Shown piece after piece: positions 1-56,790 of a DNA stretch of 56,790 nucleotides. Made by a program: the position numbers and the translations under genes. The notes beneath the pieces were generated by a model, which did not search any database, had not been told where the DNA came from, and saw only the letters and a program-made list of their open reading frames with translations. The stretch spans positions 1-56,790 of the forward strand of contig CAMHQD010000014.1 of assembly GCA_946187345.1 (NCBI GenBank), read 5' to 3'. The stretch comes from an uncultured Porphyromonadaceae bacterium. GTDB taxonomy: Bacteria > Bacteroidota > Bacteroidia > Bacteroidales > Muribaculaceae. Numbering within the stretch: position 1 is the stretch's first letter; each line of letters begins with the position of its first letter.

Positions 1-48
1 CGATAAGCACACAGGACAATATCTACAGCAACTGCTACTATCGAGCAA
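1..48. other. Probable host DNA left of the prophage
   Basis: Only 48 bases precede the putative phage terminus. An open frame on the plus strand runs through to a stop at 56-58, too short to identify. Nothing else can be said. Confidence 0.3.
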
Positions 49-65
49 TGCCCAATAAGGGGCGT

Positions 66-169
66 AAAACGAAATGGGTTTGAGGGTGGAGCCACGTCGA
101 GGGCTTAATTTATTTGTCGGTCAGTGAGTTAGAGGGGTGGGGGAGAAGTGGGCCAGAAAAACGAAACGG
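66..169 (+). promoter_or_regulatory. Left-end transposase binding sites
   Basis: AAAACGAAATGG at 66-77 and AAAACGAAACGG at 158-169 are two copies of one 12-mer. The same motif recurs inverted three times at the right end of the element (40074-40142). Terminal, inward-facing repeats of this kind are what a MuA-family transposase binds. Role inferred from position and symmetry. Confidence 0.7.
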
Positions 170-170
170 T

Positions 171-266
171 TTACATGGGCTTACGTTTGCTTTACGTTTG
201 GGCCAGTGATAGCGTCCTGGAAGTTTACGTTTGGCTTACGTTCGTCGAGCCAGATCTTTACGTTGG
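171..266 (+). repeat. Phased TTACGTT repeat array
   Basis: TTACGTT occurs at 181, 192, 225, 236 and 258, with a degenerate TTACATG at 171. Start-to-start distances are 10, 11, 33, 11 and 22, all close to multiples of a helical turn, so the copies face one side of the DNA. This suggests an operator or an internal activating sequence for transposition, as Mu has near its left end. Function not shown by the sequence. Confidence 0.6.
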
Positions 267-480
267 GGCAGGGTAGTGGTGCCCATTCGTCGGTGTCGGC
301 GGCATGATGGCATAAATGGCGCACATTCAGCGTGTGGCGCGATGTTTGCGACGATTGGAATGGTTGATTAGAATGAAGATATAACGCCGTTAGAAGGCGA
401 TTCTGGCGGTGTTGTTTTGAATGTCGATTTGGGGAGGTCGTGAGGCTTCCCCATTTTTGTGCCCAAATGGGTCGATTTTC

Positions 481-554
481 AGAGAGGGGTTACACTTGGG
501 GTTACAGAGAGGGGTTACATTTTTGGCGAGAGAGGGGTTACACTTGGGGTTACA
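481..554 (+). repeat. GGGGTTACA repeat array
   Basis: GGGGTTACA occurs five times, starting at 486, 498, 511, 534 and 546. A 26-bp unit is perfectly repeated at 481-506 and 529-554, and its first 14 bp recur at 506-519. It lies between the transposon end and the repressor gene. Likely a protein-binding array; the binding protein is unknown. Confidence 0.6.
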
Positions 555-812
555 TTTTCAAGATTTTGAGACCGCTTAAAAAATAGGAAACAAGCCGAGC
601 AACCCCCTAAATTTTGCGGTTTTGCCAATATTGAGCGAGGAAAATGCCACCAAATAACTGCCTTTCACCTTATTTATATAACATGTGAGAGCCCTATTAT
701 CAGGCATTTGCGGGCGTTGACGGCGAGATTGTCGCTCTAAAATGTGTGCGTGCGGCCAGTTTGTGGGTGCGTGTGGGTCACGGGTGCGTCCGTGTGGTGC
801 GCATTTCAGGCA
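555..812. other. Non-coding stretch before the repressor
   Basis: No gene is supported here. It is AT-rich to about 700 and then GT-rich (repeated GTGCG and GTGGG) up to the repressor stop codon. No clear terminator for the repressor was seen. Confidence 0.5.
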
Positions 813-1214
813 TCACCCTGCATGGGCAGAACGAGCGGTGTCCACATCGAGCGCACTTGAGCCACCGGCAGCCTTTTCCCTTTCAAGTTGCGCGATCCGC
901 TCCTTGAGTTGTCCTATTTCCTCTGCTTGCTCTCGAATTATTGTTATTAACTCGTTGTTGCCTTTTATTTCAACACCATTTGAGTCCTCAGTGCGATACA
1001 TCTCCCCTCGCCCGGTCATTAGCCACTCACCGCTTAATTGAGGATATGTATGTAGAATTTTTTCAATATTAGCGGAGTTCATGCCCTTTGATTTGCCTAA
1101 CTTGATTTTACCGATAGCACCAACAGACAAACCTGCGGCAACTGTCATTTGGTTGTCGTTTATGCCTGCGTCTGCCATAAAAGCGAGCAGTCTCTCTATA
1201 AAATTTTCGCCCAT
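813..1214 (-). CDS. Phage repressor (HTH with C-terminal coiled coil)
   Basis: A 133-residue protein, the only leftward gene at this end. Residues ~5-60 form a helix-turn-helix of the type found in Bacteroidota phage regulators, with VAAGLSVGAIGKIKLGKS as the likely recognition segment and SGEWLMTGRGEMY just after it. Residues ~85-115 are a charged heptad-like coiled coil (IREQAEEIGQLKERIAQLE), probably for dimerisation. It diverges from the early transposition operon, where Mu keeps its c repressor, and its start codon overlaps one of two direct repeats (1213-1261) that bracket the early promoter. Inferred role: lysogeny repressor that also controls itself. No peptidase domain follows the HTH, so a LexA-type self-cleaving mechanism is not indicated. 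Confidence 0.75.
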   Translation of the reverse strand: MGENFIERLLAFMADAGINDNQMTVAAGLSVGAIGKIKLGKSKGMNSANIEKILHTYPQLSGEWLMTGRGEMYRTEDSNGVEIKGNNELITIIREQAEEIGQLKERIAQLEREKAAGGSSALDVDTARSAHAG

Positions 1215-1261
1215 ATAGAAAAAAAACTACATAAAAAGTTTTGTATATAGAAAAAAAGCTA
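1213..1261. promoter_or_regulatory. Two direct operator-like repeats
   Basis: ATATAG-A8-CTA at 1213-1229 and ATATAG-A7-GCTA at 1245-1261 are 17-mers differing at one base, 32 bp (three turns) apart. The second lies exactly between the -33 and -7 boxes of the early promoter; the first overlaps the repressor start codon. Best explanation: repressor operators. Confidence 0.55.
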
Positions 1262-1269
1262 TATCTTTG
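1240..1269 (+). promoter_or_regulatory. Early rightward promoter
   Basis: TTTG at 1240-1243, an 18-bp spacer and TATCTTTG at 1262-1269 match the Bacteroidota sigma-ABfr consensus. It would drive the transposition operon starting at 1363 with a leader of about 85 nt. Confidence 0.7.
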
Positions 1270-1276
1270 CAGCGTC

Positions 1277-1289
1277 TTAACAATGTTAA
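1277..1289. promoter_or_regulatory. Palindrome TTAACAATGTTAA
   Basis: A 13-bp inverted repeat about 8 bp after the early -7 box, near the expected transcription start; flanking C and G extend it to 1276-1290. The same palindrome with a different centre base occurs at 7578-7590 before the next promoter. Possible site of a Ner-like or other phage regulator. Confidence 0.45.
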
Positions 1290-1362
1290 GGGCTGCCAAA
1301 GGTACGAAAATTTGGCGAGATAAGCGAAAATTGGCAAATAAAAGTAACTAAATAACGAGAAT

Positions 1363-1611
1363 ATGAGCGAGAAGAAGATTATCAGCTTCCTTGACAAGGA
1401 GACCCTTGCTGCGCAGGGGTTGAAGATGACGGCCTCCATTCAGGCGGCTCGTCATGAGATTGAACAGTACCTTGACATCGCCGACGTGGTATTGAACGAC
1501 TACGAGGCGACTGTTGACCCTTACTACACCGGTGCGTGTGTGCTGCTTGCCCGCATCGACGCCCTTCAAGACAAGATTATCAACCAACCAAAAGACGAGA
1601 ACAATGGATAA
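1363..1611 (+). CDS. Hypothetical early protein
   Basis: An 82-residue, acidic, probably helical protein and the first gene of the early operon. No family recognised. There is a short leader and an ATG at 1363; its end overlaps the start of the next gene by 8 bp, indicating translational coupling. Its position between repressor and transposase matches where Mu-like phages keep small regulators. Confidence 0.6.
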   Translation: MSEKKIISFLDKETLAAQGLKMTASIQAARHEIEQYLDIADVVLNDYEATVDPYYTGACVLLARIDALQDKIINQPKDENNG

Positions 1612-1981
1612 GCGAATTTATGTGACCGAGGATGCCAAGAAGCACTTGTGCAAGCTGTTCAAGTGCAGCCGTGTGACCGTTTGGAACGCATTGACGTTCA
1701 AGTTCAACAGTGACCGTGCCCGCAAGATCCGTTATGTTGCCTTGACCCAGTTGCACGGTGTAGCCAACTGGCAGGGAGACGAAATGGAGACCACCCATGA
1801 GACCTCAGACGGCACCATGACTCAGACCTTCGGCAAGCGTGTGAAGCTGGTGGTGAGTCGCCATGGCGGTCTTGCCACGGTGTATGTTGACGGTGCTCAG
1901 CACACCCAGGAGCGAGTTAGCACTATTCCCGACCTCATGCGTCTGCAGTCGCGTGTGAGCAGCATGGCAATGAGTTTGTGA
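1604..1981 (+). CDS. Small HTH-like DNA-binding protein, Ner position
   Basis: A 125-residue protein from the ATG at 1604, chosen because it overlaps the previous stop by 8 bp; an earlier in-frame start at 1514 would overlap the upstream gene much more. Residues ~8-45 (DAKKHLCKLFKCSRVTVWNA) look like a helix-turn-helix. The C-terminal half is beta-rich and unrecognised. It ends one base before the transposase start. By position and motif it may correspond to Mu Ner, an early regulator, but the sequence is not diagnostic. Confidence 0.5.
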   Translation: MDKRIYVTEDAKKHLCKLFKCSRVTVWNALTFKFNSDRARKIRYVALTQLHGVANWQGDEMETTHETSDGTMTQTFGKRVKLVVSRHGGLATVYVDGAQHTQERVSTIPDLMRLQSRVSSMAMSL

Positions 1982-1982
1982 C

Positions 1983-4100
1983 ATGGAGTATTACGGCAAG
2001 ATATTGTGTATATCGGTCAATGACCTGACCTATGACGACCGTCCGGTTGTCGTGGACGGTGTCGCCGACTGGAGTCACAGTCGCGTGCTGAATGGCCGTG
2101 CCCCCCAGGACTTGCCGGTTGAGACCCTCGCACCTATTATGAGTGTACCCAATTACAAACAGTTGAGCGCGCGCAAGAAGATCAACGTCGTGCGCCGTGG
2201 CGGCGGTTTGGGCGAGTATGCCCTTATCGAGGTCGCCACATTGCCCCGCCGCTTCCGTGAGCGTGTCACCGCCAAGTATGGTGAGATGGAGCAGAACGTG
2301 CTGCGTGACTGGTTTGAGCGTCACTACCGAGTTGATGCCGAGGCCCGGTCATGGTTCACCCGGTTTCGTTTTGCCGACGGCAGTCCTTTGCCACCCGACA
2401 AGATCAACGAGTACACCGTCAATGCCTCGGTGCTGCAGGCTGTGGTGGCGGTGATGGCCGACACTAACATCATGCGCAAGGCCATGCAGGGCACCACCAT
2501 CAACTGGGGTGAGATGACGGGTGTTATCAGTTACTTCCAGGCCGAGTTCGGCCACACGTTGCCCCTGTCGCCTCACCGTTTCCGTGAACGTGTCACCACA
2601 TTCCAGAAACAGGGCTACGAGTCTCTCATCAGCAAGAAGTTCAAGAACCAGAGCGCGCGCAAGGTCAACTATGGCATTGAGCGGCTGATCTTGAGCCTTG
2701 ACAGTCGGCCTGAGCGTCCCTATAACACGACGGTCGCCGAGATGTACAACATGTTTGTGCGCGGTGAGCTCACCGTCGCCGACCCTGAGACCGGCGAGTG
2801 GTATGACCCCGCCAATTACACCGACAAGAACGGTGACCCGCTGGTGCTGAGTGAGGCCACCATCGCCAACTATCTCAACACCGCCAAGAACAAAGCACTG
2901 CGCAGCAAGTTGCACGACACCCAGTGGGACTTCAACAACCGCTACCGTCCCTACCATGTGCGCCGCAATGGCGTGTATGCCCTCAGCAAGATCTCGCTTG
3001 ACGACCGTGACCTTCCTCGCCCCATGAGCAACGGCCAGCGCGTGAAGGCTTACTATGCCTATGATGTGGTGAGTGGCTGCGTGGTAGGTCGCGCATACAG
3101 CCGGCTCAAGACCACCGACCTATTCCTGGACTGCATGCGTGACATGTTCCAGACCCTTGACCGCAACGGCTGGTATATGCCCGCCGAGCTCGAGGTCGAG
3201 CACCACCTGGTGCAGAACTTCGCCGACGGCCTTATGAAAGCCGGTGTGGTGTTCCCCCTGATCAGATGGTGTAACCCCGGCAACTCGCGCGAGAAACGTG
3301 CCGAGCACCTGAACCGCGCCAAAAAATACGGTGTGGAGAAAAGGATGCAGGTGGGCATAGGCCGGTGGTACGCCTCGCTGGAGGCCAACCGCCCCAAGGT
3401 TGAGAAAGTGTATGACGAACTTAACAACACCTACAAGGAGGCCACCTATACCTTTGAGCAACTCGTTGCCGACGATCTCGCCGCCATTGAGACCTTCAAC
3501 CACCAGTTGCACCCCAACCAGAAGATGTACCCCGGCATGAGCCGCTGGGACGTGCTGGCCAGCCGCCAGAACCCCGACCTGAAGCCCTGGGATAAGCCCT
3601 ACCTGTACCGCTACATTGGCAACTGCACGACCACGACCATCAAGCAAAACATGTTCTGCACGGTGCAGTACCAGCAGTTCCGTTTACCCAGTCCCCGTGA
3701 CATTGAAAAACTTGAACCCAGGAACAACAAGGTCGAGGCCTACTGGCTTGCCGATGCCGAGGGCAACATTGCCGAGGTATACCTGTGGCAGGGTGAGCGA
3801 TATATCGCCACCTGCAAATTGCTGGAGCGATACAACGAGGCCACAGCCGAGCAGACACAGGCCGACCGCGATGCCTACACCGAACAGTCGAAGTATGTCA
3901 GCCAGTTCGATAAGATGATGCGCGAGGAGAAGATCACCAAGGTCGCCGTTATCGAACGCGACCAGCGCGAGGCGGTGCAACGTGCTGCCCTTGCCGCTGT
4001 TGCCGTGCCCAAGGTTGTTGAGCAGCCTGACGATGATGACGACTACAGCGACTACCTTGACGTGAGCCAAGTGGCTCGTGCCGCCGTAGCCAGCATATAA
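1983..4100 (+). CDS. MuA-like transposase (DDE family)
   Basis: A 705-residue protein, close to Mu transposase A in size and operon position. The N-terminal ~330 residues hold the predicted helical DNA-binding subdomains. The catalytic RNase-H-like core begins near SLDDRDLPRP (D340/D341), followed by the strand YYAYDVVSGCVVGRAYS (357-373), LEVEHHLVQNF (403-413) and GNSREKRAEH (433-442, E437 or E441). In MuA the second catalytic residue is Asp before Asn; here the matching strand has Glu (E404 or E406), so the triad may read D-E-E. The C-terminal ~230 residues include the Mu-type beta-barrel region and an acidic tail (DDDDDY). It would cut and join the terminal AAAACGAA-flanked ends. A MuB-like ATPase follows 36 bp downstream. 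Confidence 0.9.
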   Translation: MEYYGKILCISVNDLTYDDRPVVVDGVADWSHSRVLNGRAPQDLPVETLAPIMSVPNYKQLSARKKINVVRRGGGLGEYALIEVATLPRRFRERVTAKYGEMEQNVLRDWFERHYRVDAEARSWFTRFRFADGSPLPPDKINEYTVNASVLQAVVAVMADTNIMRKAMQGTTINWGEMTGVISYFQAEFGHTLPLSPHRFRERVTTFQKQGYESLISKKFKNQSARKVNYGIERLILSLDSRPERPYNTTVAEMYNMFVRGELTVADPETGEWYDPANYTDKNGDPLVLSEATIANYLNTAKNKALRSKLHDTQWDFNNRYRPYHVRRNGVYALSKISLDDRDLPRPMSNGQRVKAYYAYDVVSGCVVGRAYSRLKTTDLFLDCMRDMFQTLDRNGWYMPAELEVEHHLVQNFADGLMKAGVVFPLIRWCNPGNSREKRAEHLNRAKKYGVEKRMQVGIGRWYASLEANRPKVEKVYDELNNTYKEATYTFEQLVADDLAAIETFNHQLHPNQKMYPGMSRWDVLASRQNPDLKPWDKPYLYRYIGNCTTTTIKQNMFCTVQYQQFRLPSPRDIEKLEPRNNKVEAYWLADAEGNIAEVYLWQGERYIATCKLLERYNEATAEQTQADRDAYTEQSKYVSQFDKMMREEKITKVAVIERDQREAVQRAALAAVAVPKVVEQPDDDDDYSDYLDVSQVARAAVASI

Positions 4101-4136
4101 ATGACAGTATAACGACATTCAAAACCGATAAGAACA

Positions 4137-5021
4137 ATGGAGATAACCAGAGAAATCAAAAACCGCATTGTGTCGGCCATAGCCGCCGACCGCGAGAACT
4201 ATCCCAGTGACGCCAAGCACGCCGTGGCCCTGGGCATCGCCCCCAGCGTTTACAACGCCATCAAGAAGGGCAACTATGAGAAGCAAGTGAGTGACGCCAA
4301 CTGGGTGGGCATAGCCCGCCGCCTCGGTGTGGTGCTGCGCCAGGAAATGGCCTGGACAGCCGCTCAGACACCGACCTGGGTATTCATCACCACCCAACTC
4401 GAAACTTGCCAGCAGGGAAGCCTGAGCGCCATCATGTGCGACATCCCCAACATCGGCAAGACCTTCACCGCCCGCGCTTACGTCAAAGGGCACAAGCATG
4501 CCGTGTATATCGACTGCAGCCAGGTCAAGACCAAGCTCAAACTCGTGCGCAAGATAGCCAAGGAGTTTGGCGTGAACGCCAACGGTCGGTATGGTGACGT
4601 GTATGAGGACCTTGTCGCCTACCTGCGCACCATTGACACCCCGCTTGTGATTCTTGACGAGGCCGGCGACCTGCAGTATGAAGCCTTCCTCGAGTTGAAA
4701 GCCCTGTGGAACGCCACCGAGCACGCTTGCGGCTGGTACATGATGGGTGCCGATGGTCTGCAAGAGAAGATTGTGCGAGCCATAGAGGGCAAGAAAGTGG
4801 GCTATACCGAGATGCTGAGCCGCTTCGGTGACACCTTCAGCAAAGTCACCCCCGCCGATGCGAAAGAGCGCCAGAAGTTCCTCAAGGCCCAGGCCGCCAT
4901 GGTGGCCCAGGTCAACGCCCCCGAGGGCGTTAACATCGCCCAGCTCGTGACGTTGAGTGGTGGCGGTCTGCGCCGCATTTATACCGAGATTGAGAAGATC
5001 AGGAAAGGGGGTGAGTCATGA
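4137..5021 (+). CDS. MuB-like transposition target ATPase
   Basis: A 294-residue AAA+ ATPase directly after the transposase. The N-terminal ~70 residues form an HTH-like domain (AVALGIAPSVYNAIKKG). Walker A is CDIPNIGKT (101-109), which lacks the first Gly of the canonical P-loop; Walker B is LVILDEAGDL (170-179). A sensor-like segment (GWYMMGADGL) follows, and a C-terminal helical part resembles the MuB C-domain. In Mu, MuB binds target DNA with ATP, activates MuA and gives target immunity; the same role is inferred. Its stop overlaps the next start by 4 bp. Confidence 0.88.
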   Translation: MEITREIKNRIVSAIAADRENYPSDAKHAVALGIAPSVYNAIKKGNYEKQVSDANWVGIARRLGVVLRQEMAWTAAQTPTWVFITTQLETCQQGSLSAIMCDIPNIGKTFTARAYVKGHKHAVYIDCSQVKTKLKLVRKIAKEFGVNANGRYGDVYEDLVAYLRTIDTPLVILDEAGDLQYEAFLELKALWNATEHACGWYMMGADGLQEKIVRAIEGKKVGYTEMLSRFGDTFSKVTPADAKERQKFLKAQAAMVAQVNAPEGVNIAQLVTLSGGGLRRIYTEIEKIRKGGES

Positions 5022-5263
5022 CCCAGATTGAGATGCAGGCCATGAATGCCCTTATCGGCATTCATCGTGAGATGCGCGACGCCAATGACCTTGCGACCGA
5101 CCGTTGCCGTCTTGATGTCGCCATGAGGATGTTGCCCACCCTGTTTGAGAATATCGACGGCAGCACCTTACTCACCGACGGCAAAGTTTGCCAGTTGGTG
5201 TGTGAGTCGGCCGTGCGTTATGCCGATGCCCTGATAGCCGAACTTAAAAAGAGCAGAAAATGA
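5018..5263 (+). CDS. Hypothetical early protein
   Basis: An 81-residue, mostly helical, acidic protein, overlapping the MuB-like gene upstream and the ATPase gene downstream by 4 bp each (ATGA junctions). No motif recognised. The tight coupling argues that it is really translated. Confidence 0.65.
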   Translation: MTQIEMQAMNALIGIHREMRDANDLATDRCRLDVAMRMLPTLFENIDGSTLLTDGKVCQLVCESAVRYADALIAELKKSRK

Positions 5264-5943
5264 AGAAACGCGCCTACAGTCCCACCGAGATATTGAACAT
5301 GCGAATACCCAGGCTTGAGTTTGACGGAGCCTGGGAGGCGTCGATGGGCAAGCCCGCCAAAAGCGGCACATGGTTGATTTGGGGCAACCCCGGCAACGGC
5401 AAGACCAGTTTCGTGATGCAGCTTGCCAAGTACCTGTGCCAGTTTGACAAGGTGGTCTATGATAGCCTGGAGGAGAGCACCAGTCTGAGTGTGCAGATGT
5501 CGATGCGACGGCACCGCATGGAAGAGGTCAACCGCCGCTTCCAGGTTCTGGACCGTGAGAGCGTGGAGCAGTTGATAGAGCGGTTGCGCAAGCGCAAGAG
5601 CGCCGGCATCGCCATCATCGACAGTTTCCAGTACAGCGGTCTCACCTACAAGGGGTACCAGTCCTTGAAAGAAGCCCTGCCCGGCAAGCTGCTCATCTTT
5701 GTGAGCCATGCCGAGGGAATGCGTCCGGCAGGCCGTGCCGCCAAGAAGGTCGAGTATGATGCCGACATCAAGATTCTGGTCGAGGGTTTCCGTGCCTCAT
5801 GCAAGAGCCGCTACATGGACCGTCCCGGTGTCCCGTTCACCGTGTGGGAAGAAGGCGCCGCCAAATACTGGTTAGGCAAAGACAACACATTTATTCACCA
5901 ACAAAATACAGAGACCAATGAGCAAAACGACAAGAACGATTGA
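5260..5943 (+). CDS. RecA-fold ATPase
   Basis: A 227-residue protein with a clear P-loop, GNPGNGKTS (43-50), near the N-terminus, a Walker B-like strand SAGIAIIDSFQYSG (~115-128) and a further strand ending in FVSHAEG. The layout (P-loop, DSF, KLLIFVSHAEG) fits the RecA/RadA/DnaB-type ATPase core rather than AAA+. Related genes are frequent in the early operons of Bacteroidota Mu-like phages. A role in replication or DNA repair during transposition is inferred. The start overlaps the preceding stop by 4 bp. Confidence 0.7.
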   Translation: MKKRAYSPTEILNMRIPRLEFDGAWEASMGKPAKSGTWLIWGNPGNGKTSFVMQLAKYLCQFDKVVYDSLEESTSLSVQMSMRRHRMEEVNRRFQVLDRESVEQLIERLRKRKSAGIAIIDSFQYSGLTYKGYQSLKEALPGKLLIFVSHAEGMRPAGRAAKKVEYDADIKILVEGFRASCKSRYMDRPGVPFTVWEEGAAKYWLGKDNTFIHQQNTETNEQNDKND

Positions 5944-6166
5944 ACTGCGTCACCCCGACCATTACCGTCCAGGCAGCAAAGAGACCCTGGTGAGCCGCGG
6001 GCATTTGTGCAACTACTGCAGCGGCAACGGTTTCTTTTGGGGCAGTGACCAGTATGGGCGTCGCACCAAGTGCGAGTGCCCCGTGTGCAAAGGCAGCGGC
6101 GAGGTCGATGCCATCGTGACCATTGAGTGGAAACCCAACAGAAAGGAGGGGGACAATGGTGCATGA
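5918..6166 (+). CDS. Zinc-finger protein, DnaJ-like cysteine repeats
   Basis: An 82-residue protein with two CxxCxGxG-type elements (CNYCSGNGFF and CPVCKGSGEV), as in the DnaJ zinc-binding domain, so it probably binds one zinc ion. It overlaps the end of the ATPase gene by 26 bp and the start of the next gene by 11 bp. Function unknown. Confidence 0.65.
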   Translation: MSKTTRTIELRHPDHYRPGSKETLVSRGHLCNYCSGNGFFWGSDQYGRRTKCECPVCKGSGEVDAIVTIEWKPNRKEGDNGA

Positions 6167-6359
6167 GTTCAGATGCTGCATCTGCGGCAAGCCATCAAGA
6201 GGCTGGGACAACAATCCCTGGCCGGTAAAAGAAAGTGGCGAGTGCTGTGACTGCTGTAACAGCAGAGCGGTCATTCCCGCGAGAATCAAATTAAGTGAAA
6301 CCAAAAACCAGAAGCATGATGAAAGCAAAGTATCAACAGCTGAAGCGCTGGCTGGGTGA
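6156..6359 (+). CDS. Small zinc-ribbon protein
   Basis: A 67-residue protein. ATG at 6156 is preferred because a strong ribosome binding site (AAGGAGGGGG) lies just upstream; an earlier in-frame start at 6123 lacks one. It carries CCICGK...GECCDCCN, four or more cysteines spaced as in a zinc ribbon, and the phrase WDNNPWPV seen in many phage proteins of this kind. Function unknown. Confidence 0.65.
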   Translation: MVHEFRCCICGKPSRGWDNNPWPVKESGECCDCCNSRAVIPARIKLSETKNQKHDESKVSTAEALAG

Positions 6360-6585
6360 CCGACTCCTGGCCCGCCGCCGTGCCCGGCTTGAGCGTCTCG
6401 AGCGCGAGATTGCCGCCGATGCCGAGCGCAAGGTGCAGGTTGCCGAATACAACGGCTGCTTGTACGTGACCTACAATGGCATCCCCCTCGTGTATGGTGA
6501 GGGCGATACCATCCTTGAGACCCTTGAGGACTGCCGCGACATCTACCGAGACTGGCGAGCCGCCACAAGCAATGCGAGATTATGA
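6316..6585 (+). CDS. Hypothetical early protein
   Basis: An 89-residue protein starting at ATG 6316 (a second ATG follows at 6319). The N-terminus is a very basic amphipathic helix (RLLARRRARLERLERE); the C-terminal half has beta strands (YNGCLYVTYNGIPLVYGEG). No family recognised. It overlaps the previous gene by 44 bp and the next by 4 bp. Confidence 0.55.
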   Translation: MMKAKYQQLKRWLGDRLLARRRARLERLEREIAADAERKVQVAEYNGCLYVTYNGIPLVYGEGDTILETLEDCRDIYRDWRAATSNARL

Positions 6586-7016
6586 GCAGAGGTTTCCGAC
6601 GATTTTATGCCGTGTTCAACAAGATGCACCACGGCAGCGACCCCGACAGCCACAAGTGCGAGCTTGTTCGCCAGTGGACTTGGGGCAGGACCGAGCACTT
6701 GCGCGAGATGACCGAGCGCGAGTATGTGGAGATGTGCGAGGCCCTTGAGCGGCTCGTTGACCCTCGCGGCAAAGAGCGATGGCAAGCCGAGCAGAAGAAG
6801 CTGCGCTCCAGTGCGCTTCACCAGTTGCAGAAGTATGGCATCGACACTACCGACTGGACCAAGGTCAACGCCTTTTGCCAGGATGCGAGGATTGCCGGCA
6901 AGCCCTTCAAGGACCTGAACTTTGACGAACTGGCCGCATTGACGCGCAAGATGCGAGCCATCAACCACAAGCGCGAGAACGAACATATCAAAAACCAATT
7001 ACACATTTCGCAATAG
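6582..7016 (+). CDS. Mu Gp16/GemA-like early regulator
   Basis: A 144-residue protein resembling the DUF1018 (Gp16/GemA) family of transposable phages. The C-terminal part, LQKYGIDTTDWTKVNAFC, then RIAGKPFKDLNFDELAALTRKMRAI, follows the family pattern in which a helical domain ends with a Leu/Arg-rich helix. Mu GemA influences host gene expression and DNA supercoiling; the function here is only assumed to be similar. Gam follows 30 bp downstream, the same neighbourhood as in Mu-like phages. Confidence 0.65.
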   Translation: MSRGFRRFYAVFNKMHHGSDPDSHKCELVRQWTWGRTEHLREMTEREYVEMCEALERLVDPRGKERWQAEQKKLRSSALHQLQKYGIDTTDWTKVNAFCQDARIAGKPFKDLNFDELAALTRKMRAINHKRENEHIKNQLHISQ

Positions 7017-7046
7017 TTTTTATTTATCAATTTAACAACAATTACA

Positions 7047-7565
7047 ATGGCAACAAGAAAGAAAAAGACCATCATCAGCGGTGTGACCCGTGAGGCCGCC
7101 GAGTCAGCCTTTGGCCAGTATGCCAAGGCCGATGCCCAGATCAACAAGATTAACGCCGAGATTGAGTTGGCATGTGCCAAGATCCGCGAGAAGCACGCCG
7201 ACCGTCTCTCCATTCTCGCCGAGGAACGAGACCAGGCCTTTGACACCCTTCAGGCGTTCGCCACCGAGAACCAGGCAGAACTGTTCACCAAGAAGAAGAG
7301 CCTCGACATGACCCACGGCACCATCGGTTTCCGCACCGGCACCCCCAAGTTGAAGACCCTTAAAGGCTTCACATGGGCCAGCGCGGTGAATCTGGTGAAA
7401 GAGTTCCTGCCCTCGTTCATCCGTACCAGCGATGAGGTCGCCAAGGACAAACTTCTCGCTGACCGTGACGAGGAAGGCATGGCCGAGAAGATGGCCAAGT
7501 GCGGCATCCAGGTAGTCCAGGACGAGACCTTCTATGTCGATCCCAAGAAAGAAGATACCGATTAA
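7047..7565 (+). CDS. gam: Gam-like host-nuclease inhibitor
   Basis: A 172-residue protein of the Mu Gam family. The N-terminal half is a long antiparallel coiled coil (~15-85); then comes the typical MTHGTIGFRTGTPKLKT turn (~90-106), and the C-terminal part (MAKCGIQVVQDETFYVDP) completes the DNA-end-binding fold. Mu Gam binds double-stranded ends and blocks exonuclease attack, as Ku does in eukaryotes. It is the last gene of the early operon and is followed by a strong terminator at 7594-7632. The family match is confident. Confidence 0.85.
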   Translation: MATRKKKTIISGVTREAAESAFGQYAKADAQINKINAEIELACAKIREKHADRLSILAEERDQAFDTLQAFATENQAELFTKKKSLDMTHGTIGFRTGTPKLKTLKGFTWASAVNLVKEFLPSFIRTSDEVAKDKLLADRDEEGMAEKMAKCGIQVVQDETFYVDPKKEDTD

Positions 7566-7577
7566 TGGTGTGATGCT

Positions 7578-7590
7578 TTAACAGTGTTAA
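7578..7590. promoter_or_regulatory. Palindrome TTAACAGTGTTAA
   Basis: This differs only in its centre base from the palindrome at 1277-1289. It lies after gam and about 40 bp before the -33 box of the next promoter, a position fitting an activator or shared operator. Confidence 0.45.
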
Positions 7591-7593
7591 GTA

Positions 7594-7632
7594 ATGGGCG
7601 GTAAATCAGCAGTTTGCCGCCCATTTTTCTTT
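7594..7632 (+). terminator. Early-operon terminator
   Basis: ATGGGCGG plus TAAA pairs with TTTG plus CCGCCCAT across a 7-base loop (12 bp including one T-G pair), followed by a run of T interrupted by one C (7624-7632). A typical intrinsic terminator. Confidence 0.8.
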
Positions 7633-7660
7633 GTGGTTACGTCAAAAAACATTATCTTTG
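7630..7660 (+). promoter_or_regulatory. Host-type promoter after gam
   Basis: TTTG at 7630-7633, a 19-bp spacer and TATCTTTG at 7653-7660 match the Bacteroidota consensus exactly; the -7 box is identical to that of the early promoter. The next start codon is only 4 nt beyond the -7 box, so the message may be leaderless. Confidence 0.7.
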
Positions 7661-7664
7661 CAGT

Positions 7665-7895
7665 ATGGCAGTGAGACGAGGTGTGAGTTATCAGAAGCGC
7701 GTGGCGGACATCAACCGGATATATGATGAGCACGTCAAGGACGGGTTGCCCAACAGGGAGATCTGGCGGCGTTTCATCTATCCCATCTACGCCATCAGCG
7801 AGCGCACCTTCTACAATCTGCTCAAGGCGAGTGCCGACCCCAAGAACGACTTGCCCGAGGACACCCAGTTATATATTCAATTTGAATGGCCATGA
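7665..7895 (+). CDS. Small HTH-like protein
   Basis: A 76-residue basic protein from the ATG at 7665. The segment YAISERTFYNLLKAS (~45-60) looks like the recognition helix of a helix-turn-helix. It is the first gene after the promoter at 7630-7660 and overlaps the gpG-like gene by 10 bp. A regulatory role is possible; no family recognised with confidence. The expected transcription start falls on or next to the ATG. Confidence 0.6.
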   Translation: MAVRRGVSYQKRVADINRIYDEHVKDGLPNREIWRRFIYPIYAISERTFYNLLKASADPKNDLPEDTQLYIQFEWP

Positions 7896-8440
7896 GTGGC
7901 ATCGACATCATCATCAAACGCATCCTGCGTGACATCCAGGTTGAACTTGGCGACGAGTTTGACAAGAACTTCGAGCGGCAGGGCTTCTTTTCGCAGTCGT
8001 GGCAGCGCCGCAAGTCACCGACCCGTCCTGGCGGTCACATCCTGGTTGACACCGGCGGCTTGCGCCGCAGCATCAGCAGCAAGGCAGACAGCACCGGCAT
8101 CGTGTTCCAGAGCACGCTGCCATACGCTGCCATCCATAACGAGGGCGGAGAGATCAAGGTGACCCGCAAGATGAAGCGTTACTTCTGGCACAAATACTAC
8201 GAGGCCACCGGCTCCTTCGGCCGCAAGAAAAACGGCCAGCGCCGCAATGACAAGCGAACCGTTCAACTGAGCACCGAGGCCGAGTTCTGGAAGTGGATGG
8301 CCCTGATGAAAGAAGGCAAGAGCATCAAGATCCCCAAGCGCCAGTTCCTGGGTGCCAGTCCCGAGGTCGAGAAAGCCGTGCGTGACATCATCGAAGAGAA
8401 CCTGACAGAATATTTCGAGCACGAATACAATTTACAATGA
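7886..8440 (+). CDS. Mu gpG-like virion morphogenesis protein
   Basis: A 184-residue protein of the phage virion morphogenesis family (Mu gpG, P2 gpS). Diagnostic stretches are HILVDTGGLRRSIS (~53-66), the following TLPYAAIHNEGG (~78-89), and the C-terminal PKRQFLGASPEVEKAV (~150-165). In this family the order LxdTGxLr...YaxiHxxGg...iPxRpflG is conserved. Such proteins complete the tail or join head to tail. ATG at 7886 or 7892 are both possible. The start overlaps the previous gene; the end overlaps the next by 4 bp. Confidence 0.8.
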   Translation: MAMSGIDIIIKRILRDIQVELGDEFDKNFERQGFFSQSWQRRKSPTRPGGHILVDTGGLRRSISSKADSTGIVFQSTLPYAAIHNEGGEIKVTRKMKRYFWHKYYEATGSFGRKKNGQRRNDKRTVQLSTEAEFWKWMALMKEGKSIKIPKRQFLGASPEVEKAVRDIIEENLTEYFEHEYNLQ

Positions 8441-8856
8441 GAAAAGAGATTTACAGAGCCATCTGCGCCGCGTTGCTGGGCATCGACGGCGCCCCGGTCA
8501 AGCATGTTGACCTGTGGAACCACAACGTCGAGTTTATCGAGCAGGAGGAGGCCTGGGACCGCCCGGCTGTGTTTGTCGAGTTCGCCCCCATTGAGTGGCG
8601 TGCCGACAAAGGCGGGTATCACACCCAGGGGACGCTCCGTCTGCACATTGTCACCGATTGGGTGGGACCGCTGAGCCAGGGCGACGAGTCGCTTGACGTG
8701 TTTGACCTGTGCGAGACCGTGTGCCGCGCTGTGGCCGGCTTGAGCGGTGAGCACTTCGGCGCGTTGCGCCTTGTGGGCAGTGACACCAACCACAACCACG
8801 AGGACATCGTTGAGAGCATCGAGCACTTCGCCTACAGTGGCGAGTGGAGTGTGTAA
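8437..8856 (+). CDS. Probable tail completion/terminator protein
   Basis: A 139-residue protein coupled to the gpG-like gene by an ATGA overlap. The fold suggested by its alternation of helices and strands (VFVEFAPIEW, LRLHIVTDW) resembles the small tail-terminator proteins (Mu gp37-like, lambda gpU-like) that cap the tail tube. The match is weak and rests mainly on gene order. Confidence 0.5.
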   Translation: MRKEIYRAICAALLGIDGAPVKHVDLWNHNVEFIEQEEAWDRPAVFVEFAPIEWRADKGGYHTQGTLRLHIVTDWVGPLSQGDESLDVFDLCETVCRAVAGLSGEHFGALRLVGSDTNHNHEDIVESIEHFAYSGEWSV

Positions 8857-8859
8857 GCC

Positions 8860-8890
8860 ATTGCCGTTAGCGATAAAATCCGTAACTTTG
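8860..8890 (+). promoter_or_regulatory. Promoter of the DGR cassette
   Basis: ATTG at 8860-8863, a 19-bp spacer and TAACTTTG at 8883-8890. The avd start codon is 5 nt beyond the -7 box, so the transcript would begin at or next to the ATG. It gives the retroelement its own host-type promoter that can act in the lysogen. Confidence 0.6.
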
Positions 8891-8895
8891 CAGCC

Positions 8896-9381
8896 ATGAA
8901 ACCAAACCAGGCATCTATTTACAGGGAAATCGAGCGGTTGCTGGAGTGGACCATTCCGGTGGCCGACCGTTTGCCCAAGTCCGTATCGTGGAGGGAGCTT
9001 GGCGGGCTGCTTGTCCGCGACTTGAAAGAGTCGCTGGATTTTGTTGTTCTCGCCTTCCAGACTGAGGACAGGCTGGAGCGTCTCGAGTGTCTCAACGGTC
9101 TGGTGATGCGCATGACGTCGGTCAAGACCACGTTCAGGCTCATGCACCGTGTCCGTCGTGACATTTTGAGCCACGGCCAGCATGCCCAGATGCTGGACAT
9201 GATGAATTCCATATCTGACCAGGCTGGAAAATGGCTTCGCAAGACCAAGTACCTCATCGCCGAGGAGCGCCAAGCCGCCGAGCAACCGGCTGCCGTGTTG
9301 CCCGAGCAAAAGCCGGAGCCCCAGGCTCAGGCCGAGCCCAGGCAGCGCACCCTCTTTGACGATGTGGAAGGGTCGCGGTAA
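8896..9381 (+). CDS. avd: DGR accessory variability determinant (Avd)
   Basis: A 161-residue protein directly upstream of the template repeat and reverse transcriptase. Residues ~1-125 are four amphipathic helices (RLLEWTIPVADRLPKS, VRDLKESLDFVVLAF, RLECLNGLVMRMTSVKTTFRLMH, and a last helix around WLRKTKYL), the four-helix-bundle pattern of Avd and related proteins. The tail (~126-161) is Pro/Gln-rich and probably disordered. Known Avd proteins form basic pentamers that bind the RT and the template RNA and are required for mutagenic homing. The host-type promoter at 8860-8890 would transcribe avd, the template and the RT together. Confidence 0.85.
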   Translation: MKPNQASIYREIERLLEWTIPVADRLPKSVSWRELGGLLVRDLKESLDFVVLAFQTEDRLERLECLNGLVMRMTSVKTTFRLMHRVRRDILSHGQHAQMLDMMNSISDQAGKWLRKTKYLIAEERQAAEQPAAVLPEQKPEPQAQAEPRQRTLFDDVEGSR

Positions 9382-9408
9382 CAGACATTCATAGCGATTA
9401 CGGTTGTT

Positions 9409-11043
9409 ATGAATCCTCTTTCATTATTAAACGGGCGTGCTACTGCGCAAGGCGTAGTTAGGAAACGAGTAACGCACGCATCATCGCTCAGTGCTTCCAA
9501 CGCGTACAACATTAATGCAGGGAGCGGCGCCGTCAACAACAACAACAATAAGAACAATTCCAACGGTGTGCGAGCGGTGGTCGCACTTGGTAATGAAGAG
9601 AAATCGGGGTGGATAGATGCCTATTTTGACTGTATCAGGCACAAGCTGACAGCGAAGCAGTGCAACGAGTACCGCATAGAGTTCGAGCGCGACCTGTGGC
9701 GGTTGGTGCTGGAGGTGCATGAGCGCACCTACAAGCCCAGCGAGTCGTTCTGTTTCGTGGTGACGAGGCCCAAACTGCGCGAGATTTTCGCCGCCTCGTT
9801 CCGTGACCGCATTGTGCAACATTGGATAACGCTGCGGCTGGAACCGCTGCTCGAGTGGCGGTTCCGCAGCCAAGGCGATGTATCGTTCAACTGTCGAAAA
9901 GGCTATGGCACACTGCGTGCGGTGCAGACCGCCAAATCCCACATCGAGCGCGTGAGCGAGCGTTACACGCGTGAGGCGTGGGTAGGCAAGATAGACATCA
10001 GCAGTTTCTTCATGAGCATCGACAAAGAGGTGCTGCTGCGTCTTCTGCTGCCATGGCTGCGCGAGAACTACAAAGGTGATGATCTCGAGACCCTGCTGTG
10101 GCTCACCGAGGTCACAGTCAGGCACCAGCCCCAACTGCTGTGTGAGCGTCGCTCGAGCGAGCGGCTATGGGAAGCCCTGCCGGCCAGCAAGAGCCTGTTC
10201 AACATGCCTCCCAATGTGGGCATGCCCATCGGCAACATCACCAGCCAGTTGCTCGCCAATTTCTATCTCTCGTATTTTGATGGCTTCATGCTCGAGGAGT
10301 GTGCATGGAAGGATGCCGGCTATGTGCGTTTCGTCGATGACGCCGTAGTCATCTGCCACGACAAGCAGTTCATCCTTGACCTTCGCAAGAAGGCCACCAT
10401 GTGGCTCAAGAAGCACCTGAGGCTGACCCTGCACAAAGACAAGTTCTACCTGCAGGAGGTTCGCAAAGGTGTGAAGTTTGTCGGCAGCGTGATCAAGCCC
10501 GGTCGGTTATACACCAGCAACCGCACCATCGGCAACATGACCAATGAGGTCGCACGCGCCGAGCGCTTGTGCAAGCACATCCTGGAGGAGGGTCCCACCA
10601 CTGAGTCGCTTGCCGCGCTGAAGCACCACGTGTGCAGCCTAAACTCGTACATGGGTTTCTGCGTGCACGCCTATAGTTACCGCCAGCGTCGGAAGATGTT
10701 CCGCAACGTGCCCAACTTCTGGCAGTGTTGCTACGTCAAACGCCGTTTTACGCTGGTGAAGATCCGCAAGAGATATAGCTACGAACGATATTTAATCAAA
10801 AAAGACTTAGAAGAATATGAGAAGTCAAGGAGAGACCTGCCCCCCGTTGGTGGAAACCCGGCGAGAGATGGGGCAAAACATAAGAACCGTAAACGTGGGC
10901 GCAAGCGCGACCGCCGATGGCTGGGAGTGGATCAGCGTGACCCTGCCTCCGGCAGTGTGGAGTTACAGCGCGATAGTCGATGCACTGGTGACCGAGTGCT
11001 ACCCGCCGGACAAAATGCAGGCGGTAATCAACAACTGCCTTAA
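9409..11043 (+). CDS. DGR reverse transcriptase
   Basis: A 544-residue open frame. Reverse transcriptase motifs are clear: GKIDISSFFMSID (D196, motif A), MPIGNITSQLLANF (272-285), where DGR enzymes have G..xSQ instead of the QGxxxSP of other RTs, and FVDDAVV (308-314; catalytic D310, D311). The core spans ~60-475. It makes cDNA from the template RNA with errors at adenines. Two oddities: the first ~60 codons contain the whole template repeat in frame and no ATG lies in frame between the repeat and the core, so either the repeat is translated or a GTG just inside it is used; and the last ~70 codons (from ~10817) run out of frame through the next gene and look like low-complexity, Arg-rich overprint. 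Confidence 0.92.
   Translation: MNPLSLLNGRATAQGVVRKRVTHASSLSASNAYNINAGSGAVNNNNNKNNSNGVRAVVALGNEEKSGWIDAYFDCIRHKLTAKQCNEYRIEFERDLWRLVLEVHERTYKPSESFCFVVTRPKLREIFAASFRDRIVQHWITLRLEPLLEWRFRSQGDVSFNCRKGYGTLRAVQTAKSHIERVSERYTREAWVGKIDISSFFMSIDKEVLLRLLLPWLRENYKGDDLETLLWLTEVTVRHQPQLLCERRSSERLWEALPASKSLFNMPPNVGMPIGNITSQLLANFYLSYFDGFMLEECAWKDAGYVRFVDDAVVICHDKQFILDLRKKATMWLKKHLRLTLHKDKFYLQEVRKGVKFVGSVIKPGRLYTSNRTIGNMTNEVARAERLCKHILEEGPTTESLAALKHHVCSLNSYMGFCVHAYSYRQRRKMFRNVPNFWQCCYVKRRFTLVKIRKRYSYERYLIKKDLEEYEKSRRDLPPVGGNPARDGAKHKNRKRGRKRDRRWLGVDQRDPASGSVELQRDSRCTGDRVLPAGQNAGGNQQLP
9489..9585 (+). repeat. DGR template repeat (TR)
   Basis: 97 bp matching 39804-39900 at the end of the tail receptor gene. 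All ten differences are at template adenines (9500, 9509, 9535, 9538, 9544, 9545, 9548, 9553, 9556 and 9585), eight to T and two to G; no other base differs. The template is rich in AAC/AAT codons (up to five in a row), so A-mutagenesis can produce many residues without stop codons. The last 28 bases before 9585 (IMH-type, GC-rich) are unchanged. Confidence 0.97.
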
Positions 11044-11647
11044 CAACTTCTTTGCCCCCGAGCACCTGTCGGAGTACCAGGCATTACAAGAGTGGCGCAA
11101 GACCGCCAAGCAGTACGCCCGTGAGGCTATGACCTGGGCAGCCGAGCAAGGCATTGAGCCTGTGGGCTTGCCTGATGAAGATGGCTCCCATGACAATGGC
11201 GAGCTCACGCCCGACGGTATGTTGATGCTACAGCAGGCCGTAAAGCTGCTGAAAGGTCAGACTGCAGCCCTGTCCGATGAGCAAGCCATCGAGGTTCCCG
11301 CGTTGTTCCCTACATGGGCGAGCAAGATGGGTCAGACGGTTGCTGTGGACGAGCGCCTCTATTATGACGGTAGGTTATGGAAAGTGCTGCAGACTCACAT
11401 CGTGCAAGCCGACTGGACACCGACGGCAGCAGCCGCATTATTTACCGAGGTCGTTGCCCAGGGCGAAGGCGAGCCCGAGCTTGGCACGCTTGACAATCCC
11501 ATTCCTTACAGTGGCAACATGGCCCTTGAGCAGGGCAAGTATTACTCACAGGGCGGGGTGACCTACCTGTGCATCAGAGACACCGGCAATCCCGTGTACC
11601 ATGACCTGAGTGCCCTGGTTGGGCTATATGTGCAGGTTATAGAATAG
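10817..11647 (+). CDS. CBM-like phage protein downstream of the RT
   Basis: A 276-residue protein. The N-terminal ~110 residues (core YPPDKMQAVINN, then ALQEWRKTAKQYAREAM) are a domain seen beside tail-fibre genes in Bacteroidota prophages. The C-terminal half has two units resembling carbohydrate-binding module 5/12: YYDGRLWKVLQTH...ADWTPT and YYSQGGVTYLCIRD, with aromatic residues spaced as in sugar-binding modules. It may help the phage hold surface glycans or decorate the tail. The start could be 10817 or the in-frame ATG at 10871; in either case it overlaps the RT frame by about 170-230 bp. Confidence 0.6.
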   Translation: MRSQGETCPPLVETRREMGQNIRTVNVGASATADGWEWISVTLPPAVWSYSAIVDALVTECYPPDKMQAVINNCLNNFFAPEHLSEYQALQEWRKTAKQYAREAMTWAAEQGIEPVGLPDEDGSHDNGELTPDGMLMLQQAVKLLKGQTAALSDEQAIEVPALFPTWASKMGQTVAVDERLYYDGRLWKVLQTHIVQADWTPTAAAALFTEVVAQGEGEPELGTLDNPIPYSGNMALEQGKYYSQGGVTYLCIRDTGNPVYHDLSALVGLYVQVIE

Positions 11648-11660
11648 CAAAGGAGGGGGC

Positions 11661-11791
11661 AAATAAAAAGCCCCCAGCCCTGCAATCTGTCGTTCTACTT
11701 ACAAAATTACACCCACATCGGGAGAGGCTGGAGGCATGAGCCTTCTTCCTCCCGAAATGGGTGTAATTTTATTTTTGTAAGTAGAACACCG
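11661..11791 (-). ncRNA. Candidate structured RNA in the 11648-11814 gap
   Basis: An inverted repeat pairs 11692-11715 with 11758-11787 (24 bp with a 6-base bulge), then 11719-11725 with 11748-11754, then a 5-bp apical helix. On the minus strand a -7-like box TACCTTTG (11799-11792) lies just upstream, and the far end gives GGCTGGGGGC followed by TTTTTATTT (11679-11661). GGCTGGGGGC can also pair with GCCTCCAGCC in the apical loop (9 of 10), giving a pseudoknot or a terminator-like alternative. No good -33 box was found. A plus-strand 3' structure of the upstream gene is the alternative. Confidence 0.4.
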
Positions 11792-11814
11792 CAAAGGTAC
11801 AAAATATTTTTGAA

Positions 11815-12057
11815 ATGACACTATTTGAGGCTTTATCAATCAACAAAGAGATGCTCCACCGGCTGCATGAGTTCGGTGCCAAGCCCGATGACTGCCGTTA
11901 CATCGACCTCTACCGCGACTACCAGGTGATGCGCGAGAGGGGGGAGAAAGTGACCTATATCGTCACCGTGCTGAGCGAGCGGTATCATGTGAGTGAGCGC
12001 AAGGTCTATAGCGTGGTGAAACGCTTCGGGCAGAACTGCACGCTGGATGCAGTGTGA
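11815..12057 (+). CDS. Mor/C-like transcription activator
   Basis: An 80-residue protein. Residues ~25-70 (RYIDLYRDYQVMRERG then VTYIVTVLSERYHVSERKVY) match the end of Mor/C-type activators, with a final helix-turn-helix (LSERYHVSERKVYSVVKRF). In Mu, Mor switches on the middle promoter and C the late promoters, so this gene is a candidate activator of the terminase and head-tail operons, which lack good host-type promoters. Mor is normally about 130 residues, so this would be a short version. TATTTTTG at 11805-11812 abuts the ATG but has no matching -33 box. Confidence 0.5.
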   Translation: MTLFEALSINKEMLHRLHEFGAKPDDCRYIDLYRDYQVMRERGEKVTYIVTVLSERYHVSERKVYSVVKRFGQNCTLDAV

Positions 12058-12107
12058 TTGCTGCCATCTGTGCCGCACGGTTGGTGATAAAAACCGACCT
12101 TTGCTGC

Positions 12108-12944
12108 ATGGAAACGAAAAAACTATACCTTTCGGCACCGCTTCCTTTCGTGGGTCAGAAGCGGAACTTCGCCAAGCCGTTCATGCAGGTGCTCGAGCAG
12201 TACCCTGACGGCACCACCTTTGTTGACCTGTTCGGCGGCAGCGGCTTGCTGTCGCACATCGCCAAGCACCAGAAGCCCAACAGCAAGGTCGTGTATAACG
12301 ACTATGACAACTACCGCGAGCGACTGGAGCGCATTCCCGAGACAAATGAGTTGCTTGCCCGGCTGCGTGATATTACCGCTGGCATTGAGAGGAGGTCGCC
12401 CATCAAGGGCGAGGCACGACTGCGCGTGATAGATGCCATTGCCGCCCATGAGGCGAAATATGGCAGTGTGGACTACATCAGCCTGTCGCCCTCTATCCTG
12501 TTCTCAATGAAATACAAACTGAGCCTCGAGGAACTGAAAAAAGAGGTGTTTTATAACAAGATCCGCACCACCGACTTTGCCCCTGCAGGTGATTATCTGG
12601 ACGGGCTGACCATCACCAGTGCCGACTATCATGAGGTGTTTGAGCGATACAAGGACGAGCCCGGTGTGGTGTTCCTGGTTGACCCGCCCTACCTGAGTAC
12701 CGAAGCCGGAACCTACAAGATGTATTGGAAACTGAGCGACTACCTTGATGTGCTGAACGTGCTGCGTGACCACCGCTTCATCTACTTCACCAGCAACAAG
12801 TCGAGCATCGTTGAGTTATGCTCCTGGCTGGGCAAGAACCGTGACCTGGGCAATCCCTTTGCCGGCTGTCATGTGGTGGAGTTCCATGCCCAGATGAACT
12901 ACAATGCCACCTATACCGACATGATGATTTATAACGCCGCTTGA
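12108..12944 (+). CDS. DNA adenine methylase (D12 class, Dam-like)
   Basis: A 278-residue protein from the ATG at 12108. Motifs in order: PFVGQKRNF (12-20, motif X), DLFGGSGLLS (40-49, AdoMet-binding motif I) and DPPYLS (192-197, catalytic motif IV), as in D12-class N6-adenine methyltransferases. It would protect phage DNA or modify host sites. An upstream in-frame start at 12054 overlaps the previous gene; CTTTGC just 5 bp before the ATG resembles the -7 boxes of the other short-leader phage genes. It sits next to a nucleotide-modifying enzyme, suggesting a DNA-modification module. Confidence 0.88.
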   Translation: METKKLYLSAPLPFVGQKRNFAKPFMQVLEQYPDGTTFVDLFGGSGLLSHIAKHQKPNSKVVYNDYDNYRERLERIPETNELLARLRDITAGIERRSPIKGEARLRVIDAIAAHEAKYGSVDYISLSPSILFSMKYKLSLEELKKEVFYNKIRTTDFAPAGDYLDGLTITSADYHEVFERYKDEPGVVFLVDPPYLSTEAGTYKMYWKLSDYLDVLNVLRDHRFIYFTSNKSSIVELCSWLGKNRDLGNPFAGCHVVEFHAQMNYNATYTDMMIYNAA

Positions 12945-12969
12945 ACGGCATTAAAACCACATTAGAGCC

Positions 12970-13608
12970 ATGAATAAGTATCACCAAATCCTTAGCAAAG
13001 TATTGGACCAGGGCAAGACTCAGACCAATAAAAAGGGCAGCATCCGCTACCTGCTGAATGAGCCGCTGCACCTGACACCCGCCGACCTGCTCGATATATT
13101 TGAGAGTCATGGCATCGCCCGCAAGAAGTTGAAGAGCGAGTTGCGCCTGTTCATGCAGGGCGAGCGTCAGGTGGAAAAATACCGAGACGTGGGCATCAAC
13201 TGGTGGGATTACTGCGGATCGATCCTGGTCAACAGTTACCCGACCTATTTGGAGAAGTTGCCGCCTCTTCTTGCCAGGATCAACCGCGAGAAGCGCAACA
13301 GCAAGAACTACGTCCTGTTCTTGGGCGAGACCAATGCCGAGAGCAACCAGGCCCCATGCCTGAGCCTGGTGCAGTTTCAGATTGATGACGGTGAATTGGT
13401 GCTGAGCGCCTATCAGCGAAGCAGCGACGCCAACCTGGGACTTCCGGCTGACATCTACCACCTGTACCTGATGGCCCGTCAGATAGAATTGCCGTTGAAG
13501 TCGATAACGCTGTTCCTGGGCAACGTCCACATCTATGAGAACAACATCGAGCGGACGCGCGAGCTGCTTGCCGGCAACGAGGACGTGCGGTTTGATTTGA
13601 ATGTGTGA
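12970..13608 (+). CDS. Thymidylate-synthase-family protein, possibly dCMP-specific
   Basis: A 212-residue protein, shorter than bacterial ThyA (about 264). The core is recognisable: APCLSLVQFQI (128-138; catalytic C130), YQRSSDANLGLPADIY (148-163) and GNVHIYENN (184-192), matching ThyA PCH, YQRS.D..LG.P.N and H.Y.NH. The Asn that ThyA uses to recognise the uracil ring is Asp here (D161 in LPAD). The same change is known in T4 dCMP hydroxymethylase and confers dCMP specificity. I therefore infer dCMP methylation or hydroxymethylation, not dUMP methylation. The His after the catalytic Cys is Leu, and the N-terminal folate-binding part is reduced, so activity is uncertain. Confidence 0.7.
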   Translation: MNKYHQILSKVLDQGKTQTNKKGSIRYLLNEPLHLTPADLLDIFESHGIARKKLKSELRLFMQGERQVEKYRDVGINWWDYCGSILVNSYPTYLEKLPPLLARINREKRNSKNYVLFLGETNAESNQAPCLSLVQFQIDDGELVLSAYQRSSDANLGLPADIYHLYLMARQIELPLKSITLFLGNVHIYENNIERTRELLAGNEDVRFDLNV

Positions 13609-13610
13609 TG

Positions 13611-14363
13611 CTATGGGATCATGGCGAGCTCGTCGCGCGTGAGCGTCAGTTTAAGACGCTCACGCGCGGCAGCGCGTTCCGCGGCAGCGCGTTCCGCGGC
13701 AGCGCGTTCGCTGAGCAAGAAGCCGCCACCAAATAATGATTTCTTGACACGGCGGAGCGCCTCGATATTGGTTACCTCTGCGCACTCGTCTTTACGGACA
13801 GAGAAGTCGATGCCTCGCTGGTTGAGTTTGCCCAGGAGTGCAAGAGTGATAAGATTGTCTGGGTATTCATATATGATTGGCTGGCCTCGTGTCGGCTTTT
13901 TTGATGCCTTGCGGATGTCCTCGGCCAACTTGGGCGCAGTCATCAGGCGGTAGTCTTTAATGATGTTAGTTGTAAATGAGGTTCGCACCAGTGCACCATT
14001 GTCATAGGTGACGTCTGCCATCGTGGCAACATAGCACACGTCCGCACCTGCGACGCGCTGGGTAAGTCCCGGTGCGAAGATAAAGAAATCTATATCATTT
14101 GCCAGGAACCAGCGCACAATCTTGCTGTATATTGAGAACGGAGGGTTGTCAATGACAATGCAGCCGTCTGGATAATCGCACTCAGTGAAGTCGGCACCTG
14201 GCCAGAATGGGCGGACGATAAGTCGCCCATCAAGCGGTGTTATGCCATTGACGTACTCGAGCACGACATCATAGACCGCTTTGGGTGTATAGCAATCGTC
14301 GGTGGTCTTTTTCGGTTTGAACTTCTCAACAAATTCGTCGTAATCTTGAAATAAGGTGGCCAT
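13611..14363 (-). CDS. Phage DNA methyltransferase-like protein (NPPF motif)
   Basis: A 250-residue protein. IVIDNPPFSIYSKI (69-82) contains NPPF, the catalytic motif of amino-methyltransferases acting on adenine or glutamine; the N-terminal YTPKAVYDVVLEYV and the following RPFWPGADF fit the AdoMet-binding region. It resembles small phage adenine-specific methyltransferases. The C-terminus contains three Ala/Glu/Arg units (AERAA repeated) coded by a 15-bp tandem repeat at 13666-13710. It is the last gene of the leftward block and converges tail to tail with 12970-13608, leaving 2 bp between them. Confidence 0.65.
   Translation of the reverse strand: MATLFQDYDEFVEKFKPKKTTDDCYTPKAVYDVVLEYVNGITPLDGRLIVRPFWPGADFTECDYPDGCIVIDNPPFSIYSKIVRWFLANDIDFFIFAPGLTQRVAGADVCYVATMADVTYDNGALVRTSFTTNIIKDYRLMTAPKLAEDIRKASKKPTRGQPIIYEYPDNLITLALLGKLNQRGIDFSVRKDECAEVTNIEALRRVKKSLFGGGFLLSERAAAERAAAERAAARERLKLTLTRDELAMIP
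13666..13710 (-). repeat. 15-bp tandem repeat, three copies
   Basis: The unit GCGGCAGCGCGTTCC occurs three times (13666-13680, 13681-13695, 13696-13710; the last copy differs at one base). It codes for three in-frame AERAA-type units in the methyltransferase. Copy-number change would lengthen the protein by five residues without breaking the frame. Confidence 0.85.
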
Positions 14364-14375
14364 GGTTGTTGCTTT

Positions 14376-14546
14376 TTATTGAGTGATGCGGAAAATACCG
14401 CTGATGATGAACACGAGAAAACAGACTGCGGCAACCAAGGTGGCGGATAGGAAAAGGATGATGCCTGTCTTAGTCCTCATCCTGGCGCGGCGCACCTGTC
14501 GATTGAGTTTCTCGTCGATGCAGTATTTTTTATTTTTTTTGTCCAT
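14376..14546 (-). CDS. Small single-span membrane protein
   Basis: A 56-residue frame from the ATG at 14546. The N-terminal 27 residues are very basic (KKNKK, NRQVRRARMRTK); residues ~28-51 are a hydrophobic span (GIILFLSATLVAAVCFLVFI). By the positive-inside rule the N-terminus would face the cytoplasm. It lies 12 bp upstream of the methyltransferase in the same direction. Function unknown; a superinfection-exclusion or lysis-control role is possible but unsupported. Confidence 0.55.
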   Translation of the reverse strand: MDKKNKKYCIDEKLNRQVRRARMRTKTGIILFLSATLVAAVCFLVFIISGIFRITQ

Positions 14547-14550
14547 GATG

Positions 14551-14638
14551 ATTGCTTATTAAAAAATAAGTATTACCTTTGCAATATCCAATTTGGTGAG
14601 GTCGGGGAGCCCTTGGGTCCGACTTCGCTTTTTTTATG
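14551..14638 (+). ncRNA. Promoter-terminator pair: candidate ~50-nt RNA
   Basis: On the plus strand ATTG (14551-14554), 19 bp and TACCTTTG (14574-14581) form a host-type promoter. About 20 nt on, GTC/GAC, GGA/TCC and CCC/GGG pair in one hairpin (14602-14624 region), followed by TTCGCTTTTTTT. The transcript would start near 14588, end near 14638 and contain no gene. It runs opposite to its neighbours. Possibly a small regulator or simply a terminator for opposing transcription. Confidence 0.35.
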
Positions 14639-15992
14639 GAAAATCGAAAATCTTAATTTCAAGGCCTTTTGCGCTATTGATGATACAAACAATGTGGTGT
14701 AATTTTATTTCCATGTTTGTTTGTCGTACCATGTATTCATAGCCTTTTGTTATTTTCTCAGGTGCAAACATGGTTGGATCATCGAAATACATACAGAGTG
14801 TGTCTGCCATTTCATGCACGTCAGTCCTTGCATTAAACTTGACGAGTTGTTTATTCTTTTCCCTTATAGCGGCACCATAAAAGTCCTTGTTTTTTGTGAT
14901 TGACTTAATGTCCATGCGTACACCATCAAGAATCATGTCAAGCGAACTTAGCCTGTTGCCGTCTCGCCCTTTCTTCTGCTCGTCGCAGAGGATGATACTA
15001 TGGCCACAGTCGAAGAGCTGGTCAACCAATTTTTGCTCAAGTCTAAAACCATCATCAGTTCCTGTATTGTGACCGCGATGGATAGCTCGTAGCGCCCCGG
15101 TCTCAGGGTTGAATTCTACGGTGATGTAGCGACTATCCTTTGAAAGACGGTCATACAACTTTCTGTTCCGTTCAATGCGCTCCCGTTCTGACTTCTTAGT
15201 TCTGCCCTCGTAGCATTGCCGAACGAGGCGGCATGCGGCACAAAGGTCATTGTCTGGAATGTATGCCAGGTTGGTCTTGCCCTGGGCGATGTCGCAGTCG
15301 CGGCACCGACGTATGGTGTAGGGGTTATAGTCTGGCATGGCCTTGCCTTGCTTGCCCGGATTGAAGCGGAAGATGCCGCGCGTGTCCTTTTGCAGTGCCT
15401 CCTCGCCTCGGGCATAAGCCTCGGCAGGATCGGTTGTCGGGTACTTGGTCTTGCGGACCTGTGCGACTGTGCAGCGGCAGTTCCATCCATTGGGCGGGTA
15501 ATATGATTCCCAAAATGGGTCGGATGGGGGTAGCGTGACCCCATCGAGAGCCGCGTGCTCCGGTCTCACCTTGTCATCATGCTGTGTGCGGTACTGGAGA
15601 TTATATCTGTCGCCGTCCGCCTCGATTTGCTCCCACTTGGCAGCCATGTCGGCCGAGGCGTTGACGAAGTTGTACTCGGCACGCAGATAGTTGACGTTGT
15701 AAGTCTCGTCGATGGCATGCACCTCGTTGAGGAACGTGTCGAACGGCTTGCGCTCGCCGTTCTCACCGATGAGCGACGGAAAAGCCTCGTTCAGTTCGTG
15801 AAACGCCTTGAAGCCCGAGAAGATGAAATTAGACCGCTCCAGCCGTTGGCGCATGGCATCGGACATCGCCACCTGCCGCATCGACGAGTTGAGCGCGTCG
15901 GCGTGTGTGCTGATGAAGTCGGTCACCTCCGGCTCGGCCATCACCTCGACCCGCAGCATCGCCCCCTCCTGGCGGTAGAGCGCGTGCATCAT
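14634..15992 (-). CDS. F-like minor head protein with C-terminal nuclease-like domain
   Basis: A 452-residue frame from the first ATG. Residues ~140-180 (EHAALDGVTLPPSDPFW, YYPPNGWNCRCTVAQV) are the hallmark of Mu F/SPP1 gp7 minor head proteins. A Cys cluster (C230, C233, C251, C254, C260) may bind zinc. The C-terminal ~150 residues are different: SLDMILDGVRMDIKSI (350-365) looks like the D...D-x-K core of PD-(D/E)xK nucleases, as in CdiA-type toxin ends; such toxin fusions on F-like proteins are known. The frame is open and protein-like for 44 more codons upstream of the ATG with no usable start, running into the end of the portal gene at a slippery site (16124-16130). It may therefore be made as a portal-F fusion by -1 frameshifting. 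Confidence 0.75.
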   Translation of the reverse strand: MMHALYRQEGAMLRVEVMAEPEVTDFISTHADALNSSMRQVAMSDAMRQRLERSNFIFSGFKAFHELNEAFPSLIGENGERKPFDTFLNEVHAIDETYNVNYLRAEYNFVNASADMAAKWEQIEADGDRYNLQYRTQHDDKVRPEHAALDGVTLPPSDPFWESYYPPNGWNCRCTVAQVRKTKYPTTDPAEAYARGEEALQKDTRGIFRFNPGKQGKAMPDYNPYTIRRCRDCDIAQGKTNLAYIPDNDLCAACRLVRQCYEGRTKKSERERIERNRKLYDRLSKDSRYITVEFNPETGALRAIHRGHNTGTDDGFRLEQKLVDQLFDCGHSIILCDEQKKGRDGNRLSSLDMILDGVRMDIKSITKNKDFYGAAIREKNKQLVKFNARTDVHEMADTLCMYFDDPTMFAPEKITKGYEYMVRQTNMEIKLHHIVCIINSAKGLEIKIFDFP

Positions 15993-16095
15993 TCCCTCGA
16001 AAGCCTTGCCAACACGGTCACGGATGCGCTGCTCCAGTTCCTTGCGCTGTGATGCGAAGGTGGCGGTGCCCAGTATTTCGGCGTAACGCTGGTGC

Positions 16096-16130
16096 AGCCC
16101 CGCGTAGTCGGCGGGGCTTAGGCGAAAAAA
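16096..16130 (-). promoter_or_regulatory. Putative -1 frameshift signal between portal and F
   Basis: Read on the minus strand: slippery heptamer T TTT TTC (16130-16124) in the portal frame, a 5-nt spacer, then a perfect 8-bp hairpin AGCCCCGC / GCGGGGCT (16118-16111 with 16103-16096, 7-nt loop). The portal stop TAA lies at the start of the hairpin. After a -1 slip the frame is open into the F-like gene. Confidence 0.55.
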
Positions 16131-17461
16131 GGGTGCACATTCGCCGCCTGTAGGCTGTTTTGCTCGCCAGTGGGCATTTCCTCACCTTCGGGCTTTTCAT
16201 CGCCCTGTGGCGGCTCTGGGGGCGCGACAGGCGCATTGTTGCGCCGCTTGCCCACCGGCATGCCGTATTTGTCCTCGAAGTAGGACGGCTCCACATCATA
16301 GTTGTTGAGCACCATCGTCTCGTATGCGACCTGCTGCTCGGGAGTGTAGTCGATGGAGTAGTCCCAGTCGAAGCGCAGCCCCTTGAGCGGGAAGCCCATG
16401 GTGATGAGTCGTGGGATGAGTTGTGTGTTCACTAAGTCACGGATCAGGTCGCAGTCAGCCTCCACCAGGTTCTCAAACACCTTGAGGTGCGTTTCGGACT
16501 GGCTGAGGCTTGAACCGTCCTCGATGGTCATGGTCTGGCCGATGATGAGTTTCGACAGTTCAGAGTTGGCGCGGTCAATGCGTCGGTCATAGACATTGAA
16601 GGCGTCGCCCTTGGACGACTCCACAATTTCAATCTCTGTCCCTTCAGGCATCACTCCCGACTGCGTGCTGCCCATGAGGTCGAGCACCTTCTGGAGCCGG
16701 CTGATGTCCTTCTCGTCGCGTGAGGTGGTCTTGGCGATGCGCATGGGCATGCCGAAGATCTCGGTGAACGTGTCCCAGAAGCCCATGGCGTTCTTCTTGG
16801 GTATGGTCTGCTGTGCCGCCTTGAGGTAGAGCCCGAGGTCGGTGGGCTGTCCGGCTTCGATGACCTGGTTGGCAAACGGTGCCTCATGGTAGTCGATGCC
16901 CGACTTCCAGTCATCGCCCATGTTGCGGACCACACGGTGGTATTCTGGAATGACATGGCGGCGGTCGATGAGTGTCACCCCGTCGAGCGTGAGCAGTCCG
17001 TTCTCGGTGCTGATGACATCGCCCAGTTCGATGAGTGAGTGTCCCCAATAGATGCTGTCGAGCGCATAGCGCATGAGTTGCTTGAACCAGGCCTGGTCGA
17101 AGTAGTCCATTGCCTCCTCGTTCTCGTCGCCGTCGGGTGTGACCAGTTTGAACGAGCGCGAGAGCACGAAGCCCTTGCGCTGCTCTACGCAGCCCGAGAG
17201 GTGCGCGTCAATCTCCACGTCGCGGTACACCTGATAGAGGCGCAGTCGGTCGGGGCTGTCCACATTGATGGCCATCTGCCAGGCCCTGCGCCAGTCGCCC
17301 AGATCCTGGCGCGTGAGGCTGTCGGTGGTGCGCTGAATGTCCACCATGATCTTGCGCAACTTCTTGCGGTCGGAGTTGCGTGCCAGGTTAAAATCACCGT
17401 GCGGCGTGTGCAGCACATACTTGCCGCTGAGGCGGTCTATGAAGTCTTGAAAAAGTCCCAT
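16118..17461 (-). CDS. DUF935-family portal protein (Mu gp29-like)
   Basis: A 447-residue protein of the Mu-type portal family. Recognisable stretches are EIDAHLSGCVEQRKG (~83-97), the SIYWGHSLIELGDV strand (~136-149), FGMPMRIAKTTSRDE (~236-250), the helix LIIGQTMTIEDGSSLSQSETH (~305-325), and a Pro/Glu-rich C-terminus. The portal forms the dodecameric ring through which DNA enters the head. It follows the Gp36-like gene by 4 bp. Its last codons contain a slippery T6C run with a stable hairpin, suggesting that some ribosomes continue into the F-like protein. Confidence 0.9.
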   Translation of the reverse strand: MGLFQDFIDRLSGKYVLHTPHGDFNLARNSDRKKLRKIMVDIQRTTDSLTRQDLGDWRRAWQMAINVDSPDRLRLYQVYRDVEIDAHLSGCVEQRKGFVLSRSFKLVTPDGDENEEAMDYFDQAWFKQLMRYALDSIYWGHSLIELGDVISTENGLLTLDGVTLIDRRHVIPEYHRVVRNMGDDWKSGIDYHEAPFANQVIEAGQPTDLGLYLKAAQQTIPKKNAMGFWDTFTEIFGMPMRIAKTTSRDEKDISRLQKVLDLMGSTQSGVMPEGTEIEIVESSKGDAFNVYDRRIDRANSELSKLIIGQTMTIEDGSSLSQSETHLKVFENLVEADCDLIRDLVNTQLIPRLITMGFPLKGLRFDWDYSIDYTPEQQVAYETMVLNNYDVEPSYFEDKYGMPVGKRRNNAPVAPPEPPQGDEKPEGEEMPTGEQNSLQAANVHPFFA

Positions 17462-17465
17462 GATG

Positions 17466-17885
17466 TTACCAGTTATTAGTCAGTTTCGGTTCGCTATGAA
17501 AGGAGAAACCCTGGAGCGTGTCGCCAGTTTCCTCGTCGGTGGCCAGAGGCAGGTCGGGCACAATCTTGCCTGCCTGCACCCCCTCGAGCCACTTGATGGC
17601 GCGGTCGTACCGCTCCTTGCGCACCTCGGTACCCATCTTCTGCGGCAGCGATGCCGAGAGGTGGTAGAGCGCGATGTCGCAGGCAATCATCACAATGTAG
17701 GAGTTGCGCTGCTCGCCGGTGGCGTTGAAGATGGCCACGGCGTCATATTTCGGTCGCAGGTAAGAAGCGATTTCCTCGGCGGCCTCATCCTCGGCCTGCC
17801 GGCGGTTGGTCTCGCTCACCTGTGAGATGGTCTTCAGCGCATTTTCGCCGATGACCACGCGGTAGTCTTCATCGGTTATAAACAT
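17466..17885 (-). CDS. Mu gp36-like head-tail connector protein (DUF1320)
   Basis: A 139-residue protein with the DUF1320 pattern: an N-terminal FITDEDYRVVIGENAL, a long central helical region (EEIASYLRPKYDA, MIACDIALYHL) and RKERYDRAIKWLEGVQAGKIVPDLP near the C-terminus. Mu gp36 and relatives sit at the head-tail junction. The gene lies directly upstream of the portal, the usual Bacteroidota Mu-like order. Confidence 0.8.
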   Translation of the reverse strand: MFITDEDYRVVIGENALKTISQVSETNRRQAEDEAAEEIASYLRPKYDAVAIFNATGEQRNSYIVMIACDIALYHLSASLPQKMGTEVRKERYDRAIKWLEGVQAGKIVPDLPLATDEETGDTLQGFSFHSEPKLTNNW

Positions 17886-17897
17886 GGCGAGTCGTTG

Positions 17898-18128
17898 TTA
17901 AATGGTTGTGTAAAGTGCAATCTTCTCGACATCGGCAACGGTGGTCCCTTTCTTGAGGAGGCGTTTGCGGATGAAGGTTTTGATGTCCTGCTTGGCGATG
18001 ACGTGCAGTCTGCCGTCCAGGAGAATGACCATGTGCTTGCGGTGGGTGATGTGACGGAAGTAGTCGGCCCGCTTCACCGCCCTCTTGTACTTGAATGCGA
18101 ATATGAGTCGCTTGATGAGATTGAACAT
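17898..18128 (-). CDS. Small basic hypothetical protein
   Basis: A 76-residue, strongly basic protein (FKYKRAVKRADYF near the N-terminus), one base from the terminase gene and 12 bp from the Gp36-like gene. No family recognised. Tight packing between terminase and Gp36-like genes argues for a real gene in packaging or head assembly. Confidence 0.6.
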   Translation of the reverse strand: MFNLIKRLIFAFKYKRAVKRADYFRHITHRKHMVILLDGRLHVIAKQDIKTFIRKRLLKKGTTVADVEKIALYTTI

Positions 18129-18129
18129 A

Positions 18130-19695
18130 TTACCAGGAGTTTTTAGGAATGTGGCTGCGCGGAGTCAGCCTGGGTTGATAAATCTGTTGTCTTGTGTTTC
18201 GCTGGAGGAACCAGATGGCTCCCTCGTCGGCATCCGGCGCATCGTCATGGACCCGGCTGCCCCGTTCCAGTGCCAGTGTCTGCTCAATGCCCACCTGCAT
18301 GTCGGGGCTGTCCTTGAGTGCCTCGTTGTAGAACACGAAGCCTCGCTCCCATAGCGGGCTGACCGCCTCGATGCGCTGCACCTTCTCCGGCTTCTTGCGC
18401 GTGTCGGGCATGATGGGCAACTGGTAGCCGCGTATTTCGCCCTCGGTGGTGAACTCGTCGAGGATGATGTCCTGCATGAAGTTCGCCTCCATGTAGAACA
18501 ATGCCGCCGCTCCCGCCTCGGTGATGCGCTCGTGCAGGTCATAGAGCCACCGCACCATTCCCGAGACCGTGTCCTGCCGGACGTAGGTGTCGATCAGATG
18601 AAGTTCATTGCCGAGTTTGCCCCACAGGCGGCACGCCTTGTAGTCGTTTGCCGTGGTCGATTTGAACGACGGGTCGGTGTAGCAGATGAGTTGCTCATAC
18701 TTGCGCAACGGAGCCACCTTTTTATATCTAATCCACTCATGCTTGAAGATGCCCCCCGTGCTGATGGGGTTGTGCATCATCTCCTTTTGCCAGGCGCGGT
18801 AGCCCACGAAGTCGGCATACTCCTGCGCCTCCTGCTTGGTCCATTTCTCTTTCCACACCGGATTGCCCTTGGCATCGACGGCGCAGATCTTCGAGACATG
18901 CACCCCACGAGTGGCGGCGATGTTGGCCAGTACAGAAGTCTTGCTGATGAGGTTGCCCACCATCAGGAAGCGGCCACGGCCCACGTCAAGAGCGCCGAAA
19001 AGAGCCTCCTTGACCCACTGGGTGAGTTCGCGGACACGGCGCTCGTTGCGGCACAGTTCGTCGTCGTCCAGGTCATCGATCACGATGTAGTCGGGTCGTG
19101 CCTCACGCTCGCGCAGGCCTCGCGGCGACTGACCTCTACCCACAGCCAGGAACTTCACGCCCTGCTTTGTCGAGAACTCTCCCTCCATCCAGTTGCCGAG
19201 GGACATCTGCTCGCCGAAGTCGGTGATGATGCGCTTGTTGTACTGAAGTTCCGCCTGAATGTCGCCCAGGAGTCGGTCGGCACTGTCCTCGGACTTGCCG
19301 ACAATCACCATGAAGTTGATGAGCCGTTGCGGCTGGAACATGAGCCACAGCGGCATGAAGATGTCGAAATGGGTTGACTTAGCGTGTCCTCGCGGCCACA
19401 TGAAGACCGCCTTGAGGTTCGGCGTGCCTTTCACCTTGCGGGCCGCCTGATTGTGGAATGGCGCATTGTGGATGGTACGTATCGCCTTGCCTGTGGACTT
19501 GTCACGGAGGATGAGGAAGTGCGGGAAGTAATACTCGCAGAACGCCGCATAGTCACGCAGAAGGCGGCGAATACGCTGCTCCTTCTGTGTGGCGTCCTCG
19601 CGTACCAGGCTTGCCGTGTCGGTCATGCTCTGGATTTGGCGGCAGTGTTCCTCCCAGCGTTCCTGTGCCCGTTTTATCTCGGTGATGGCTGCCAT
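18130..19695 (-). CDS. Terminase large subunit (Mu gp28-like)
   Basis: A 521-residue packaging motor. Walker A-type MWPRGHAKS (99-107) and Walker B DYIVIDDLDDDE (202-213) mark the ATPase; GRGQSPRGLRERE lies between them. The C-terminal RNase-H-like nuclease begins around ICYTDPSFKSTTANDY (first Asp), with VYDTYV-like and DAPDADEGA segments further on, the latter carrying late acidic residues. It would package DNA by cutting the replicated, integrated phage genome. The small subunit lies 3 bp upstream. Confidence 0.9.
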   Translation of the reverse strand: MAAITEIKRAQERWEEHCRQIQSMTDTASLVREDATQKEQRIRRLLRDYAAFCEYYFPHFLILRDKSTGKAIRTIHNAPFHNQAARKVKGTPNLKAVFMWPRGHAKSTHFDIFMPLWLMFQPQRLINFMVIVGKSEDSADRLLGDIQAELQYNKRIITDFGEQMSLGNWMEGEFSTKQGVKFLAVGRGQSPRGLREREARPDYIVIDDLDDDELCRNERRVRELTQWVKEALFGALDVGRGRFLMVGNLISKTSVLANIAATRGVHVSKICAVDAKGNPVWKEKWTKQEAQEYADFVGYRAWQKEMMHNPISTGGIFKHEWIRYKKVAPLRKYEQLICYTDPSFKSTTANDYKACRLWGKLGNELHLIDTYVRQDTVSGMVRWLYDLHERITEAGAAALFYMEANFMQDIILDEFTTEGEIRGYQLPIMPDTRKKPEKVQRIEAVSPLWERGFVFYNEALKDSPDMQVGIEQTLALERGSRVHDDAPDADEGAIWFLQRNTRQQIYQPRLTPRSHIPKNSW

Positions 19696-19698
19696 GGT

Positions 19699-20181
19699 TT
19701 AGAGTTCGTTGGCGGTGGTCATGCTGGTCATCTTGTCCTTGAGGAACAAGTTCTGGTACTTGTTGATGGCCTTGATGAGTTCCGGCGTTATGTCGGGATC
19801 ATAGCAGGCCTGGTCCTGAATCCACCGGTTAAATGCCATGAACACCTCAATGGCGTCAACGACGTTGGCCTTCTTGTCCAGTTTCTCGATGACCGATGAG
19901 AGTTTGGCCAGTTTGTCGCCCAGACCGGCAATGAGAGTCGGGTCATCGGACTCGTTGACCGATGTGATGAGTTTGTCAATCGTCAGGAGCAGTTTGTTCA
20001 CCAGTTCCGGACGTGTTATGTTCTTAGCGGCGCGTGCCTCCTTCCAGCCCTCGCTGTTGGCCCACTTCGAGACCGTCTGTCGGCTGACCGATATGCGCTC
20101 GGCAATCTCGGTCAGTTCCATGCCGGAGAGGAACAGTGTTCGCCCCAGTGCTTTCTTGTTTTCTGTTTCTGCCTTATTCAT
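19699..20181 (-). CDS. Terminase small subunit
   Basis: A 160-residue protein from the ATG at 20181; a longer frame reaches 20256 but its extra N-terminus crosses the operator-like region and looks non-coding. Residues ~20-45 (GMELTEIAERISVSRQTVSKWANSEGW) form a clear helix-turn-helix for DNA recognition, followed by helices that would oligomerise the subunit. It begins the leftward packaging operon. Confidence 0.85.
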   Translation of the reverse strand: MNKAETENKKALGRTLFLSGMELTEIAERISVSRQTVSKWANSEGWKEARAAKNITRPELVNKLLLTIDKLITSVNESDDPTLIAGLGDKLAKLSSVIEKLDKKANVVDAIEVFMAFNRWIQDQACYDPDITPELIKAINKYQNLFLKDKMTSMTTANEL

Positions 20182-20225
20182 TTCGCGAAAGTCGTTAGCG
20201 TTAATAAAATGTCTTAAAACACGGT

Positions 20226-20375
20226 GCAAAATTGGGCAAAATGGGGGCGACTGCAAAAGAAGTGTGAAGCGGTTTCATAGAAGTGTGCAAGCGTTTCACA
20301 CTTATTTGTTCGGTTGGTTTGAAACGCCCAATTTTGCGGTGCATTTTAATCATACAGTCGCGATGCAATCGCGAC
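20226..20375. promoter_or_regulatory. Divergent control region of the late operons
   Basis: Between the leftward terminase and the rightward head genes. It contains an inverted pair GCAAAATTGGGC (20226-20237) / GCCCAATTTTGC (20326-20337); two direct copies of AGAAGTGTG plus RAGCGKTTTCA-like sequence starting at 20258 and 20279 (21 bp apart); and a perfect palindrome GTCGCGAT-GCA-ATCGCGAC (20357-20375). No good TTTG/TAnnTTTG promoter is present, fitting activation by a phage protein such as the Mor-like one. Confidence 0.55.
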
Positions 20376-20391
20376 AAAGAACACGAAGACA

Positions 20392-21336
20392 ATGGCAAAA
20401 AACAAAAGAGTAAGAATCACCAACGAGCGGTTGAACAGTTACGGTACACGTGTGCTGACCGCCGGCATGGACGTGTCGCAATATGAGCGGAACCCGGTGC
20501 TGCTCTACATGCACGAGCGCGGCCAGGTCATAGGCTATGTGAAAGACCTGAAAGTCGAGGGTGACGAAGTGACCGGCGAACTGATGTTTGACGAGGCCAG
20601 CGAGTTGAGCCAGCGTTGCAAAAAGCAATGGGAGTTCGGCTCCTTGAAGATGGTGAGTGTGGGCATCGACGTGCTTGAGTTAAGCGAGGACAAGAAGCAC
20701 CTCGTCGAGGGGCAGACAAGCCCGACCATCACCAGGAGCAAACTGTTTGAGGTCAGTGTCGTTGACATCGGAGCCAACGATGACGCCATTGTGCTGATGC
20801 GAGACGGCCAGCGATTAGAGATGGGCAAGGACGGCGAAAGCCCCCTGCCGAAGTTGAACCATAATAAAAAACATGACAAGAAGATGAACAAAGAAGAATT
20901 TGCCCTGCTGCTGGGTCTGCCGGCAGACGCGAGCGAGGAGGCCATCAAGGCCAAGGTCGCCAAGTTGAAGGCCGCTGCCGCCGAACGCGAGACACTGGCC
21001 AAGGAGAATGACGCGCTGCAGTTGTCGCGTATCGAGTCCGCTGTGGAAGGTGCCATCGCCGAGAAGAAGATCAGCGCCGACAAGAAGGCCCATTTTATTG
21101 AGCTCGGGAAAAAGGTCGGCATTGAGAGCCTGAACGCCACCTTTGATGCAATGAGTGCCCAGGTGAAGTTGAGCCAGGTGGTAGGACACCAGGGTGCAGC
21201 ACCCCAGGGACAGACCTGGCAGAAACTGAGCGAAGTGCCCAGCGACAAGATCATGGATCTGCGCAAGAACCAGCCCGATGAGTACAAGCGCCTGTTCAAG
21301 GCCGAGTACGGCTACGAATGTGAGATTGAGGACTAA
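20392..21336 (+). CDS. Prohead protease and scaffold (Mu gpI-like)
   Basis: A 314-residue protein. The N-terminal ~150 residues are the protease: RNPVLLYMHERGQVIGYV (with the His), the strand FGSLKMVSVGI with its Ser, and SKLFEVSVVDIGANDDAI, the typical end of the U35-like fold. The C-terminal half is a helical scaffold (KLKAAAAERETLAKEND and onward). An internal ATG at 20884 (MNKEEFALLLGLP) after a Lys-rich linker may give separate scaffold protein, as Mu does with nested I and Z. First gene of the late rightward operon. Confidence 0.8.
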   Translation: MAKNKRVRITNERLNSYGTRVLTAGMDVSQYERNPVLLYMHERGQVIGYVKDLKVEGDEVTGELMFDEASELSQRCKKQWEFGSLKMVSVGIDVLELSEDKKHLVEGQTSPTITRSKLFEVSVVDIGANDDAIVLMRDGQRLEMGKDGESPLPKLNHNKKHDKKMNKEEFALLLGLPADASEEAIKAKVAKLKAAAAERETLAKENDALQLSRIESAVEGAIAEKKISADKKAHFIELGKKVGIESLNATFDAMSAQVKLSQVVGHQGAAPQGQTWQKLSEVPSDKIMDLRKNQPDEYKRLFKAEYGYECEIED

Positions 21337-21364
21337 GTTACAAACCATTTAAGAATATTGAAAC

Positions 21365-22435
21365 ATGAAGTTGAAAATGATTTTCATGCTCCTGATGTCG
21401 CTGGTGTTCAACAGCGTGATGGGAGCTACCATGGGCGGTGCCGTGGGCATCGATCCCATGACCGGCGCGATTGGCGCCAATGGTGTTGCCGCAGTGTGCG
21501 GCCTGTTCAATATGGCTCCCGCAGGATCCTTGCGTGCCGGCGTGCTGACCGAGGTGTGGACCGGTGAACTGGTCAAGTACCTGCGCCGTGGCCTTGAGGC
21601 CACCTTCCTTGACGGCATCCCCGATGCCTCGTCGCTTGCCGAGAACGATGTTATCCACCTCGTTGATGTGGGCGTTGACCCCGATGTGCTGGTTAACAAT
21701 ACCACCTATCCCATCCCCTTGCAGGCACTCAACGACACTGACATCACCATCAGCCTCGACAAGTTCCAGAGCAAGGTGACCCCCATCACCGACGATGAGT
21801 TATATGCCCTGAGTTATGACAAGATGGCCCGTGTCAAGGAGAGTCACGGCAACGCCATCAATGATGCCAAGTTTGCCAAGGCCGCCCATGCGCTGTGTGC
21901 CACCCAGAACAGTGCGACAACTCCCGTGCTCGTGACCACTGGCGAGCGTGATGCCGACACTGGTCGTCTGAAACTCACCGTCCAGGATGTCATCAACATG
22001 AAACGCTCGCTCGACAAGTTGAAGGTGCCCTCGCAGAACCGCCGCCTGGTGCTGAGTACCGACCATGTGAACGACCTGCTGGAGACCAGCCAGACCTTTA
22101 AGGAGCAGTACAACATCAACCGCACCGATGGTACTGTTGGTCGCCTGTTCGGCTTCGACATCTACGAGTTTGCCAACAACCCGCTGTACACCACCGCAGG
22201 CAGAAAGAAAGATGTGGGTGCCGCCGCCAGTGCCGGCGAGTTCCAGTGCTCATTCGCCTTCTACACGCCCCGCGTGTTCAAGTGTACCGGCTCGACCAAG
22301 ATGTACTACAGCGAGGCCGCGACCGACCCCGAGTACCAGCGTAACAAGATTAACTTCCGCCATTACTTCATCTGCATGCCCAAGAAGGCCGATGCCGGTG
22401 TGGTGATGCGCAGCGGTTACCAAGCTAACGCATAA
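21365..22435 (+). CDS. Major capsid protein
   Basis: A 356-residue protein in the capsid position, after the protease/scaffold. The body (ELVKYLRRGLEATFLDGIPD, IPLQALNDTDITISLDKFQSKVTPITDDELYALSYDKM, FGFDIYEFANNP) has the look of HK97-fold capsid proteins of Bacteroidota phages. Unusual: the first ~22 residues (KMIFMLLMSLVFNSVMGA) look like a secretion signal with a hydrophobic core and an Ala-type cut site. It might be a scaffold-like segment removed by the protease, or a true membrane-targeting signal. RBS-like AAGAATATTGAAAC precedes the ATG. Confidence 0.75.
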   Translation: MKLKMIFMLLMSLVFNSVMGATMGGAVGIDPMTGAIGANGVAAVCGLFNMAPAGSLRAGVLTEVWTGELVKYLRRGLEATFLDGIPDASSLAENDVIHLVDVGVDPDVLVNNTTYPIPLQALNDTDITISLDKFQSKVTPITDDELYALSYDKMARVKESHGNAINDAKFAKAAHALCATQNSATTPVLVTTGERDADTGRLKLTVQDVINMKRSLDKLKVPSQNRRLVLSTDHVNDLLETSQTFKEQYNINRTDGTVGRLFGFDIYEFANNPLYTTAGRKKDVGAAASAGEFQCSFAFYTPRVFKCTGSTKMYYSEAATDPEYQRNKINFRHYFICMPKKADAGVVMRSGYQANA

Positions 22436-22449
22436 ACTGAAATAAATAA

Positions 22450-23058
22450 ATGAGTAAGGTAGTGATCCTCGGCACGGCTCACGGCTCGAACGTGCCGGGG
22501 AAACGCTCGCCGGACGGCAAGTTTCGCGAGTACAAGTTCAGCCGTGAAGTAATAGCCATGCTCAAGCCTCGTCTTGAATCCCATGGTATCACAGTGTTTG
22601 TCGACATGCCCAGTGACGAGGTTCCTCGCCCCGGCAACACCGAGCTGTCGCTGCGCTGCAAATACGTCAACGGCATCTGCAGCAAGTTTGGCAAAGAGAA
22701 CTGCGTCTATGTGAGCATTCACGTCAATGCCGCCGGCAGTGACGGTCAATGGCATGACGCGCGCGGCTTCGCCGTGTATGTGTCGCGCTCTTGCTCCGCT
22801 GCCAGCAAGCGACTCGCCAAGTCTATTTGCGACCTGGCAATCACCCGCGGCTTGCGCGGCAACCGTTCCGTGCCAAAGGAGCATTATTGGCAAGCTGATT
22901 TTTATGTGATCAAGAATACCAGTTGCCCGGCAATCCTTACCGAGAACCTGTTTCAAGACAACCGCGCCGATGTGGAGTTTCTTTCATCCCAAAAGGGCAA
23001 AGAGGCTATTGCCACACTCCATCTTGACGCACTCAAACAGTATTTTGGGCACAAATAA
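22450..23058 (+). CDS. N-acetylmuramoyl-L-alanine amidase (endolysin)
   Basis: A 202-residue amidase_3-type enzyme. Zinc ligands are visible: H10 in LGTAHGSN, the following Glu in the FREYKFSREV helix, and SIHVNAAG (~88-95; H). The C-terminal ILTENLFQDNRAD (~161-173) carries the catalytic Glu. No signal peptide, so it would need a holin or membrane protein to reach the wall. The membrane gene and the spanin-like gene follow at once, forming a lysis cassette inside the late operon. Confidence 0.88.
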   Translation: MSKVVILGTAHGSNVPGKRSPDGKFREYKFSREVIAMLKPRLESHGITVFVDMPSDEVPRPGNTELSLRCKYVNGICSKFGKENCVYVSIHVNAAGSDGQWHDARGFAVYVSRSCSAASKRLAKSICDLAITRGLRGNRSVPKEHYWQADFYVIKNTSCPAILTENLFQDNRADVEFLSSQKGKEAIATLHLDALKQYFGHK

Positions 23059-23070
23059 AACCGATAAACG

Positions 23071-23679
23071 ATGGACTGGAGCGAAGTGTTGAATGTCATT
23101 CTTGGGGGCGGTCTTGCCGCCACCATCATCGCCATCGTGACCCTGCGCAGTACCATGCGCAAGGCCAAGGCCGAGGCCGAGAAAGCCAAGGCTGAGGCCA
23201 ACACGGTGAACATCACCAACACCGAGCAGGCCACGAGCATATTGGTGAAGAACATTGTTGAACCATTAAGGCAAGAATTAGATGCGACCCGCAGAGACCT
23301 CGGCGCGACCAAGCGCGAAATGGCACGTCTTCGCAAGGCGATTGACGATGCCAACAGTTGCAAGTATAGTGATAACTGCCCTGTGCTTAGGCGCATGCAG
23401 TACCAGCAAAAAGGCCCAGAGCGCAAGCCAGACCGTAGAGACACGCCAAAAGGTGGAACGCACGGTGATGGACAGCACAAGGGAGGTGACCGTGGTGCGT
23501 CAGCAAGCCGTGACCGTTCCCGAGAGCAAGGTGACGGTGACGATAGTGAAGGACAGCCTCCTTCGGTTGCCCGAGGGCGCGAGTTGGACGGGCCGCAGCG
23601 GTCAAGCCAACGTGAACGTGCAGCGCAGGGCTGCCACCGACGGCAAGCCAGAGGTGATAGTCGTGGAGGCCACGTGTGA
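23071..23679 (+). CDS. Single-span membrane protein of the lysis cassette
   Basis: A 202-residue open frame. Residues ~7-25 (VLNVILGGGLAATIIAIVTL) are a membrane span; residues ~28-100 are a coiled coil (KAEAEKAKAEANTV, ELDATRRDLGATKREMARL) ending in CKYSDNCPVL. This resembles small phage holin or inner-membrane spanin-like proteins. After about residue 110 the frame overlaps the next gene and becomes Arg/Gly/Asp-rich, so the real functional part is probably the first ~110 residues. The 332-bp overlap recalls the nested Rz/Rz1 arrangement. Confidence 0.65.
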   Translation: MDWSEVLNVILGGGLAATIIAIVTLRSTMRKAKAEAEKAKAEANTVNITNTEQATSILVKNIVEPLRQELDATRRDLGATKREMARLRKAIDDANSCKYSDNCPVLRRMQYQQKGPERKPDRRDTPKGGTHGDGQHKGGDRGASASRDRSREQGDGDDSEGQPPSVARGRELDGPQRSSQRERAAQGCHRRQARGDSRGGHV

Positions 23680-23917
23680 CAGCCTTCAGCTGCAGTGCGA
23701 GCGTTATGAGCAGACCATTGCGACCCAGCAGCGAGCGATTGACGCACTGGCCGATGCCGGCTACCGGCTTTATGCCGAGCAGAGCGAGGAAGTGAAAGAG
23801 AAGCCTCCCAACGGCATTAAAACGGCGTTAAAATGGCTTTTCACCGGTATTATAATCGGCCTGTTGCTGGGCCGCATCAAAGCGATAATCAAATTTGTTA
23901 AACGAATAAAACAGTAA
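23348..23917 (+). CDS. Unimolecular-spanin-like lipoprotein
   Basis: A 189-residue protein from the ATG at 23348; an earlier in-frame start at 23282 lies deeper in the upstream gene. An N-terminal signal with lipobox (ALCLGAC) anchors it to the outer membrane. The middle is a periplasmic rod of strands (VTVPESKVTVTIVKD, VNVQRRA, VIVVEA) and a helix (QTIATQQRAIDALAD). The C-terminus has a membrane span (LKWLFTGIIIGLLLG, ~160-174) and a basic end. A lipid anchor at one end and a span at the other is the layout of unimolecular spanins such as phage T1 gp11, which fuse the two membranes at lysis. It is embedded out of frame in the preceding gene. Confidence 0.65.
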   Translation: MPTVASIVITALCLGACSTSKKAQSASQTVETRQKVERTVMDSTREVTVVRQQAVTVPESKVTVTIVKDSLLRLPEGASWTGRSGQANVNVQRRAATDGKPEVIVVEATCDSLQLQCERYEQTIATQQRAIDALADAGYRLYAEQSEEVKEKPPNGIKTALKWLFTGIIIGLLLGRIKAIIKFVKRIKQ

Positions 23918-23923
23918 ATAATT

Positions 23924-24370
23924 ATGGCATACAGAGATGGAACCGACCTAATTTTGGGCTTTGTCATTGACGAGACGTTCTGGCCCTTTGGCCACTCTAC
24001 CGGTTGCAAGATCAGCGACTCGAGCGAGACCGGCGAGCGCGTGACCAAAGAAGCGTCAAGCGGCAAGTGGAAAGAGAAATATATCAAGAGCCTTGCCGAG
24101 AGCATCCAGGCCGACGGCTTTGTGTACGATGGTGACGATGCAGCGCAGAAGGTGGGCTTGCCCACCCTGAAAGAGGCCTGGCTTGCCGCCAAGCCCGTCA
24201 AGGCCCGCTACGCGTACCGCGGCGAGGAGAACACCAAGTATTACGAGGGCGACTATGTCATCACCTCACTGGAGAACGACGGCCAGGCCGGCGACGACGA
24301 GAAGTACAGCATCACGCTCGAGAACAGTGGAGCCATCACGCCTCATGTGCCCGCTGGCAATAACGGTTAA
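23924..24370 (+). CDS. Major tail tube protein
   Basis: A 148-residue, beta-rich protein placed before the frameshifted tail chaperones, where siphoviruses keep the tail tube gene. The N-terminal GFVIDETFWPFGHSTGCKISDSSET and central KAGKWKEK-like stretch fit the TP901-1-type tube fold. Its stop and the next start share a base (TAATG at 24368-24372). Confidence 0.7.
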   Translation: MAYRDGTDLILGFVIDETFWPFGHSTGCKISDSSETGERVTKEASSGKWKEKYIKSLAESIQADGFVYDGDDAAQKVGLPTLKEAWLAAKPVKARYAYRGEENTKYYEGDYVITSLENDGQAGDDEKYSITLENSGAITPHVPAGNNG

Positions 24371-24675
24371 TGACGATGAAGACCAAGATCATCATAGGAG
24401 GCAAGGAATATCCGTGCCGCGTGACCATGGGTGCGCTGCTTCGCTTCAAGCGCGAGACCGGCCATGACGTGAGTACCCTGAACGAGGGTGACGTGGAGGA
24501 ACTGCTAACGCTGCTGTACCTGTGCGTGCTGAGCGCGTGCAAGGCCGACGGTGTGGAGTTTGGGCTGACCCTTGAGGAGTTTGCCGACTCGCTGGATGCC
24601 CAGGAGATGAACTCCTTTTATGCCAGCATGGCATCGGGCGCTGAAAAAAAAACGGTGAAGAAGGCGGCGAAGTAG
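24370..24675 (+). CDS. Tail assembly chaperone (lambda G-like)
   Basis: A 101-residue, mostly helical protein (KTKIIIGGKEYPCRVT, then ALLRFKRETGHDVSTL). Near its end (24644-24652) nine A form the slippery site A AAA AAA in frame, before the short tail KTVKKAAK and stop. A fraction of ribosomes should shift -1 into the frame that contains 24720-25001, giving a G-T-type fusion of about 210 residues. G and GT coat the tape measure protein and recruit tube subunits during tail assembly. Confidence 0.85.
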   Translation: MTMKTKIIIGGKEYPCRVTMGALLRFKRETGHDVSTLNEGDVEELLTLLYLCVLSACKADGVEFGLTLEEFADSLDAQEMNSFYASMASGAEKKTVKKAAK

Positions 24676-25001
24676 CCGACATCGAGGAACTGTTAGGACT
24701 TGCGCTGGGGTGCATCGGGATGAGCATTGATGACTTTGCCCGGTGCACCCCGGCTGAGTTTTGGCAGGTTGCCGAACAGTGGCGCAAGCGAGCTGAGGCT
24801 GTTGAGCGTGGCGAGTGGGAGCGCAGCCGCTGGCTGGCGATGTGCATGCTGCAGCCGTGGAGCAAGAAACAACTCAAGGCAGAGGACGTGTGCGTGTTCC
24901 CATGGGAGAAGAAACAAGAAACGCCGCCCGAGCGGCAACTGAGTGCCGAGGAGCAGCGTGCGCGTTATGAGGCAGCAAAGAGGCGATACGGCATCGGTTA
25001 A
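24651..25001 (+). CDS. Tail chaperone T domain, reached by -1 frameshift
   Basis: The -1 frame after the A9 run at 24644-24652 reads on without a stop through an acidic linker (NGEEGGEVADIEELLGLALG) into the protein with SIDDFARCTPAEFWQV and an ATG at 24720. Residues continue with charged helices to 25001. The fusion with the G-like part is about 210 residues. The downstream frame could also start alone at 24720 (93 residues), but the slippery run and open linker are the normal tail-chaperone arrangement. Confidence 0.8.
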   Translation, partial: NGEEGGEVADIEELLGLALGCIGMSIDDFARCTPAEFWQVAEQWRKRAEAVERGEWERSRWLAMCMLQPWSKKQLKAEDVCVFPWEKKQETPPERQLSAEEQRARYEAAKRRYGIG

Positions 25002-25117
25002 CGTTGCTCTTTGCCGTGACGTTTCCCGTGTTCAGCCTCATCCCATTGGCCTTTGAAAATGAAATAGCCAAGGATACCGCCAACAATCATACATAATATG
25101 GCAATATATGGACCCAT
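24998..25117 (-). CDS. 39-residue membrane protein, antisense in the tail operon
   Basis: An ATG at 25117 opens a 39-codon frame on the minus strand: residues 3-21 form a hydrophobic span (PYIAILCMIVGGILGYFIF), then a charged tail (KGQWDEAEHGKRHGKEQ). The gap between the tail chaperone and tape measure holds nothing else. A near-perfect host-type promoter points into it (25150-25180) with a ~25-nt leader. A gene with its own promoter inside a late operon has the form of a moron expressed by the lysogen; a role in superinfection exclusion is possible but not shown. Confidence 0.55.
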   Translation of the reverse strand: MGPYIAILCMIVGGILGYFIFKGQWDEAEHGKRHGKEQR

Positions 25118-25149
25118 GTCGATAATGCTTTACATTGTTTTGACTGGTG

Positions 25150-25180
25150 CAAATATACAAAGTTTAATTGAAATGACAAA
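25150..25180 (-). promoter_or_regulatory. Host-type promoter of the antisense small gene
   Basis: On the minus strand TTTG (25180-25177), a 19-bp spacer and TATATTTG (25157-25150) match the Bacteroidota consensus exactly. It faces the 39-codon frame and opposes the tail operon. Confidence 0.7.
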
Positions 25181-28100
25181 ATGGACAAGACGGTAAAATT
25201 CAAGATTGAACTTGAAACCAATGGTCAGAAGGTGCTTCATGATGTGACTGTAAGTACAGGTGAACTTCGTGACGCGCTTGTTGAGGTTGGCAAAGAGGCG
25301 AAGCTGAGTGCGGAGAAGATGACCTCATTGGCATCTACCAGCATGATGGTTGATGCGCTTACCAATGTGGTCGATCGTCTATGCTCGTCCGTAAATGGCC
25401 TTGCCGATGACTGGAACTCATTTGACAAAGGAATGCGAGCCGTGAACACGATGGCCGGCAAGAATGCTGAGGACTTGGGCAAACTTAAAGACCAGGTTGC
25501 CGCACTTGGCAATGAGATACCCAAGACCAAAGAGGAGTTGTCTGCCGGTTTGTACCAGGTCATCAGTAACGGAGTCCCTGAAAATAACTGGATAGCATTT
25601 CTTGAGCAGAGTGCTAAAGCCAGTGTGGGTGGTATCGCCGACCTTGGTCAGACTGTTACTGTCACCAGCACCATCATTAAGAACTATGGTCTCGAGTGGG
25701 ATAAAGCAGGAGAGATTCAGGATAAGATACAGATGACCGCCAAGAACGGTGTGACCAGTTTCGAGCAGTTGGCGGCTGCCTTGCCTCGTGTGAGCGGTAA
25801 CGCTGCCACGCTTGGCGTGAGTATCGATGAATTGATGGCCACTTTTGCAACCCTTACCGGTGTATCTGGTAACACCGCCGAAGTCAGCACCCAACTTGCC
25901 GCTGTTTTCACCGCTCTTGTCAAACCATCGAGTGAAGCCACGAAGATGGCACAGGAGATGGGCATACAGTTCGATGCTGCAGCCATCCGTGCGCAGGGTG
26001 GCATGCGAAACTTCCTGACCCAGTTGGATGCCGACATCACCAAGTATGCCAGTGCCCACAACATGCTCAAGGAGGAAATATACGGCAAGTTGTTCGGTAG
26101 TGCTGAGTCGTTGCGTGCTCTCACCCCGTTGACCGGTGAGCTCGCCAGCAAGTTCAGCGAGAACGTTGACGCGATGGCTGGCAGCGAGGGCACCATTGAG
26201 CAAGCCTTCGAGAATATGGCTGGCAGTGGTGAGAGCGTCACCCAGATGCTGCGTAACCAGCTCAGCACGATGTTTGACTGGGCGGGTAGTATTGCCAGCA
26301 CCATACAGCCGTACCTTACATTTATAGCCATCGGTGGGCAGGCAATAACCGGCATCATGCTGCTCGGCAAAGCCCTCGGAACCGCGACGGCAGCTATTAG
26401 ATCCTTTGCAGTGGCTCAACGATCAGGTGCAGCGGCTACCGCTTTGGCAACCCTGCATGAGCGCATCTCCACCATTGCCCGTAACATGCTGACTGCTGCC
26501 ACTGGCTCCGCCACAGTGTCGACCGCCGCATTGACAGTGGCCACTATAGCCTTATATGCTGCTCTCACCATGGGTCTGTCGGCTGTGATTACTGGTCTTG
26601 TTGCATTGTTCTCCAGCCTCAGTGATGAGACAGGAGAACTGGATGACAAGACTCGAAGCCTCATTGATGCCGAAGAACGTGCAAAACGCGAGAATGAGGC
26701 TGTCGAGCAAATGCGTCAGCAAGAGCAAAAGACTTTGGAGAATGTGCGTGCAGAATTGGAGTTGAACATCGCCAAGACAAAAGACTTCAAAGGATCTAAA
26801 GCCGATGAAAAGAAGATTGTCGATGAACTGAACAACACCTATGGGGCGACGATGGGCTATTTCTCCAGTGTCGCCGATTGGTATAAAGCACTTGTCGCCA
26901 ACAGTGAGGCCTACTGCCAGCAGATGATCATCGAGGCCCGCACTCGAATGCTTGCCAATCAGATTGCACAGAAAGAGCAGGAGAATTATGACATCACCCA
27001 CAACGCTGATGGTTCAACAAGACGTTACAGTACAAGAAAGAGAAGCCATACTGAAACAGATTGGGATAGAACATATCAGGGCGCCGATGGTATGACTTAT
27101 TATGGGACAAAGGTTGTCTATGATGATTCTGATTTAGACAAAGCGCAAAAGGCCTATGATGCTAATAATGCGTTTATACAAAGCAGAAAGAAACAAATGC
27201 AGGATCTTGCTCGTCAGCGTACAAAAATGCCAGTCACGGGCAGCCCCCACCGTCCAGCTGCACCGACAGGTGGCGGCGCAGGATCGGGCGGTAGTTCCAA
27301 CAGCGATAAGAACAAAAACAACACCAACACCGATAAGGAGAAGACGCGCCAGCAGGAACTCAACAAGCTCATCAGTGATGCGCAGAACGAGTATGTCGAT
27401 GCCAGCGAGACCGAGCGTGCAGAGATAGCCAAGAAGATTGTCGCTTACCGTGCCGAACTCGACCTGATAGAGACCCTGCAGAAGAAGGCGATGGTTCCCG
27501 AGGAACTGAAAACCATCCAGGACATCGACGATGCCCTCGCATACCAGCAAGCCCTGCGCAAGCACGCCAACAAAGAGAATATTGCCGGCATTGATGCCGA
27601 GATTGACAAGCTGGAACAGCAACGCGCCGAGATGCAGCGTCCCGCCCAACTCAAATCATTGGAGGACATCGACGCTGAGATCACCTACCAGCAGAGCCTA
27701 CGCAAACGTGCCACCGCCGAGACGATAGGCGGAATAGATGCCGAGATAGAGAGGCTGGAAGGATTGCGTAAAACCTTGGAGCGTTCTGGCCACAAGGAGT
27801 TGGCCATAAAAGAGATTGCAACCTACGAGCAACTTGACAAGGAACTCGCCTATTATACTGACCTGCTCAACACCTCGAGTGAGAAAGACCGTGCCAGCAT
27901 ACAGCAACGCATCAATGCGCTGAATGAGTTACGCCAGACTTGGGATGAGGCTCTTGCCGAGTTGAAGAAGCCAGGCGAGATTGCCACGCTTGATACGATG
28001 GAGAAACTTGATGAAGCCATCACCTACTATCAGACCAAGCAAAAGAAAGCCACCGGCGAGGAGGTTGACAATATAGGCAAGACGATTGCGGCATTAGAGC

Positions 28101-28999
28101 GCAAGCGTGCCGCTATGCTGCGAGGAACTGACCTGCAGGAACAGTTGCGCGAAGCCAATGCGACGAATGCTTTGAGCGGTCGCGAGTATCGTGTGAAGGT
28201 TAGCGGCATGGGCTTCGACGCTTTGACGGAGAAGATCCGTGACCTGCAGATGATGTTGAGCGACACCGAGAACCCCGTGACAGGTGCGCAACGCAAGGAC
28301 ATCGAGGAACTGATCAAGATATATGAGAAGTGGCGCAAGGAGTGCGTGAAGTCAATGGACACGGTGAAGAAAGGCTGGTCGAGCCTGAAAGGCGTGGGCG
28401 ACAGCGTTGAGGGCATCACCGACGCATTGAAAGGCAACGGCGATGCCTGGCAGAAAGTGACGGCTGTTATAGACGGTGTGCTGCAGTTGTATGACTCCTT
28501 TTCTGGCATTATCGAGATAATCCAGATGCTGACCATGGCAACGCAAGGCCACACAGCCGCTAAGGCTGTTGAGGCAGCAACTGTCACAGAAGGTGCGGCC
28601 ATGGAGGTGGGTGCCACCACCAGTATCGCCGAAGCCAACATCGTTGAAGCCAATAGTGCTGTTGCCGCCGCAGCCGCTGAGACCATGAAAGCCCACGCAA
28701 GCATACCATGGGTAGGTATCGCCATCGGTGCCGGCATGGTGGCCACGATGCTTGGTCTGCTTTTCGCCTTGCCGAAGTTTGCCGACGGCGGTCTGGCCTA
28801 CGGTCCGACGCTGGGTTTGTTCGGCGAGTATGCCGGCGCGAGCAACAACCCCGAGGTCGTTGCCCCGCTGAGCAAGTTGAAAGGGATGCTTGCCGACGTG
28901 GGCGGCTTGGGCGGTGGCCGTGTTGTGTTCAAGATAGAAGGGCGCACCCTGGTGGGCATCTTGAAAAAAGAGACCACCCATCAAGCCCGCACCAAATAA
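25181..28999 (+). CDS. Tail tape measure protein
   Basis: A 1272-residue protein. The first ~360 residues follow the TP901-type tape measure core (DWNSFDKGMRAVNTMAGK, GLYQVISNGVPENNWIAFL, ALPRVSGNAATLGVSIDELMATFATLTG). Hydrophobic segments lie at ~370-395, ~440-475 and ~1180-1205. A Gly/Ser/Asn-rich linker (~690-715) separates the core from a run of four coiled-coil units (~779-980, DNA 27515-28122). The length implies a tail of roughly 190 nm at 1.5 Angstrom per residue, typical of siphoviruses. It precedes the tail-tip genes. Confidence 0.9.
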   Translation: MDKTVKFKIELETNGQKVLHDVTVSTGELRDALVEVGKEAKLSAEKMTSLASTSMMVDALTNVVDRLCSSVNGLADDWNSFDKGMRAVNTMAGKNAEDLGKLKDQVAALGNEIPKTKEELSAGLYQVISNGVPENNWIAFLEQSAKASVGGIADLGQTVTVTSTIIKNYGLEWDKAGEIQDKIQMTAKNGVTSFEQLAAALPRVSGNAATLGVSIDELMATFATLTGVSGNTAEVSTQLAAVFTALVKPSSEATKMAQEMGIQFDAAAIRAQGGMRNFLTQLDADITKYASAHNMLKEEIYGKLFGSAESLRALTPLTGELASKFSENVDAMAGSEGTIEQAFENMAGSGESVTQMLRNQLSTMFDWAGSIASTIQPYLTFIAIGGQAITGIMLLGKALGTATAAIRSFAVAQRSGAAATALATLHERISTIARNMLTAATGSATVSTAALTVATIALYAALTMGLSAVITGLVALFSSLSDETGELDDKTRSLIDAEERAKRENEAVEQMRQQEQKTLENVRAELELNIAKTKDFKGSKADEKKIVDELNNTYGATMGYFSSVADWYKALVANSEAYCQQMIIEARTRMLANQIAQKEQENYDITHNADGSTRRYSTRKRSHTETDWDRTYQGADGMTYYGTKVVYDDSDLDKAQKAYDANNAFIQSRKKQMQDLARQRTKMPVTGSPHRPAAPTGGGAGSGGSSNSDKNKNNTNTDKEKTRQQELNKLISDAQNEYVDASETERAEIAKKIVAYRAELDLIETLQKKAMVPEELKTIQDIDDALAYQQALRKHANKENIAGIDAEIDKLEQQRAEMQRPAQLKSLEDIDAEITYQQSLRKRATAETIGGIDAEIERLEGLRKTLERSGHKELAIKEIATYEQLDKELAYYTDLLNTSSEKDRASIQQRINALNELRQTWDEALAELKKPGEIATLDTMEKLDEAITYYQTKQKKATGEEVDNIGKTIAALERKRAAMLRGTDLQEQLREANATNALSGREYRVKVSGMGFDALTEKIRDLQMMLSDTENPVTGAQRKDIEELIKIYEKWRKECVKSMDTVKKGWSSLKGVGDSVEGITDALKGNGDAWQKVTAVIDGVLQLYDSFSGIIEIIQMLTMATQGHTAAKAVEAATVTEGAAMEVGATTSIAEANIVEANSAVAAAAAETMKAHASIPWVGIAIGAGMVATMLGLLFALPKFADGGLAYGPTLGLFGEYAGASNNPEVVAPLSKLKGMLADVGGLGGGRVVFKIEGRTLVGILKKETTHQARTK
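27515..28122 (+). repeat. Four protein repeats inside the tape measure gene
   Basis: Four units of about 48-55 residues, each beginning with a D-[IL]-D/L-D-x-[AE]-[IL]-x-Y core (DIDDALAYQQALRK, DIDAEITYQQSLRK, QLDKELAYYTDLLN, KLDEAITYYQTKQK) and ending in a Leu/Glu/Arg helix. Units 1 and 2 are nearly alike, pointing to recent duplication. Tail length could change by gain or loss of units. Confidence 0.75.
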
Positions 29000-29017
29000 C
29001 AACAAAACAGAGAGACC

Positions 29018-31162
29018 ATGGCAAGAGCAATGCAAACGATATACAGCGCCAGGATCAGGAGCGAGCGCGAGACCGTGTGGGACATCCATGTGAAGAGTAG
29101 CCTCGCCGGAGCCCTTGACAAACGCCGCGACGTGGCCCTGCTTCGTGAGGGTGCCGCTGTGATAGAATGGGGTGAGGTAGGCAAACTCGACCCTGTTGCC
29201 GGCAGCAGTTTGACGCTGACCCTACTGAGCGAGAGCGACAGGGAGTTCCTGTGGCTGTGGCAGGTGGAGGTGGGCACAGTGCGTTGTGACGTGTACCGCA
29301 ACGGTTCGTTGTACTGGAGCGGCGTGCTTGACACCGAGCTCTATGAGGAGCCTTACACCTGGGTGAGCGACTATGAGGTTGCCGTGACCTTCAGCGACCT
29401 CGCTGTGCTTGACCGCTTGAAATGGAGCGGCGAGGGCCTGTGGAGCGTGCGCGGCATTATAGACCACTGCATCAGTGAGAGCGGTGTGAACGTGAGCGGT
29501 TTGCAGCTGCAGCACTCGCTGTGCTCCTACAGCAGCGGCAGCGGCGACAGTCCGATTGACCTCTCCACCCTTCATGTCAATGCCGCCAACTTCTATGACG
29601 AAGACGGTGAGGCCATGACCCTGCGCGAGGTGCTCGAGGCTGTGCTGCAACCTCTTGCCTTGCGCATCACCCAGAAAGCCGGAAGGCTGTGGCTCCAGGA
29701 TCTGCACACACTGGCCACGACTGTACCCACCCAGCAGGTTGAGTGGCTTGCCGATGACGGCGTGCTGGGTGTCGATAAGGTGTATAACAACATGAAGGTG
29801 ACCTTCTCGCCCTATGGTGATGCCAAGTTAATCGACGGCAATGTTGACCATGACGATGTGCTGAAAGGGCACAGTTCGGGCACGATGATCAAGACCGGCA
29901 ACAACTGGGCAGAGGCCGCCGACGGCTTCTCGATATGCTATGGCGACCAGGACGGGTTGGGGCTGACCCTGCAGAACGGCGCCAAGTGGTACAGGATAGA
30001 CAGCGTGTGGAGCGGCAGCGACGAAGCCGGCATCCTGTGGGCCTACCGTGGCGGCAGCAGCGCATACAGTTACAACCAACTGCACTGCAACGACAGCATG
30101 CCCAGGGCGATGCAGAACGGCCAGTGCGTGGCCGTGCCGATCATCACCAGCGGCAGAGTGTGGGTAGGTCAAGGGAACAACATTTACCACCAGTTGAAGG
30201 TGACGCTGAGCGTGCTTGCCGATGTGAGGTACAACCCCTTTGAGAGCGAGGCAAACGAGAACGAGGAGGGCAATTGGCAGCGCCTGAAAGACTGGGTGAA
30301 CTTCGCCTACGTGCCCGTGATGCTCCGCCTGCGCGATGCCAACGGCAACGTGCTGTACCATTATGAGAACAACGGCGTGCAGGAGGGCAACGGTTGGGAA
30401 CACACCGCGCAGAACAGCGGCTGGGTTGCAGGCGACGGCACGTGGGGCTGCATGTGGCTGTGCTACTATGACCAAGAAGACCGCAAGAGTGCGAGCGGCC
30501 TGGGCGGATGGAAAAAGAACCGCCCGATTATCGGCTACTACCGAGGCGGACTGCCCAAACGCTTCACCGCCATGGGCGAGGGCGAGTATATCAAACTGCC
30601 CCCGGTAGCCGGCTGGCTTGAACTGGAGGTCGGTCGCGGTCTCTATCAGTTTGACTACAAACGCGAGGAGAAAGACATCTACTCGCGTCTGCGGTGGCTG
30701 ATGTATAAAGCCCCGACCATCGAGATTGTGAAAGCCGACGGCACCAAGACCGAGCAGAACGATGTGGAGGACAGCGCATGGCTGCTGCGTGCCGCTCAGG
30801 AAACCCTCGAGATAGACACCAGCGTGGGCACCACCGGCACCCGCCGCTTCCTGCCCAACTGCAAGGGTGTGCTGCTTGACAGCAATGCTTCGCCTGTGCG
30901 CACGCTGGGTCGTGCCGGAGTGAACGACCGCGTGGAGCGTCTGCTGATAGGTACCGCCTACAGCCAGTACGGGAGCCGTCACCAGACATTGGGCGGTAGC
31001 GTGCGTCTGCTGCATGAGATGAGAGCCTTGACCGATGCCACCAGCGCGGGCCGCTACATGGTGCTGAGCGAGGTTCAGACCCTTGTGGAAGACAAGAGCG
31101 AGGTGTTGCTGTGTGAGGTGAGCGAGGACAACTACGAGGGCATTGAGTGGGAAACCAACTAA
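29018..31162 (+). CDS. Tail-tip protein (distal tail/hub type)
   Basis: A 714-residue protein directly after the tape measure, where siphoviruses encode the distal tail and hub. The N-terminal ~130 residues (SERETVWDIHVKSSLAGAL, CDVYRNGSLYWSGVLDTE, YEVAVTFSDLAVLDRLKW) look like a Dit-type beta-sandwich; the following domain (TLREVLEAVLQPLALRIT) fits a hub. The C-terminal half is Trp/Tyr-rich beta structure. No lytic motif recognised. Assigned by order and fold hints only. Confidence 0.6.
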   Translation: MARAMQTIYSARIRSERETVWDIHVKSSLAGALDKRRDVALLREGAAVIEWGEVGKLDPVAGSSLTLTLLSESDREFLWLWQVEVGTVRCDVYRNGSLYWSGVLDTELYEEPYTWVSDYEVAVTFSDLAVLDRLKWSGEGLWSVRGIIDHCISESGVNVSGLQLQHSLCSYSSGSGDSPIDLSTLHVNAANFYDEDGEAMTLREVLEAVLQPLALRITQKAGRLWLQDLHTLATTVPTQQVEWLADDGVLGVDKVYNNMKVTFSPYGDAKLIDGNVDHDDVLKGHSSGTMIKTGNNWAEAADGFSICYGDQDGLGLTLQNGAKWYRIDSVWSGSDEAGILWAYRGGSSAYSYNQLHCNDSMPRAMQNGQCVAVPIITSGRVWVGQGNNIYHQLKVTLSVLADVRYNPFESEANENEEGNWQRLKDWVNFAYVPVMLRLRDANGNVLYHYENNGVQEGNGWEHTAQNSGWVAGDGTWGCMWLCYYDQEDRKSASGLGGWKKNRPIIGYYRGGLPKRFTAMGEGEYIKLPPVAGWLELEVGRGLYQFDYKREEKDIYSRLRWLMYKAPTIEIVKADGTKTEQNDVEDSAWLLRAAQETLEIDTSVGTTGTRRFLPNCKGVLLDSNASPVRTLGRAGVNDRVERLLIGTAYSQYGSRHQTLGGSVRLLHEMRALTDATSAGRYMVLSEVQTLVEDKSEVLLCEVSEDNYEGIEWETN

Positions 31163-31174
31163 CAAGATAAGATT

Positions 31175-33685
31175 ATGAGCAAGAAACAATATACAGTAAC
31201 CACCGTTGAGCGCACCGCTCAGCCGAGAAGCAAACGCCGTCAGGGAGCGTCCGGTTCCGGCGGTGGCGGCAGTGTGACCGTTGGTGGCCAAAGTGAGAGC
31301 AGCGCAACAGAGAGTGCCGAACTTGCGGCCCAGGCACACAGCCATGCCAACAAACCCCTGCTCGACTCGCTGAGCGATGCCGACGGTTACCTGCTGCTGC
31401 GCCAGAAAGCCGAGGATGCCGATGACAGTGAGCAGGGCAAGGTCAAGGCCGGCTATGCCGACGAGGCCGGTGTGGCCGATGAGGCCAGGGCATTGAGCGA
31501 GGACAGCGACGCATGGGACAAATTCCTGCGCAAGGACGTGGAGGACACGGCTCAAGCCAGGCTGCACCTCACCGAAGGCATCGACAGCGGCGACTATGTG
31601 GGCGGCGGTACCGGCTTCGGTCTCACGAAAGATGCGGATGACAACTGGCTGCTTGAAGTTGACCAGTTGCACGTGCGCCAGAAGTTGAGTGCCGTGGAGC
31701 TCGAGATCCAGAAGATGAGCCATGTGGGCGGTGTGATTGTGGCCAGCGCCGCCTCGATGGTAGTGAGCCGCGTGGAGCCAGGCGAAGGCGTGCTTGTGGA
31801 CGGCGTGAGCGTCGTTCCCTGGTACAAATGCTACTTCAACCGCGAGGACGCTGCCGGCAACCAGGTGGTGCGCACCTTTGAGGTGGGCGACCTGGCACGT
31901 TGCCAGACATTTCACTACCGTCAGAGCAAGAACACGCAGAACAAATACTACTGGCGCAAGGTGGTGGCGGTGGGTGACGACTGGGTCTCGTTGGGCAACC
32001 TGCCCGGCGAGTATGCCAGTGACAGCGACTGGCCCGAAGCCGGCGACCATGTGGTGCTGCTGGGCAACGTGAGTGACAGCAGCCGCCAGAATGCCATCGT
32101 GATAGCCGGTGCCGGCACCAGCAACCCCTACGTGCGCATATATACCGGCATCAACAGTTTCACGCTGCCCACCGCTGAGGCCCAGTTGAGTCCTCACGGT
32201 TCCTGGCTCACTGTGACCGACCGCAACGGCAACAGGGTGCGCCTTGATGAACTGGTGAGCAGCCTTGAGGGCATGGTTACCGCAGCCCAGGACCAGGCAG
32301 ACCAGATGATAGAGATGTGGTTTGGTGACGTTGCTCCCACGTTGCAGAACGCGCCCGCCGTGGACTGGACGGATGCTGACACCAAGGCCTTGCATGACGG
32401 CGACCTGTACTACAATCGCGGCGCATTGTCGAGCGGAGGTGGCAGAGCGTGGATGTGGCAGAAGGTGGAGAATGCCTGGTGCTGGAACGAGTTGACCGAC
32501 CGCGACGTGCTTGCCTCGCTTGAGGCAGCCGCCCGCGCCCAGGACACCGCCGACGGCAAGCGCAGGGTGTTTGTGAGCCAGCCTCACGCCCCTTATGACG
32601 TGGGCGACTTGTGGGTGAATGCCACCTATCCCGCCATTGTTGACACTGGCAATGACAGCATACAAACGCAATGGTATGACACCGTCACCGACAAAGCCTA
32701 TAGCGGTGGCGAGATCTTCAACAACGACATTGTGCGTTGCAAGACAGCCAAAGCGAACGGCTCATCGTTCAGCGTGTGGGATTGGGAACCGGTGCAGGAG
32801 ATGACCACCAGCAGGATTACACAGACCGCCAACAGCATCGCCCTTGAGGTTGTCAATACAAACGTGCTTGCCGGCTTGCGCAAGATTGGCATCTATATTA
32901 ACGGCGAGGATGACAAAATCCTGCTTAGTGCCGCTACTACCGAGGTGAGTGATGACCTTGTGGTCAAAAGGCTTGAGACCCGTCCTACCGAAGGACAGGC
33001 TCGTGTCGTGATAGCCGGCAGTACGATGGACGTTTACGGTCAGGGCGGCCAGCGCAACATTCAGTTCGGTGTTGATGCCAATGGCTATGCTGTGCTCAAG
33101 TATTTCAACAACAATGGGCAGATGCTCTATGACCTTGGCCCTAATGGCATGAACTGGAACAATGTGACCGAAGAGCGGTTTGACTCAAGTAGTGTGGTGT
33201 TCATTTCACTTGACACAACGGCAGACGGAGACCATAGTGAGACCACGACAAACGCAGTCAATATATACCGCTATCAAGCGAAAAGCATCAACGGCGTAAT
33301 ATCCGGCGGTTCTTACAGCAACCATGATGCCAGCCTCGCATCTGCCGCGAACGGCTTGTATTTCATTAGCCAGAGCATTGTCGACAACGGAGAGCTTGAC
33401 ACGACCCAACTTGTGAACGGGCTTTATCGACCTGTTGCCAGCAGGATAACTACATTCGACAATATGGAGAAATTCGGCACAATCGACGAAGCCAAGGATG
33501 AGTTGCGTCAAAACTATGGTCTTACGCAAGCAGAGATAGATGCTTTCGACTGGTCGTTGGATGAAACAGCGGCAGTGATGACCATGAAATACCCAATATA
33601 TTGGCAGATATACTGGGCATTCACGAATGGCTGCCTTACTGCGCAAGTGACACAATTCTGGCAAAACATAGAAGTTGAGAAATGA
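31175..33685 (+). CDS. Tail fibre/tip protein
   Basis: An 836-residue protein. The N-terminus is basic and Gly/Ser-rich (SKRRQGASGSGGGGSV), followed by a helical region (ELAAQAHSHANKPLLDSLSDADGYLLLRQK) and repeated beta segments such as WYKCYFNREDAAGNQVVRTFEVGD, seen in fibre-shaft proteins of Bacteroidota phages. The C-terminal ~170 residues have lower GC than the rest, suggesting a recent exchange of the tip. No enzyme motif seen. Confidence 0.6.
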   Translation: MSKKQYTVTTVERTAQPRSKRRQGASGSGGGGSVTVGGQSESSATESAELAAQAHSHANKPLLDSLSDADGYLLLRQKAEDADDSEQGKVKAGYADEAGVADEARALSEDSDAWDKFLRKDVEDTAQARLHLTEGIDSGDYVGGGTGFGLTKDADDNWLLEVDQLHVRQKLSAVELEIQKMSHVGGVIVASAASMVVSRVEPGEGVLVDGVSVVPWYKCYFNREDAAGNQVVRTFEVGDLARCQTFHYRQSKNTQNKYYWRKVVAVGDDWVSLGNLPGEYASDSDWPEAGDHVVLLGNVSDSSRQNAIVIAGAGTSNPYVRIYTGINSFTLPTAEAQLSPHGSWLTVTDRNGNRVRLDELVSSLEGMVTAAQDQADQMIEMWFGDVAPTLQNAPAVDWTDADTKALHDGDLYYNRGALSSGGGRAWMWQKVENAWCWNELTDRDVLASLEAAARAQDTADGKRRVFVSQPHAPYDVGDLWVNATYPAIVDTGNDSIQTQWYDTVTDKAYSGGEIFNNDIVRCKTAKANGSSFSVWDWEPVQEMTTSRITQTANSIALEVVNTNVLAGLRKIGIYINGEDDKILLSAATTEVSDDLVVKRLETRPTEGQARVVIAGSTMDVYGQGGQRNIQFGVDANGYAVLKYFNNNGQMLYDLGPNGMNWNNVTEERFDSSSVVFISLDTTADGDHSETTTNAVNIYRYQAKSINGVISGGSYSNHDASLASAANGLYFISQSIVDNGELDTTQLVNGLYRPVASRITTFDNMEKFGTIDEAKDELRQNYGLTQAEIDAFDWSLDETAAVMTMKYPIYWQIYWAFTNGCLTAQVTQFWQNIEVEK

Positions 33686-33888
33686 GTGTAAAGAACATCA
33701 AGATAAGGTTGAGTGCCGACAATCGCAGTAACGGCGGCTCGGTGCGTGTGCGTGTGGTGGGCGGCAGTGCCGTGCAGGACGGAGCTTACAGCAAGTACAT
33801 TCCCGAGGTAGTCGCCCATGCGTTGACGATGATCGGTCCCGTGACCGACGAGTGCTTCACCTATACCTTACCTTTCAAACTATCATAG
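33682..33888 (+). CDS. Small hypothetical tail-region protein
   Basis: A 68-residue, beta-rich protein (IRLSADNRSNGGSVRVRVVGG), overlapping the preceding gene by 4 bp. No family recognised. Confidence 0.55.
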   Translation: MSVKNIKIRLSADNRSNGGSVRVRVVGGSAVQDGAYSKYIPEVVAHALTMIGPVTDECFTYTLPFKLS

Positions 33889-33892
33889 TGAC

Positions 33893-34258
33893 ATGGCACA
33901 GAACGAGAACCAGAATATAGACCGCTTGTATATCGCCGAGAAGCAGACCGGAGAGCGAGTGACGGCCAGCGAGTTCAACAGTCTTCCCGAGAAAATAAAC
34001 GAGATTGTTGACCGCCTCAACGGCATCCCCGAGGAAACCAAGCAGCAGATTAGCGCGGCATTGACCACCTTGAACAATGTGCGACCGATGAGCACCGCCG
34101 AATACCTGGCCCTGGGCTCATGGGACACGAGGGTGTGGTACGTGTGCATCGACGACGGTGAGATCCAGAGCCTGAACCTGGGTCTGTTCACCGTGGCAAG
34201 CAGGGAGGGCACGCCCTTGATCAAGGGCTTCCCACTGACCTTCCCCATCATTTTCTAA
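33893..34258 (+). CDS. Hypothetical protein before the DGR target
   Basis: A 121-residue protein 4 bp after the preceding gene. Its segment ERVTASEFNSLPEKINEIVDRLNG resembles GRVAAEEWNRLIAAI in the N-terminus of the next protein, so both may use the same kind of helical attachment unit at the tail tip. The C-terminus (YVCIDDGEIQSLNLG) is beta-rich. Function unknown. Confidence 0.5.
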   Translation: MAQNENQNIDRLYIAEKQTGERVTASEFNSLPEKINEIVDRLNGIPEETKQQISAALTTLNNVRPMSTAEYLALGSWDTRVWYVCIDDGEIQSLNLGLFTVASREGTPLIKGFPLTFPIIF

Positions 34259-34290
34259 TGACATTATAACAGCATTAAAACGATAAAGCA

Positions 34291-37200
34291 ATGGCTATAG
34301 ACATCAGTGACCTTGCCGGCAAGGTCGAGAACGAGGGCAAGACCCCTCAAGGGCGGGTTGCCGCCGAAGAGTGGAACCGCCTGATTGCCGCGATAATAGG
34401 CAATCAGGGTGGTGTAAAGAGTGTGCGACTGAACGGCAGCACCTTCATGCCCGATGAGAACGGCATGATAGAACTGGTGGTGAGCGAGAGCAACTACCTG
34501 CTCAACCTCACGACCACGGTGGCGGGCAGCGCGCCCTACAGGATTGCGCTCGGCACCTCATTCATGGTGTCGCTGGGCGTGAGCAACAAGTACCAGAACG
34601 GCGACGAGCAGATCAGCGTGACCACCCGCTGCGCAGCCCGCGTGCTTGTGAACGACGTGGAGGTTGAGACCCTCGATGTGTATGACGGCAACAACTACGA
34701 CATAGATGTGGGGCGTTACCTGAGCGAGGGAACGAACCGCTTCTACATTGAGGTTGACAACGGCTATGGCGTTAGGAAGCAGACACTGGCCTATGAGGTG
34801 ACCGCCGTCAACATTGTTGTGTCGTTGCCGTACTGGACAGATGCCGCCGTGATGAGCGGTGATTGGGCTGTCGATGTTCGCCTGAGCGGTTCCGTGACCG
34901 GCAATGTGCATGTGTCGATCGACGGCGAGGAGGTGGTCAGCGGCACGCAGAACGCAGGGTCGGTGAAGAGCTACACCATCACGACCGGCAAGAGCTACGG
35001 CATCCACCGTGTGGGCGTGTGGGCCGAGTATGCCGAAGATCCCGACATCCGCACAGATGTGATCGAGAAAGAATACATCTATCAGCCAGCAGGTGCAACC
35101 GGTGTGGTGATTGGCTGCGACCTGAAAACCGGCACGCGCCTTGCCATGTACAACACCTTGACGCTGGGCTACTGGATTGTGAACCCCGGTGCGAGTGGCG
35201 AGGTGGAGGTGAGCCTTTCAATCATAGGCGAAGGCAATGTCGTGCTTGCCGGCAGCGTGCAGACCGTGACGCTGGAGGACGGGCTGAGCAGCTTGCAGAC
35301 ATGGAGCGTGGCTCTCTTCGGTGAGAGCATGCCCGGCGACCGCACCGTGCGCATCGAGTGTGGCGGCGTGCGTCGCAACATCGCTGTGACCATCGTTGCC
35401 GGCGAAGTCGTGCTGAGCGAGGTGGCCGGTGCCGATGTGGTGCTGCGCAGTTCCGGCAAGAGCAACAACGACCAGGACCGCGCCGTATGGAACGGCGGCG
35501 GCGTGAGCGTGGACCTTAGCGCCCTCGACTTCACCGCCGGCGGAAGTGGCTGGGCTGCCGATAGTGACGGCAACGTCGCCCTGCACCTGAAGAAAGGCCA
35601 GTACCTGATCATTCCCGTGACCCCCTTCGACGAGAACCCCGCGATGGGTAACGGAAGCGACGTGGCCGGCACCCGCAGGGGCTTGACGGTGAGCATTGAG
35701 CTTGCGACGCGTAACTGTGTGCGTGCCGACGCCGTTGTTACCGAGTGCATTTACAGCGGCATCGGCTTCCAGTTCAAGGCCAACGGCATGACATTTTCGA
35801 GTGACTCCGAGAGCCTGAGTTGTGACTATAAAGAAGATACCCGTGTGCGCATCGACATGGTGATAGAAGGGACGCAGACCGAATACACCTGGACCGATGA
35901 CCAAGGCGCAGAGCAGCACAGTCTCGAGGCGCTGATGCTTGTATATATCGACGGCGTGTATCAAGGCATGCGTCTGATCACTCCCAGCACCTCATTCAAG
36001 CAGGGAGTGGCCCAGCCCATCAATGTGGGCAGTGCCGAGTGTGAAGTTGACCTGTACTGTGTGCGTATGTACCGCAGCACCCTCGACCGTAAGGGTATCG
36101 TGCAGAACTATGCCTACGACACACCCAAAGTGGCCGACAAGATAGCCATTGCCAAGCGAAACGACGTGCTCGACAGCAACCTTGAGGTGAGTTATCCCAA
36201 ACTGATAGCCGCCCGTCCCGAACTTCCGGTGCTTGTGCTGCAGGCCGAGTCCATGCCGACGAGCAAGACCGCCATTCCGCTGCAGACCAGCAACTACACC
36301 AACCCGCAGAATCCCGATGACTTTGAAGCCGGCAACGCCTCGTTCACGTCCAGTGATGACACCTTCAAATGCCAGGGCACAAGTTCGATGAACTATCCGG
36401 TTCCATTCAGGAACCTCGACCTCAGTTTCAATAATGTGATTGTTGGCGGTGCGAGCCGCTCAGGTTGGCGCATGTTTGCCGGTGAGCCTTTGAGCAATGA
36501 CTGGACCGCCAAAAAGGACTATGCGAGCAGCGAGATGGCCAACAACGCGATATTCTCGATGCTGTTCAACAAGATGGCCGTCGCCATCGGTGCCGACTTC
36601 GACACGTTGACCGAGGCCCAGCGCGCCCAATACCAGGTGCGCCAGCAGTTAAGCGATGTGACCTATCGTCAGAGCCTTATGGCAGTGCCGATATTCGTGT
36701 TCCGCTACTGGGACAGCACTTATTATCCGATAGGCATGTTCAACCTGATCACAAGCAAGAACAATGAGAAGGTGCTGGGTTTTGAGGGCGCATACACATG
36801 GGAACGCAGCGGTGCCCAATGCTGGGAGATCCGCGATAACAATGTGATGTGGGACACCGTGTTCAATGCCATGAGCTGGGATTCGGAACACAACACCGAG
36901 GTCAATGACATTTACAACTACTACGAGGCCCGTTATCCTAAGAACATAAAAGAGAACGGCGCGAAGCGTGACTTCGGCCATGCCGAGAACGCAGGTCAGA
37001 CCGAGACCGTGCAAGCCGAGACAGCAGGTCTGCTTCGTCTTCACAACTGGCTTGTGAGCACTAACCAGAAACTCGCCACGGGCGGACTGCTTGCCACCCC
37101 CTACACTGACAGCAAGGGCGTGACCTATGCCTATGATACAGCGGCATACCGTCTGGCAAAGTTCATCAGCGAGGCCAGCGACTACATCAGCGTTGACCAC

Positions 37201-39906
37201 TGGTGCCTTTACCTGATATGGATGGTGGTGAACCACATGATGGACAACGGCAGCAAGAACCTGAACCTTTGCACCTATAACGGCAGCCTGTGGCGTCCGT
37301 TGGCGCGTGACACCGACAGCGGTGCCGGCATCGGCAATACTGGCCGCCTCGAGTTCCCGTTCTGGCTCGGTTTGAATGACTTCATCGTGAATGGTCGGTT
37401 CGTGTATGACCAGCCCAGCCAACCTGCTGGGTCGAGTACCGTGTTCAACGGCCAGCGTGGCGCCATCTGGGTCAATCTCAAGGATGGCTTTGACGGCCGC
37501 ATTCAGGCGATTGCCAAGATGCTGTATGACAAGAGCAAGGAGAGCGGTTTCAGCGGCCCGGATTTAATAGCCTGGTTTGAGCGTCACCAGGGCGCATGGT
37601 GCGAGGCACTCTATAACTACGGCATGAAGCAGTACCAAGGCGGCACCCCCTACAGCCGCTGGATCGAGAGTGGCCTTGGCGACAAGAAGAACCAGCGCCG
37701 CTACTGGTTGGGCAACTCGTTCAGGTACTGGGGCAGCCGCTGGGCGCTGGGCAGTGAGGGTCGCCGTATTACGTGGCGCACCTGGGGCTACGGTTGCGAC
37801 CTGGTGATTAAGCCCTATATGCCGATGTGGGTGTGCCTGGGACTTGGCAACTACCAGTATAGTGACACAGTTCGCTACCGCTGCCTTGACCCCGAGCAGG
37901 GTGTGACAGTGGTCAATAGCGAGGTGCAGCATGGCATGGTCATAGAGCGCAACGACAATGTGACATATCTGTTTGACGGCGACCTGCTGACCGACATCGG
38001 CGACCTGTACAAATATGGCGACATCGGCGACATCGACCTTGGCGTTGCCGTGAAACTACGCTCGCTGCGACTGGGCAGCAACACCGACCGGCAGACGCGC
38101 CAGTGGGTGAACACCAAACTCACGGAACTCAATGTCACCAATGCCGTGAGCCTTGAGGTGATTGACTTGACCAACTGCGAGGGCTTGGGCAGCAAGAGCA
38201 ACGGCGTGTTCACCCTTGACTTGAGCAAGCAGGAGCAACTGCGCGAGTTGTACTTGTGGGGAAGCGGTGTGACCGGTGTTACATTGCCCAAGACCACGAC
38301 GTTGACCACGCTTGTGTTCGGCAGACACCTCAAGACCTTGCGCCTGATAGACTGTACCAGCGTCTCAACCCTGGAGATGGAGGGTTACGGCTCACTGGAG
38401 AGCATCATCGTGCAGAACACCCCGATTGTTGACACCCTCGCGGTCGTGCGTGGTGTGCATGCCAGCGCACCCGGTCAGTTGCGCGAGGTGAGGATTGACA
38501 ACGTGAACTGGCGACTGAATGGTTCGGATGGCCTCGGTCTGCTTGACGCCCTGGCTGCCCTCGGGAGCAACTGCCGCCTGAGCGGCACCATCACCCTGAC
38601 CGGTGCCAGTGTGAGCTTTGAGCGCAAGCGCAGATGGATAGAGACGTGGGGTGACGTTGACCACGGCAGTCAGGGGCTGACCATCGTATATAACCGCCAG
38701 ACCGTCGAGAATGTGGCCATCACCACGAGCAAGTATATGCCCACGGTGGGCGATTACCCGCTTGAGATTACCAGCGAGGGCAACAACTTCACCGCCATCA
38801 CGTGGAGCATGCCGAGCAATGAGTGGGCGAGCGTGAATGCCCAGACTGGAGTAGTGACCGTGAACCGCGTGGGCACAGAAGCCAACCCGCCCATTGCCCT
38901 GGTGACCGTCACCTTGACACTGCATGACGGCAGCACAGTTACAGCCAGCAAAGAGTTGCATTTCCATGAGCACAGTTGCAAGGAGGGTGACCTGGTGTAT
39001 GCCGATGGCTCGTTCAGTGACGAATACCTGCCAGGCAAGACCGTTGTGGGCGTGTGCATGTATATCAACCCCGATGATCCTACCGACCGCCTGGCTTATG
39101 GCCTTGCAAACCTTGTCAGTGACCAGTGGGGCCTTCATCCCGACAGGGTGAGTGGCGTGACGCTGGACAGTGGCGAGGACTATAACTGCTATGATGTGCC
39201 AGCCATCAGCAATATCACCGCAGTCGGCACGAATACCATCAACGATGCTAACTACCGCGACGAGGCCGCTGGCGATGCCCAGGGCTTCAAGATATTCTCG
39301 CGCACGACTGCCGTGGGTGACATGGGTATGGTGCAGTTGGAAGAGAACCTCGGTCCCTATAAAGCCGGTGACTTCATTCATGTGGGCCAGTTCAAGACGC
39401 TGCACATCATCCGCCACAGGAACAAGATACTAAACGGCGTAACCCTTGACGGCTATGACCTGAGTGCTCCGATTGAAGCCAACGCGATGCAGAGCGAGAC
39501 CGAGGTGCTGCAGGCGCGTATTGATGCGATAGTGGCCGCTAAGGACAATAATTACCGTGAGTTCTATTTCCCTGCAGCGAGTCGCTGCTATGCGTATGAG
39601 CCCAAGGTGAAGGCCGGCGAGGTGTTGAGTGACAAGTTCAAGGCTCACCGCTGGTGGCTGCCGAGTGCTGGAGAGCTGGCCCGCATGGTGTGGTGGCACC
39701 TGCAGGGCTATGATACAGCCAACGAAAAGGCCATATTTGCCAAGGCATTCGCTCTGGGCTTATGGGTGAAGCCGACCGACTGGCAGTGGTCAACCACCGA
39801 ATACAGTGCTTCCATCGCGTACATCATTAATGCAGGGAGCGGCGCCGTCTACTACAACTTCAGTAAGTACTATTCCAACGGTGTGCGAGCGGTGGTCGCG
39901 TTTTAA
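34291..39906 (+). CDS. DGR-diversified receptor-binding tail protein
   Basis: An 1871-residue protein. Domains by inspection: N-terminal attachment helix (~1-40); Ig/fibronectin-like strands (~50-400); a LamG/concanavalin-like sandwich (~415-600; YIDGVYQGMRLIT); a region resembling CotH-type kinases (~645-1040; QGTSSMNYPVP near G696, then KNLNLCTY with N990/N992, and RDTDSG with D1007/D1009); LRR-like strands (~1270-1380); a BIG2-like Ig domain (~1470-1557); and a C-type-lectin/formylglycine-enzyme-like end (~1560-1871; WWLPSAGELARMVWW). The last ~33 residues are the variable repeat, ending NGVRAVVAF. The DGR rewrites these residues, changing host-receptor recognition. Last gene of the late operon. 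Confidence 0.88.
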   Translation: MAIDISDLAGKVENEGKTPQGRVAAEEWNRLIAAIIGNQGGVKSVRLNGSTFMPDENGMIELVVSESNYLLNLTTTVAGSAPYRIALGTSFMVSLGVSNKYQNGDEQISVTTRCAARVLVNDVEVETLDVYDGNNYDIDVGRYLSEGTNRFYIEVDNGYGVRKQTLAYEVTAVNIVVSLPYWTDAAVMSGDWAVDVRLSGSVTGNVHVSIDGEEVVSGTQNAGSVKSYTITTGKSYGIHRVGVWAEYAEDPDIRTDVIEKEYIYQPAGATGVVIGCDLKTGTRLAMYNTLTLGYWIVNPGASGEVEVSLSIIGEGNVVLAGSVQTVTLEDGLSSLQTWSVALFGESMPGDRTVRIECGGVRRNIAVTIVAGEVVLSEVAGADVVLRSSGKSNNDQDRAVWNGGGVSVDLSALDFTAGGSGWAADSDGNVALHLKKGQYLIIPVTPFDENPAMGNGSDVAGTRRGLTVSIELATRNCVRADAVVTECIYSGIGFQFKANGMTFSSDSESLSCDYKEDTRVRIDMVIEGTQTEYTWTDDQGAEQHSLEALMLVYIDGVYQGMRLITPSTSFKQGVAQPINVGSAECEVDLYCVRMYRSTLDRKGIVQNYAYDTPKVADKIAIAKRNDVLDSNLEVSYPKLIAARPELPVLVLQAESMPTSKTAIPLQTSNYTNPQNPDDFEAGNASFTSSDDTFKCQGTSSMNYPVPFRNLDLSFNNVIVGGASRSGWRMFAGEPLSNDWTAKKDYASSEMANNAIFSMLFNKMAVAIGADFDTLTEAQRAQYQVRQQLSDVTYRQSLMAVPIFVFRYWDSTYYPIGMFNLITSKNNEKVLGFEGAYTWERSGAQCWEIRDNNVMWDTVFNAMSWDSEHNTEVNDIYNYYEARYPKNIKENGAKRDFGHAENAGQTETVQAETAGLLRLHNWLVSTNQKLATGGLLATPYTDSKGVTYAYDTAAYRLAKFISEASDYISVDHWCLYLIWMVVNHMMDNGSKNLNLCTYNGSLWRPLARDTDSGAGIGNTGRLEFPFWLGLNDFIVNGRFVYDQPSQPAGSSTVFNGQRGAIWVNLKDGFDGRIQAIAKMLYDKSKESGFSGPDLIAWFERHQGAWCEALYNYGMKQYQGGTPYSRWIESGLGDKKNQRRYWLGNSFRYWGSRWALGSEGRRITWRTWGYGCDLVIKPYMPMWVCLGLGNYQYSDTVRYRCLDPEQGVTVVNSEVQHGMVIERNDNVTYLFDGDLLTDIGDLYKYGDIGDIDLGVAVKLRSLRLGSNTDRQTRQWVNTKLTELNVTNAVSLEVIDLTNCEGLGSKSNGVFTLDLSKQEQLRELYLWGSGVTGVTLPKTTTLTTLVFGRHLKTLRLIDCTSVSTLEMEGYGSLESIIVQNTPIVDTLAVVRGVHASAPGQLREVRIDNVNWRLNGSDGLGLLDALAALGSNCRLSGTITLTGASVSFERKRRWIETWGDVDHGSQGLTIVYNRQTVENVAITTSKYMPTVGDYPLEITSEGNNFTAITWSMPSNEWASVNAQTGVVTVNRVGTEANPPIALVTVTLTLHDGSTVTASKELHFHEHSCKEGDLVYADGSFSDEYLPGKTVVGVCMYINPDDPTDRLAYGLANLVSDQWGLHPDRVSGVTLDSGEDYNCYDVPAISNITAVGTNTINDANYRDEAAGDAQGFKIFSRTTAVGDMGMVQLEENLGPYKAGDFIHVGQFKTLHIIRHRNKILNGVTLDGYDLSAPIEANAMQSETEVLQARIDAIVAAKDNNYREFYFPAASRCYAYEPKVKAGEVLSDKFKAHRWWLPSAGELARMVWWHLQGYDTANEKAIFAKAFALGLWVKPTDWQWSTTEYSASIAYIINAGSGAVYYNFSKYYSNGVRAVVAF
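39804..39900 (+). repeat. DGR variable repeat (VR)
   Basis: 97 bp matching the template at 9489-9585 and coding for the last residues of the receptor-binding protein. Eight template Asn codons have become Ile, Ile, Tyr, Tyr, Phe, Ser, Tyr and Tyr; one Asn of the central run is unchanged. The A-to-G at 39900 is silent (GCA to GCG). The invariant GC-rich 3' block serves as the likely initiation-of-homing site. Confidence 0.97.
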
Positions 39907-39913
39907 GATTGGA

Positions 39914-39939
39914 GGCTTGGGGCTTCGACGCCCCAAGCC
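39914..39939 (+). promoter_or_regulatory. DGR target hairpin 1
   Basis: A perfect 10-bp inverted repeat GGCTTGGGGC / GCCCCAAGCC with a 6-nt loop, 8 bp after the stop codon and 14 bp after the VR. No T-run follows, so it is not an ordinary terminator. DGRs such as that of Bordetella phage BPP-1 need a hairpin or cruciform just 3' of the VR for efficient target recognition. Confidence 0.65.
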
Positions 39940-39967
39940 GGTGACCGCAACGAGGAGCGACAACGAA

Positions 39968-39987
39968 TGCGCGGCGCCAGCCGCGCA
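39968..39987 (+). promoter_or_regulatory. Second hairpin after the VR
   Basis: A perfect 8-bp stem TGCGCGGC / GCCGCGCA with a 4-nt loop, the stem and loop size of the BPP-1 hairpin, but about 67 bp from the VR end. Also without a T-run. Either this or hairpin 1 may be the homing element. Confidence 0.5.
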
Positions 39988-39999
39988 CGTAGCAAAAAA

Positions 40000-40034
40000 G
40001 GCGGATGTGATGAAGATGTCACACCCGCCTTTAT
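40000..40034 (+). terminator. Late-operon terminator
   Basis: GGCGG-A-TGTGA pairs with TCACA-C-CCGCC (one A-C mismatch) across an 8-nt loop; A-T pairs extend it (AAA before, TTT after), then TATAAT. The last gene-independent structure before the right end. Confidence 0.7.
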
Positions 40035-40073
40035 AATAGCGTTATAATGTCATTCAAATTGTGCGATTGGCGA

Positions 40074-40142
40074 CCATTTCGTTTTTTGGAAAAGCCCCGA
40101 CCGCAGACCGTTTCGTTTTAGAGACCGCGCACGATTCGTTTT
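40074..40142 (-). promoter_or_regulatory. Right-end transposase binding sites
   Basis: Three inverted copies of the left-end motif: CCATTTCGTTTT (40074-40085), CCGTTTCGTTTT (40108-40119) and the weaker CGATTCGTTTT (40132-40142). Three sites here and two recognised at the left. Confidence 0.7.
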
Positions 40143-40211
40143 GCGGATTATATAGGTTAATAAATATAGTTAATAGTTAAATCATTTCTAAACATTACAA
40201 TTAAGCATTAA
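40143..40211. other. Phage-host junction
   Basis: GC content drops abruptly after 40146. From about 40197 the sequence (AATTAAGCATTAATCA) matches 47933-47948 upstream of another dockerin-protein stop codon, so that part is host. The exact junction is between. Confidence 0.5.
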
Positions 40212-42367
40212 TCAAAGTCCTAGAATAATATTGTAAACCGCTGTCACGTCGCTGCCGGTGATTTGGCTGTCACCATTCTGGTCGCCGTTCACAATGGCAC
40301 TGGTGTCGTTGTAAAGGATGTAATTGTAGAGTGCCGTAACATCGCTACCGGTGCACTCGCCATCGCCGTTTACATCACCTGGAACAACTGGTGGAGTGTC
40401 GCTCATCTCCTCCCAAACATAGTTGATGAATTGAAAGAAATGAATTTTCTTTGCCTTGGCTCGCGCCACTTGCTCGTAGGTGGGAGGGTCGTTTTGCTCC
40501 ATGCTCGATGGATAGTAGCAATACACATCGAGCCGGGTGCTGAATGATGGCGCGGTGTCAATAAACTCATCCCACCCCGTGCTCTTTATCTTGTTCCAGT
40601 AGCAATAGAGCAATGTCAATTTAGTGTTTTTAGAGAGATTCAGGGTTGAGAGCTTATTTTGGTTGCAATAAAGCTTAGTGATATTAGTGAATCCCTCAAT
40701 CCCTGTGAGGTCGGCGATTTTCTTGTTTTTAAGGTCGAAGCTGTAAATCTTGGCATTCTCGCTTTCATAAATGACGGCATCTAAGCCCTCGGCTGTGCTG
40801 TAAAGGTGGGTGCGGAAAGCATCGTCGGGGAAATGGTCGTAATCGATGGGCCAGTAGTCCTGCAGCGCGTTGAGCGAGAATGTTTGGTCGCCATTCTTCA
40901 CTATAAAATCAAATTTTTTGCTTTTCAGGTAACCCATTTGATCACGCCTGGGAATGGGGTTGCGTTCGGTTGCCACAGCATTGAAGCCCTCAATGATTGC
41001 CTCCTTGCCACTCGGCGCTAGCAGGGGCAGTGTGCTAATCACATTGTTCCAAATGATGCCCACTGGGTTGTCATAACATCTCAGGTGATAGAACTCTGAG
41101 GAAGCCATTCGCAGCACTCGTGTTCTTCCGCCTTGATTCCAAAACCGGCGAAAGCAATGGAAAAATTTAATCCCTGTCCAGTCTTCCACATTCTTCAAGC
41201 TCGCATTGGCCGAGTGCTCAACATTGAAAGTGCGCATTTCGAAAATTTCATAGGTTTCCAGGTTTGTGCCGTATTTGTTTGTTAACCAAGTTCTGAAGTT
41301 TGCGTCGGGGAAGTTAGTCTCATTGATGGGAATGCGCTGCGAGATGATGATGCCCTTGCCAGGCAAAGTGTTGTTGTCCGAGTTGACAAAAGTTTGCTTG
41401 CTTGTGCTGAAAGTAGCCGTGCCACTATAGGTAAAATTAGTGAAACTGGTAATGGAGTTGCTGTAGCCAACGATGAGGTTGGGATAACTCATGATGTAAA
41501 AATCCTTCACGTTGCTTACTGCAGTTGCCGTTTCGCTGCCCGTGCGCAGCACCACTACTGAGCCTTCGCTTTTCACCTTTGCGAATCGTGTGAGCGTGCT
41601 GCTATTTTCGCTTTTTGCCGAGATGCGTGAGTGATGAAAAATAATTGTCTCGTTAGTGGTGGAACTTGCCGAGATTGCCGGGTTGCTGTTGCCGGTAAGG
41701 CTCATGAAAAAGGTGGCGTGGTCGAAGGTGACAGTGGCACCATCGGTGACATAGAGGCAATTGGCGTCGCCATCTTTGCCGTAAACGCTTACTTGTATCA
41801 GCTCCGAGCAGGTGAAGGTGGTGTTGGCTTCAGCCCTGATGGGAGCACATGTTGTGGAGCTGAAATAGGTGTTGTTGCCCTCAAACATCACTGTGAGCCC
41901 GTCGCAACTCTCATTTAAGATGCAACGATTTCCACTACCTGTGCGCTCGATTTTCACATTGTTGAGCGTCACGGTCTTAGTCGATGGGTTATAGACCACC
42001 GAGTAAGACTTGCTTGTATCGTTGGCTTTAATGTTTGAGCCTTTCACATTAGTATAATTGTCGCTATTGACTTCCACACCGCCAATCTTGAAACCATAGT
42101 AGGTCGAGGCATGGACGGTTAAAGCCAGTAAAAGAAATAATGTAAAAAATATTTTCTTCATAGTGAGGTGGAGTGAAGGGGGTGTTGTTATTGTTGCTTG
42201 TGAGACATTCCCAATCAAAGTCCTAGAATAATATTGTAAACCGCTGTCACGTCGCTGCCGGTGATTTGGCTGTCACCATTCTGGTCGCCGTTCACAATGG
42301 CACTGGTGTCGTTGTAAAGGATGTAATTGTAGAGTGCCGTAACATCGCTACCGGTGCACTCGCCATC
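40210..42367 (-). repeat. Identical 155-bp segments in two paralogues
   Basis: 40210-40364 and 42213-42367 are identical over 155 bp, covering the dockerin-like C-terminus and the bases around the stop codon, while the rest of the two genes has diverged strongly. Recent gene conversion or module duplication is the simplest explanation. Confidence 0.85.
40212..42161 (-). CDS. Secreted LRR protein with C-terminal dockerin-like repeats
   Basis: A 649-residue protein from the ATG at 42161; an in-frame start at 42218 would place 19 residues before the signal peptide. Signal peptide KKIFFTLFLLLALTVHA (1-18). Residues ~20-260 are beta-helix-like (YGFKIGGVEVNSDNY, VTLNNVKIERTGSGNRC, YFSSTTCAPIRAEANTTF). 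Later come LRR-type repeats (ITKLYCNQNKLSTLNLS, TKLTLLYCYWN). The last ~58 residues hold two dockerin-like Ca-binding units (DVNGDGECTGSDVTALYNYI and DQNGDSQITGSDVTAVYNII). It is the third gene of a set with 42215-44899 and 44904-45254. Outer-surface role inferred. The prophage lies just after its stop codon. Confidence 0.75.
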   Translation of the reverse strand: MKKIFFTLFLLLALTVHASTYYGFKIGGVEVNSDNYTNVKGSNIKANDTSKSYSVVYNPSTKTVTLNNVKIERTGSGNRCILNESCDGLTVMFEGNNTYFSSTTCAPIRAEANTTFTCSELIQVSVYGKDGDANCLYVTDGATVTFDHATFFMSLTGNSNPAISASSTTNETIIFHHSRISAKSENSSTLTRFAKVKSEGSVVVLRTGSETATAVSNVKDFYIMSYPNLIVGYSNSITSFTNFTYSGTATFSTSKQTFVNSDNNTLPGKGIIISQRIPINETNFPDANFRTWLTNKYGTNLETYEIFEMRTFNVEHSANASLKNVEDWTGIKFFHCFRRFWNQGGRTRVLRMASSEFYHLRCYDNPVGIIWNNVISTLPLLAPSGKEAIIEGFNAVATERNPIPRRDQMGYLKSKKFDFIVKNGDQTFSLNALQDYWPIDYDHFPDDAFRTHLYSTAEGLDAVIYESENAKIYSFDLKNKKIADLTGIEGFTNITKLYCNQNKLSTLNLSKNTKLTLLYCYWNKIKSTGWDEFIDTAPSFSTRLDVYCYYPSSMEQNDPPTYEQVARAKAKKIHFFQFINYVWEEMSDTPPVVPGDVNGDGECTGSDVTALYNYILYNDTSAIVNGDQNGDSQITGSDVTAVYNIILGL

Positions 42368-44899
42368 ACCATTTACATCGCCAGGGATTGAACTTGCTTT
42401 TGAAATAGTGACCCATGTTCCTGCCACTTCGTTGCCGTTTTGCACAAAGCCTACATTGGGAACAAAAGTCACCCCCTCGGGCTCGGTGATAGCAAGACCG
42501 TCGCTAAGATTAAGAACATTCACATTTCTAATGCCATTTCCTATATTACCTTTAAGCCTCACCACAGTTGTGGGGCCACTAATGTTTACCTCGGTCAGGT
42601 CTTGCTTCCCTGCCAAACCAATTGAGCGGCTTTCGGAACTTAAATTCACACCATCAATGTTGAGATAGTTTCCTGAAGTTCTAATACCAGCCGAGATTGA
42701 AGAAATATTGAGATTGTGTGTGTTCTGATTGGGACCTTTGGTTATTCTTGTCACAACGCTATTGAGGTTTAATCCTTCACCAGTATTGTTTGTGATATTG
42801 TTGGTGCCATCAATGTAGATTAACAAAGCTTCTGGGTCGGTTACCTTTATGCCTTTATTGTTGATGTTAACATCCAAGAGTAGCAGCCATTTATCATCTT
42901 TGCTATAACGCCACGTTCCTGTCACATTGGGAATCAAGCGGTCGGTATTGCTTGCCATGTGCGAACACAATCTCTCGCCCGCAATCCAAATGCCATAGTT
43001 CAAGCAGCCTTTACTTGTTGGGGACCAATCCCACTCACCATTGGCCGATGGTTTCCAGTAGTGGTAAGTGGTCCATCCATTTTGTTGTGCAGCAGTAACT
43101 TGGGCGTCGGTACTTTCGTTTTCTTCCACACTGCTTTTGTGGTCCATGAAATACAAGTTAGCATTAACTGCTGGGAGGTTTGCGATAAGGTTGTCGAGCC
43201 CAACTTTTGAGATTTTATTGTTCTGGCAATACACTGTGTGTCCAGCTAGATTGTTGTTCCACTTAAGGTTGAGAGTGTAGAGTTTGTTGTTATTGCACCT
43301 TAAATCAATAAGCTGGGTATTTTTGGTCAAATCGAGTGATGCGATTTGATTATAGGAGCAGTCTAAAATCTCAAGAGCGGGGCAATTAGTCAGTCCGCTC
43401 AATGAAGAGATTTTATTGTTGTCGCAATAATAATATTTTAAGTGTTGGCAATATAAACTCATGTTGCCCTCAATAAGGTTATTGCTGCAATTAAAAAGTT
43501 GAAGATTGTAACAGTCGGAAAGTGAGAGCGATGTTAGTTTGTTGTTTTTACACCAGAACCTTTCGAGATAAACCCTTGAATACGTGCCAAATGTGATGTC
43601 TGCAATTTGATTGTTGTTGCAGCTGAGGTCTGTAATGTAATTGTTGTGTGACAGATTAAGCGATGTGAGGCTATTGCTGTCGCAATTGAACTTAACGAGA
43701 GCTGATAGCTGGTCCAAGTTCAACTCGTTGAGTCCGCAATTGGTGCAGTATAATTCCTTGAGTTTAGTGTTATTAGACAAATCTACGGTTCCAATGTTAT
43801 TGCGATTTACGCTTAATTTTTTAAGCTCGGTAAGGAATTCAATGCCTTTTAGTGACGTTAAACCTTTGTCATCGAGAGCCAGTTCTTCCCATTCATCGGC
43901 ATTGCCGTTATAGCTCTTGAAAGGATACTTGAAGTAACGGTGGTCGGTCCAAACAGACCAATAACTGTACCAATATTTAGTCTGCTGTTGCAGTTCAAAT
44001 GCAAATCTCTCGTCGGGAACAACAGAACGGTTTTTTTCAAAGTCAATGGCTTTGCAAATGATAACGCCATTAGTGAACTCATTTCCATGTATATTCTCAA
44101 CAAAAGTCTTTTTTGATGAGCTATAGACAATGTCAAATCCGCCTCCTTCTTCTTCAAAAGAGTCGCGATAATTAGGTGCACCTAGCATGAGGAACTTGTC
44201 GCCTGAATAGGTGAAAGCCTTGATGTTGTTGGCTGGTGCTCCATCTGAGTTGTCAATACCAGCACTGCTTCCGCCAAGCTCAAAATAAGAAGACTGCACG
44301 TTGACCGAAGCAAAATCTTTTAGTGCATATCCAAAATAGCCACTAGAATTAAATATTGAATTCTTGATAATCAGTTTCTCGTTGCCTGTGTCACCTACTG
44401 TTCCGTGGGCTGATTGACGATTACTAAAAGATTGGTTTGAAGTGTAGCATGAAATGTCGGCATTATCAATTGTGAGTGTCGCTCCATTCCCTACAGTGAG
44501 CCCATCTTCATAACCTCCCATGATTGTAACATGGCCATCAGGACTCTTGATGGTAGTGTTGGCGTCTAATCGCACAGGGGATGAGTTGATGGCCTCAAGA
44601 TAATTGTAGTCTTCAAACACAATTATCAGATTGGTGCAACTCTCGTTGTAGATAGCACGGTTGTAGCTGCCAGTGCGTTTAATCTTCACATTCTTTAAGG
44701 TGAGAGTTGCAGTGCTATGGTCGTAGGTTACCGAAAAAGGCTTTGAATCGTCGTTGGCGGTAATGTATTCACTTGTGATGGGCTGATTGTAGTTATCGCT
44801 TGTGATTTTAATACCAGCAACTCTAAAGCCAAGATATGTGGCAGCATTTATAGTGGTAAATACTGCAAAGCAAAACAATAAGGATAAAATTTTTTTCAT
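42215..44899 (-). CDS. Secreted LRR protein with dockerin-like repeats (paralogue)
   Basis: An 894-residue protein from the ATG at 44899 (signal peptide KKILSLLFCFAVFTTINA). The N-terminal part, GFRVAGIKITSDNYN and VTLTLKNVKIKRTGSYNRAIYNES, is clearly related to 40212-42161. The middle (~375-620) is a run of LRRs of the InlJ type (LKELYCTNCGLNELNLDQL, NSLTSLNLSHNNYITDLSCNNNQI). The C-terminal two dockerin-like units are the same as in the next gene down to the DNA. Only 4 bp separate it from the AraC-like gene upstream and 53 bp from the paralogue downstream, so they are probably one transcript. Confidence 0.78.
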   Translation of the reverse strand: MKKILSLLFCFAVFTTINAATYLGFRVAGIKITSDNYNQPITSEYITANDDSKPFSVTYDHSTATLTLKNVKIKRTGSYNRAIYNESCTNLIIVFEDYNYLEAINSSPVRLDANTTIKSPDGHVTIMGGYEDGLTVGNGATLTIDNADISCYTSNQSFSNRQSAHGTVGDTGNEKLIIKNSIFNSSGYFGYALKDFASVNVQSSYFELGGSSAGIDNSDGAPANNIKAFTYSGDKFLMLGAPNYRDSFEEEGGGFDIVYSSSKKTFVENIHGNEFTNGVIICKAIDFEKNRSVVPDERFAFELQQQTKYWYSYWSVWTDHRYFKYPFKSYNGNADEWEELALDDKGLTSLKGIEFLTELKKLSVNRNNIGTVDLSNNTKLKELYCTNCGLNELNLDQLSALVKFNCDSNSLTSLNLSHNNYITDLSCNNNQIADITFGTYSRVYLERFWCKNNKLTSLSLSDCYNLQLFNCSNNLIEGNMSLYCQHLKYYYCDNNKISSLSGLTNCPALEILDCSYNQIASLDLTKNTQLIDLRCNNNKLYTLNLKWNNNLAGHTVYCQNNKISKVGLDNLIANLPAVNANLYFMDHKSSVEENESTDAQVTAAQQNGWTTYHYWKPSANGEWDWSPTSKGCLNYGIWIAGERLCSHMASNTDRLIPNVTGTWRYSKDDKWLLLLDVNINNKGIKVTDPEALLIYIDGTNNITNNTGEGLNLNSVVTRITKGPNQNTHNLNISSISAGIRTSGNYLNIDGVNLSSESRSIGLAGKQDLTEVNISGPTTVVRLKGNIGNGIRNVNVLNLSDGLAITEPEGVTFVPNVGFVQNGNEVAGTWVTISKASSIPGDVNGDGECTGSDVTALYNYILYNDTSAIVNGDQNGDSQITGSDVTAVYNIILGL

Positions 44900-44903
44900 A
44901 GAG

Positions 44904-45254
44904 CTATGTTTTTTTGTTAATGTTTCTATAATGAGATGGAGAACAATCTGTGGCGCGGTGGAAAGCGCGCGTGAAGCTGGTGGCGTCGTCAAAGCCACAC
45001 TGGTAAGCTATATCGCCAATGGGGAGATTGCGCTGGGCTAGCAGTAGTTGTTTTGCGTGATTGATGCGGATGTTGAGTGCCAGTTGCTGAGCGGTGATGC
45101 CTAGCTCGGCTTTCACGCGGCGGTTGAGCTGGCCACGAGTAATGTGGAACTCTTGCGCAATGAGCACAAGCGACACGTGACCTTGAGCCATGTGGCAGGT
45201 CACTGCGTTGATGTATTGAGAAATGAAAGGGGTAGATAGATCGCTTGTGTGCAT
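44904..45254 (-). CDS. Short AraC-type HTH regulator
   Basis: A 116-residue protein that is almost only an AraC HTH domain (LIAQEFHITRGQLNRRVK, then ITAQQLALNIRINHAKQLLL, then IAYQCGFDDATSFTRAFHRATDCSPSHYRN). It closely resembles the end of the TPR-AraC regulator at 45368-46990 but lacks the sensor and membrane parts. It may be a remnant of a duplicated copy or a genuine DNA-binding-only regulator. Position directly upstream of the two secreted proteins suggests that it controls or is co-expressed with them. Confidence 0.7.
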   Translation of the reverse strand: MHTSDLSTPFISQYINAVTCHMAQGHVSLVLIAQEFHITRGQLNRRVKAELGITAQQLALNIRINHAKQLLLAQRNLPIGDIAYQCGFDDATSFTRAFHRATDCSPSHYRNINKKT

Positions 45255-45367
45255 TGCATTATCAATAATGGTTAATGATATTGCAAAGTTCGCAATCTAT
45301 CTTCTCATTTACTATGCAAAATGGTGCATCGTGTTGGCAAAATCGTGCATTTGCACCTTTTTGCCAA

Positions 45368-46990
45368 CTATTTTGAGCTGTTCCTGTATTGTGATGGCGA
45401 TACTCCAAAGGTGCGGCGGAACGCACGTGAGAAACTTGCCACATCGTCAAAGCCACAATGGTAGGCAACCTCACTAACTTGTAGCGACTCGTTGGCAAGT
45501 AGTTCGCGAGCTTGCTCAAGGCGCACCCGGTTCACATATTGCTGTGTGGTGACGCCAGTTATACTCTTGATGCGACGGTTGAGCTGGCTTCGCGACAAGC
45601 ACACCTCGCTAGCTATAGCTTCAATATTAACATTGCTATTCTCCATACCTTTTTTCACACTTGCCACCACTTGCTGTAGCAACTGCTCATCTTGCTCGGT
45701 GAGCTCAGTGACAGTAGAAGGGGTGGACTCTGGTTTCTCGTTGCGCAGGGCGTTGATTGTGGCCTGCAACGCTTCTTCACGCACGCGCATGCGGCGGCGC
45801 ATGAGCCACCACACCAGCAAGGCGAGCAGTAGAGCTACCACAACAGCTCCTAATACAACATAAGAGGTGATGTGCTTGCGATGTTCATTTTCCTTTTGCA
45901 ACTCATCAATGCCAAACTCGGCATTATAGCGAGCTAGCGTCTCGGCATTGGCATTGCTGTAGAGCGAGTCTTTCAACAAGTCGAAGCGGTCGAGCTCCAT
46001 TTTTGCGCTATCGGGGTTCAAAGTCCACAGGCTCTCGTAGAGACCACGCCTCGAGTGCATCTCATTAGAGATGTCACCACTCTCAACAAAAATCTTGGCG
46101 GCCTCACGATAGTAGGGAATCGCCTCACGATTGCGCCCTTGTGCCAGCAGCGCCTTTCCCATCTTGTTGCACGAGATGCCCAGCGAGAGCTTGTCGCCCA
46201 CCTTGCGCATGAAGGGGATAACATCTTTCAATAAAGCTTCGGCTTCCTTGTAGCGCTTTAATCCTATCAGCACCGACGCCTTTTGGGCATTGCGCACCAT
46301 GAGCATGTCGTCGCGACCCAATTTCTTTTCTATATCGCATGCTATGTTTATGTGTTCTAGTGCTTTCTCGTCGTTGACAAGGGCATGATACACTTCCGAG
46401 GCCTTGCCTTGCAACACCGACATGCGGGCGGGATTATCGACTTTCTTGGCAAGATTAATGGCCTTGAGTATATATTTCTCGGCCTCGAGGGGCTGGTTGG
46501 CTCCCAAGTAGATGCCGGCAAGCGTGTTGAGCGACGAGCTCATTACATCGGGGTCTCCACTCTTTTCGTCAAGAGCGTAGCACTGTTTGGCAAATGTGGC
46601 AGCCTCCTGAAATCGCGACATCCTGAAGCATGACAGGGCAAGCACGTTGAGGCAGTCGGCTTCAATCTCCTTGCCGCGGCACAGGGGTAACGCTTTCTTT
46701 CCCATCTGCAAGGCGCGGGAATAGTCTTGCTTGTCGTAGTAGTACTCGGTGCTCCAGTACCACACTTGTTGCTTAATCGAGTCGGCTGGGGTAGTGGTGG
46801 TGCTAAACTGATAAAGCTCGTCGGTAAACTGCTCATCGTTCAAGGTCTTCATTAGCTGGTTAGCAATGGCAACCTGCTGTGAGCCACTTGATGCTTCAAA
46901 CTGCGTCAATAACTTGTCAAACTGCTCGCTGGCAAGCGCTAGCGTGCTGGTACAAAATGCTATAGCGATAAAAATGATGAATTTTCGCAT
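45368..46990 (-). CDS. TPR/AraC hybrid membrane regulator
   Basis: A 540-residue protein. Signal sequence (FIIFIAIAFCTSTLALA), then a periplasmic run of TPR-type helices (~25-370; ALQMGKKALPLCRGKE, CFRMSRFQEAATFAKQCYALDE, AEKYILKAINLAKKVD), a membrane span (~378-398; VVLGAVVVALLLALLVWW), a short coiled coil, and a cytoplasmic AraC HTH (~435-540; IASEVCLSRSQLNRRIK, YHCGFDDVASFSRAFRRTFG). This layout is common in Bacteroidales and lets a periplasmic signal drive transcription. Its targets are probably the neighbouring secreted proteins. Confidence 0.85.
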   Translation of the reverse strand: MRKFIIFIAIAFCTSTLALASEQFDKLLTQFEASSGSQQVAIANQLMKTLNDEQFTDELYQFSTTTTPADSIKQQVWYWSTEYYYDKQDYSRALQMGKKALPLCRGKEIEADCLNVLALSCFRMSRFQEAATFAKQCYALDEKSGDPDVMSSSLNTLAGIYLGANQPLEAEKYILKAINLAKKVDNPARMSVLQGKASEVYHALVNDEKALEHINIACDIEKKLGRDDMLMVRNAQKASVLIGLKRYKEAEALLKDVIPFMRKVGDKLSLGISCNKMGKALLAQGRNREAIPYYREAAKIFVESGDISNEMHSRRGLYESLWTLNPDSAKMELDRFDLLKDSLYSNANAETLARYNAEFGIDELQKENEHRKHITSYVVLGAVVVALLLALLVWWLMRRRMRVREEALQATINALRNEKPESTPSTVTELTEQDEQLLQQVVASVKKGMENSNVNIEAIASEVCLSRSQLNRRIKSITGVTTQQYVNRVRLEQARELLANESLQVSEVAYHCGFDDVASFSRAFRRTFGVSPSQYRNSSK

Positions 46991-47142
46991 ACTGGTACTG
47001 AAAATTTTTATACAAAAGTAGTCAAAAAATTAATACAAAACCTTGCAAAATCGTGCATGGTGAGTCTAAAAAAATGGCGAAGCCTGAAGTTGGTTAAACG
47101 AAACTTTAAGACTGCGCCATTTTCTTGGTCAGAGAGAAAAAA

Positions 47143-47667
47143 TTATTTCTTCTTCATGCTCTTGAGCATAGGCATGATCAGAGCCTCAACCTCGGCTGCT
47201 TTAGCTACAGGATACTTTACAGTGCCGGCGATGCCACCAGTTTCATCAAGGAAAACAACGTACTTGTTCTCAACGTTGTCGCCATTCACGCCCTTGTAGG
47301 TCATGATATTGTCCTCAATCTTGGCATCTTCCCACTTGTAGTCCTTAAACATCTCCATGCCCACCATTGCGTCGTAGTACTTCTTGAAGTCCTCGGGTTT
47401 GCAGGGATTCCCGCTGAAGGTAGCGTCAATTCTTACCTGATTGTCTTCGCTAGCGACATTGATGTTGTCGCCGCTCTTGTAGGTCTCTTTGAAGCCTTCG
47501 GGATAGGTGAAAGTGAAGTGGTCGCCCTCAAACACAGTTCCCTTAACCTCGGCAGCTTGCTCCTTGTCACCACTGGCAGCCGCGCTACCGCTGGTGTTCC
47601 CATTGCCATTGCACGAAACGAGAGTCATGACACCTAGTGCCATCATCATTAAGAATAACTTTTTCAT
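47143..47667 (-). CDS. Lipoprotein of unknown function
   Basis: A 174-residue protein with a lipoprotein signal (MKKLFLMMMALGVMTLVSC; Cys 19), then a Gly/Asn/Ser-rich tether (~20-40) and a beta-rich domain (GDHFTFTYPEGFKETYKSG, IDATFSGNPCKPEDFKKYYDAM). No family recognised. It stands alone between two larger genes. Confidence 0.75.
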   Translation of the reverse strand: MKKLFLMMMALGVMTLVSCNGNGNTSGSAAASGDKEQAAEVKGTVFEGDHFTFTYPEGFKETYKSGDNINVASEDNQVRIDATFSGNPCKPEDFKKYYDAMVGMEMFKDYKWEDAKIEDNIMTYKGVNGDNVENKYVVFLDETGGIAGTVKYPVAKAAEVEALIMPMLKSMKKK

Positions 47668-47737
47668 AAATGTTTTGAGATTAATTAAATAATTAAAGGG
47701 TTAAACAATAAAGGTTGATTTGCATAATATTATTTCG

Positions 47738-47745
47738 CAAATATA
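47738..47745 (-). promoter_or_regulatory. Probable -7 box of the lipoprotein gene
   Basis: TATATTTG on the minus strand about 70 bp before the start at 47667. The -33 position has only a partial match (ATTG-like), so confidence is modest. Confidence 0.4.
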
Positions 47746-47802
47746 GGTAAATAAAAACAAATTATCAATTTTTTTGACAAAATAATCAAAATTGTTAATA
47801 AA

Positions 47803-47843
47803 AAAGCTGTGCGACCTCATTAATTAAAGAATCGCACAGCTTT
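47803..47843 (-). terminator. Terminator of the BspA-like gene
   Basis: AAAGCTGTGCGA pairs with TCGCACAGCTTT (12 bp, 17-nt loop); on the minus strand it is followed by TTTATT. It lies about 100 bp past the stop at 47944. Confidence 0.75.
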
Positions 47844-47859
47844 GAAATTTATTTAACCC

Positions 47860-47943
47860 ACTAGATTAAATGCACATCCTTAATTTCGCATTATGCATTA
47901 AAAATTAAGCATTGTGCATTGTGCATTAAGAATTAAGCATTAA
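47860..47943. repeat. AT-rich short repeats before the stop codon
   Basis: Variants of GCATTATGCATTA, ATTAAGCATT and GTGCATT are packed together. Part of it (AATTAAGCATTAATCA) recurs at 40198-40213, next to another dockerin-protein gene. Confidence 0.5.
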
Positions 47944-50900
47944 TCATAGTCCCAAGATGATATTGTAAACTGCAGTGACGTCGCTACCGGTAACTTCACC
48001 ATCACCATTCTGGTCACCGTTGAAGATAGCTGTATCTTGACCGAAGAGAATGTGATTGTAAAGTGCTGTTACATCGCTACCGGTCACCTCTCCATCGCCG
48101 TTTACATCGCCGGGAACGGGCTGTGGAACCACATTGTCAGCACTTGAAGCCGCCACACCATAGGCTGCGATACCCTCCACAGCGTAGGTGATAACTGGAG
48201 CTACAGCGGGGTCTTCGGGCGATGCGTCAATCATCTTGATGCCGGTCTTGTGCAACGGGTTCTCAGCATTGTATTCAACCATGTTAGGTAATGAAGTTCC
48301 GCCTTCGCTCGAAATATAAGCCCAGTAGATGTGCTCTCCATCACCGGTAATTTGAGTGATACCTGTTACCTCGTCGCCACCACCTTCTTGAAGGATGGGT
48401 GAGTCATCAACGAGTACCGCGTCGTTCTTGATTGTTGCGGCATCTTGCTTTGCTTCAAGTGTCGCCAGTGGGATGCGATAGAGTCCAGGGGTGCAGTTGT
48501 CCACGTTGTCCTTTTGTACAAAGACATATACATAGCCGTTCTTCTCATCGAGGTAGAAGCTGGTCATCTGTACATAGTTCAGGTAAACAGGCAACTGCTT
48601 GTCGGTGTGCTGGGCGCCAGTGCCGTCGCCATAGAGCATGCTCTTGTCGAAGCGGAAAATGCCTTGACCGTTAAACTTCTTGGCAACCCAGTACACGTTG
48701 TTGCGAGTGGTGCCGTCGGCCGCTATCACATCGGTAGCGCGCATTGTCATGCCAGCGCCAATGGCACCATAAGTTATCTTGTCGTCGTAGTAGGGCAACC
48801 AGTTGTTCTGCATGAAGAATGGCTGTGTGCCATAGAGCCCCACGGTGTCGGCACTCATCTCATGGATGCCCACGTTGCGGTCGGCAATGTAAATCTTGTT
48901 GTCAATCTCACTGATATACATTGAGAATGGATCCTCAAATGCCTTGTAGCCCACGTTGTTCAGCACGGTAACGCGATACCACATTCCATCGGTGTTGTTC
49001 ACGTAGAAGAGCTCTCCGTCGCCACCATTGGCCTGAGCGTCGGCATCTTCATAGCGGAAGTTGTGACCTGCGCTTGCCACGTAAACGCGGTTCTTATAGA
49101 GCTGGATGTTGAAAGCGTGCTCGCCGGTTTTGAACTCGGTGTCAATAATTTCTCCATCGGTGTTTTTGTACATCAGCCTGCCATCTTTGGTGGCGAAATA
49201 AAGGCCATCGGGGCAACCCAGTGTGGTGCCTTCGCCTGTGATGGTGGGATCGCCCTGGATGTTGAGATATTGCCACTGGTTGGCTGCTTCATAGTCATTG
49301 ACAGCACTTGCGGCAACCTGGCACAAAACCTCGCTTTGAGTGGGCTCAAACACACCGGCGCCTAGTACCGGAGGGGTAACATTGAGAACTCGCAGACTCT
49401 CGATAGTGGATGGTATAGCGCCCTTCTCCATGTAGTTGATGTGTGAACCCAGCTCCATGTGTTTCAAGGCTGTACAGCCGGCAAAGGCATCTTGGAAGAT
49501 GTTGGTCACAGTGCTCGAAATGTTCACGGTAGTGAGCTTGGTGCAGTTAGAGCACAAGTTTTGGGGAATCTCGCGAGCGCCCTCCTCGGTGTTGAGGATT
49601 TCCAGGTCGCTCTCAAGGAACGCGTTGGCATTAACTGTCATGCCTTTCTTGTAGGTAAACTCCTTGATGGCTGCGCGGAAGAAACCATAGTTGCCAATCT
49701 CGGTCAATGCGGGAAGGGTGAAGTCGGTGTAAGGCGAGAATGCCAAGCCATAGTTGTCGATGGTCTCAATAGTAGCGTCATTGAGCGATGTGCCTAGTTC
49801 ACTTTCGTGAGCTGTTACCAGAAGTCGAGTGCCGGCAGCGTTGGTTAGTACACCGTTTGTAATCTTGAAGGCACTATTGCCCTCGCCAAGCTCAATGCTT
49901 GCAAGGTTCTCAATAGGACCAAAGGCGGCGTTGCCAATGGTGGCAATGGTCGACGGCAGCTTTATGCCGGTGATGGCGTTAGCCCCGCTAAAGGCACTAG
50001 CGCCTATTGATGTCAATCCCTCGGGCAACTGAACTACTCCAGTCAGTCCACTATTAAGGAATGCTGTGGTCCCTATTGCGGTTAGTGAAGCGGGGAAAGT
50101 GAAGTTTTTCAACGAGGAGGTGCCGTTAAATGCGCTTTGGTTGATAGCGGTGATGTCGCTCATGAAGCTCACGTTCTCAAGCTGTGAGCAGTTGTAGAAC
50201 AAGCTGTTGGGCACACTGGTTACGCATGCTGGCAACACAATGCTCTTGAGACTTGTGCAACTCTGGAAAGCTCCGGTGCCAATCGACGCCATCTTGTTGC
50301 CTTCTTCAAACACAATCTCCTCAACTCCATTGCAACCAATGAAGTAGTCGTTGGGAATAGTTGTGAACTCACCGCCAATGATGATTTTCTTGATGGTAGT
50401 ATAGTTGTGGAAGGGTTGGAGGTTATAGGCATAGTCTCCAGTGTTGAGTTCTCGTTCTATAATCAGTGTGTCAAGAGGTGGAAGCACGTCGGCGGTAGCT
50501 CCGAACGCGTTCCTGTTAAACTTGAAGGGTGTTTCACTTGCCATAATAGTGAATTTCTTTACACCACTACCTGCAAATTGATTTGAAATCAAGGCGTCGG
50601 TAACAGCGGGTGGGATGAATGCCTCGGTAATGTTTTTGCAATCCCAAATGATACCGCTACCCATCTTGTTGGCTGTAATGGTAACAGGATAGTTGGTAAG
50701 GCTCGTGCATCCACGAAAACAGTTGTTACCAAACTTTACACAAGTTTCAGGAAGATGTATCTCCTTGATGTCGCGGCAGTTTACAAAGGCGTTGGCGTCG
50801 ATTGCCACAACGGTGTAGGTGATGCCTTCATGTTCAAAGGTCTCAGGAATGTTCACGATGTTGTTTTCATCGCCAGTGTAGAATAGAGAGTCACTCACAC

Positions 50901-51072
50901 CATCCACTTTGTTGATGGTGTACTTTGTTAAGGTCGCGTTAGTGCCACTGGTGCTCCAGTTGTAGCCAATCACATCGGTGAGTTTGGCGGCATTTGATAG
51001 CATCGCTATAGCAAGTGCCATCATCAACAGCGAACCTCGAAGCCATGATAAACGAGTAATTTTCATGCTCAT
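47944..51072 (-). CDS. BspA-like LRR surface protein with dockerin-like repeats
   Basis: A 1042-residue protein from the ATG at 51072 (MSMKITRLSW, with signal segment SLLMMALAIAMLSNA). Residues ~60-560 are many BspA/LRR_5-type repeats (IPETFEHEGITYTVVAID, FVNCRDIKEIHLPETC, TIGNAAFGPIENLASIELG). A later region (~600-950) has beta-propeller-like units (GLYFATKDGRLMYKNTDGE, ITGDGEHIYWAYIS). The last 60 residues are two dockerin-like units (DVNGDGEVTGSDVTALYN, DQNGDGEVTGSDVTAVYN). BspA-type proteins bind host surfaces. A MITE-like insertion lies 70 bp upstream of the start codon. Confidence 0.82.
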   Translation of the reverse strand: MSMKITRLSWLRGSLLMMALAIAMLSNAAKLTDVIGYNWSTSGTNATLTKYTINKVDGVSDSLFYTGDENNIVNIPETFEHEGITYTVVAIDANAFVNCRDIKEIHLPETCVKFGNNCFRGCTSLTNYPVTITANKMGSGIIWDCKNITEAFIPPAVTDALISNQFAGSGVKKFTIMASETPFKFNRNAFGATADVLPPLDTLIIERELNTGDYAYNLQPFHNYTTIKKIIIGGEFTTIPNDYFIGCNGVEEIVFEEGNKMASIGTGAFQSCTSLKSIVLPACVTSVPNSLFYNCSQLENVSFMSDITAINQSAFNGTSSLKNFTFPASLTAIGTTAFLNSGLTGVVQLPEGLTSIGASAFSGANAITGIKLPSTIATIGNAAFGPIENLASIELGEGNSAFKITNGVLTNAAGTRLLVTAHESELGTSLNDATIETIDNYGLAFSPYTDFTLPALTEIGNYGFFRAAIKEFTYKKGMTVNANAFLESDLEILNTEEGAREIPQNLCSNCTKLTTVNISSTVTNIFQDAFAGCTALKHMELGSHINYMEKGAIPSTIESLRVLNVTPPVLGAGVFEPTQSEVLCQVAASAVNDYEAANQWQYLNIQGDPTITGEGTTLGCPDGLYFATKDGRLMYKNTDGEIIDTEFKTGEHAFNIQLYKNRVYVASAGHNFRYEDADAQANGGDGELFYVNNTDGMWYRVTVLNNVGYKAFEDPFSMYISEIDNKIYIADRNVGIHEMSADTVGLYGTQPFFMQNNWLPYYDDKITYGAIGAGMTMRATDVIAADGTTRNNVYWVAKKFNGQGIFRFDKSMLYGDGTGAQHTDKQLPVYLNYVQMTSFYLDEKNGYVYVFVQKDNVDNCTPGLYRIPLATLEAKQDAATIKNDAVLVDDSPILQEGGGDEVTGITQITGDGEHIYWAYISSEGGTSLPNMVEYNAENPLHKTGIKMIDASPEDPAVAPVITYAVEGIAAYGVAASSADNVVPQPVPGDVNGDGEVTGSDVTALYNHILFGQDTAIFNGDQNGDGEVTGSDVTAVYNIILGL

Positions 51073-51141
51073 AGTTATTGATTCTTTAGTGGTTAATATA
51101 ATAAGTTTTAATATGGTGCAATTCAAGAGGTTATAAGTATC

Positions 51142-51341
51142 TATTTAACGTGAGTTCGATGAATTTATCATTTGAAAATCATTGCGTTAGCAACTCCCCC
51201 TCTAAGTTAGAGGGGGTCGGGGGGAGTATGTCACCTCATTTGATAGTTATCATACTCCTCAGTCGCTCCGCGACAGCTCCTCTATCTTAGAGGAGCAGCC
51301 TGATATACAGCCATTTATTTTCGTCGAACTCACGTTATTTA
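51142..51341. mobile_element. MITE-like element, 188 bp with 6-bp duplication
   Basis: TATTTA (51142-51147) and TATTTA (51336-51341) flank an element bounded by 16-bp inverted repeats, ACGTGAGTTCGATGAA (51148-51163) and TTCGTCGAACTCACGT (51320-51335), matching at 15 of 16. Inside are two hairpins: CCCCCTCT / AGAGGGGG near 51206 and GCTCCTCT / AGAGGAGC near 51280. It codes for nothing. Perfect flanking copies indicate a target duplication, so transposition by a DDE enzyme is inferred. Confidence 0.75.
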
Positions 51342-51478
51342 CATAATATGGTTAAGGTAAATAAATATTTAACTCACAAATTTACACAAAAAACATAACA
51401 TTCCTTTTATCTTACTCTAAAAAAATGCAAAAAAGTTATAAAATCTTATTTTTTCGTTTCCTTCGCCATTGCTTGTGT

Positions 51479-52813
51479 TTAAACCGTGGGCAGGCTGATG
51501 CCGTCGAGCTGGCGGTAGAGGTTGAGGGCATAGACGTCGGTCATGGCGCTGATGTGGTCGAGGACACCTTGCAGTTTTTCAAACAGGCTAGCGGCGTGCA
51601 CGTCGTATTGTTGCGGAAACTTGTTGAGCAACAGCTGTGAATAGTAACTCTCGGGATTGACAACTGCCTGTGTGAGCTTGTCGAGCAACAGGTTGATGAT
51701 GCGGCTACCGGCAAGGTCCACATCAACAACGTAGCTCGCACGGTACAGTTTCTTGAAAGCCAACTCGCTGCAACGCTGGTAGCCTTGCCGTGGAAGTGGA
51801 GAAATGTGGTCGATGAGCGACCCTTGAAATCGTCCTTCCATGATTTCATCCTCGTGGAGCACAAATGTCTTGGCACATTCCTGTACTAGCAGTCCCACCA
51901 CGCACGAGCGCAAGTACACTATCTTCTCATTGGGGTCGGCAACAGTAGCCATCACCTCACGCATGTGCTCTTTGCGCTCCTCGTCAAAGAGGCTTGTGAG
52001 CAAGTCGATGGTCTCCTGAGTGGAGATAATTCTTAGCTTGTGTCCGTCCTCGATGTCCATCACTTGGTAGCAAATGTCATCGGCGGCTTCCACCATGTAG
52101 ACCAGCGGATGACGGCAATAGCGCTCTTCTTCCAGCTTGAGCATGCCTAGCTCGCCGGCAATGCGCTCAAAAGTCTCTTTCTCGGTGGTGAAGAATCCAA
52201 ATTTACCTTTTTCCCCGGCATGGCTTGAGGAGTAGGGGTATTTCACTATCGATGCAAGCATGGAATAGGTCATGGCAAAACCGCCAGGCCGACGTCCCTT
52301 GAACTGGTGAACCAGGGTGCGAAACGAGTTGGCGTTTCCCTCAAAGTGGGTTAGGTCGGCCCATTGCTGTGGGGTTAAGTGTTCCTTAAACACCTGGCCG
52401 CTGCCGTTTGAGAAAAATTCACCAATGGTCTTTTCGCCCGAGTGGCCGAATGGCGGATTTCCCAGGTCGTGAGCCAAGCATGCGGCAGCTACAATCTCAC
52501 TGATTCCCCACAACTTGTCGCGCCAGGGCTCGCCAAGGTGCTTCTCGTGCAGGCGAATGGCAATCTCATTGGCGAGTGAACGCCCCACGCATGACACTTC
52601 AAGGCTGTGGGTAAGGCGATTGTGCACAAAGATGCTTCCTGGCAGTGGAAACACTTGTGTTTTGTTTTGCAAGCGACGGAATGGCGACGAAAAAATCATG
52701 CGGTCGTAGTCACGCTCAAAGTCGCTACGCACTCCAGCTTTCTTGTCCTTGTAGTGTTCTTGCCCCAAGCGAGTGTCGCAAATTAGTTGCTCCCAGTTCA
52801 TGCGCTGTGTCAT
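51479..52813 (-). CDS. dgt: Deoxyguanosinetriphosphate triphosphohydrolase (dGTPase)
   Basis: A 444-residue HD-domain enzyme. Motifs: SPFRRLQNKTQVFPLP (43-58), HNRLTHSLEV (64-73; H69), LAHDLGNPPFGHSGE (113-127; H115-D116), and later AADDICYQVMDIEDG, which supplies another metal-binding Asp. It removes triphosphate from dGTP and related dNTPs, lowering nucleotide pools. Such enzymes are housekeeping in Bacteroidales and can limit phage. It lies just before the M64 peptidase gene, 15 bp apart and in the same direction. Confidence 0.9.
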   Translation of the reverse strand: MTQRMNWEQLICDTRLGQEHYKDKKAGVRSDFERDYDRMIFSSPFRRLQNKTQVFPLPGSIFVHNRLTHSLEVSCVGRSLANEIAIRLHEKHLGEPWRDKLWGISEIVAAACLAHDLGNPPFGHSGEKTIGEFFSNGSGQVFKEHLTPQQWADLTHFEGNANSFRTLVHQFKGRRPGGFAMTYSMLASIVKYPYSSSHAGEKGKFGFFTTEKETFERIAGELGMLKLEEERYCRHPLVYMVEAADDICYQVMDIEDGHKLRIISTQETIDLLTSLFDEERKEHMREVMATVADPNEKIVYLRSCVVGLLVQECAKTFVLHEDEIMEGRFQGSLIDHISPLPRQGYQRCSELAFKKLYRASYVVDVDLAGSRIINLLLDKLTQAVVNPESYYSQLLLNKFPQQYDVHAASLFEKLQGVLDHISAMTDVYALNLYRQLDGISLPTV

Positions 52814-52828
52814 AGTGATAATACTTTT

Positions 52829-54127
52829 TTATTGTTTTGTGTAAAAGTCAATGATTTCTTGAATTGTGCGTGTGCACACCGGGCAGAAGACGGGAACCTT
52901 GAGTGTGCGCATCATGCAGTTAGGACAAGGGCGGTACACTCCCTTGAGCACACAGCCGGCTCCCTCGTAGAGCCCCATTGTGCTTGTGTCGAGGTTGTCA
53001 TCGCTCGTGTGCCGGGCAACAATTTTTTTGTCCTTGGGTAGCATTGATTTCCATTTAGAACCAAAATCAACGAGCGTAGTGATATTAGGGGCCCATGGTT
53101 CCACATCGAGAGGGTAGTCGTTGGGTTCCTCGCCTTCGTAGGCATACTCGTCGGCAAGTCCGGCAAAGGAGTGTCCAAACTCATGCACCAGCACCTCAAT
53201 GAATAACTTGTGCTTGGTCATTAGAAGATTAAGGGTGTTATAAATGCCTCCGCCACCATAGCGGTCGGTGTTTACCATGGCAATGATGTGCTCATAGGGG
53301 GTGCCTGCCATGACATCGTGCATTTGCTTGATGCGCAGGGTGGTGAGGTAGCGTGCCATGCCGAAGGTGTCGAAACTTGACCCTATAGCGGTGTTGTGCC
53401 ACACAACTTCCGATGGAATTGACGGTCCGCAATGTCGCGAGGGGGTGCACACGGCAGTGACGCGAAACCGTCCTCGCATGCTCTTGTAGGGCTCATAGCT
53501 GAAAAGGCCTTCCACACCCTTGCGGCAATCGGCGAGGTAGTCTTGCATCTGCTCTTGGGTATAGCCCTCGGCGACAAATGCCACGTTTATAGCTCGCGCA
53601 GGGTCGTCGGGCTCGTTGAGAACAACGTAGGGGGCTACATCGTTTTCTCCAATGCGACGAATGGTGCAATCGCGTGGCGACACGCTGTGCTTGATTGACG
53701 TGGTTACTTGCTGGCGGTTGTTGAATAATTTCACCTCTATAGTCACCGAGTCGCGTGGCATGGGAACTAGTTCTACACACTCAAAGGCTTTGGGTGACAG
53801 CTTGGCGTCATCCAGGTCGAGCCACTCCTGGAACAGCGTGCTGAAGGTGTGGTGATAAATCACTTCTCCAGTGGCGGCAAGGCGCATGGTGATGGTGGCG
53901 GCGCCATGCACGGGAATGTGGGTGAGGTTCTGTCGTTTACCCCACCATCCAGGCATGCGGCTCAAGCCGTCGAGAGCTATCAACTGGCTATGCAGGTTTC
54001 CGCTTAAGATGTAGTCGATGCGCAATGTGGAGTCGCAAAAGTATTGTTCAAATTTGTCTTGCGCGTTAGCCACAAGCGAGATACTCAGCGCCACGAGCCA
54101 TGCGCTTAATTTTAGGCTTTTTATCAT
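52829..54127 (-). CDS. Secreted M64-family metallopeptidase
   Basis: A 432-residue protein with signal peptide (SAWLVALSISLVANA, 8-22). The N-terminal ~160 residues are a beta-sandwich (M64 N-domain); the C-terminal catalytic domain has NVAFVAEGYTQEQM (181-194) and the zinc motif HEFGHSFAGLADE (315-327; H315, E316, H319, D326), and ends with a C-rich CPNCMMR...CPVCTRTI zinc-like segment. The family includes the IgA peptidase of Clostridium ramosum; the substrate here is unknown. It follows the beta-galactosidase gene by 9 bp. Confidence 0.85.
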   Translation of the reverse strand: MIKSLKLSAWLVALSISLVANAQDKFEQYFCDSTLRIDYILSGNLHSQLIALDGLSRMPGWWGKRQNLTHIPVHGAATITMRLAATGEVIYHHTFSTLFQEWLDLDDAKLSPKAFECVELVPMPRDSVTIEVKLFNNRQQVTTSIKHSVSPRDCTIRRIGENDVAPYVVLNEPDDPARAINVAFVAEGYTQEQMQDYLADCRKGVEGLFSYEPYKSMRGRFRVTAVCTPSRHCGPSIPSEVVWHNTAIGSSFDTFGMARYLTTLRIKQMHDVMAGTPYEHIIAMVNTDRYGGGGIYNTLNLLMTKHKLFIEVLVHEFGHSFAGLADEYAYEGEEPNDYPLDVEPWAPNITTLVDFGSKWKSMLPKDKKIVARHTSDDNLDTSTMGLYEGAGCVLKGVYRPCPNCMMRTLKVPVFCPVCTRTIQEIIDFYTKQ

Positions 54128-54136
54128 AAGAGGGGC

Positions 54137-56539
54137 TTATTTTGAACGAAGTTTTATAGTGCTGTTGAGGTAGCTCTTGTTGCCTTTCACGCGCAGGGTG
54201 ATGTCGCCTGCCTGCTTGGTGGCTTGAACTACAACCACCAGCTGGCCATGGAAAAGCTTCATGCGTGGCTGGGTGAACACTTGCAGCGAGGTGGCGTCGC
54301 CATTGCATGCGCCACGGAATAGTCCGGCGCCTTCCACACTGAATTGCAAATCTTCATCGGCATTGGGCAACAGGGTGCCGTTCTTGTCGATTAAGCTCAC
54401 GGTGATAAAGGCCAGGTCGTTGCCATCGGCTTGGAGAGTGGTGCGGTCGGCGTCGAGTTGAAGTTTACTAGGCTTGCCGGCTGTCTTTACACGTTTCTCA
54501 CCAGCCTTTTTCCCATTCTCGTCATAGACAACCACCTTTAGTTCACCCGGCTCATACACCACATCTTGCCAGCGCAGGCGATATCGGTCGAGGTGCGACT
54601 TCGGGTCCTTGGTGATTTTGCCTTGGCTCTTGCCGTTGACAAAGAGCTCGGCAGTGGGGTAGTCGGTGTAGCAATACACAGGGGTCGCCTGTCCCTTGCG
54701 TTCGGGCCATGTCCAGTGTGGAAGCAAGTGGATTGTGTGGCTGTTTTTGTTCCAGTGGCTACGGTACAAGTAGTAGCGGTCCTTGGGAATGCCGGCGAGA
54801 TCTACGATGCCATAGTAGCTGCTGCGTGAGGGCCAGTAAGCATCGTAGGGCGAGGGCTCGCCCAGATAGTCAAATCCTGTCCACACAAATTCTCCCAGAG
54901 TCCAGTCAAAGTCATCTTGCAGGCGCCAGTCGTCATCGGGCAGATTACTCCACCAGGGATGTTCCAGGTCGTAACTGCTGCACTGTCCATTGGGATAAGA
55001 TGCTCCCACGGCAATCGTGTCGGGGAACATGTACTCGCCACGGCTGCTCACCGTCGATGCGGTCTCGCTACCTAGCACAAAGCCTTGTGGCAACAGTTTC
55101 ACGCAGTCCTCGTAGCGATGCACTCGATAGTTGAAACCTGGCACGTCGGCTTGCAGTGCAAAGCCACTCTTGATGTCGGCGTCGGGGTTGTCCATGCCAC
55201 AGGTCACCATGCGGGTGGGGTCGAGTGTGTGACACCACTGCACCAGTGCGGCATAGCGCTCGGCGCCTTCTTCTTTCCATTGCTCGGGAATTTCATTGCC
55301 CACACTCCACAGCACGATGCTGGGGTGGTTGCGGTGGTTCATGATGAGGTTGTAGATGTCTTTTTTCCACCACTCGTCCCAAAAACGGTTGTAGCCGTTT
55401 TTTACCTTGGGGTCTTTCCAGCAGTCAAAACTCTCGGCCATCACCATCAGTCCCAAGCTGTCGCACAGTTCCATTTGCCATGTCGAGGGCATGTTGTGAG
55501 AGGTGCGAATGGCGTCGGCACCCATGTCTTTCATTCTCTTTAGCTGGCGGGCTAGGGCAGCTTTGTTAAGGGCTGCTCCCAGGGGACCCAAGTCGTGATG
55601 CAGACACACTCCCTTGAACTTGCGCGTCACACCATTGAGCTGGAAGCCGTGCTCCTTGCTGAAGGCGATGGTGCGCACGCCCAGCTTGTCGGTGCGCGAG
55701 TCTACCACCTCTCCCTTGAGCTCGACGGTGGTGTGAACTTTATATAGATAGGGAGTCTCGGGCGACCACAGGTGGGCGTTGGCAAGTTTGAACTCAGCGC
55801 GGAAATTGCCATCGCTGGCGATGCGTCGCTGAGTCTCGGCAACGATGCTGCCATTGTGGTCGGTAATAGCCACGGTAACTACAGGATTTTCGCCAATCAC
55901 ACATCCGTTAAGCCGTGTGTCCATAGCGACAAAGGCGGTGTCATTCTCAATCTTGGTGGTTCTAAGCCAGGTGCCCCAGGTGTCGATTGCCACGCGACCG
56001 CTGGTAATGAGTTTTACCGGTCTGTACAACCCGGCGCCGGGATACCAGCGACTACTCTCTTCCACGTTTTTCAAGTGCACTTCAATGTCACATTTGCCGT
56101 CATTGGTGATGAAGGGCATAATGTTTACACGAAAGGCATTGTAGCCGTAGGCCCAGCGACCAGCTTCCACGCCATTGACATATACGATGGGCTCACTCAT
56201 AGCGCCGTCGAAGAGTAGCTCGGCTCGCTCGGTGCCGGTGGGAAGGCTTAGACTGGTGCGGTAATATCCCTCACCTATCCAGGGCAGGGCTCCCGAGCGA
56301 CCGCTGTGCTCGGTGGCTGTTTCCTCGCCATTTTCCTTGATAGCCACCACTTGCAGGTCCCATTTCTTGTCGAAGGGACCGCTAATGGCCCAGTCGTGAG
56401 GAATGGTCACTTCTTGCCAGTTGTGCTTGTCGCGTGAAAATTGCCAGTTGTCGCTGAGCTCCAGCACTTGTGTAACACCAGCATTGAGGCTCAAGCAGGT
56501 GGCAACAAGTGAGAGCAGTGATAAAACTCGTGATTTCAT
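54137..56539 (-). CDS. GH2 beta-galactosidase, secreted
   Basis: An 800-residue glycoside hydrolase from the ATG at 56539 (signal peptide SLLSLVATCLSLNA); an upstream ATG at 56566 would add 9 residues. The N-terminal sugar-binding sandwich (LSDNWQFSRDKHNWQEVTIPHDWA), two Ig-like domains, and the catalytic barrel follow in order. The acid/base is in WSVGNEIPEQW (E416) and the nucleophile in LGSETAS (E492). The C-terminal ~230 residues are further Ig-like domains of the DUF4982 type (KLQLDADRTTLQADGNDLAFITVSLIDKNG). It hydrolyses beta-galactosides at the cell surface or periplasm. Lies in a leftward set with the M64 peptidase. Confidence 0.9.
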   Translation of the reverse strand: MKSRVLSLLSLVATCLSLNAGVTQVLELSDNWQFSRDKHNWQEVTIPHDWAISGPFDKKWDLQVVAIKENGEETATEHSGRSGALPWIGEGYYRTSLSLPTGTERAELLFDGAMSEPIVYVNGVEAGRWAYGYNAFRVNIMPFITNDGKCDIEVHLKNVEESSRWYPGAGLYRPVKLITSGRVAIDTWGTWLRTTKIENDTAFVAMDTRLNGCVIGENPVVTVAITDHNGSIVAETQRRIASDGNFRAEFKLANAHLWSPETPYLYKVHTTVELKGEVVDSRTDKLGVRTIAFSKEHGFQLNGVTRKFKGVCLHHDLGPLGAALNKAALARQLKRMKDMGADAIRTSHNMPSTWQMELCDSLGLMVMAESFDCWKDPKVKNGYNRFWDEWWKKDIYNLIMNHRNHPSIVLWSVGNEIPEQWKEEGAERYAALVQWCHTLDPTRMVTCGMDNPDADIKSGFALQADVPGFNYRVHRYEDCVKLLPQGFVLGSETASTVSSRGEYMFPDTIAVGASYPNGQCSSYDLEHPWWSNLPDDDWRLQDDFDWTLGEFVWTGFDYLGEPSPYDAYWPSRSSYYGIVDLAGIPKDRYYLYRSHWNKNSHTIHLLPHWTWPERKGQATPVYCYTDYPTAELFVNGKSQGKITKDPKSHLDRYRLRWQDVVYEPGELKVVVYDENGKKAGEKRVKTAGKPSKLQLDADRTTLQADGNDLAFITVSLIDKNGTLLPNADEDLQFSVEGAGLFRGACNGDATSLQVFTQPRMKLFHGQLVVVVQATKQAGDITLRVKGNKSYLNSTIKLRSK

Positions 56540-56577
56540 ATTGTTCTTATTTAGTTTATTTATCATATTGTGAGTTG

Positions 56578-56609
56578 CAAAGTTAAGAAATGAATTTCAA
56601 GTGAGCAAA
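56578..56609 (-). promoter_or_regulatory. Promoter of the beta-galactosidase gene
   Basis: Minus strand TTTG (56609-56606), a 20-bp spacer and TAACTTTG (56585-56578), the Bacteroidota consensus, about 40 bp before the start codon. Confidence 0.65.
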
Positions 56610-56790
56610 ATTAAAAAAACAATTTAGTCGCAGGGAGGATGCTTGATGTTTTTTAAAAAGACAATTACGGACTAATGATTTGTGCATTAGAGTGGATTTA
56701 TTAAGGACAATTGCTGGTGTAACGAATTTTATCAGACAATTACTAACAAAAATGCGATTAAGCGAGACAAAGTTTTAGCTTGCTAAAAAC
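56610..56790. other. AT-rich end of the window, nothing identified
   Basis: No gene, repeat or RNA could be supported in these bases. Confidence 0.5.

What the first reader, a model, noticed from the sequence alone, without database searches (positions are those of the whole stretch)
16096..16130. Possible -1 ribosomal frameshift fusing portal and F-like head protein
Portal ends at a canonical slippery heptamer T TTT TTC, 5-nt spacer and a perfect 8-bp GC-rich hairpin, with its stop codon at the hairpin base. The -1 frame is open for 44 codons into the F-like gene with no ATG, GTG or TTG in between, and those codons read as normal protein (SPADYAGLHQRYAEILG). Upstream of the slip the F frame also lacks a start back to a stop codon. 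I know of no published portal-F fusion by frameshifting in Mu-like phages. A caveat is a homopolymer assembly or natural indel in the A6 run.
Basis: partly seen in the sequence, partly recalled or inferred. Interest (0 to 1): 0.85.

Follow-up and report, generated by a model that had tools for sequence, protein, structure and literature searches.

The report
Frameshift joining phage portal to F
Phages of Bacteroides-like bacteria appear to make some ribosomes slip back one base at the end of the gene for the head's DNA gate, so that a few gate proteins carry the next protein, often a variable toxin-like one, as a fused tail.

Summary
Confirmed, and wider than reported. In the window the Portal_Mu gene (17461-16118, minus) ends T_TTT_TTC, 5-nt spacer, perfect 8-bp stem; the MuF gene lies in the -1 frame without a start for 44 codons. 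Of 78 loci found by portal sequence alone, 74 have TTTTTTC in phase 10 nt before the portal stop, 3 at 43 nt, 1 has a broken frame. The stem is kept by compensatory changes (99.8% of cells paired; 40 double changes, 10.5 in shuffles). In a Pfam-selected Bacteroidota sample plus 19 phage records, 49 of 49 pairs with F in the -1 frame and no nearby start have an in-phase heptamer, of several kinds; of 35 other pairs 12 do. A Porphyromonas-type clade encodes portal-F as one ORF yet keeps heptamer and stem (18 of 19), so a slip there would give portal alone, the reverse logic. F bodies carry 8 unrelated C-terminal modules (43 proteins), as MuF polymorphic toxins do. Best reading: programmed -1 frameshifting sets the ratio of portal to portal-F. 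No wet evidence; ten paper searches showed no earlier report.

The parts
16118..17461 (-). Portal protein (Portal_Mu), 447 aa in the 0 frame; stop TAA 16118-16120
   Evidence: PF06074 E 2.9e-75; PDB chain 9khx_X 'Portal protein' E 4.8e-9
16124..16130 (-). Slippery heptamer T_TTT_TTC in the portal phase
   Evidence: in phase 10 nt before the stop in 74 of 78 portal-selected loci
16119..16123 (-). 5-nt spacer GCCTA, includes the first two bases of the portal stop
16096..16118 (-). Stem-loop, presumed stimulatory: 8-bp stem AGCCCCGC (16111-16118) / GCGGGGCT (16096-16103), loop 16104-16110
   Evidence: fold; covariation in 50 distinct sequences
14634..16124 (-). MuF-like (F) gene reached by the -1 frame: 496 aa after the slip; MuF domain in the middle, variable C-terminal module
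   Evidence: PF04233 E 2.9e-15; TIGR01641 phageSPP1_gp7 E 2.9e-13; F-frame coding signal before any start in relatives; tails of relatives in 8 clusters; length
15993..16123 (-). Start-free part of the F frame between slip and first ATG (15992)

Best explanation
This is a programmed -1 ribosomal frameshift site. Most ribosomes end at the portal stop and make the 447-aa portal (51 kDa). At T_TTT_TTC, with the downstream stem holding the ribosome, a fraction slip both tRNAs(Phe) back one base, pass the stop and read on into F, giving a 942-aa portal-F fusion (108 kDa). Shown by comparison: the signal, its phase, the RNA stem and the coding of the -1 frame are under selection in many Bacteroidota phages. 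Inferred: that slipping occurs in cells, its efficiency, and the purpose, which I take to be building a portal ring in which only a few subunits carry F, so that the minor head protein and its C-terminal effector-like module are loaded into the capsid in small fixed number. Phage SPP1 reaches a similar end by non-covalent binding of gp7 to the portal.
For: Phase and position: 74 of 78 portal-selected loci with TTTTTTC 10 nt before the stop, 3 at 43 nt, 1 frame-broken. Covariation: 99.8% of cells paired, 40 double-change cells (shuffled mean 10.5, 0 of 500 as high), score 0.292 versus at most 0.030 when slid. F-frame selection before any start: synonymous:nonsynonymous single-change codons 46:25 against 22:67 and 14:62 in the other frames (19 pairs). 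Association: 49 of 49 start-less -1 pairs have a heptamer in the last 60 nt; with a near start 11 of 19 in -1; 1 of 11 in +1; 0 of 5 in frame 0. Fisher p = 2.9e-8 per locus and 1.4e-5 over 51 portal clusters, on heptamers counted in the overlap. Convergence: A AAA AAG, A AAT TTT and G GGA AAG at the same junction. In 14 of 133 loci the first F start lies beyond the start of the MuF match. Single-ORF fusions exist, and 18 of 19 in one clade keep heptamer plus stem.
Against: No direct measurement of slippage or of a fusion protein. In 5 of 93 unique TTTTTTC contexts no stem of 6 bp or more was found, and some of the others have long loops or spacers; several A-type sites have only weak structures. 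11 of 19 -1 pairs with a near start also have a heptamer, and hankyphage-like loci often have an ATG or GTG for F next to the portal stop, so free F may be made as well. 32 of 126 portal ORFs had no F found within 1.5 kb. Most loci are related, so locus counts overstate independence.
Confidence: 0.9

Rival explanations
1. F is translated on its own, by termination-reinitiation or from an internal or non-standard start, and the hairpin only tunes that initiation.
For: F mostly has some ATG/GTG/TTG downstream; hankyphage p00 has ATG overlapping the portal stop; 52 of 75 loci match a Met-Met motif in the F frame, and position 48 is Met in at least 90% of alignment A2.
Against: No shared first-start position; the F frame is conserved as protein before any start; the 20 nt before the Met-Met motif are no richer in A+T than the F body (0.47 and 0.47) whereas those before the portal's first ATG are (0.64); six A-type loci (L387, L388, L390, L399, L351, L389) have first starts 335-677 nt downstream; it does not explain a conserved in-phase heptamer.
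Confidence: 0.05
2. RNA polymerase, not the ribosome, slips on the homopolymer (transcriptional slippage), giving mixed mRNAs.
For: T6 and A7-A10 runs occur at many sites; it would give the same fused protein. It is a real alternative for the long A-run lineages.
Against: G_GGA_AAG and A_AAT_TTT sites have no long homopolymer yet keep the X XXY YYZ phase; T6 is short for polymerase slippage (recalled); in 60 of 93 unique contexts the stem sits at a fixed 5-nt spacing.
Confidence: 0.04
3. Sequencing or assembly error, or a natural disabling indel in the A6/T6 run.
For: Homopolymer; the finding came from one contig.
Against: The same arrangement in 74 of 78 portal-selected loci and heptamer plus -1 F in the named phages p00 and TCUEAP3.
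Confidence: 0.005
4. The conserved DNA is a recombination or packaging site and its coding phase is incidental.
For: The first codons after the slip (FFRLSP) stay while the following N-terminal module differs in some loci, e.g. L011, L037, L042, L052.
Against: Compensatory stem changes alter the encoded residues in step (SPADYAG, SPSDYEG, SPTDYVG, SPSDYLG); other lineages have a different heptamer at the same junction.
Confidence: 0.01

Closest known systems
Tail-assembly chaperone -1 frameshift (lambda gpG/gpGT type; SPP1 17.5/17.5* at UUUUUUC)
   Same: Same heptamer class, sometimes the identical one (SPP1, PMC6316719 passages; PaMx73, PMC4378225 passages); two products with a shared N-terminus in a set ratio
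   Different: Different genes (portal plus MuF), at the head vertex; the site overlaps the stop of a full-length structural protein; flanked by a covarying stem. The window has its own candidate chaperone site at 24644-24652.
SPP1 gp6/gp7 (portal/MuF)
   Same: MuF protein targeted to the capsid through the portal in one to two copies (PMC5576092 and PMC6316719 passages); window F matches TIGR01641 phageSPP1_gp7
   Different: SPP1 gp7 is a separate protein bound to the portal; here a covalent fusion to a fraction of portal subunits is predicted
MuF polymorphic toxins (Jamet 2017, PMC5576092; Bxa, PMC11699363)
   Same: MuF body followed by interchangeable C-terminal domains in temperate phages, including Bacteroidales (passages); 8 tail clusters here, CdiA_C in 8 of 43 F proteins
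   Different: In the passages I saw, MuF genes are separate genes downstream of the portal; 'frameshift' has 0 hits in PMC5576092 and 0 in the listing for PMC11699363; portal fusion was not mentioned in the passages
RcapMu portal/MuF annotation (JN190960)
   Same: GenBank note says of the portal 'possible +1 frameshift would allow readthrough' and remarks on the MuF start; I find A AAA AAA in phase 10 nt before the portal stop and F in the -1 frame
E. coli dnaX (recalled)
   Same: In the fused Porphyromonas-type clade a -1 slip would lead to an early stop and a shorter product
   Different: Different gene and purpose

Membership tests
-1 programmed ribosomal frameshift site | X XXY YYZ heptamer in the 0-frame phase | tested here: met
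   T_TTT_TTC at 16130-16124; 74 of 78 at one spacing, 3 of 78 at another
-1 programmed ribosomal frameshift site | RNA structure a few nt downstream | tested here: met
   5-nt spacer, 8-bp stem with covariation; 5 of 93 contexts lack a stem of 6 bp or more
-1 programmed ribosomal frameshift site | -1 frame open and under protein-level selection | tested here: met
   open in the window; selection in relatives (19 pairs)
-1 programmed ribosomal frameshift site | Measured frameshift product | not testable with these tools
   needs reporter assay or mass spectrometry
Portal_Mu (PF06074) | Profile match over curated cut-off | tested here: met
   254.1 bits, cut-off 23.9
MuF / SPP1 gp7 | Profile match over curated cut-off | tested here: met
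   57.4 bits (cut-off 29.6); TIGR01641 50.2 bits (cut-off 39.65)
MuF polymorphic toxins | Common MuF body with interchangeable C-terminal domains | tested here: met
   43 heads in 1 BLAST cluster, tails in 8
MuF polymorphic toxins | Toxic activity and immunity partner of the window's own C-terminus | not tested
   the window's F has no Pfam match other than Phage_Mu_F at E 0.001
Tail chaperone G/GT frameshift | Gene pair just upstream of the tape measure gene | tested here: not met
   this site joins portal and MuF genes

The most novel reading that the evidence does not exclude
Many Bacteroidota Mu-like and related phages build a mixed portal ring in which programmed frameshifting grafts a polymorphic MuF effector onto a minority of subunits, a covalent way to load a small, fixed dose of effector at the packaging vertex. 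The ratio itself is what selection preserves: one clade has reversed the coding (fusion in the 0 frame, portal alone through the -1 slip) while keeping the same slippery site and stem, and other lineages evolved different heptamers at the same junction.
Probability: 0.6. Interest if true: 0.92.

Novelty: new variant of a known kind. Interest (0 to 1): 0.87.

Why it matters
Frameshifting in tailed phages is textbook for tail chaperones. A conserved site that fuses the DNA-gate protein to the minor head or MuF protein would explain how F, and the effector domains it carries, gets into capsids in low copy, would correct F start annotations (a 275-nt gap after the portal in TCUEAP3, 98 nt in Peternella_1), and makes portal stoichiometry testable. 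Hankyphage p00, described as widespread in the human gut (titles and abstracts), has the site, and the published virion mass spectrometry (PMC12135933, passages) could be re-searched for the extra peptides.

Tried and rejected
Rfam: no match at E up to 1. PDB by sequence: nothing for F at E up to 1. NCBIfam: nothing for the portal at E up to 0.1. Direct repeats of 45 nt or more in window 3000-14000: none. The codon count is conditioned on TTTTTTC and is given only as description. The stem list was filtered for GCCC/CCCC and GGGGC arms and is descriptive too. Rows dropped: 3 of 81 loci run off their contig; one search used 84 of the 85 two-ORF pairs (portal ORFs under 150 aa dropped); 32 portal ORFs with no F found within 1.5 kb enter no table, 2 of which have a heptamer in the last 50 nt; L410 and L416-L418 were replaced by longer L440-L443; the tree keeps 70 of 161 portals and leaves 4 'unclear' ones uncounted. 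A pairwise test in the fused clade (15 pairs, not independent) gave 18:18 synonymous:nonsynonymous in the -1 frame, 18:41 in the 0 frame and 4:29 in +1: suggestive only.

Full report
WHAT IS THERE. On the minus strand the Portal_Mu gene (17461-16118; PF06074) ends GTG CAC CCT TTT TTC GCC TAA. The heptamer T_TTT_TTC (16130-16124) is in phase, a 5-nt spacer follows, and the last base of the stop is the first base of a perfect 8-bp stem with a 7-nt loop. The stretch folds at -18.9 kcal/mol, z -2.6. The MuF-like gene (PF04233; TIGR01641) is in the -1 frame, open from a TGA at 16184-16182 to its stop at 14634, with no ATG, GTG or TTG before 15992.

CLOSE RELATIVES. A portal-protein scan gave 80 viral loci, the best of 170. 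With the window, 3 of 81 run off the contig; of 78, 74 have TTTTTTC in phase exactly 10 nt before the portal stop, 3 (L016, L017, L049) have it 43 nt before with the stem in between, and L044 has a broken portal frame upstream with TTTTTTC further on. F has no start before the portal stop in 76 of 78 (exceptions L044, L047); first starts after it are scattered from +14 to +164 in 77 of 78, and L014 ends before one. The stop alternates between TAA and TGA (a few TAG) while the overlapping -1 codon is leucine (CTG, CTA or TTA) in 61 of 61 sequences of alignment A1.

RNA STEM. Portal-selected loci with TTTTTTC in phase and F in -1 number 114, with 93 unique contexts; 60 have the 5/8/7 layout with at least 7 of 8 pairs. 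Among 50 distinct sequences of that layout (61 rows), 99.8% of cells pair, 40 cells have changes on both sides (shuffled mean 10.5, 0 of 500 as high), and the covariation score is 0.292 against at most 0.030 for slid versions. Rows were picked for this layout, so the pairing percentage is partly by construction; the double changes are not. The changes drive the encoded residues in pairs: SPADYAG, SPSDYEG, SPTDYVG, SPSDYLG. Stems of at least 7 bp with at least 5 GC pairs follow 78 of 90 sites and 60 of 1,716 random positions. Against: 5 of 93 contexts showed no stem of 6 bp or more.

CODING BEFORE ANY START. After the stem, mean column entropies by F-frame codon position are 0.91, 0.56 and 1.46 bits in 61 loci. 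Of 35 loci whose first start is at least 90 nt after the heptamer, 19 pairs fell in the identity range used: single-change codons are 46 synonymous to 25 nonsynonymous in the F frame, 22:67 and 14:62 in the others. A Met-Met motif further on (52 of 75 loci) is not in an initiation-like context by A+T content.

WIDER, LESS BIASED SAMPLE. I searched Bacteroidota genomes by Pfam profile: 44 of 395 phylum genomes, 26 of 198 of the host family and 20 of 395 of the class have a portal (the samples overlap), and I added 19 phage records (L318-L321, L425-L439), some of them from other phyla. Of 126 portal ORFs, 85 have F as a separate ORF, 7 are fused in frame, 32 show no F within 1.5 kb and 2 run off. 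With a fixed last-60-nt window (84 pairs): F in -1 and no start by +12, 49 of 49 with a heptamer; F in -1 with a near start, 11 of 19; F in +1, 1 of 11 (lotta8-2, A AAA AAT); F in frame 0, 0 of 5. On heptamers counted within the overlap, Fisher p is 2.9e-8 per locus and 1.4e-5 on 51 clusters at 70% portal identity. Heptamers are T TTT TTC, A AAA AAG or A AAA AAA within A-runs, A AAT TTT, and G GGA AAG. Mu, B3, Suso, Alteromonadaceae B23, Vibrio 1.028 and FP_Mushu have F starts at or before the portal stop and no heptamer; RcapMu has A AAA AAA and no near start. A quick tree of 70 portals needs at least 11 changes among frameshift, fused and separate-start states (support uneven, several long branches).

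NAMED PHAGES. Hankyphage p00 has TTTTTTC and a GCCCCG/CGGGGC stem, with the portal stop after the stem and an ATG for F overlapping it. TCUEAP3 has TTTTTTC and, read by eye, a GCTCCTCA/TGAGGAGC stem with the portal stop in the loop; F is annotated 275 nt later. Peternella_1 has A-runs at the portal end and F annotated 98 nt later. FPSV-S1 and lotta8-2 have ordinary F starts just after the portal stop.

REVERSED LOGIC. P. gingivalis phage010a encodes portal-F as one 852-aa ORF. In the viral contigs 18 of 19 such fused ORFs keep TTTTTTC in phase and a GC stem at the junction, where the -1 frame stops after 17-26 codons; L457 does not. Over this clade and the hankyphage-like loci, 53 of 58 loci given show GCCC-type stems of 15 distinct kinds, with pairs changing in step (filtered for such arms). 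All 15 unique -1 tails of the fused set (20 loci) carry PH 1 to 8 residues before their stop. I read this as the same two products made the other way round. The other 5 of the 7 fused ORFs (L348, L440-L443) show no FF at the junction. Of 28 hankyphage-like loci that reach the junction, 27 have TTTTTTC and 1 TTTTTTT; 5 of 5 viral relatives of the A-type portal L387 have A AAA AAG.

WHAT F CARRIES. 43 F proteins (the window and 42 viral loci, out of 62 non-redundant relatives) share one body, but their C-termini fall into 8 clusters without BLAST similarity; CdiA_C matches 8 of 43 and LPD3 7 of 43. This fits MuF polymorphic toxins (PMC5576092 and PMC11699363, passages seen). The window's own tail has no Pfam match.

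MECHANISM. Shown: signal, phase, stem and -1 coding are selected. Inferred: slippage in vivo, a minority of fused subunits, and use as a covalent version of the SPP1 gp6-gp7 association (gp7 in few copies, PMC6316719 passages). Not decided: whether some phages also make free F; whether long A-run sites use transcriptional slippage.

PRIOR ART. Ten searches of the open full-text library (listings) and passages of PMC12135933, PMC10367356, PMC5576092, PMC4378225, PMC2628397, PMC6316719, PMC8601537, PMC5488378, PMC8776804, PMC11699363, PMC7911831 and PMC3483164 showed frameshifting for tail genes but not for portal/MuF. Most subscription papers and all bioRxiv-only preprints were not searchable. 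The nearest prior hint is the RcapMu GenBank note.

Noticed in passing
window 24370-25002 (+): Second candidate -1 site: A9 run 24644-24652 near the end of a 101-aa ORF, with the -1 frame open downstream, before the 1272-aa ORF 25181-28999; looks like the usual tail-chaperone G/GT frameshift.
   Followed up: partly
window 9409-11043 (+): Reverse transcriptase (RVT_1, E 5.4e-13) with an Asn-rich N-terminus; possibly a diversity-generating element, but no direct repeat of 45 nt or more in 3000-14000.
   Followed up: partly
L011, L037, L042, L052: FFRLSP and GCCCC are kept after the slip but the next N-terminal stretch of F is a different module, and the usual stem is missing; another stimulatory element may lie further downstream.
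   Followed up: no
L318 (Peternella_1), L347, L387-L390, L399, L494-L498: Lineages with long A-runs at the portal end, many with weak downstream structure: candidates for transcriptional rather than ribosomal slippage.
   Followed up: partly
L043, L066, L076, L041, L064: Residues around DY of SPxDYxGLH, encoded in the loop, vary while the stem is kept, so selection seems to act more on the stem than on these residues.
   Followed up: no
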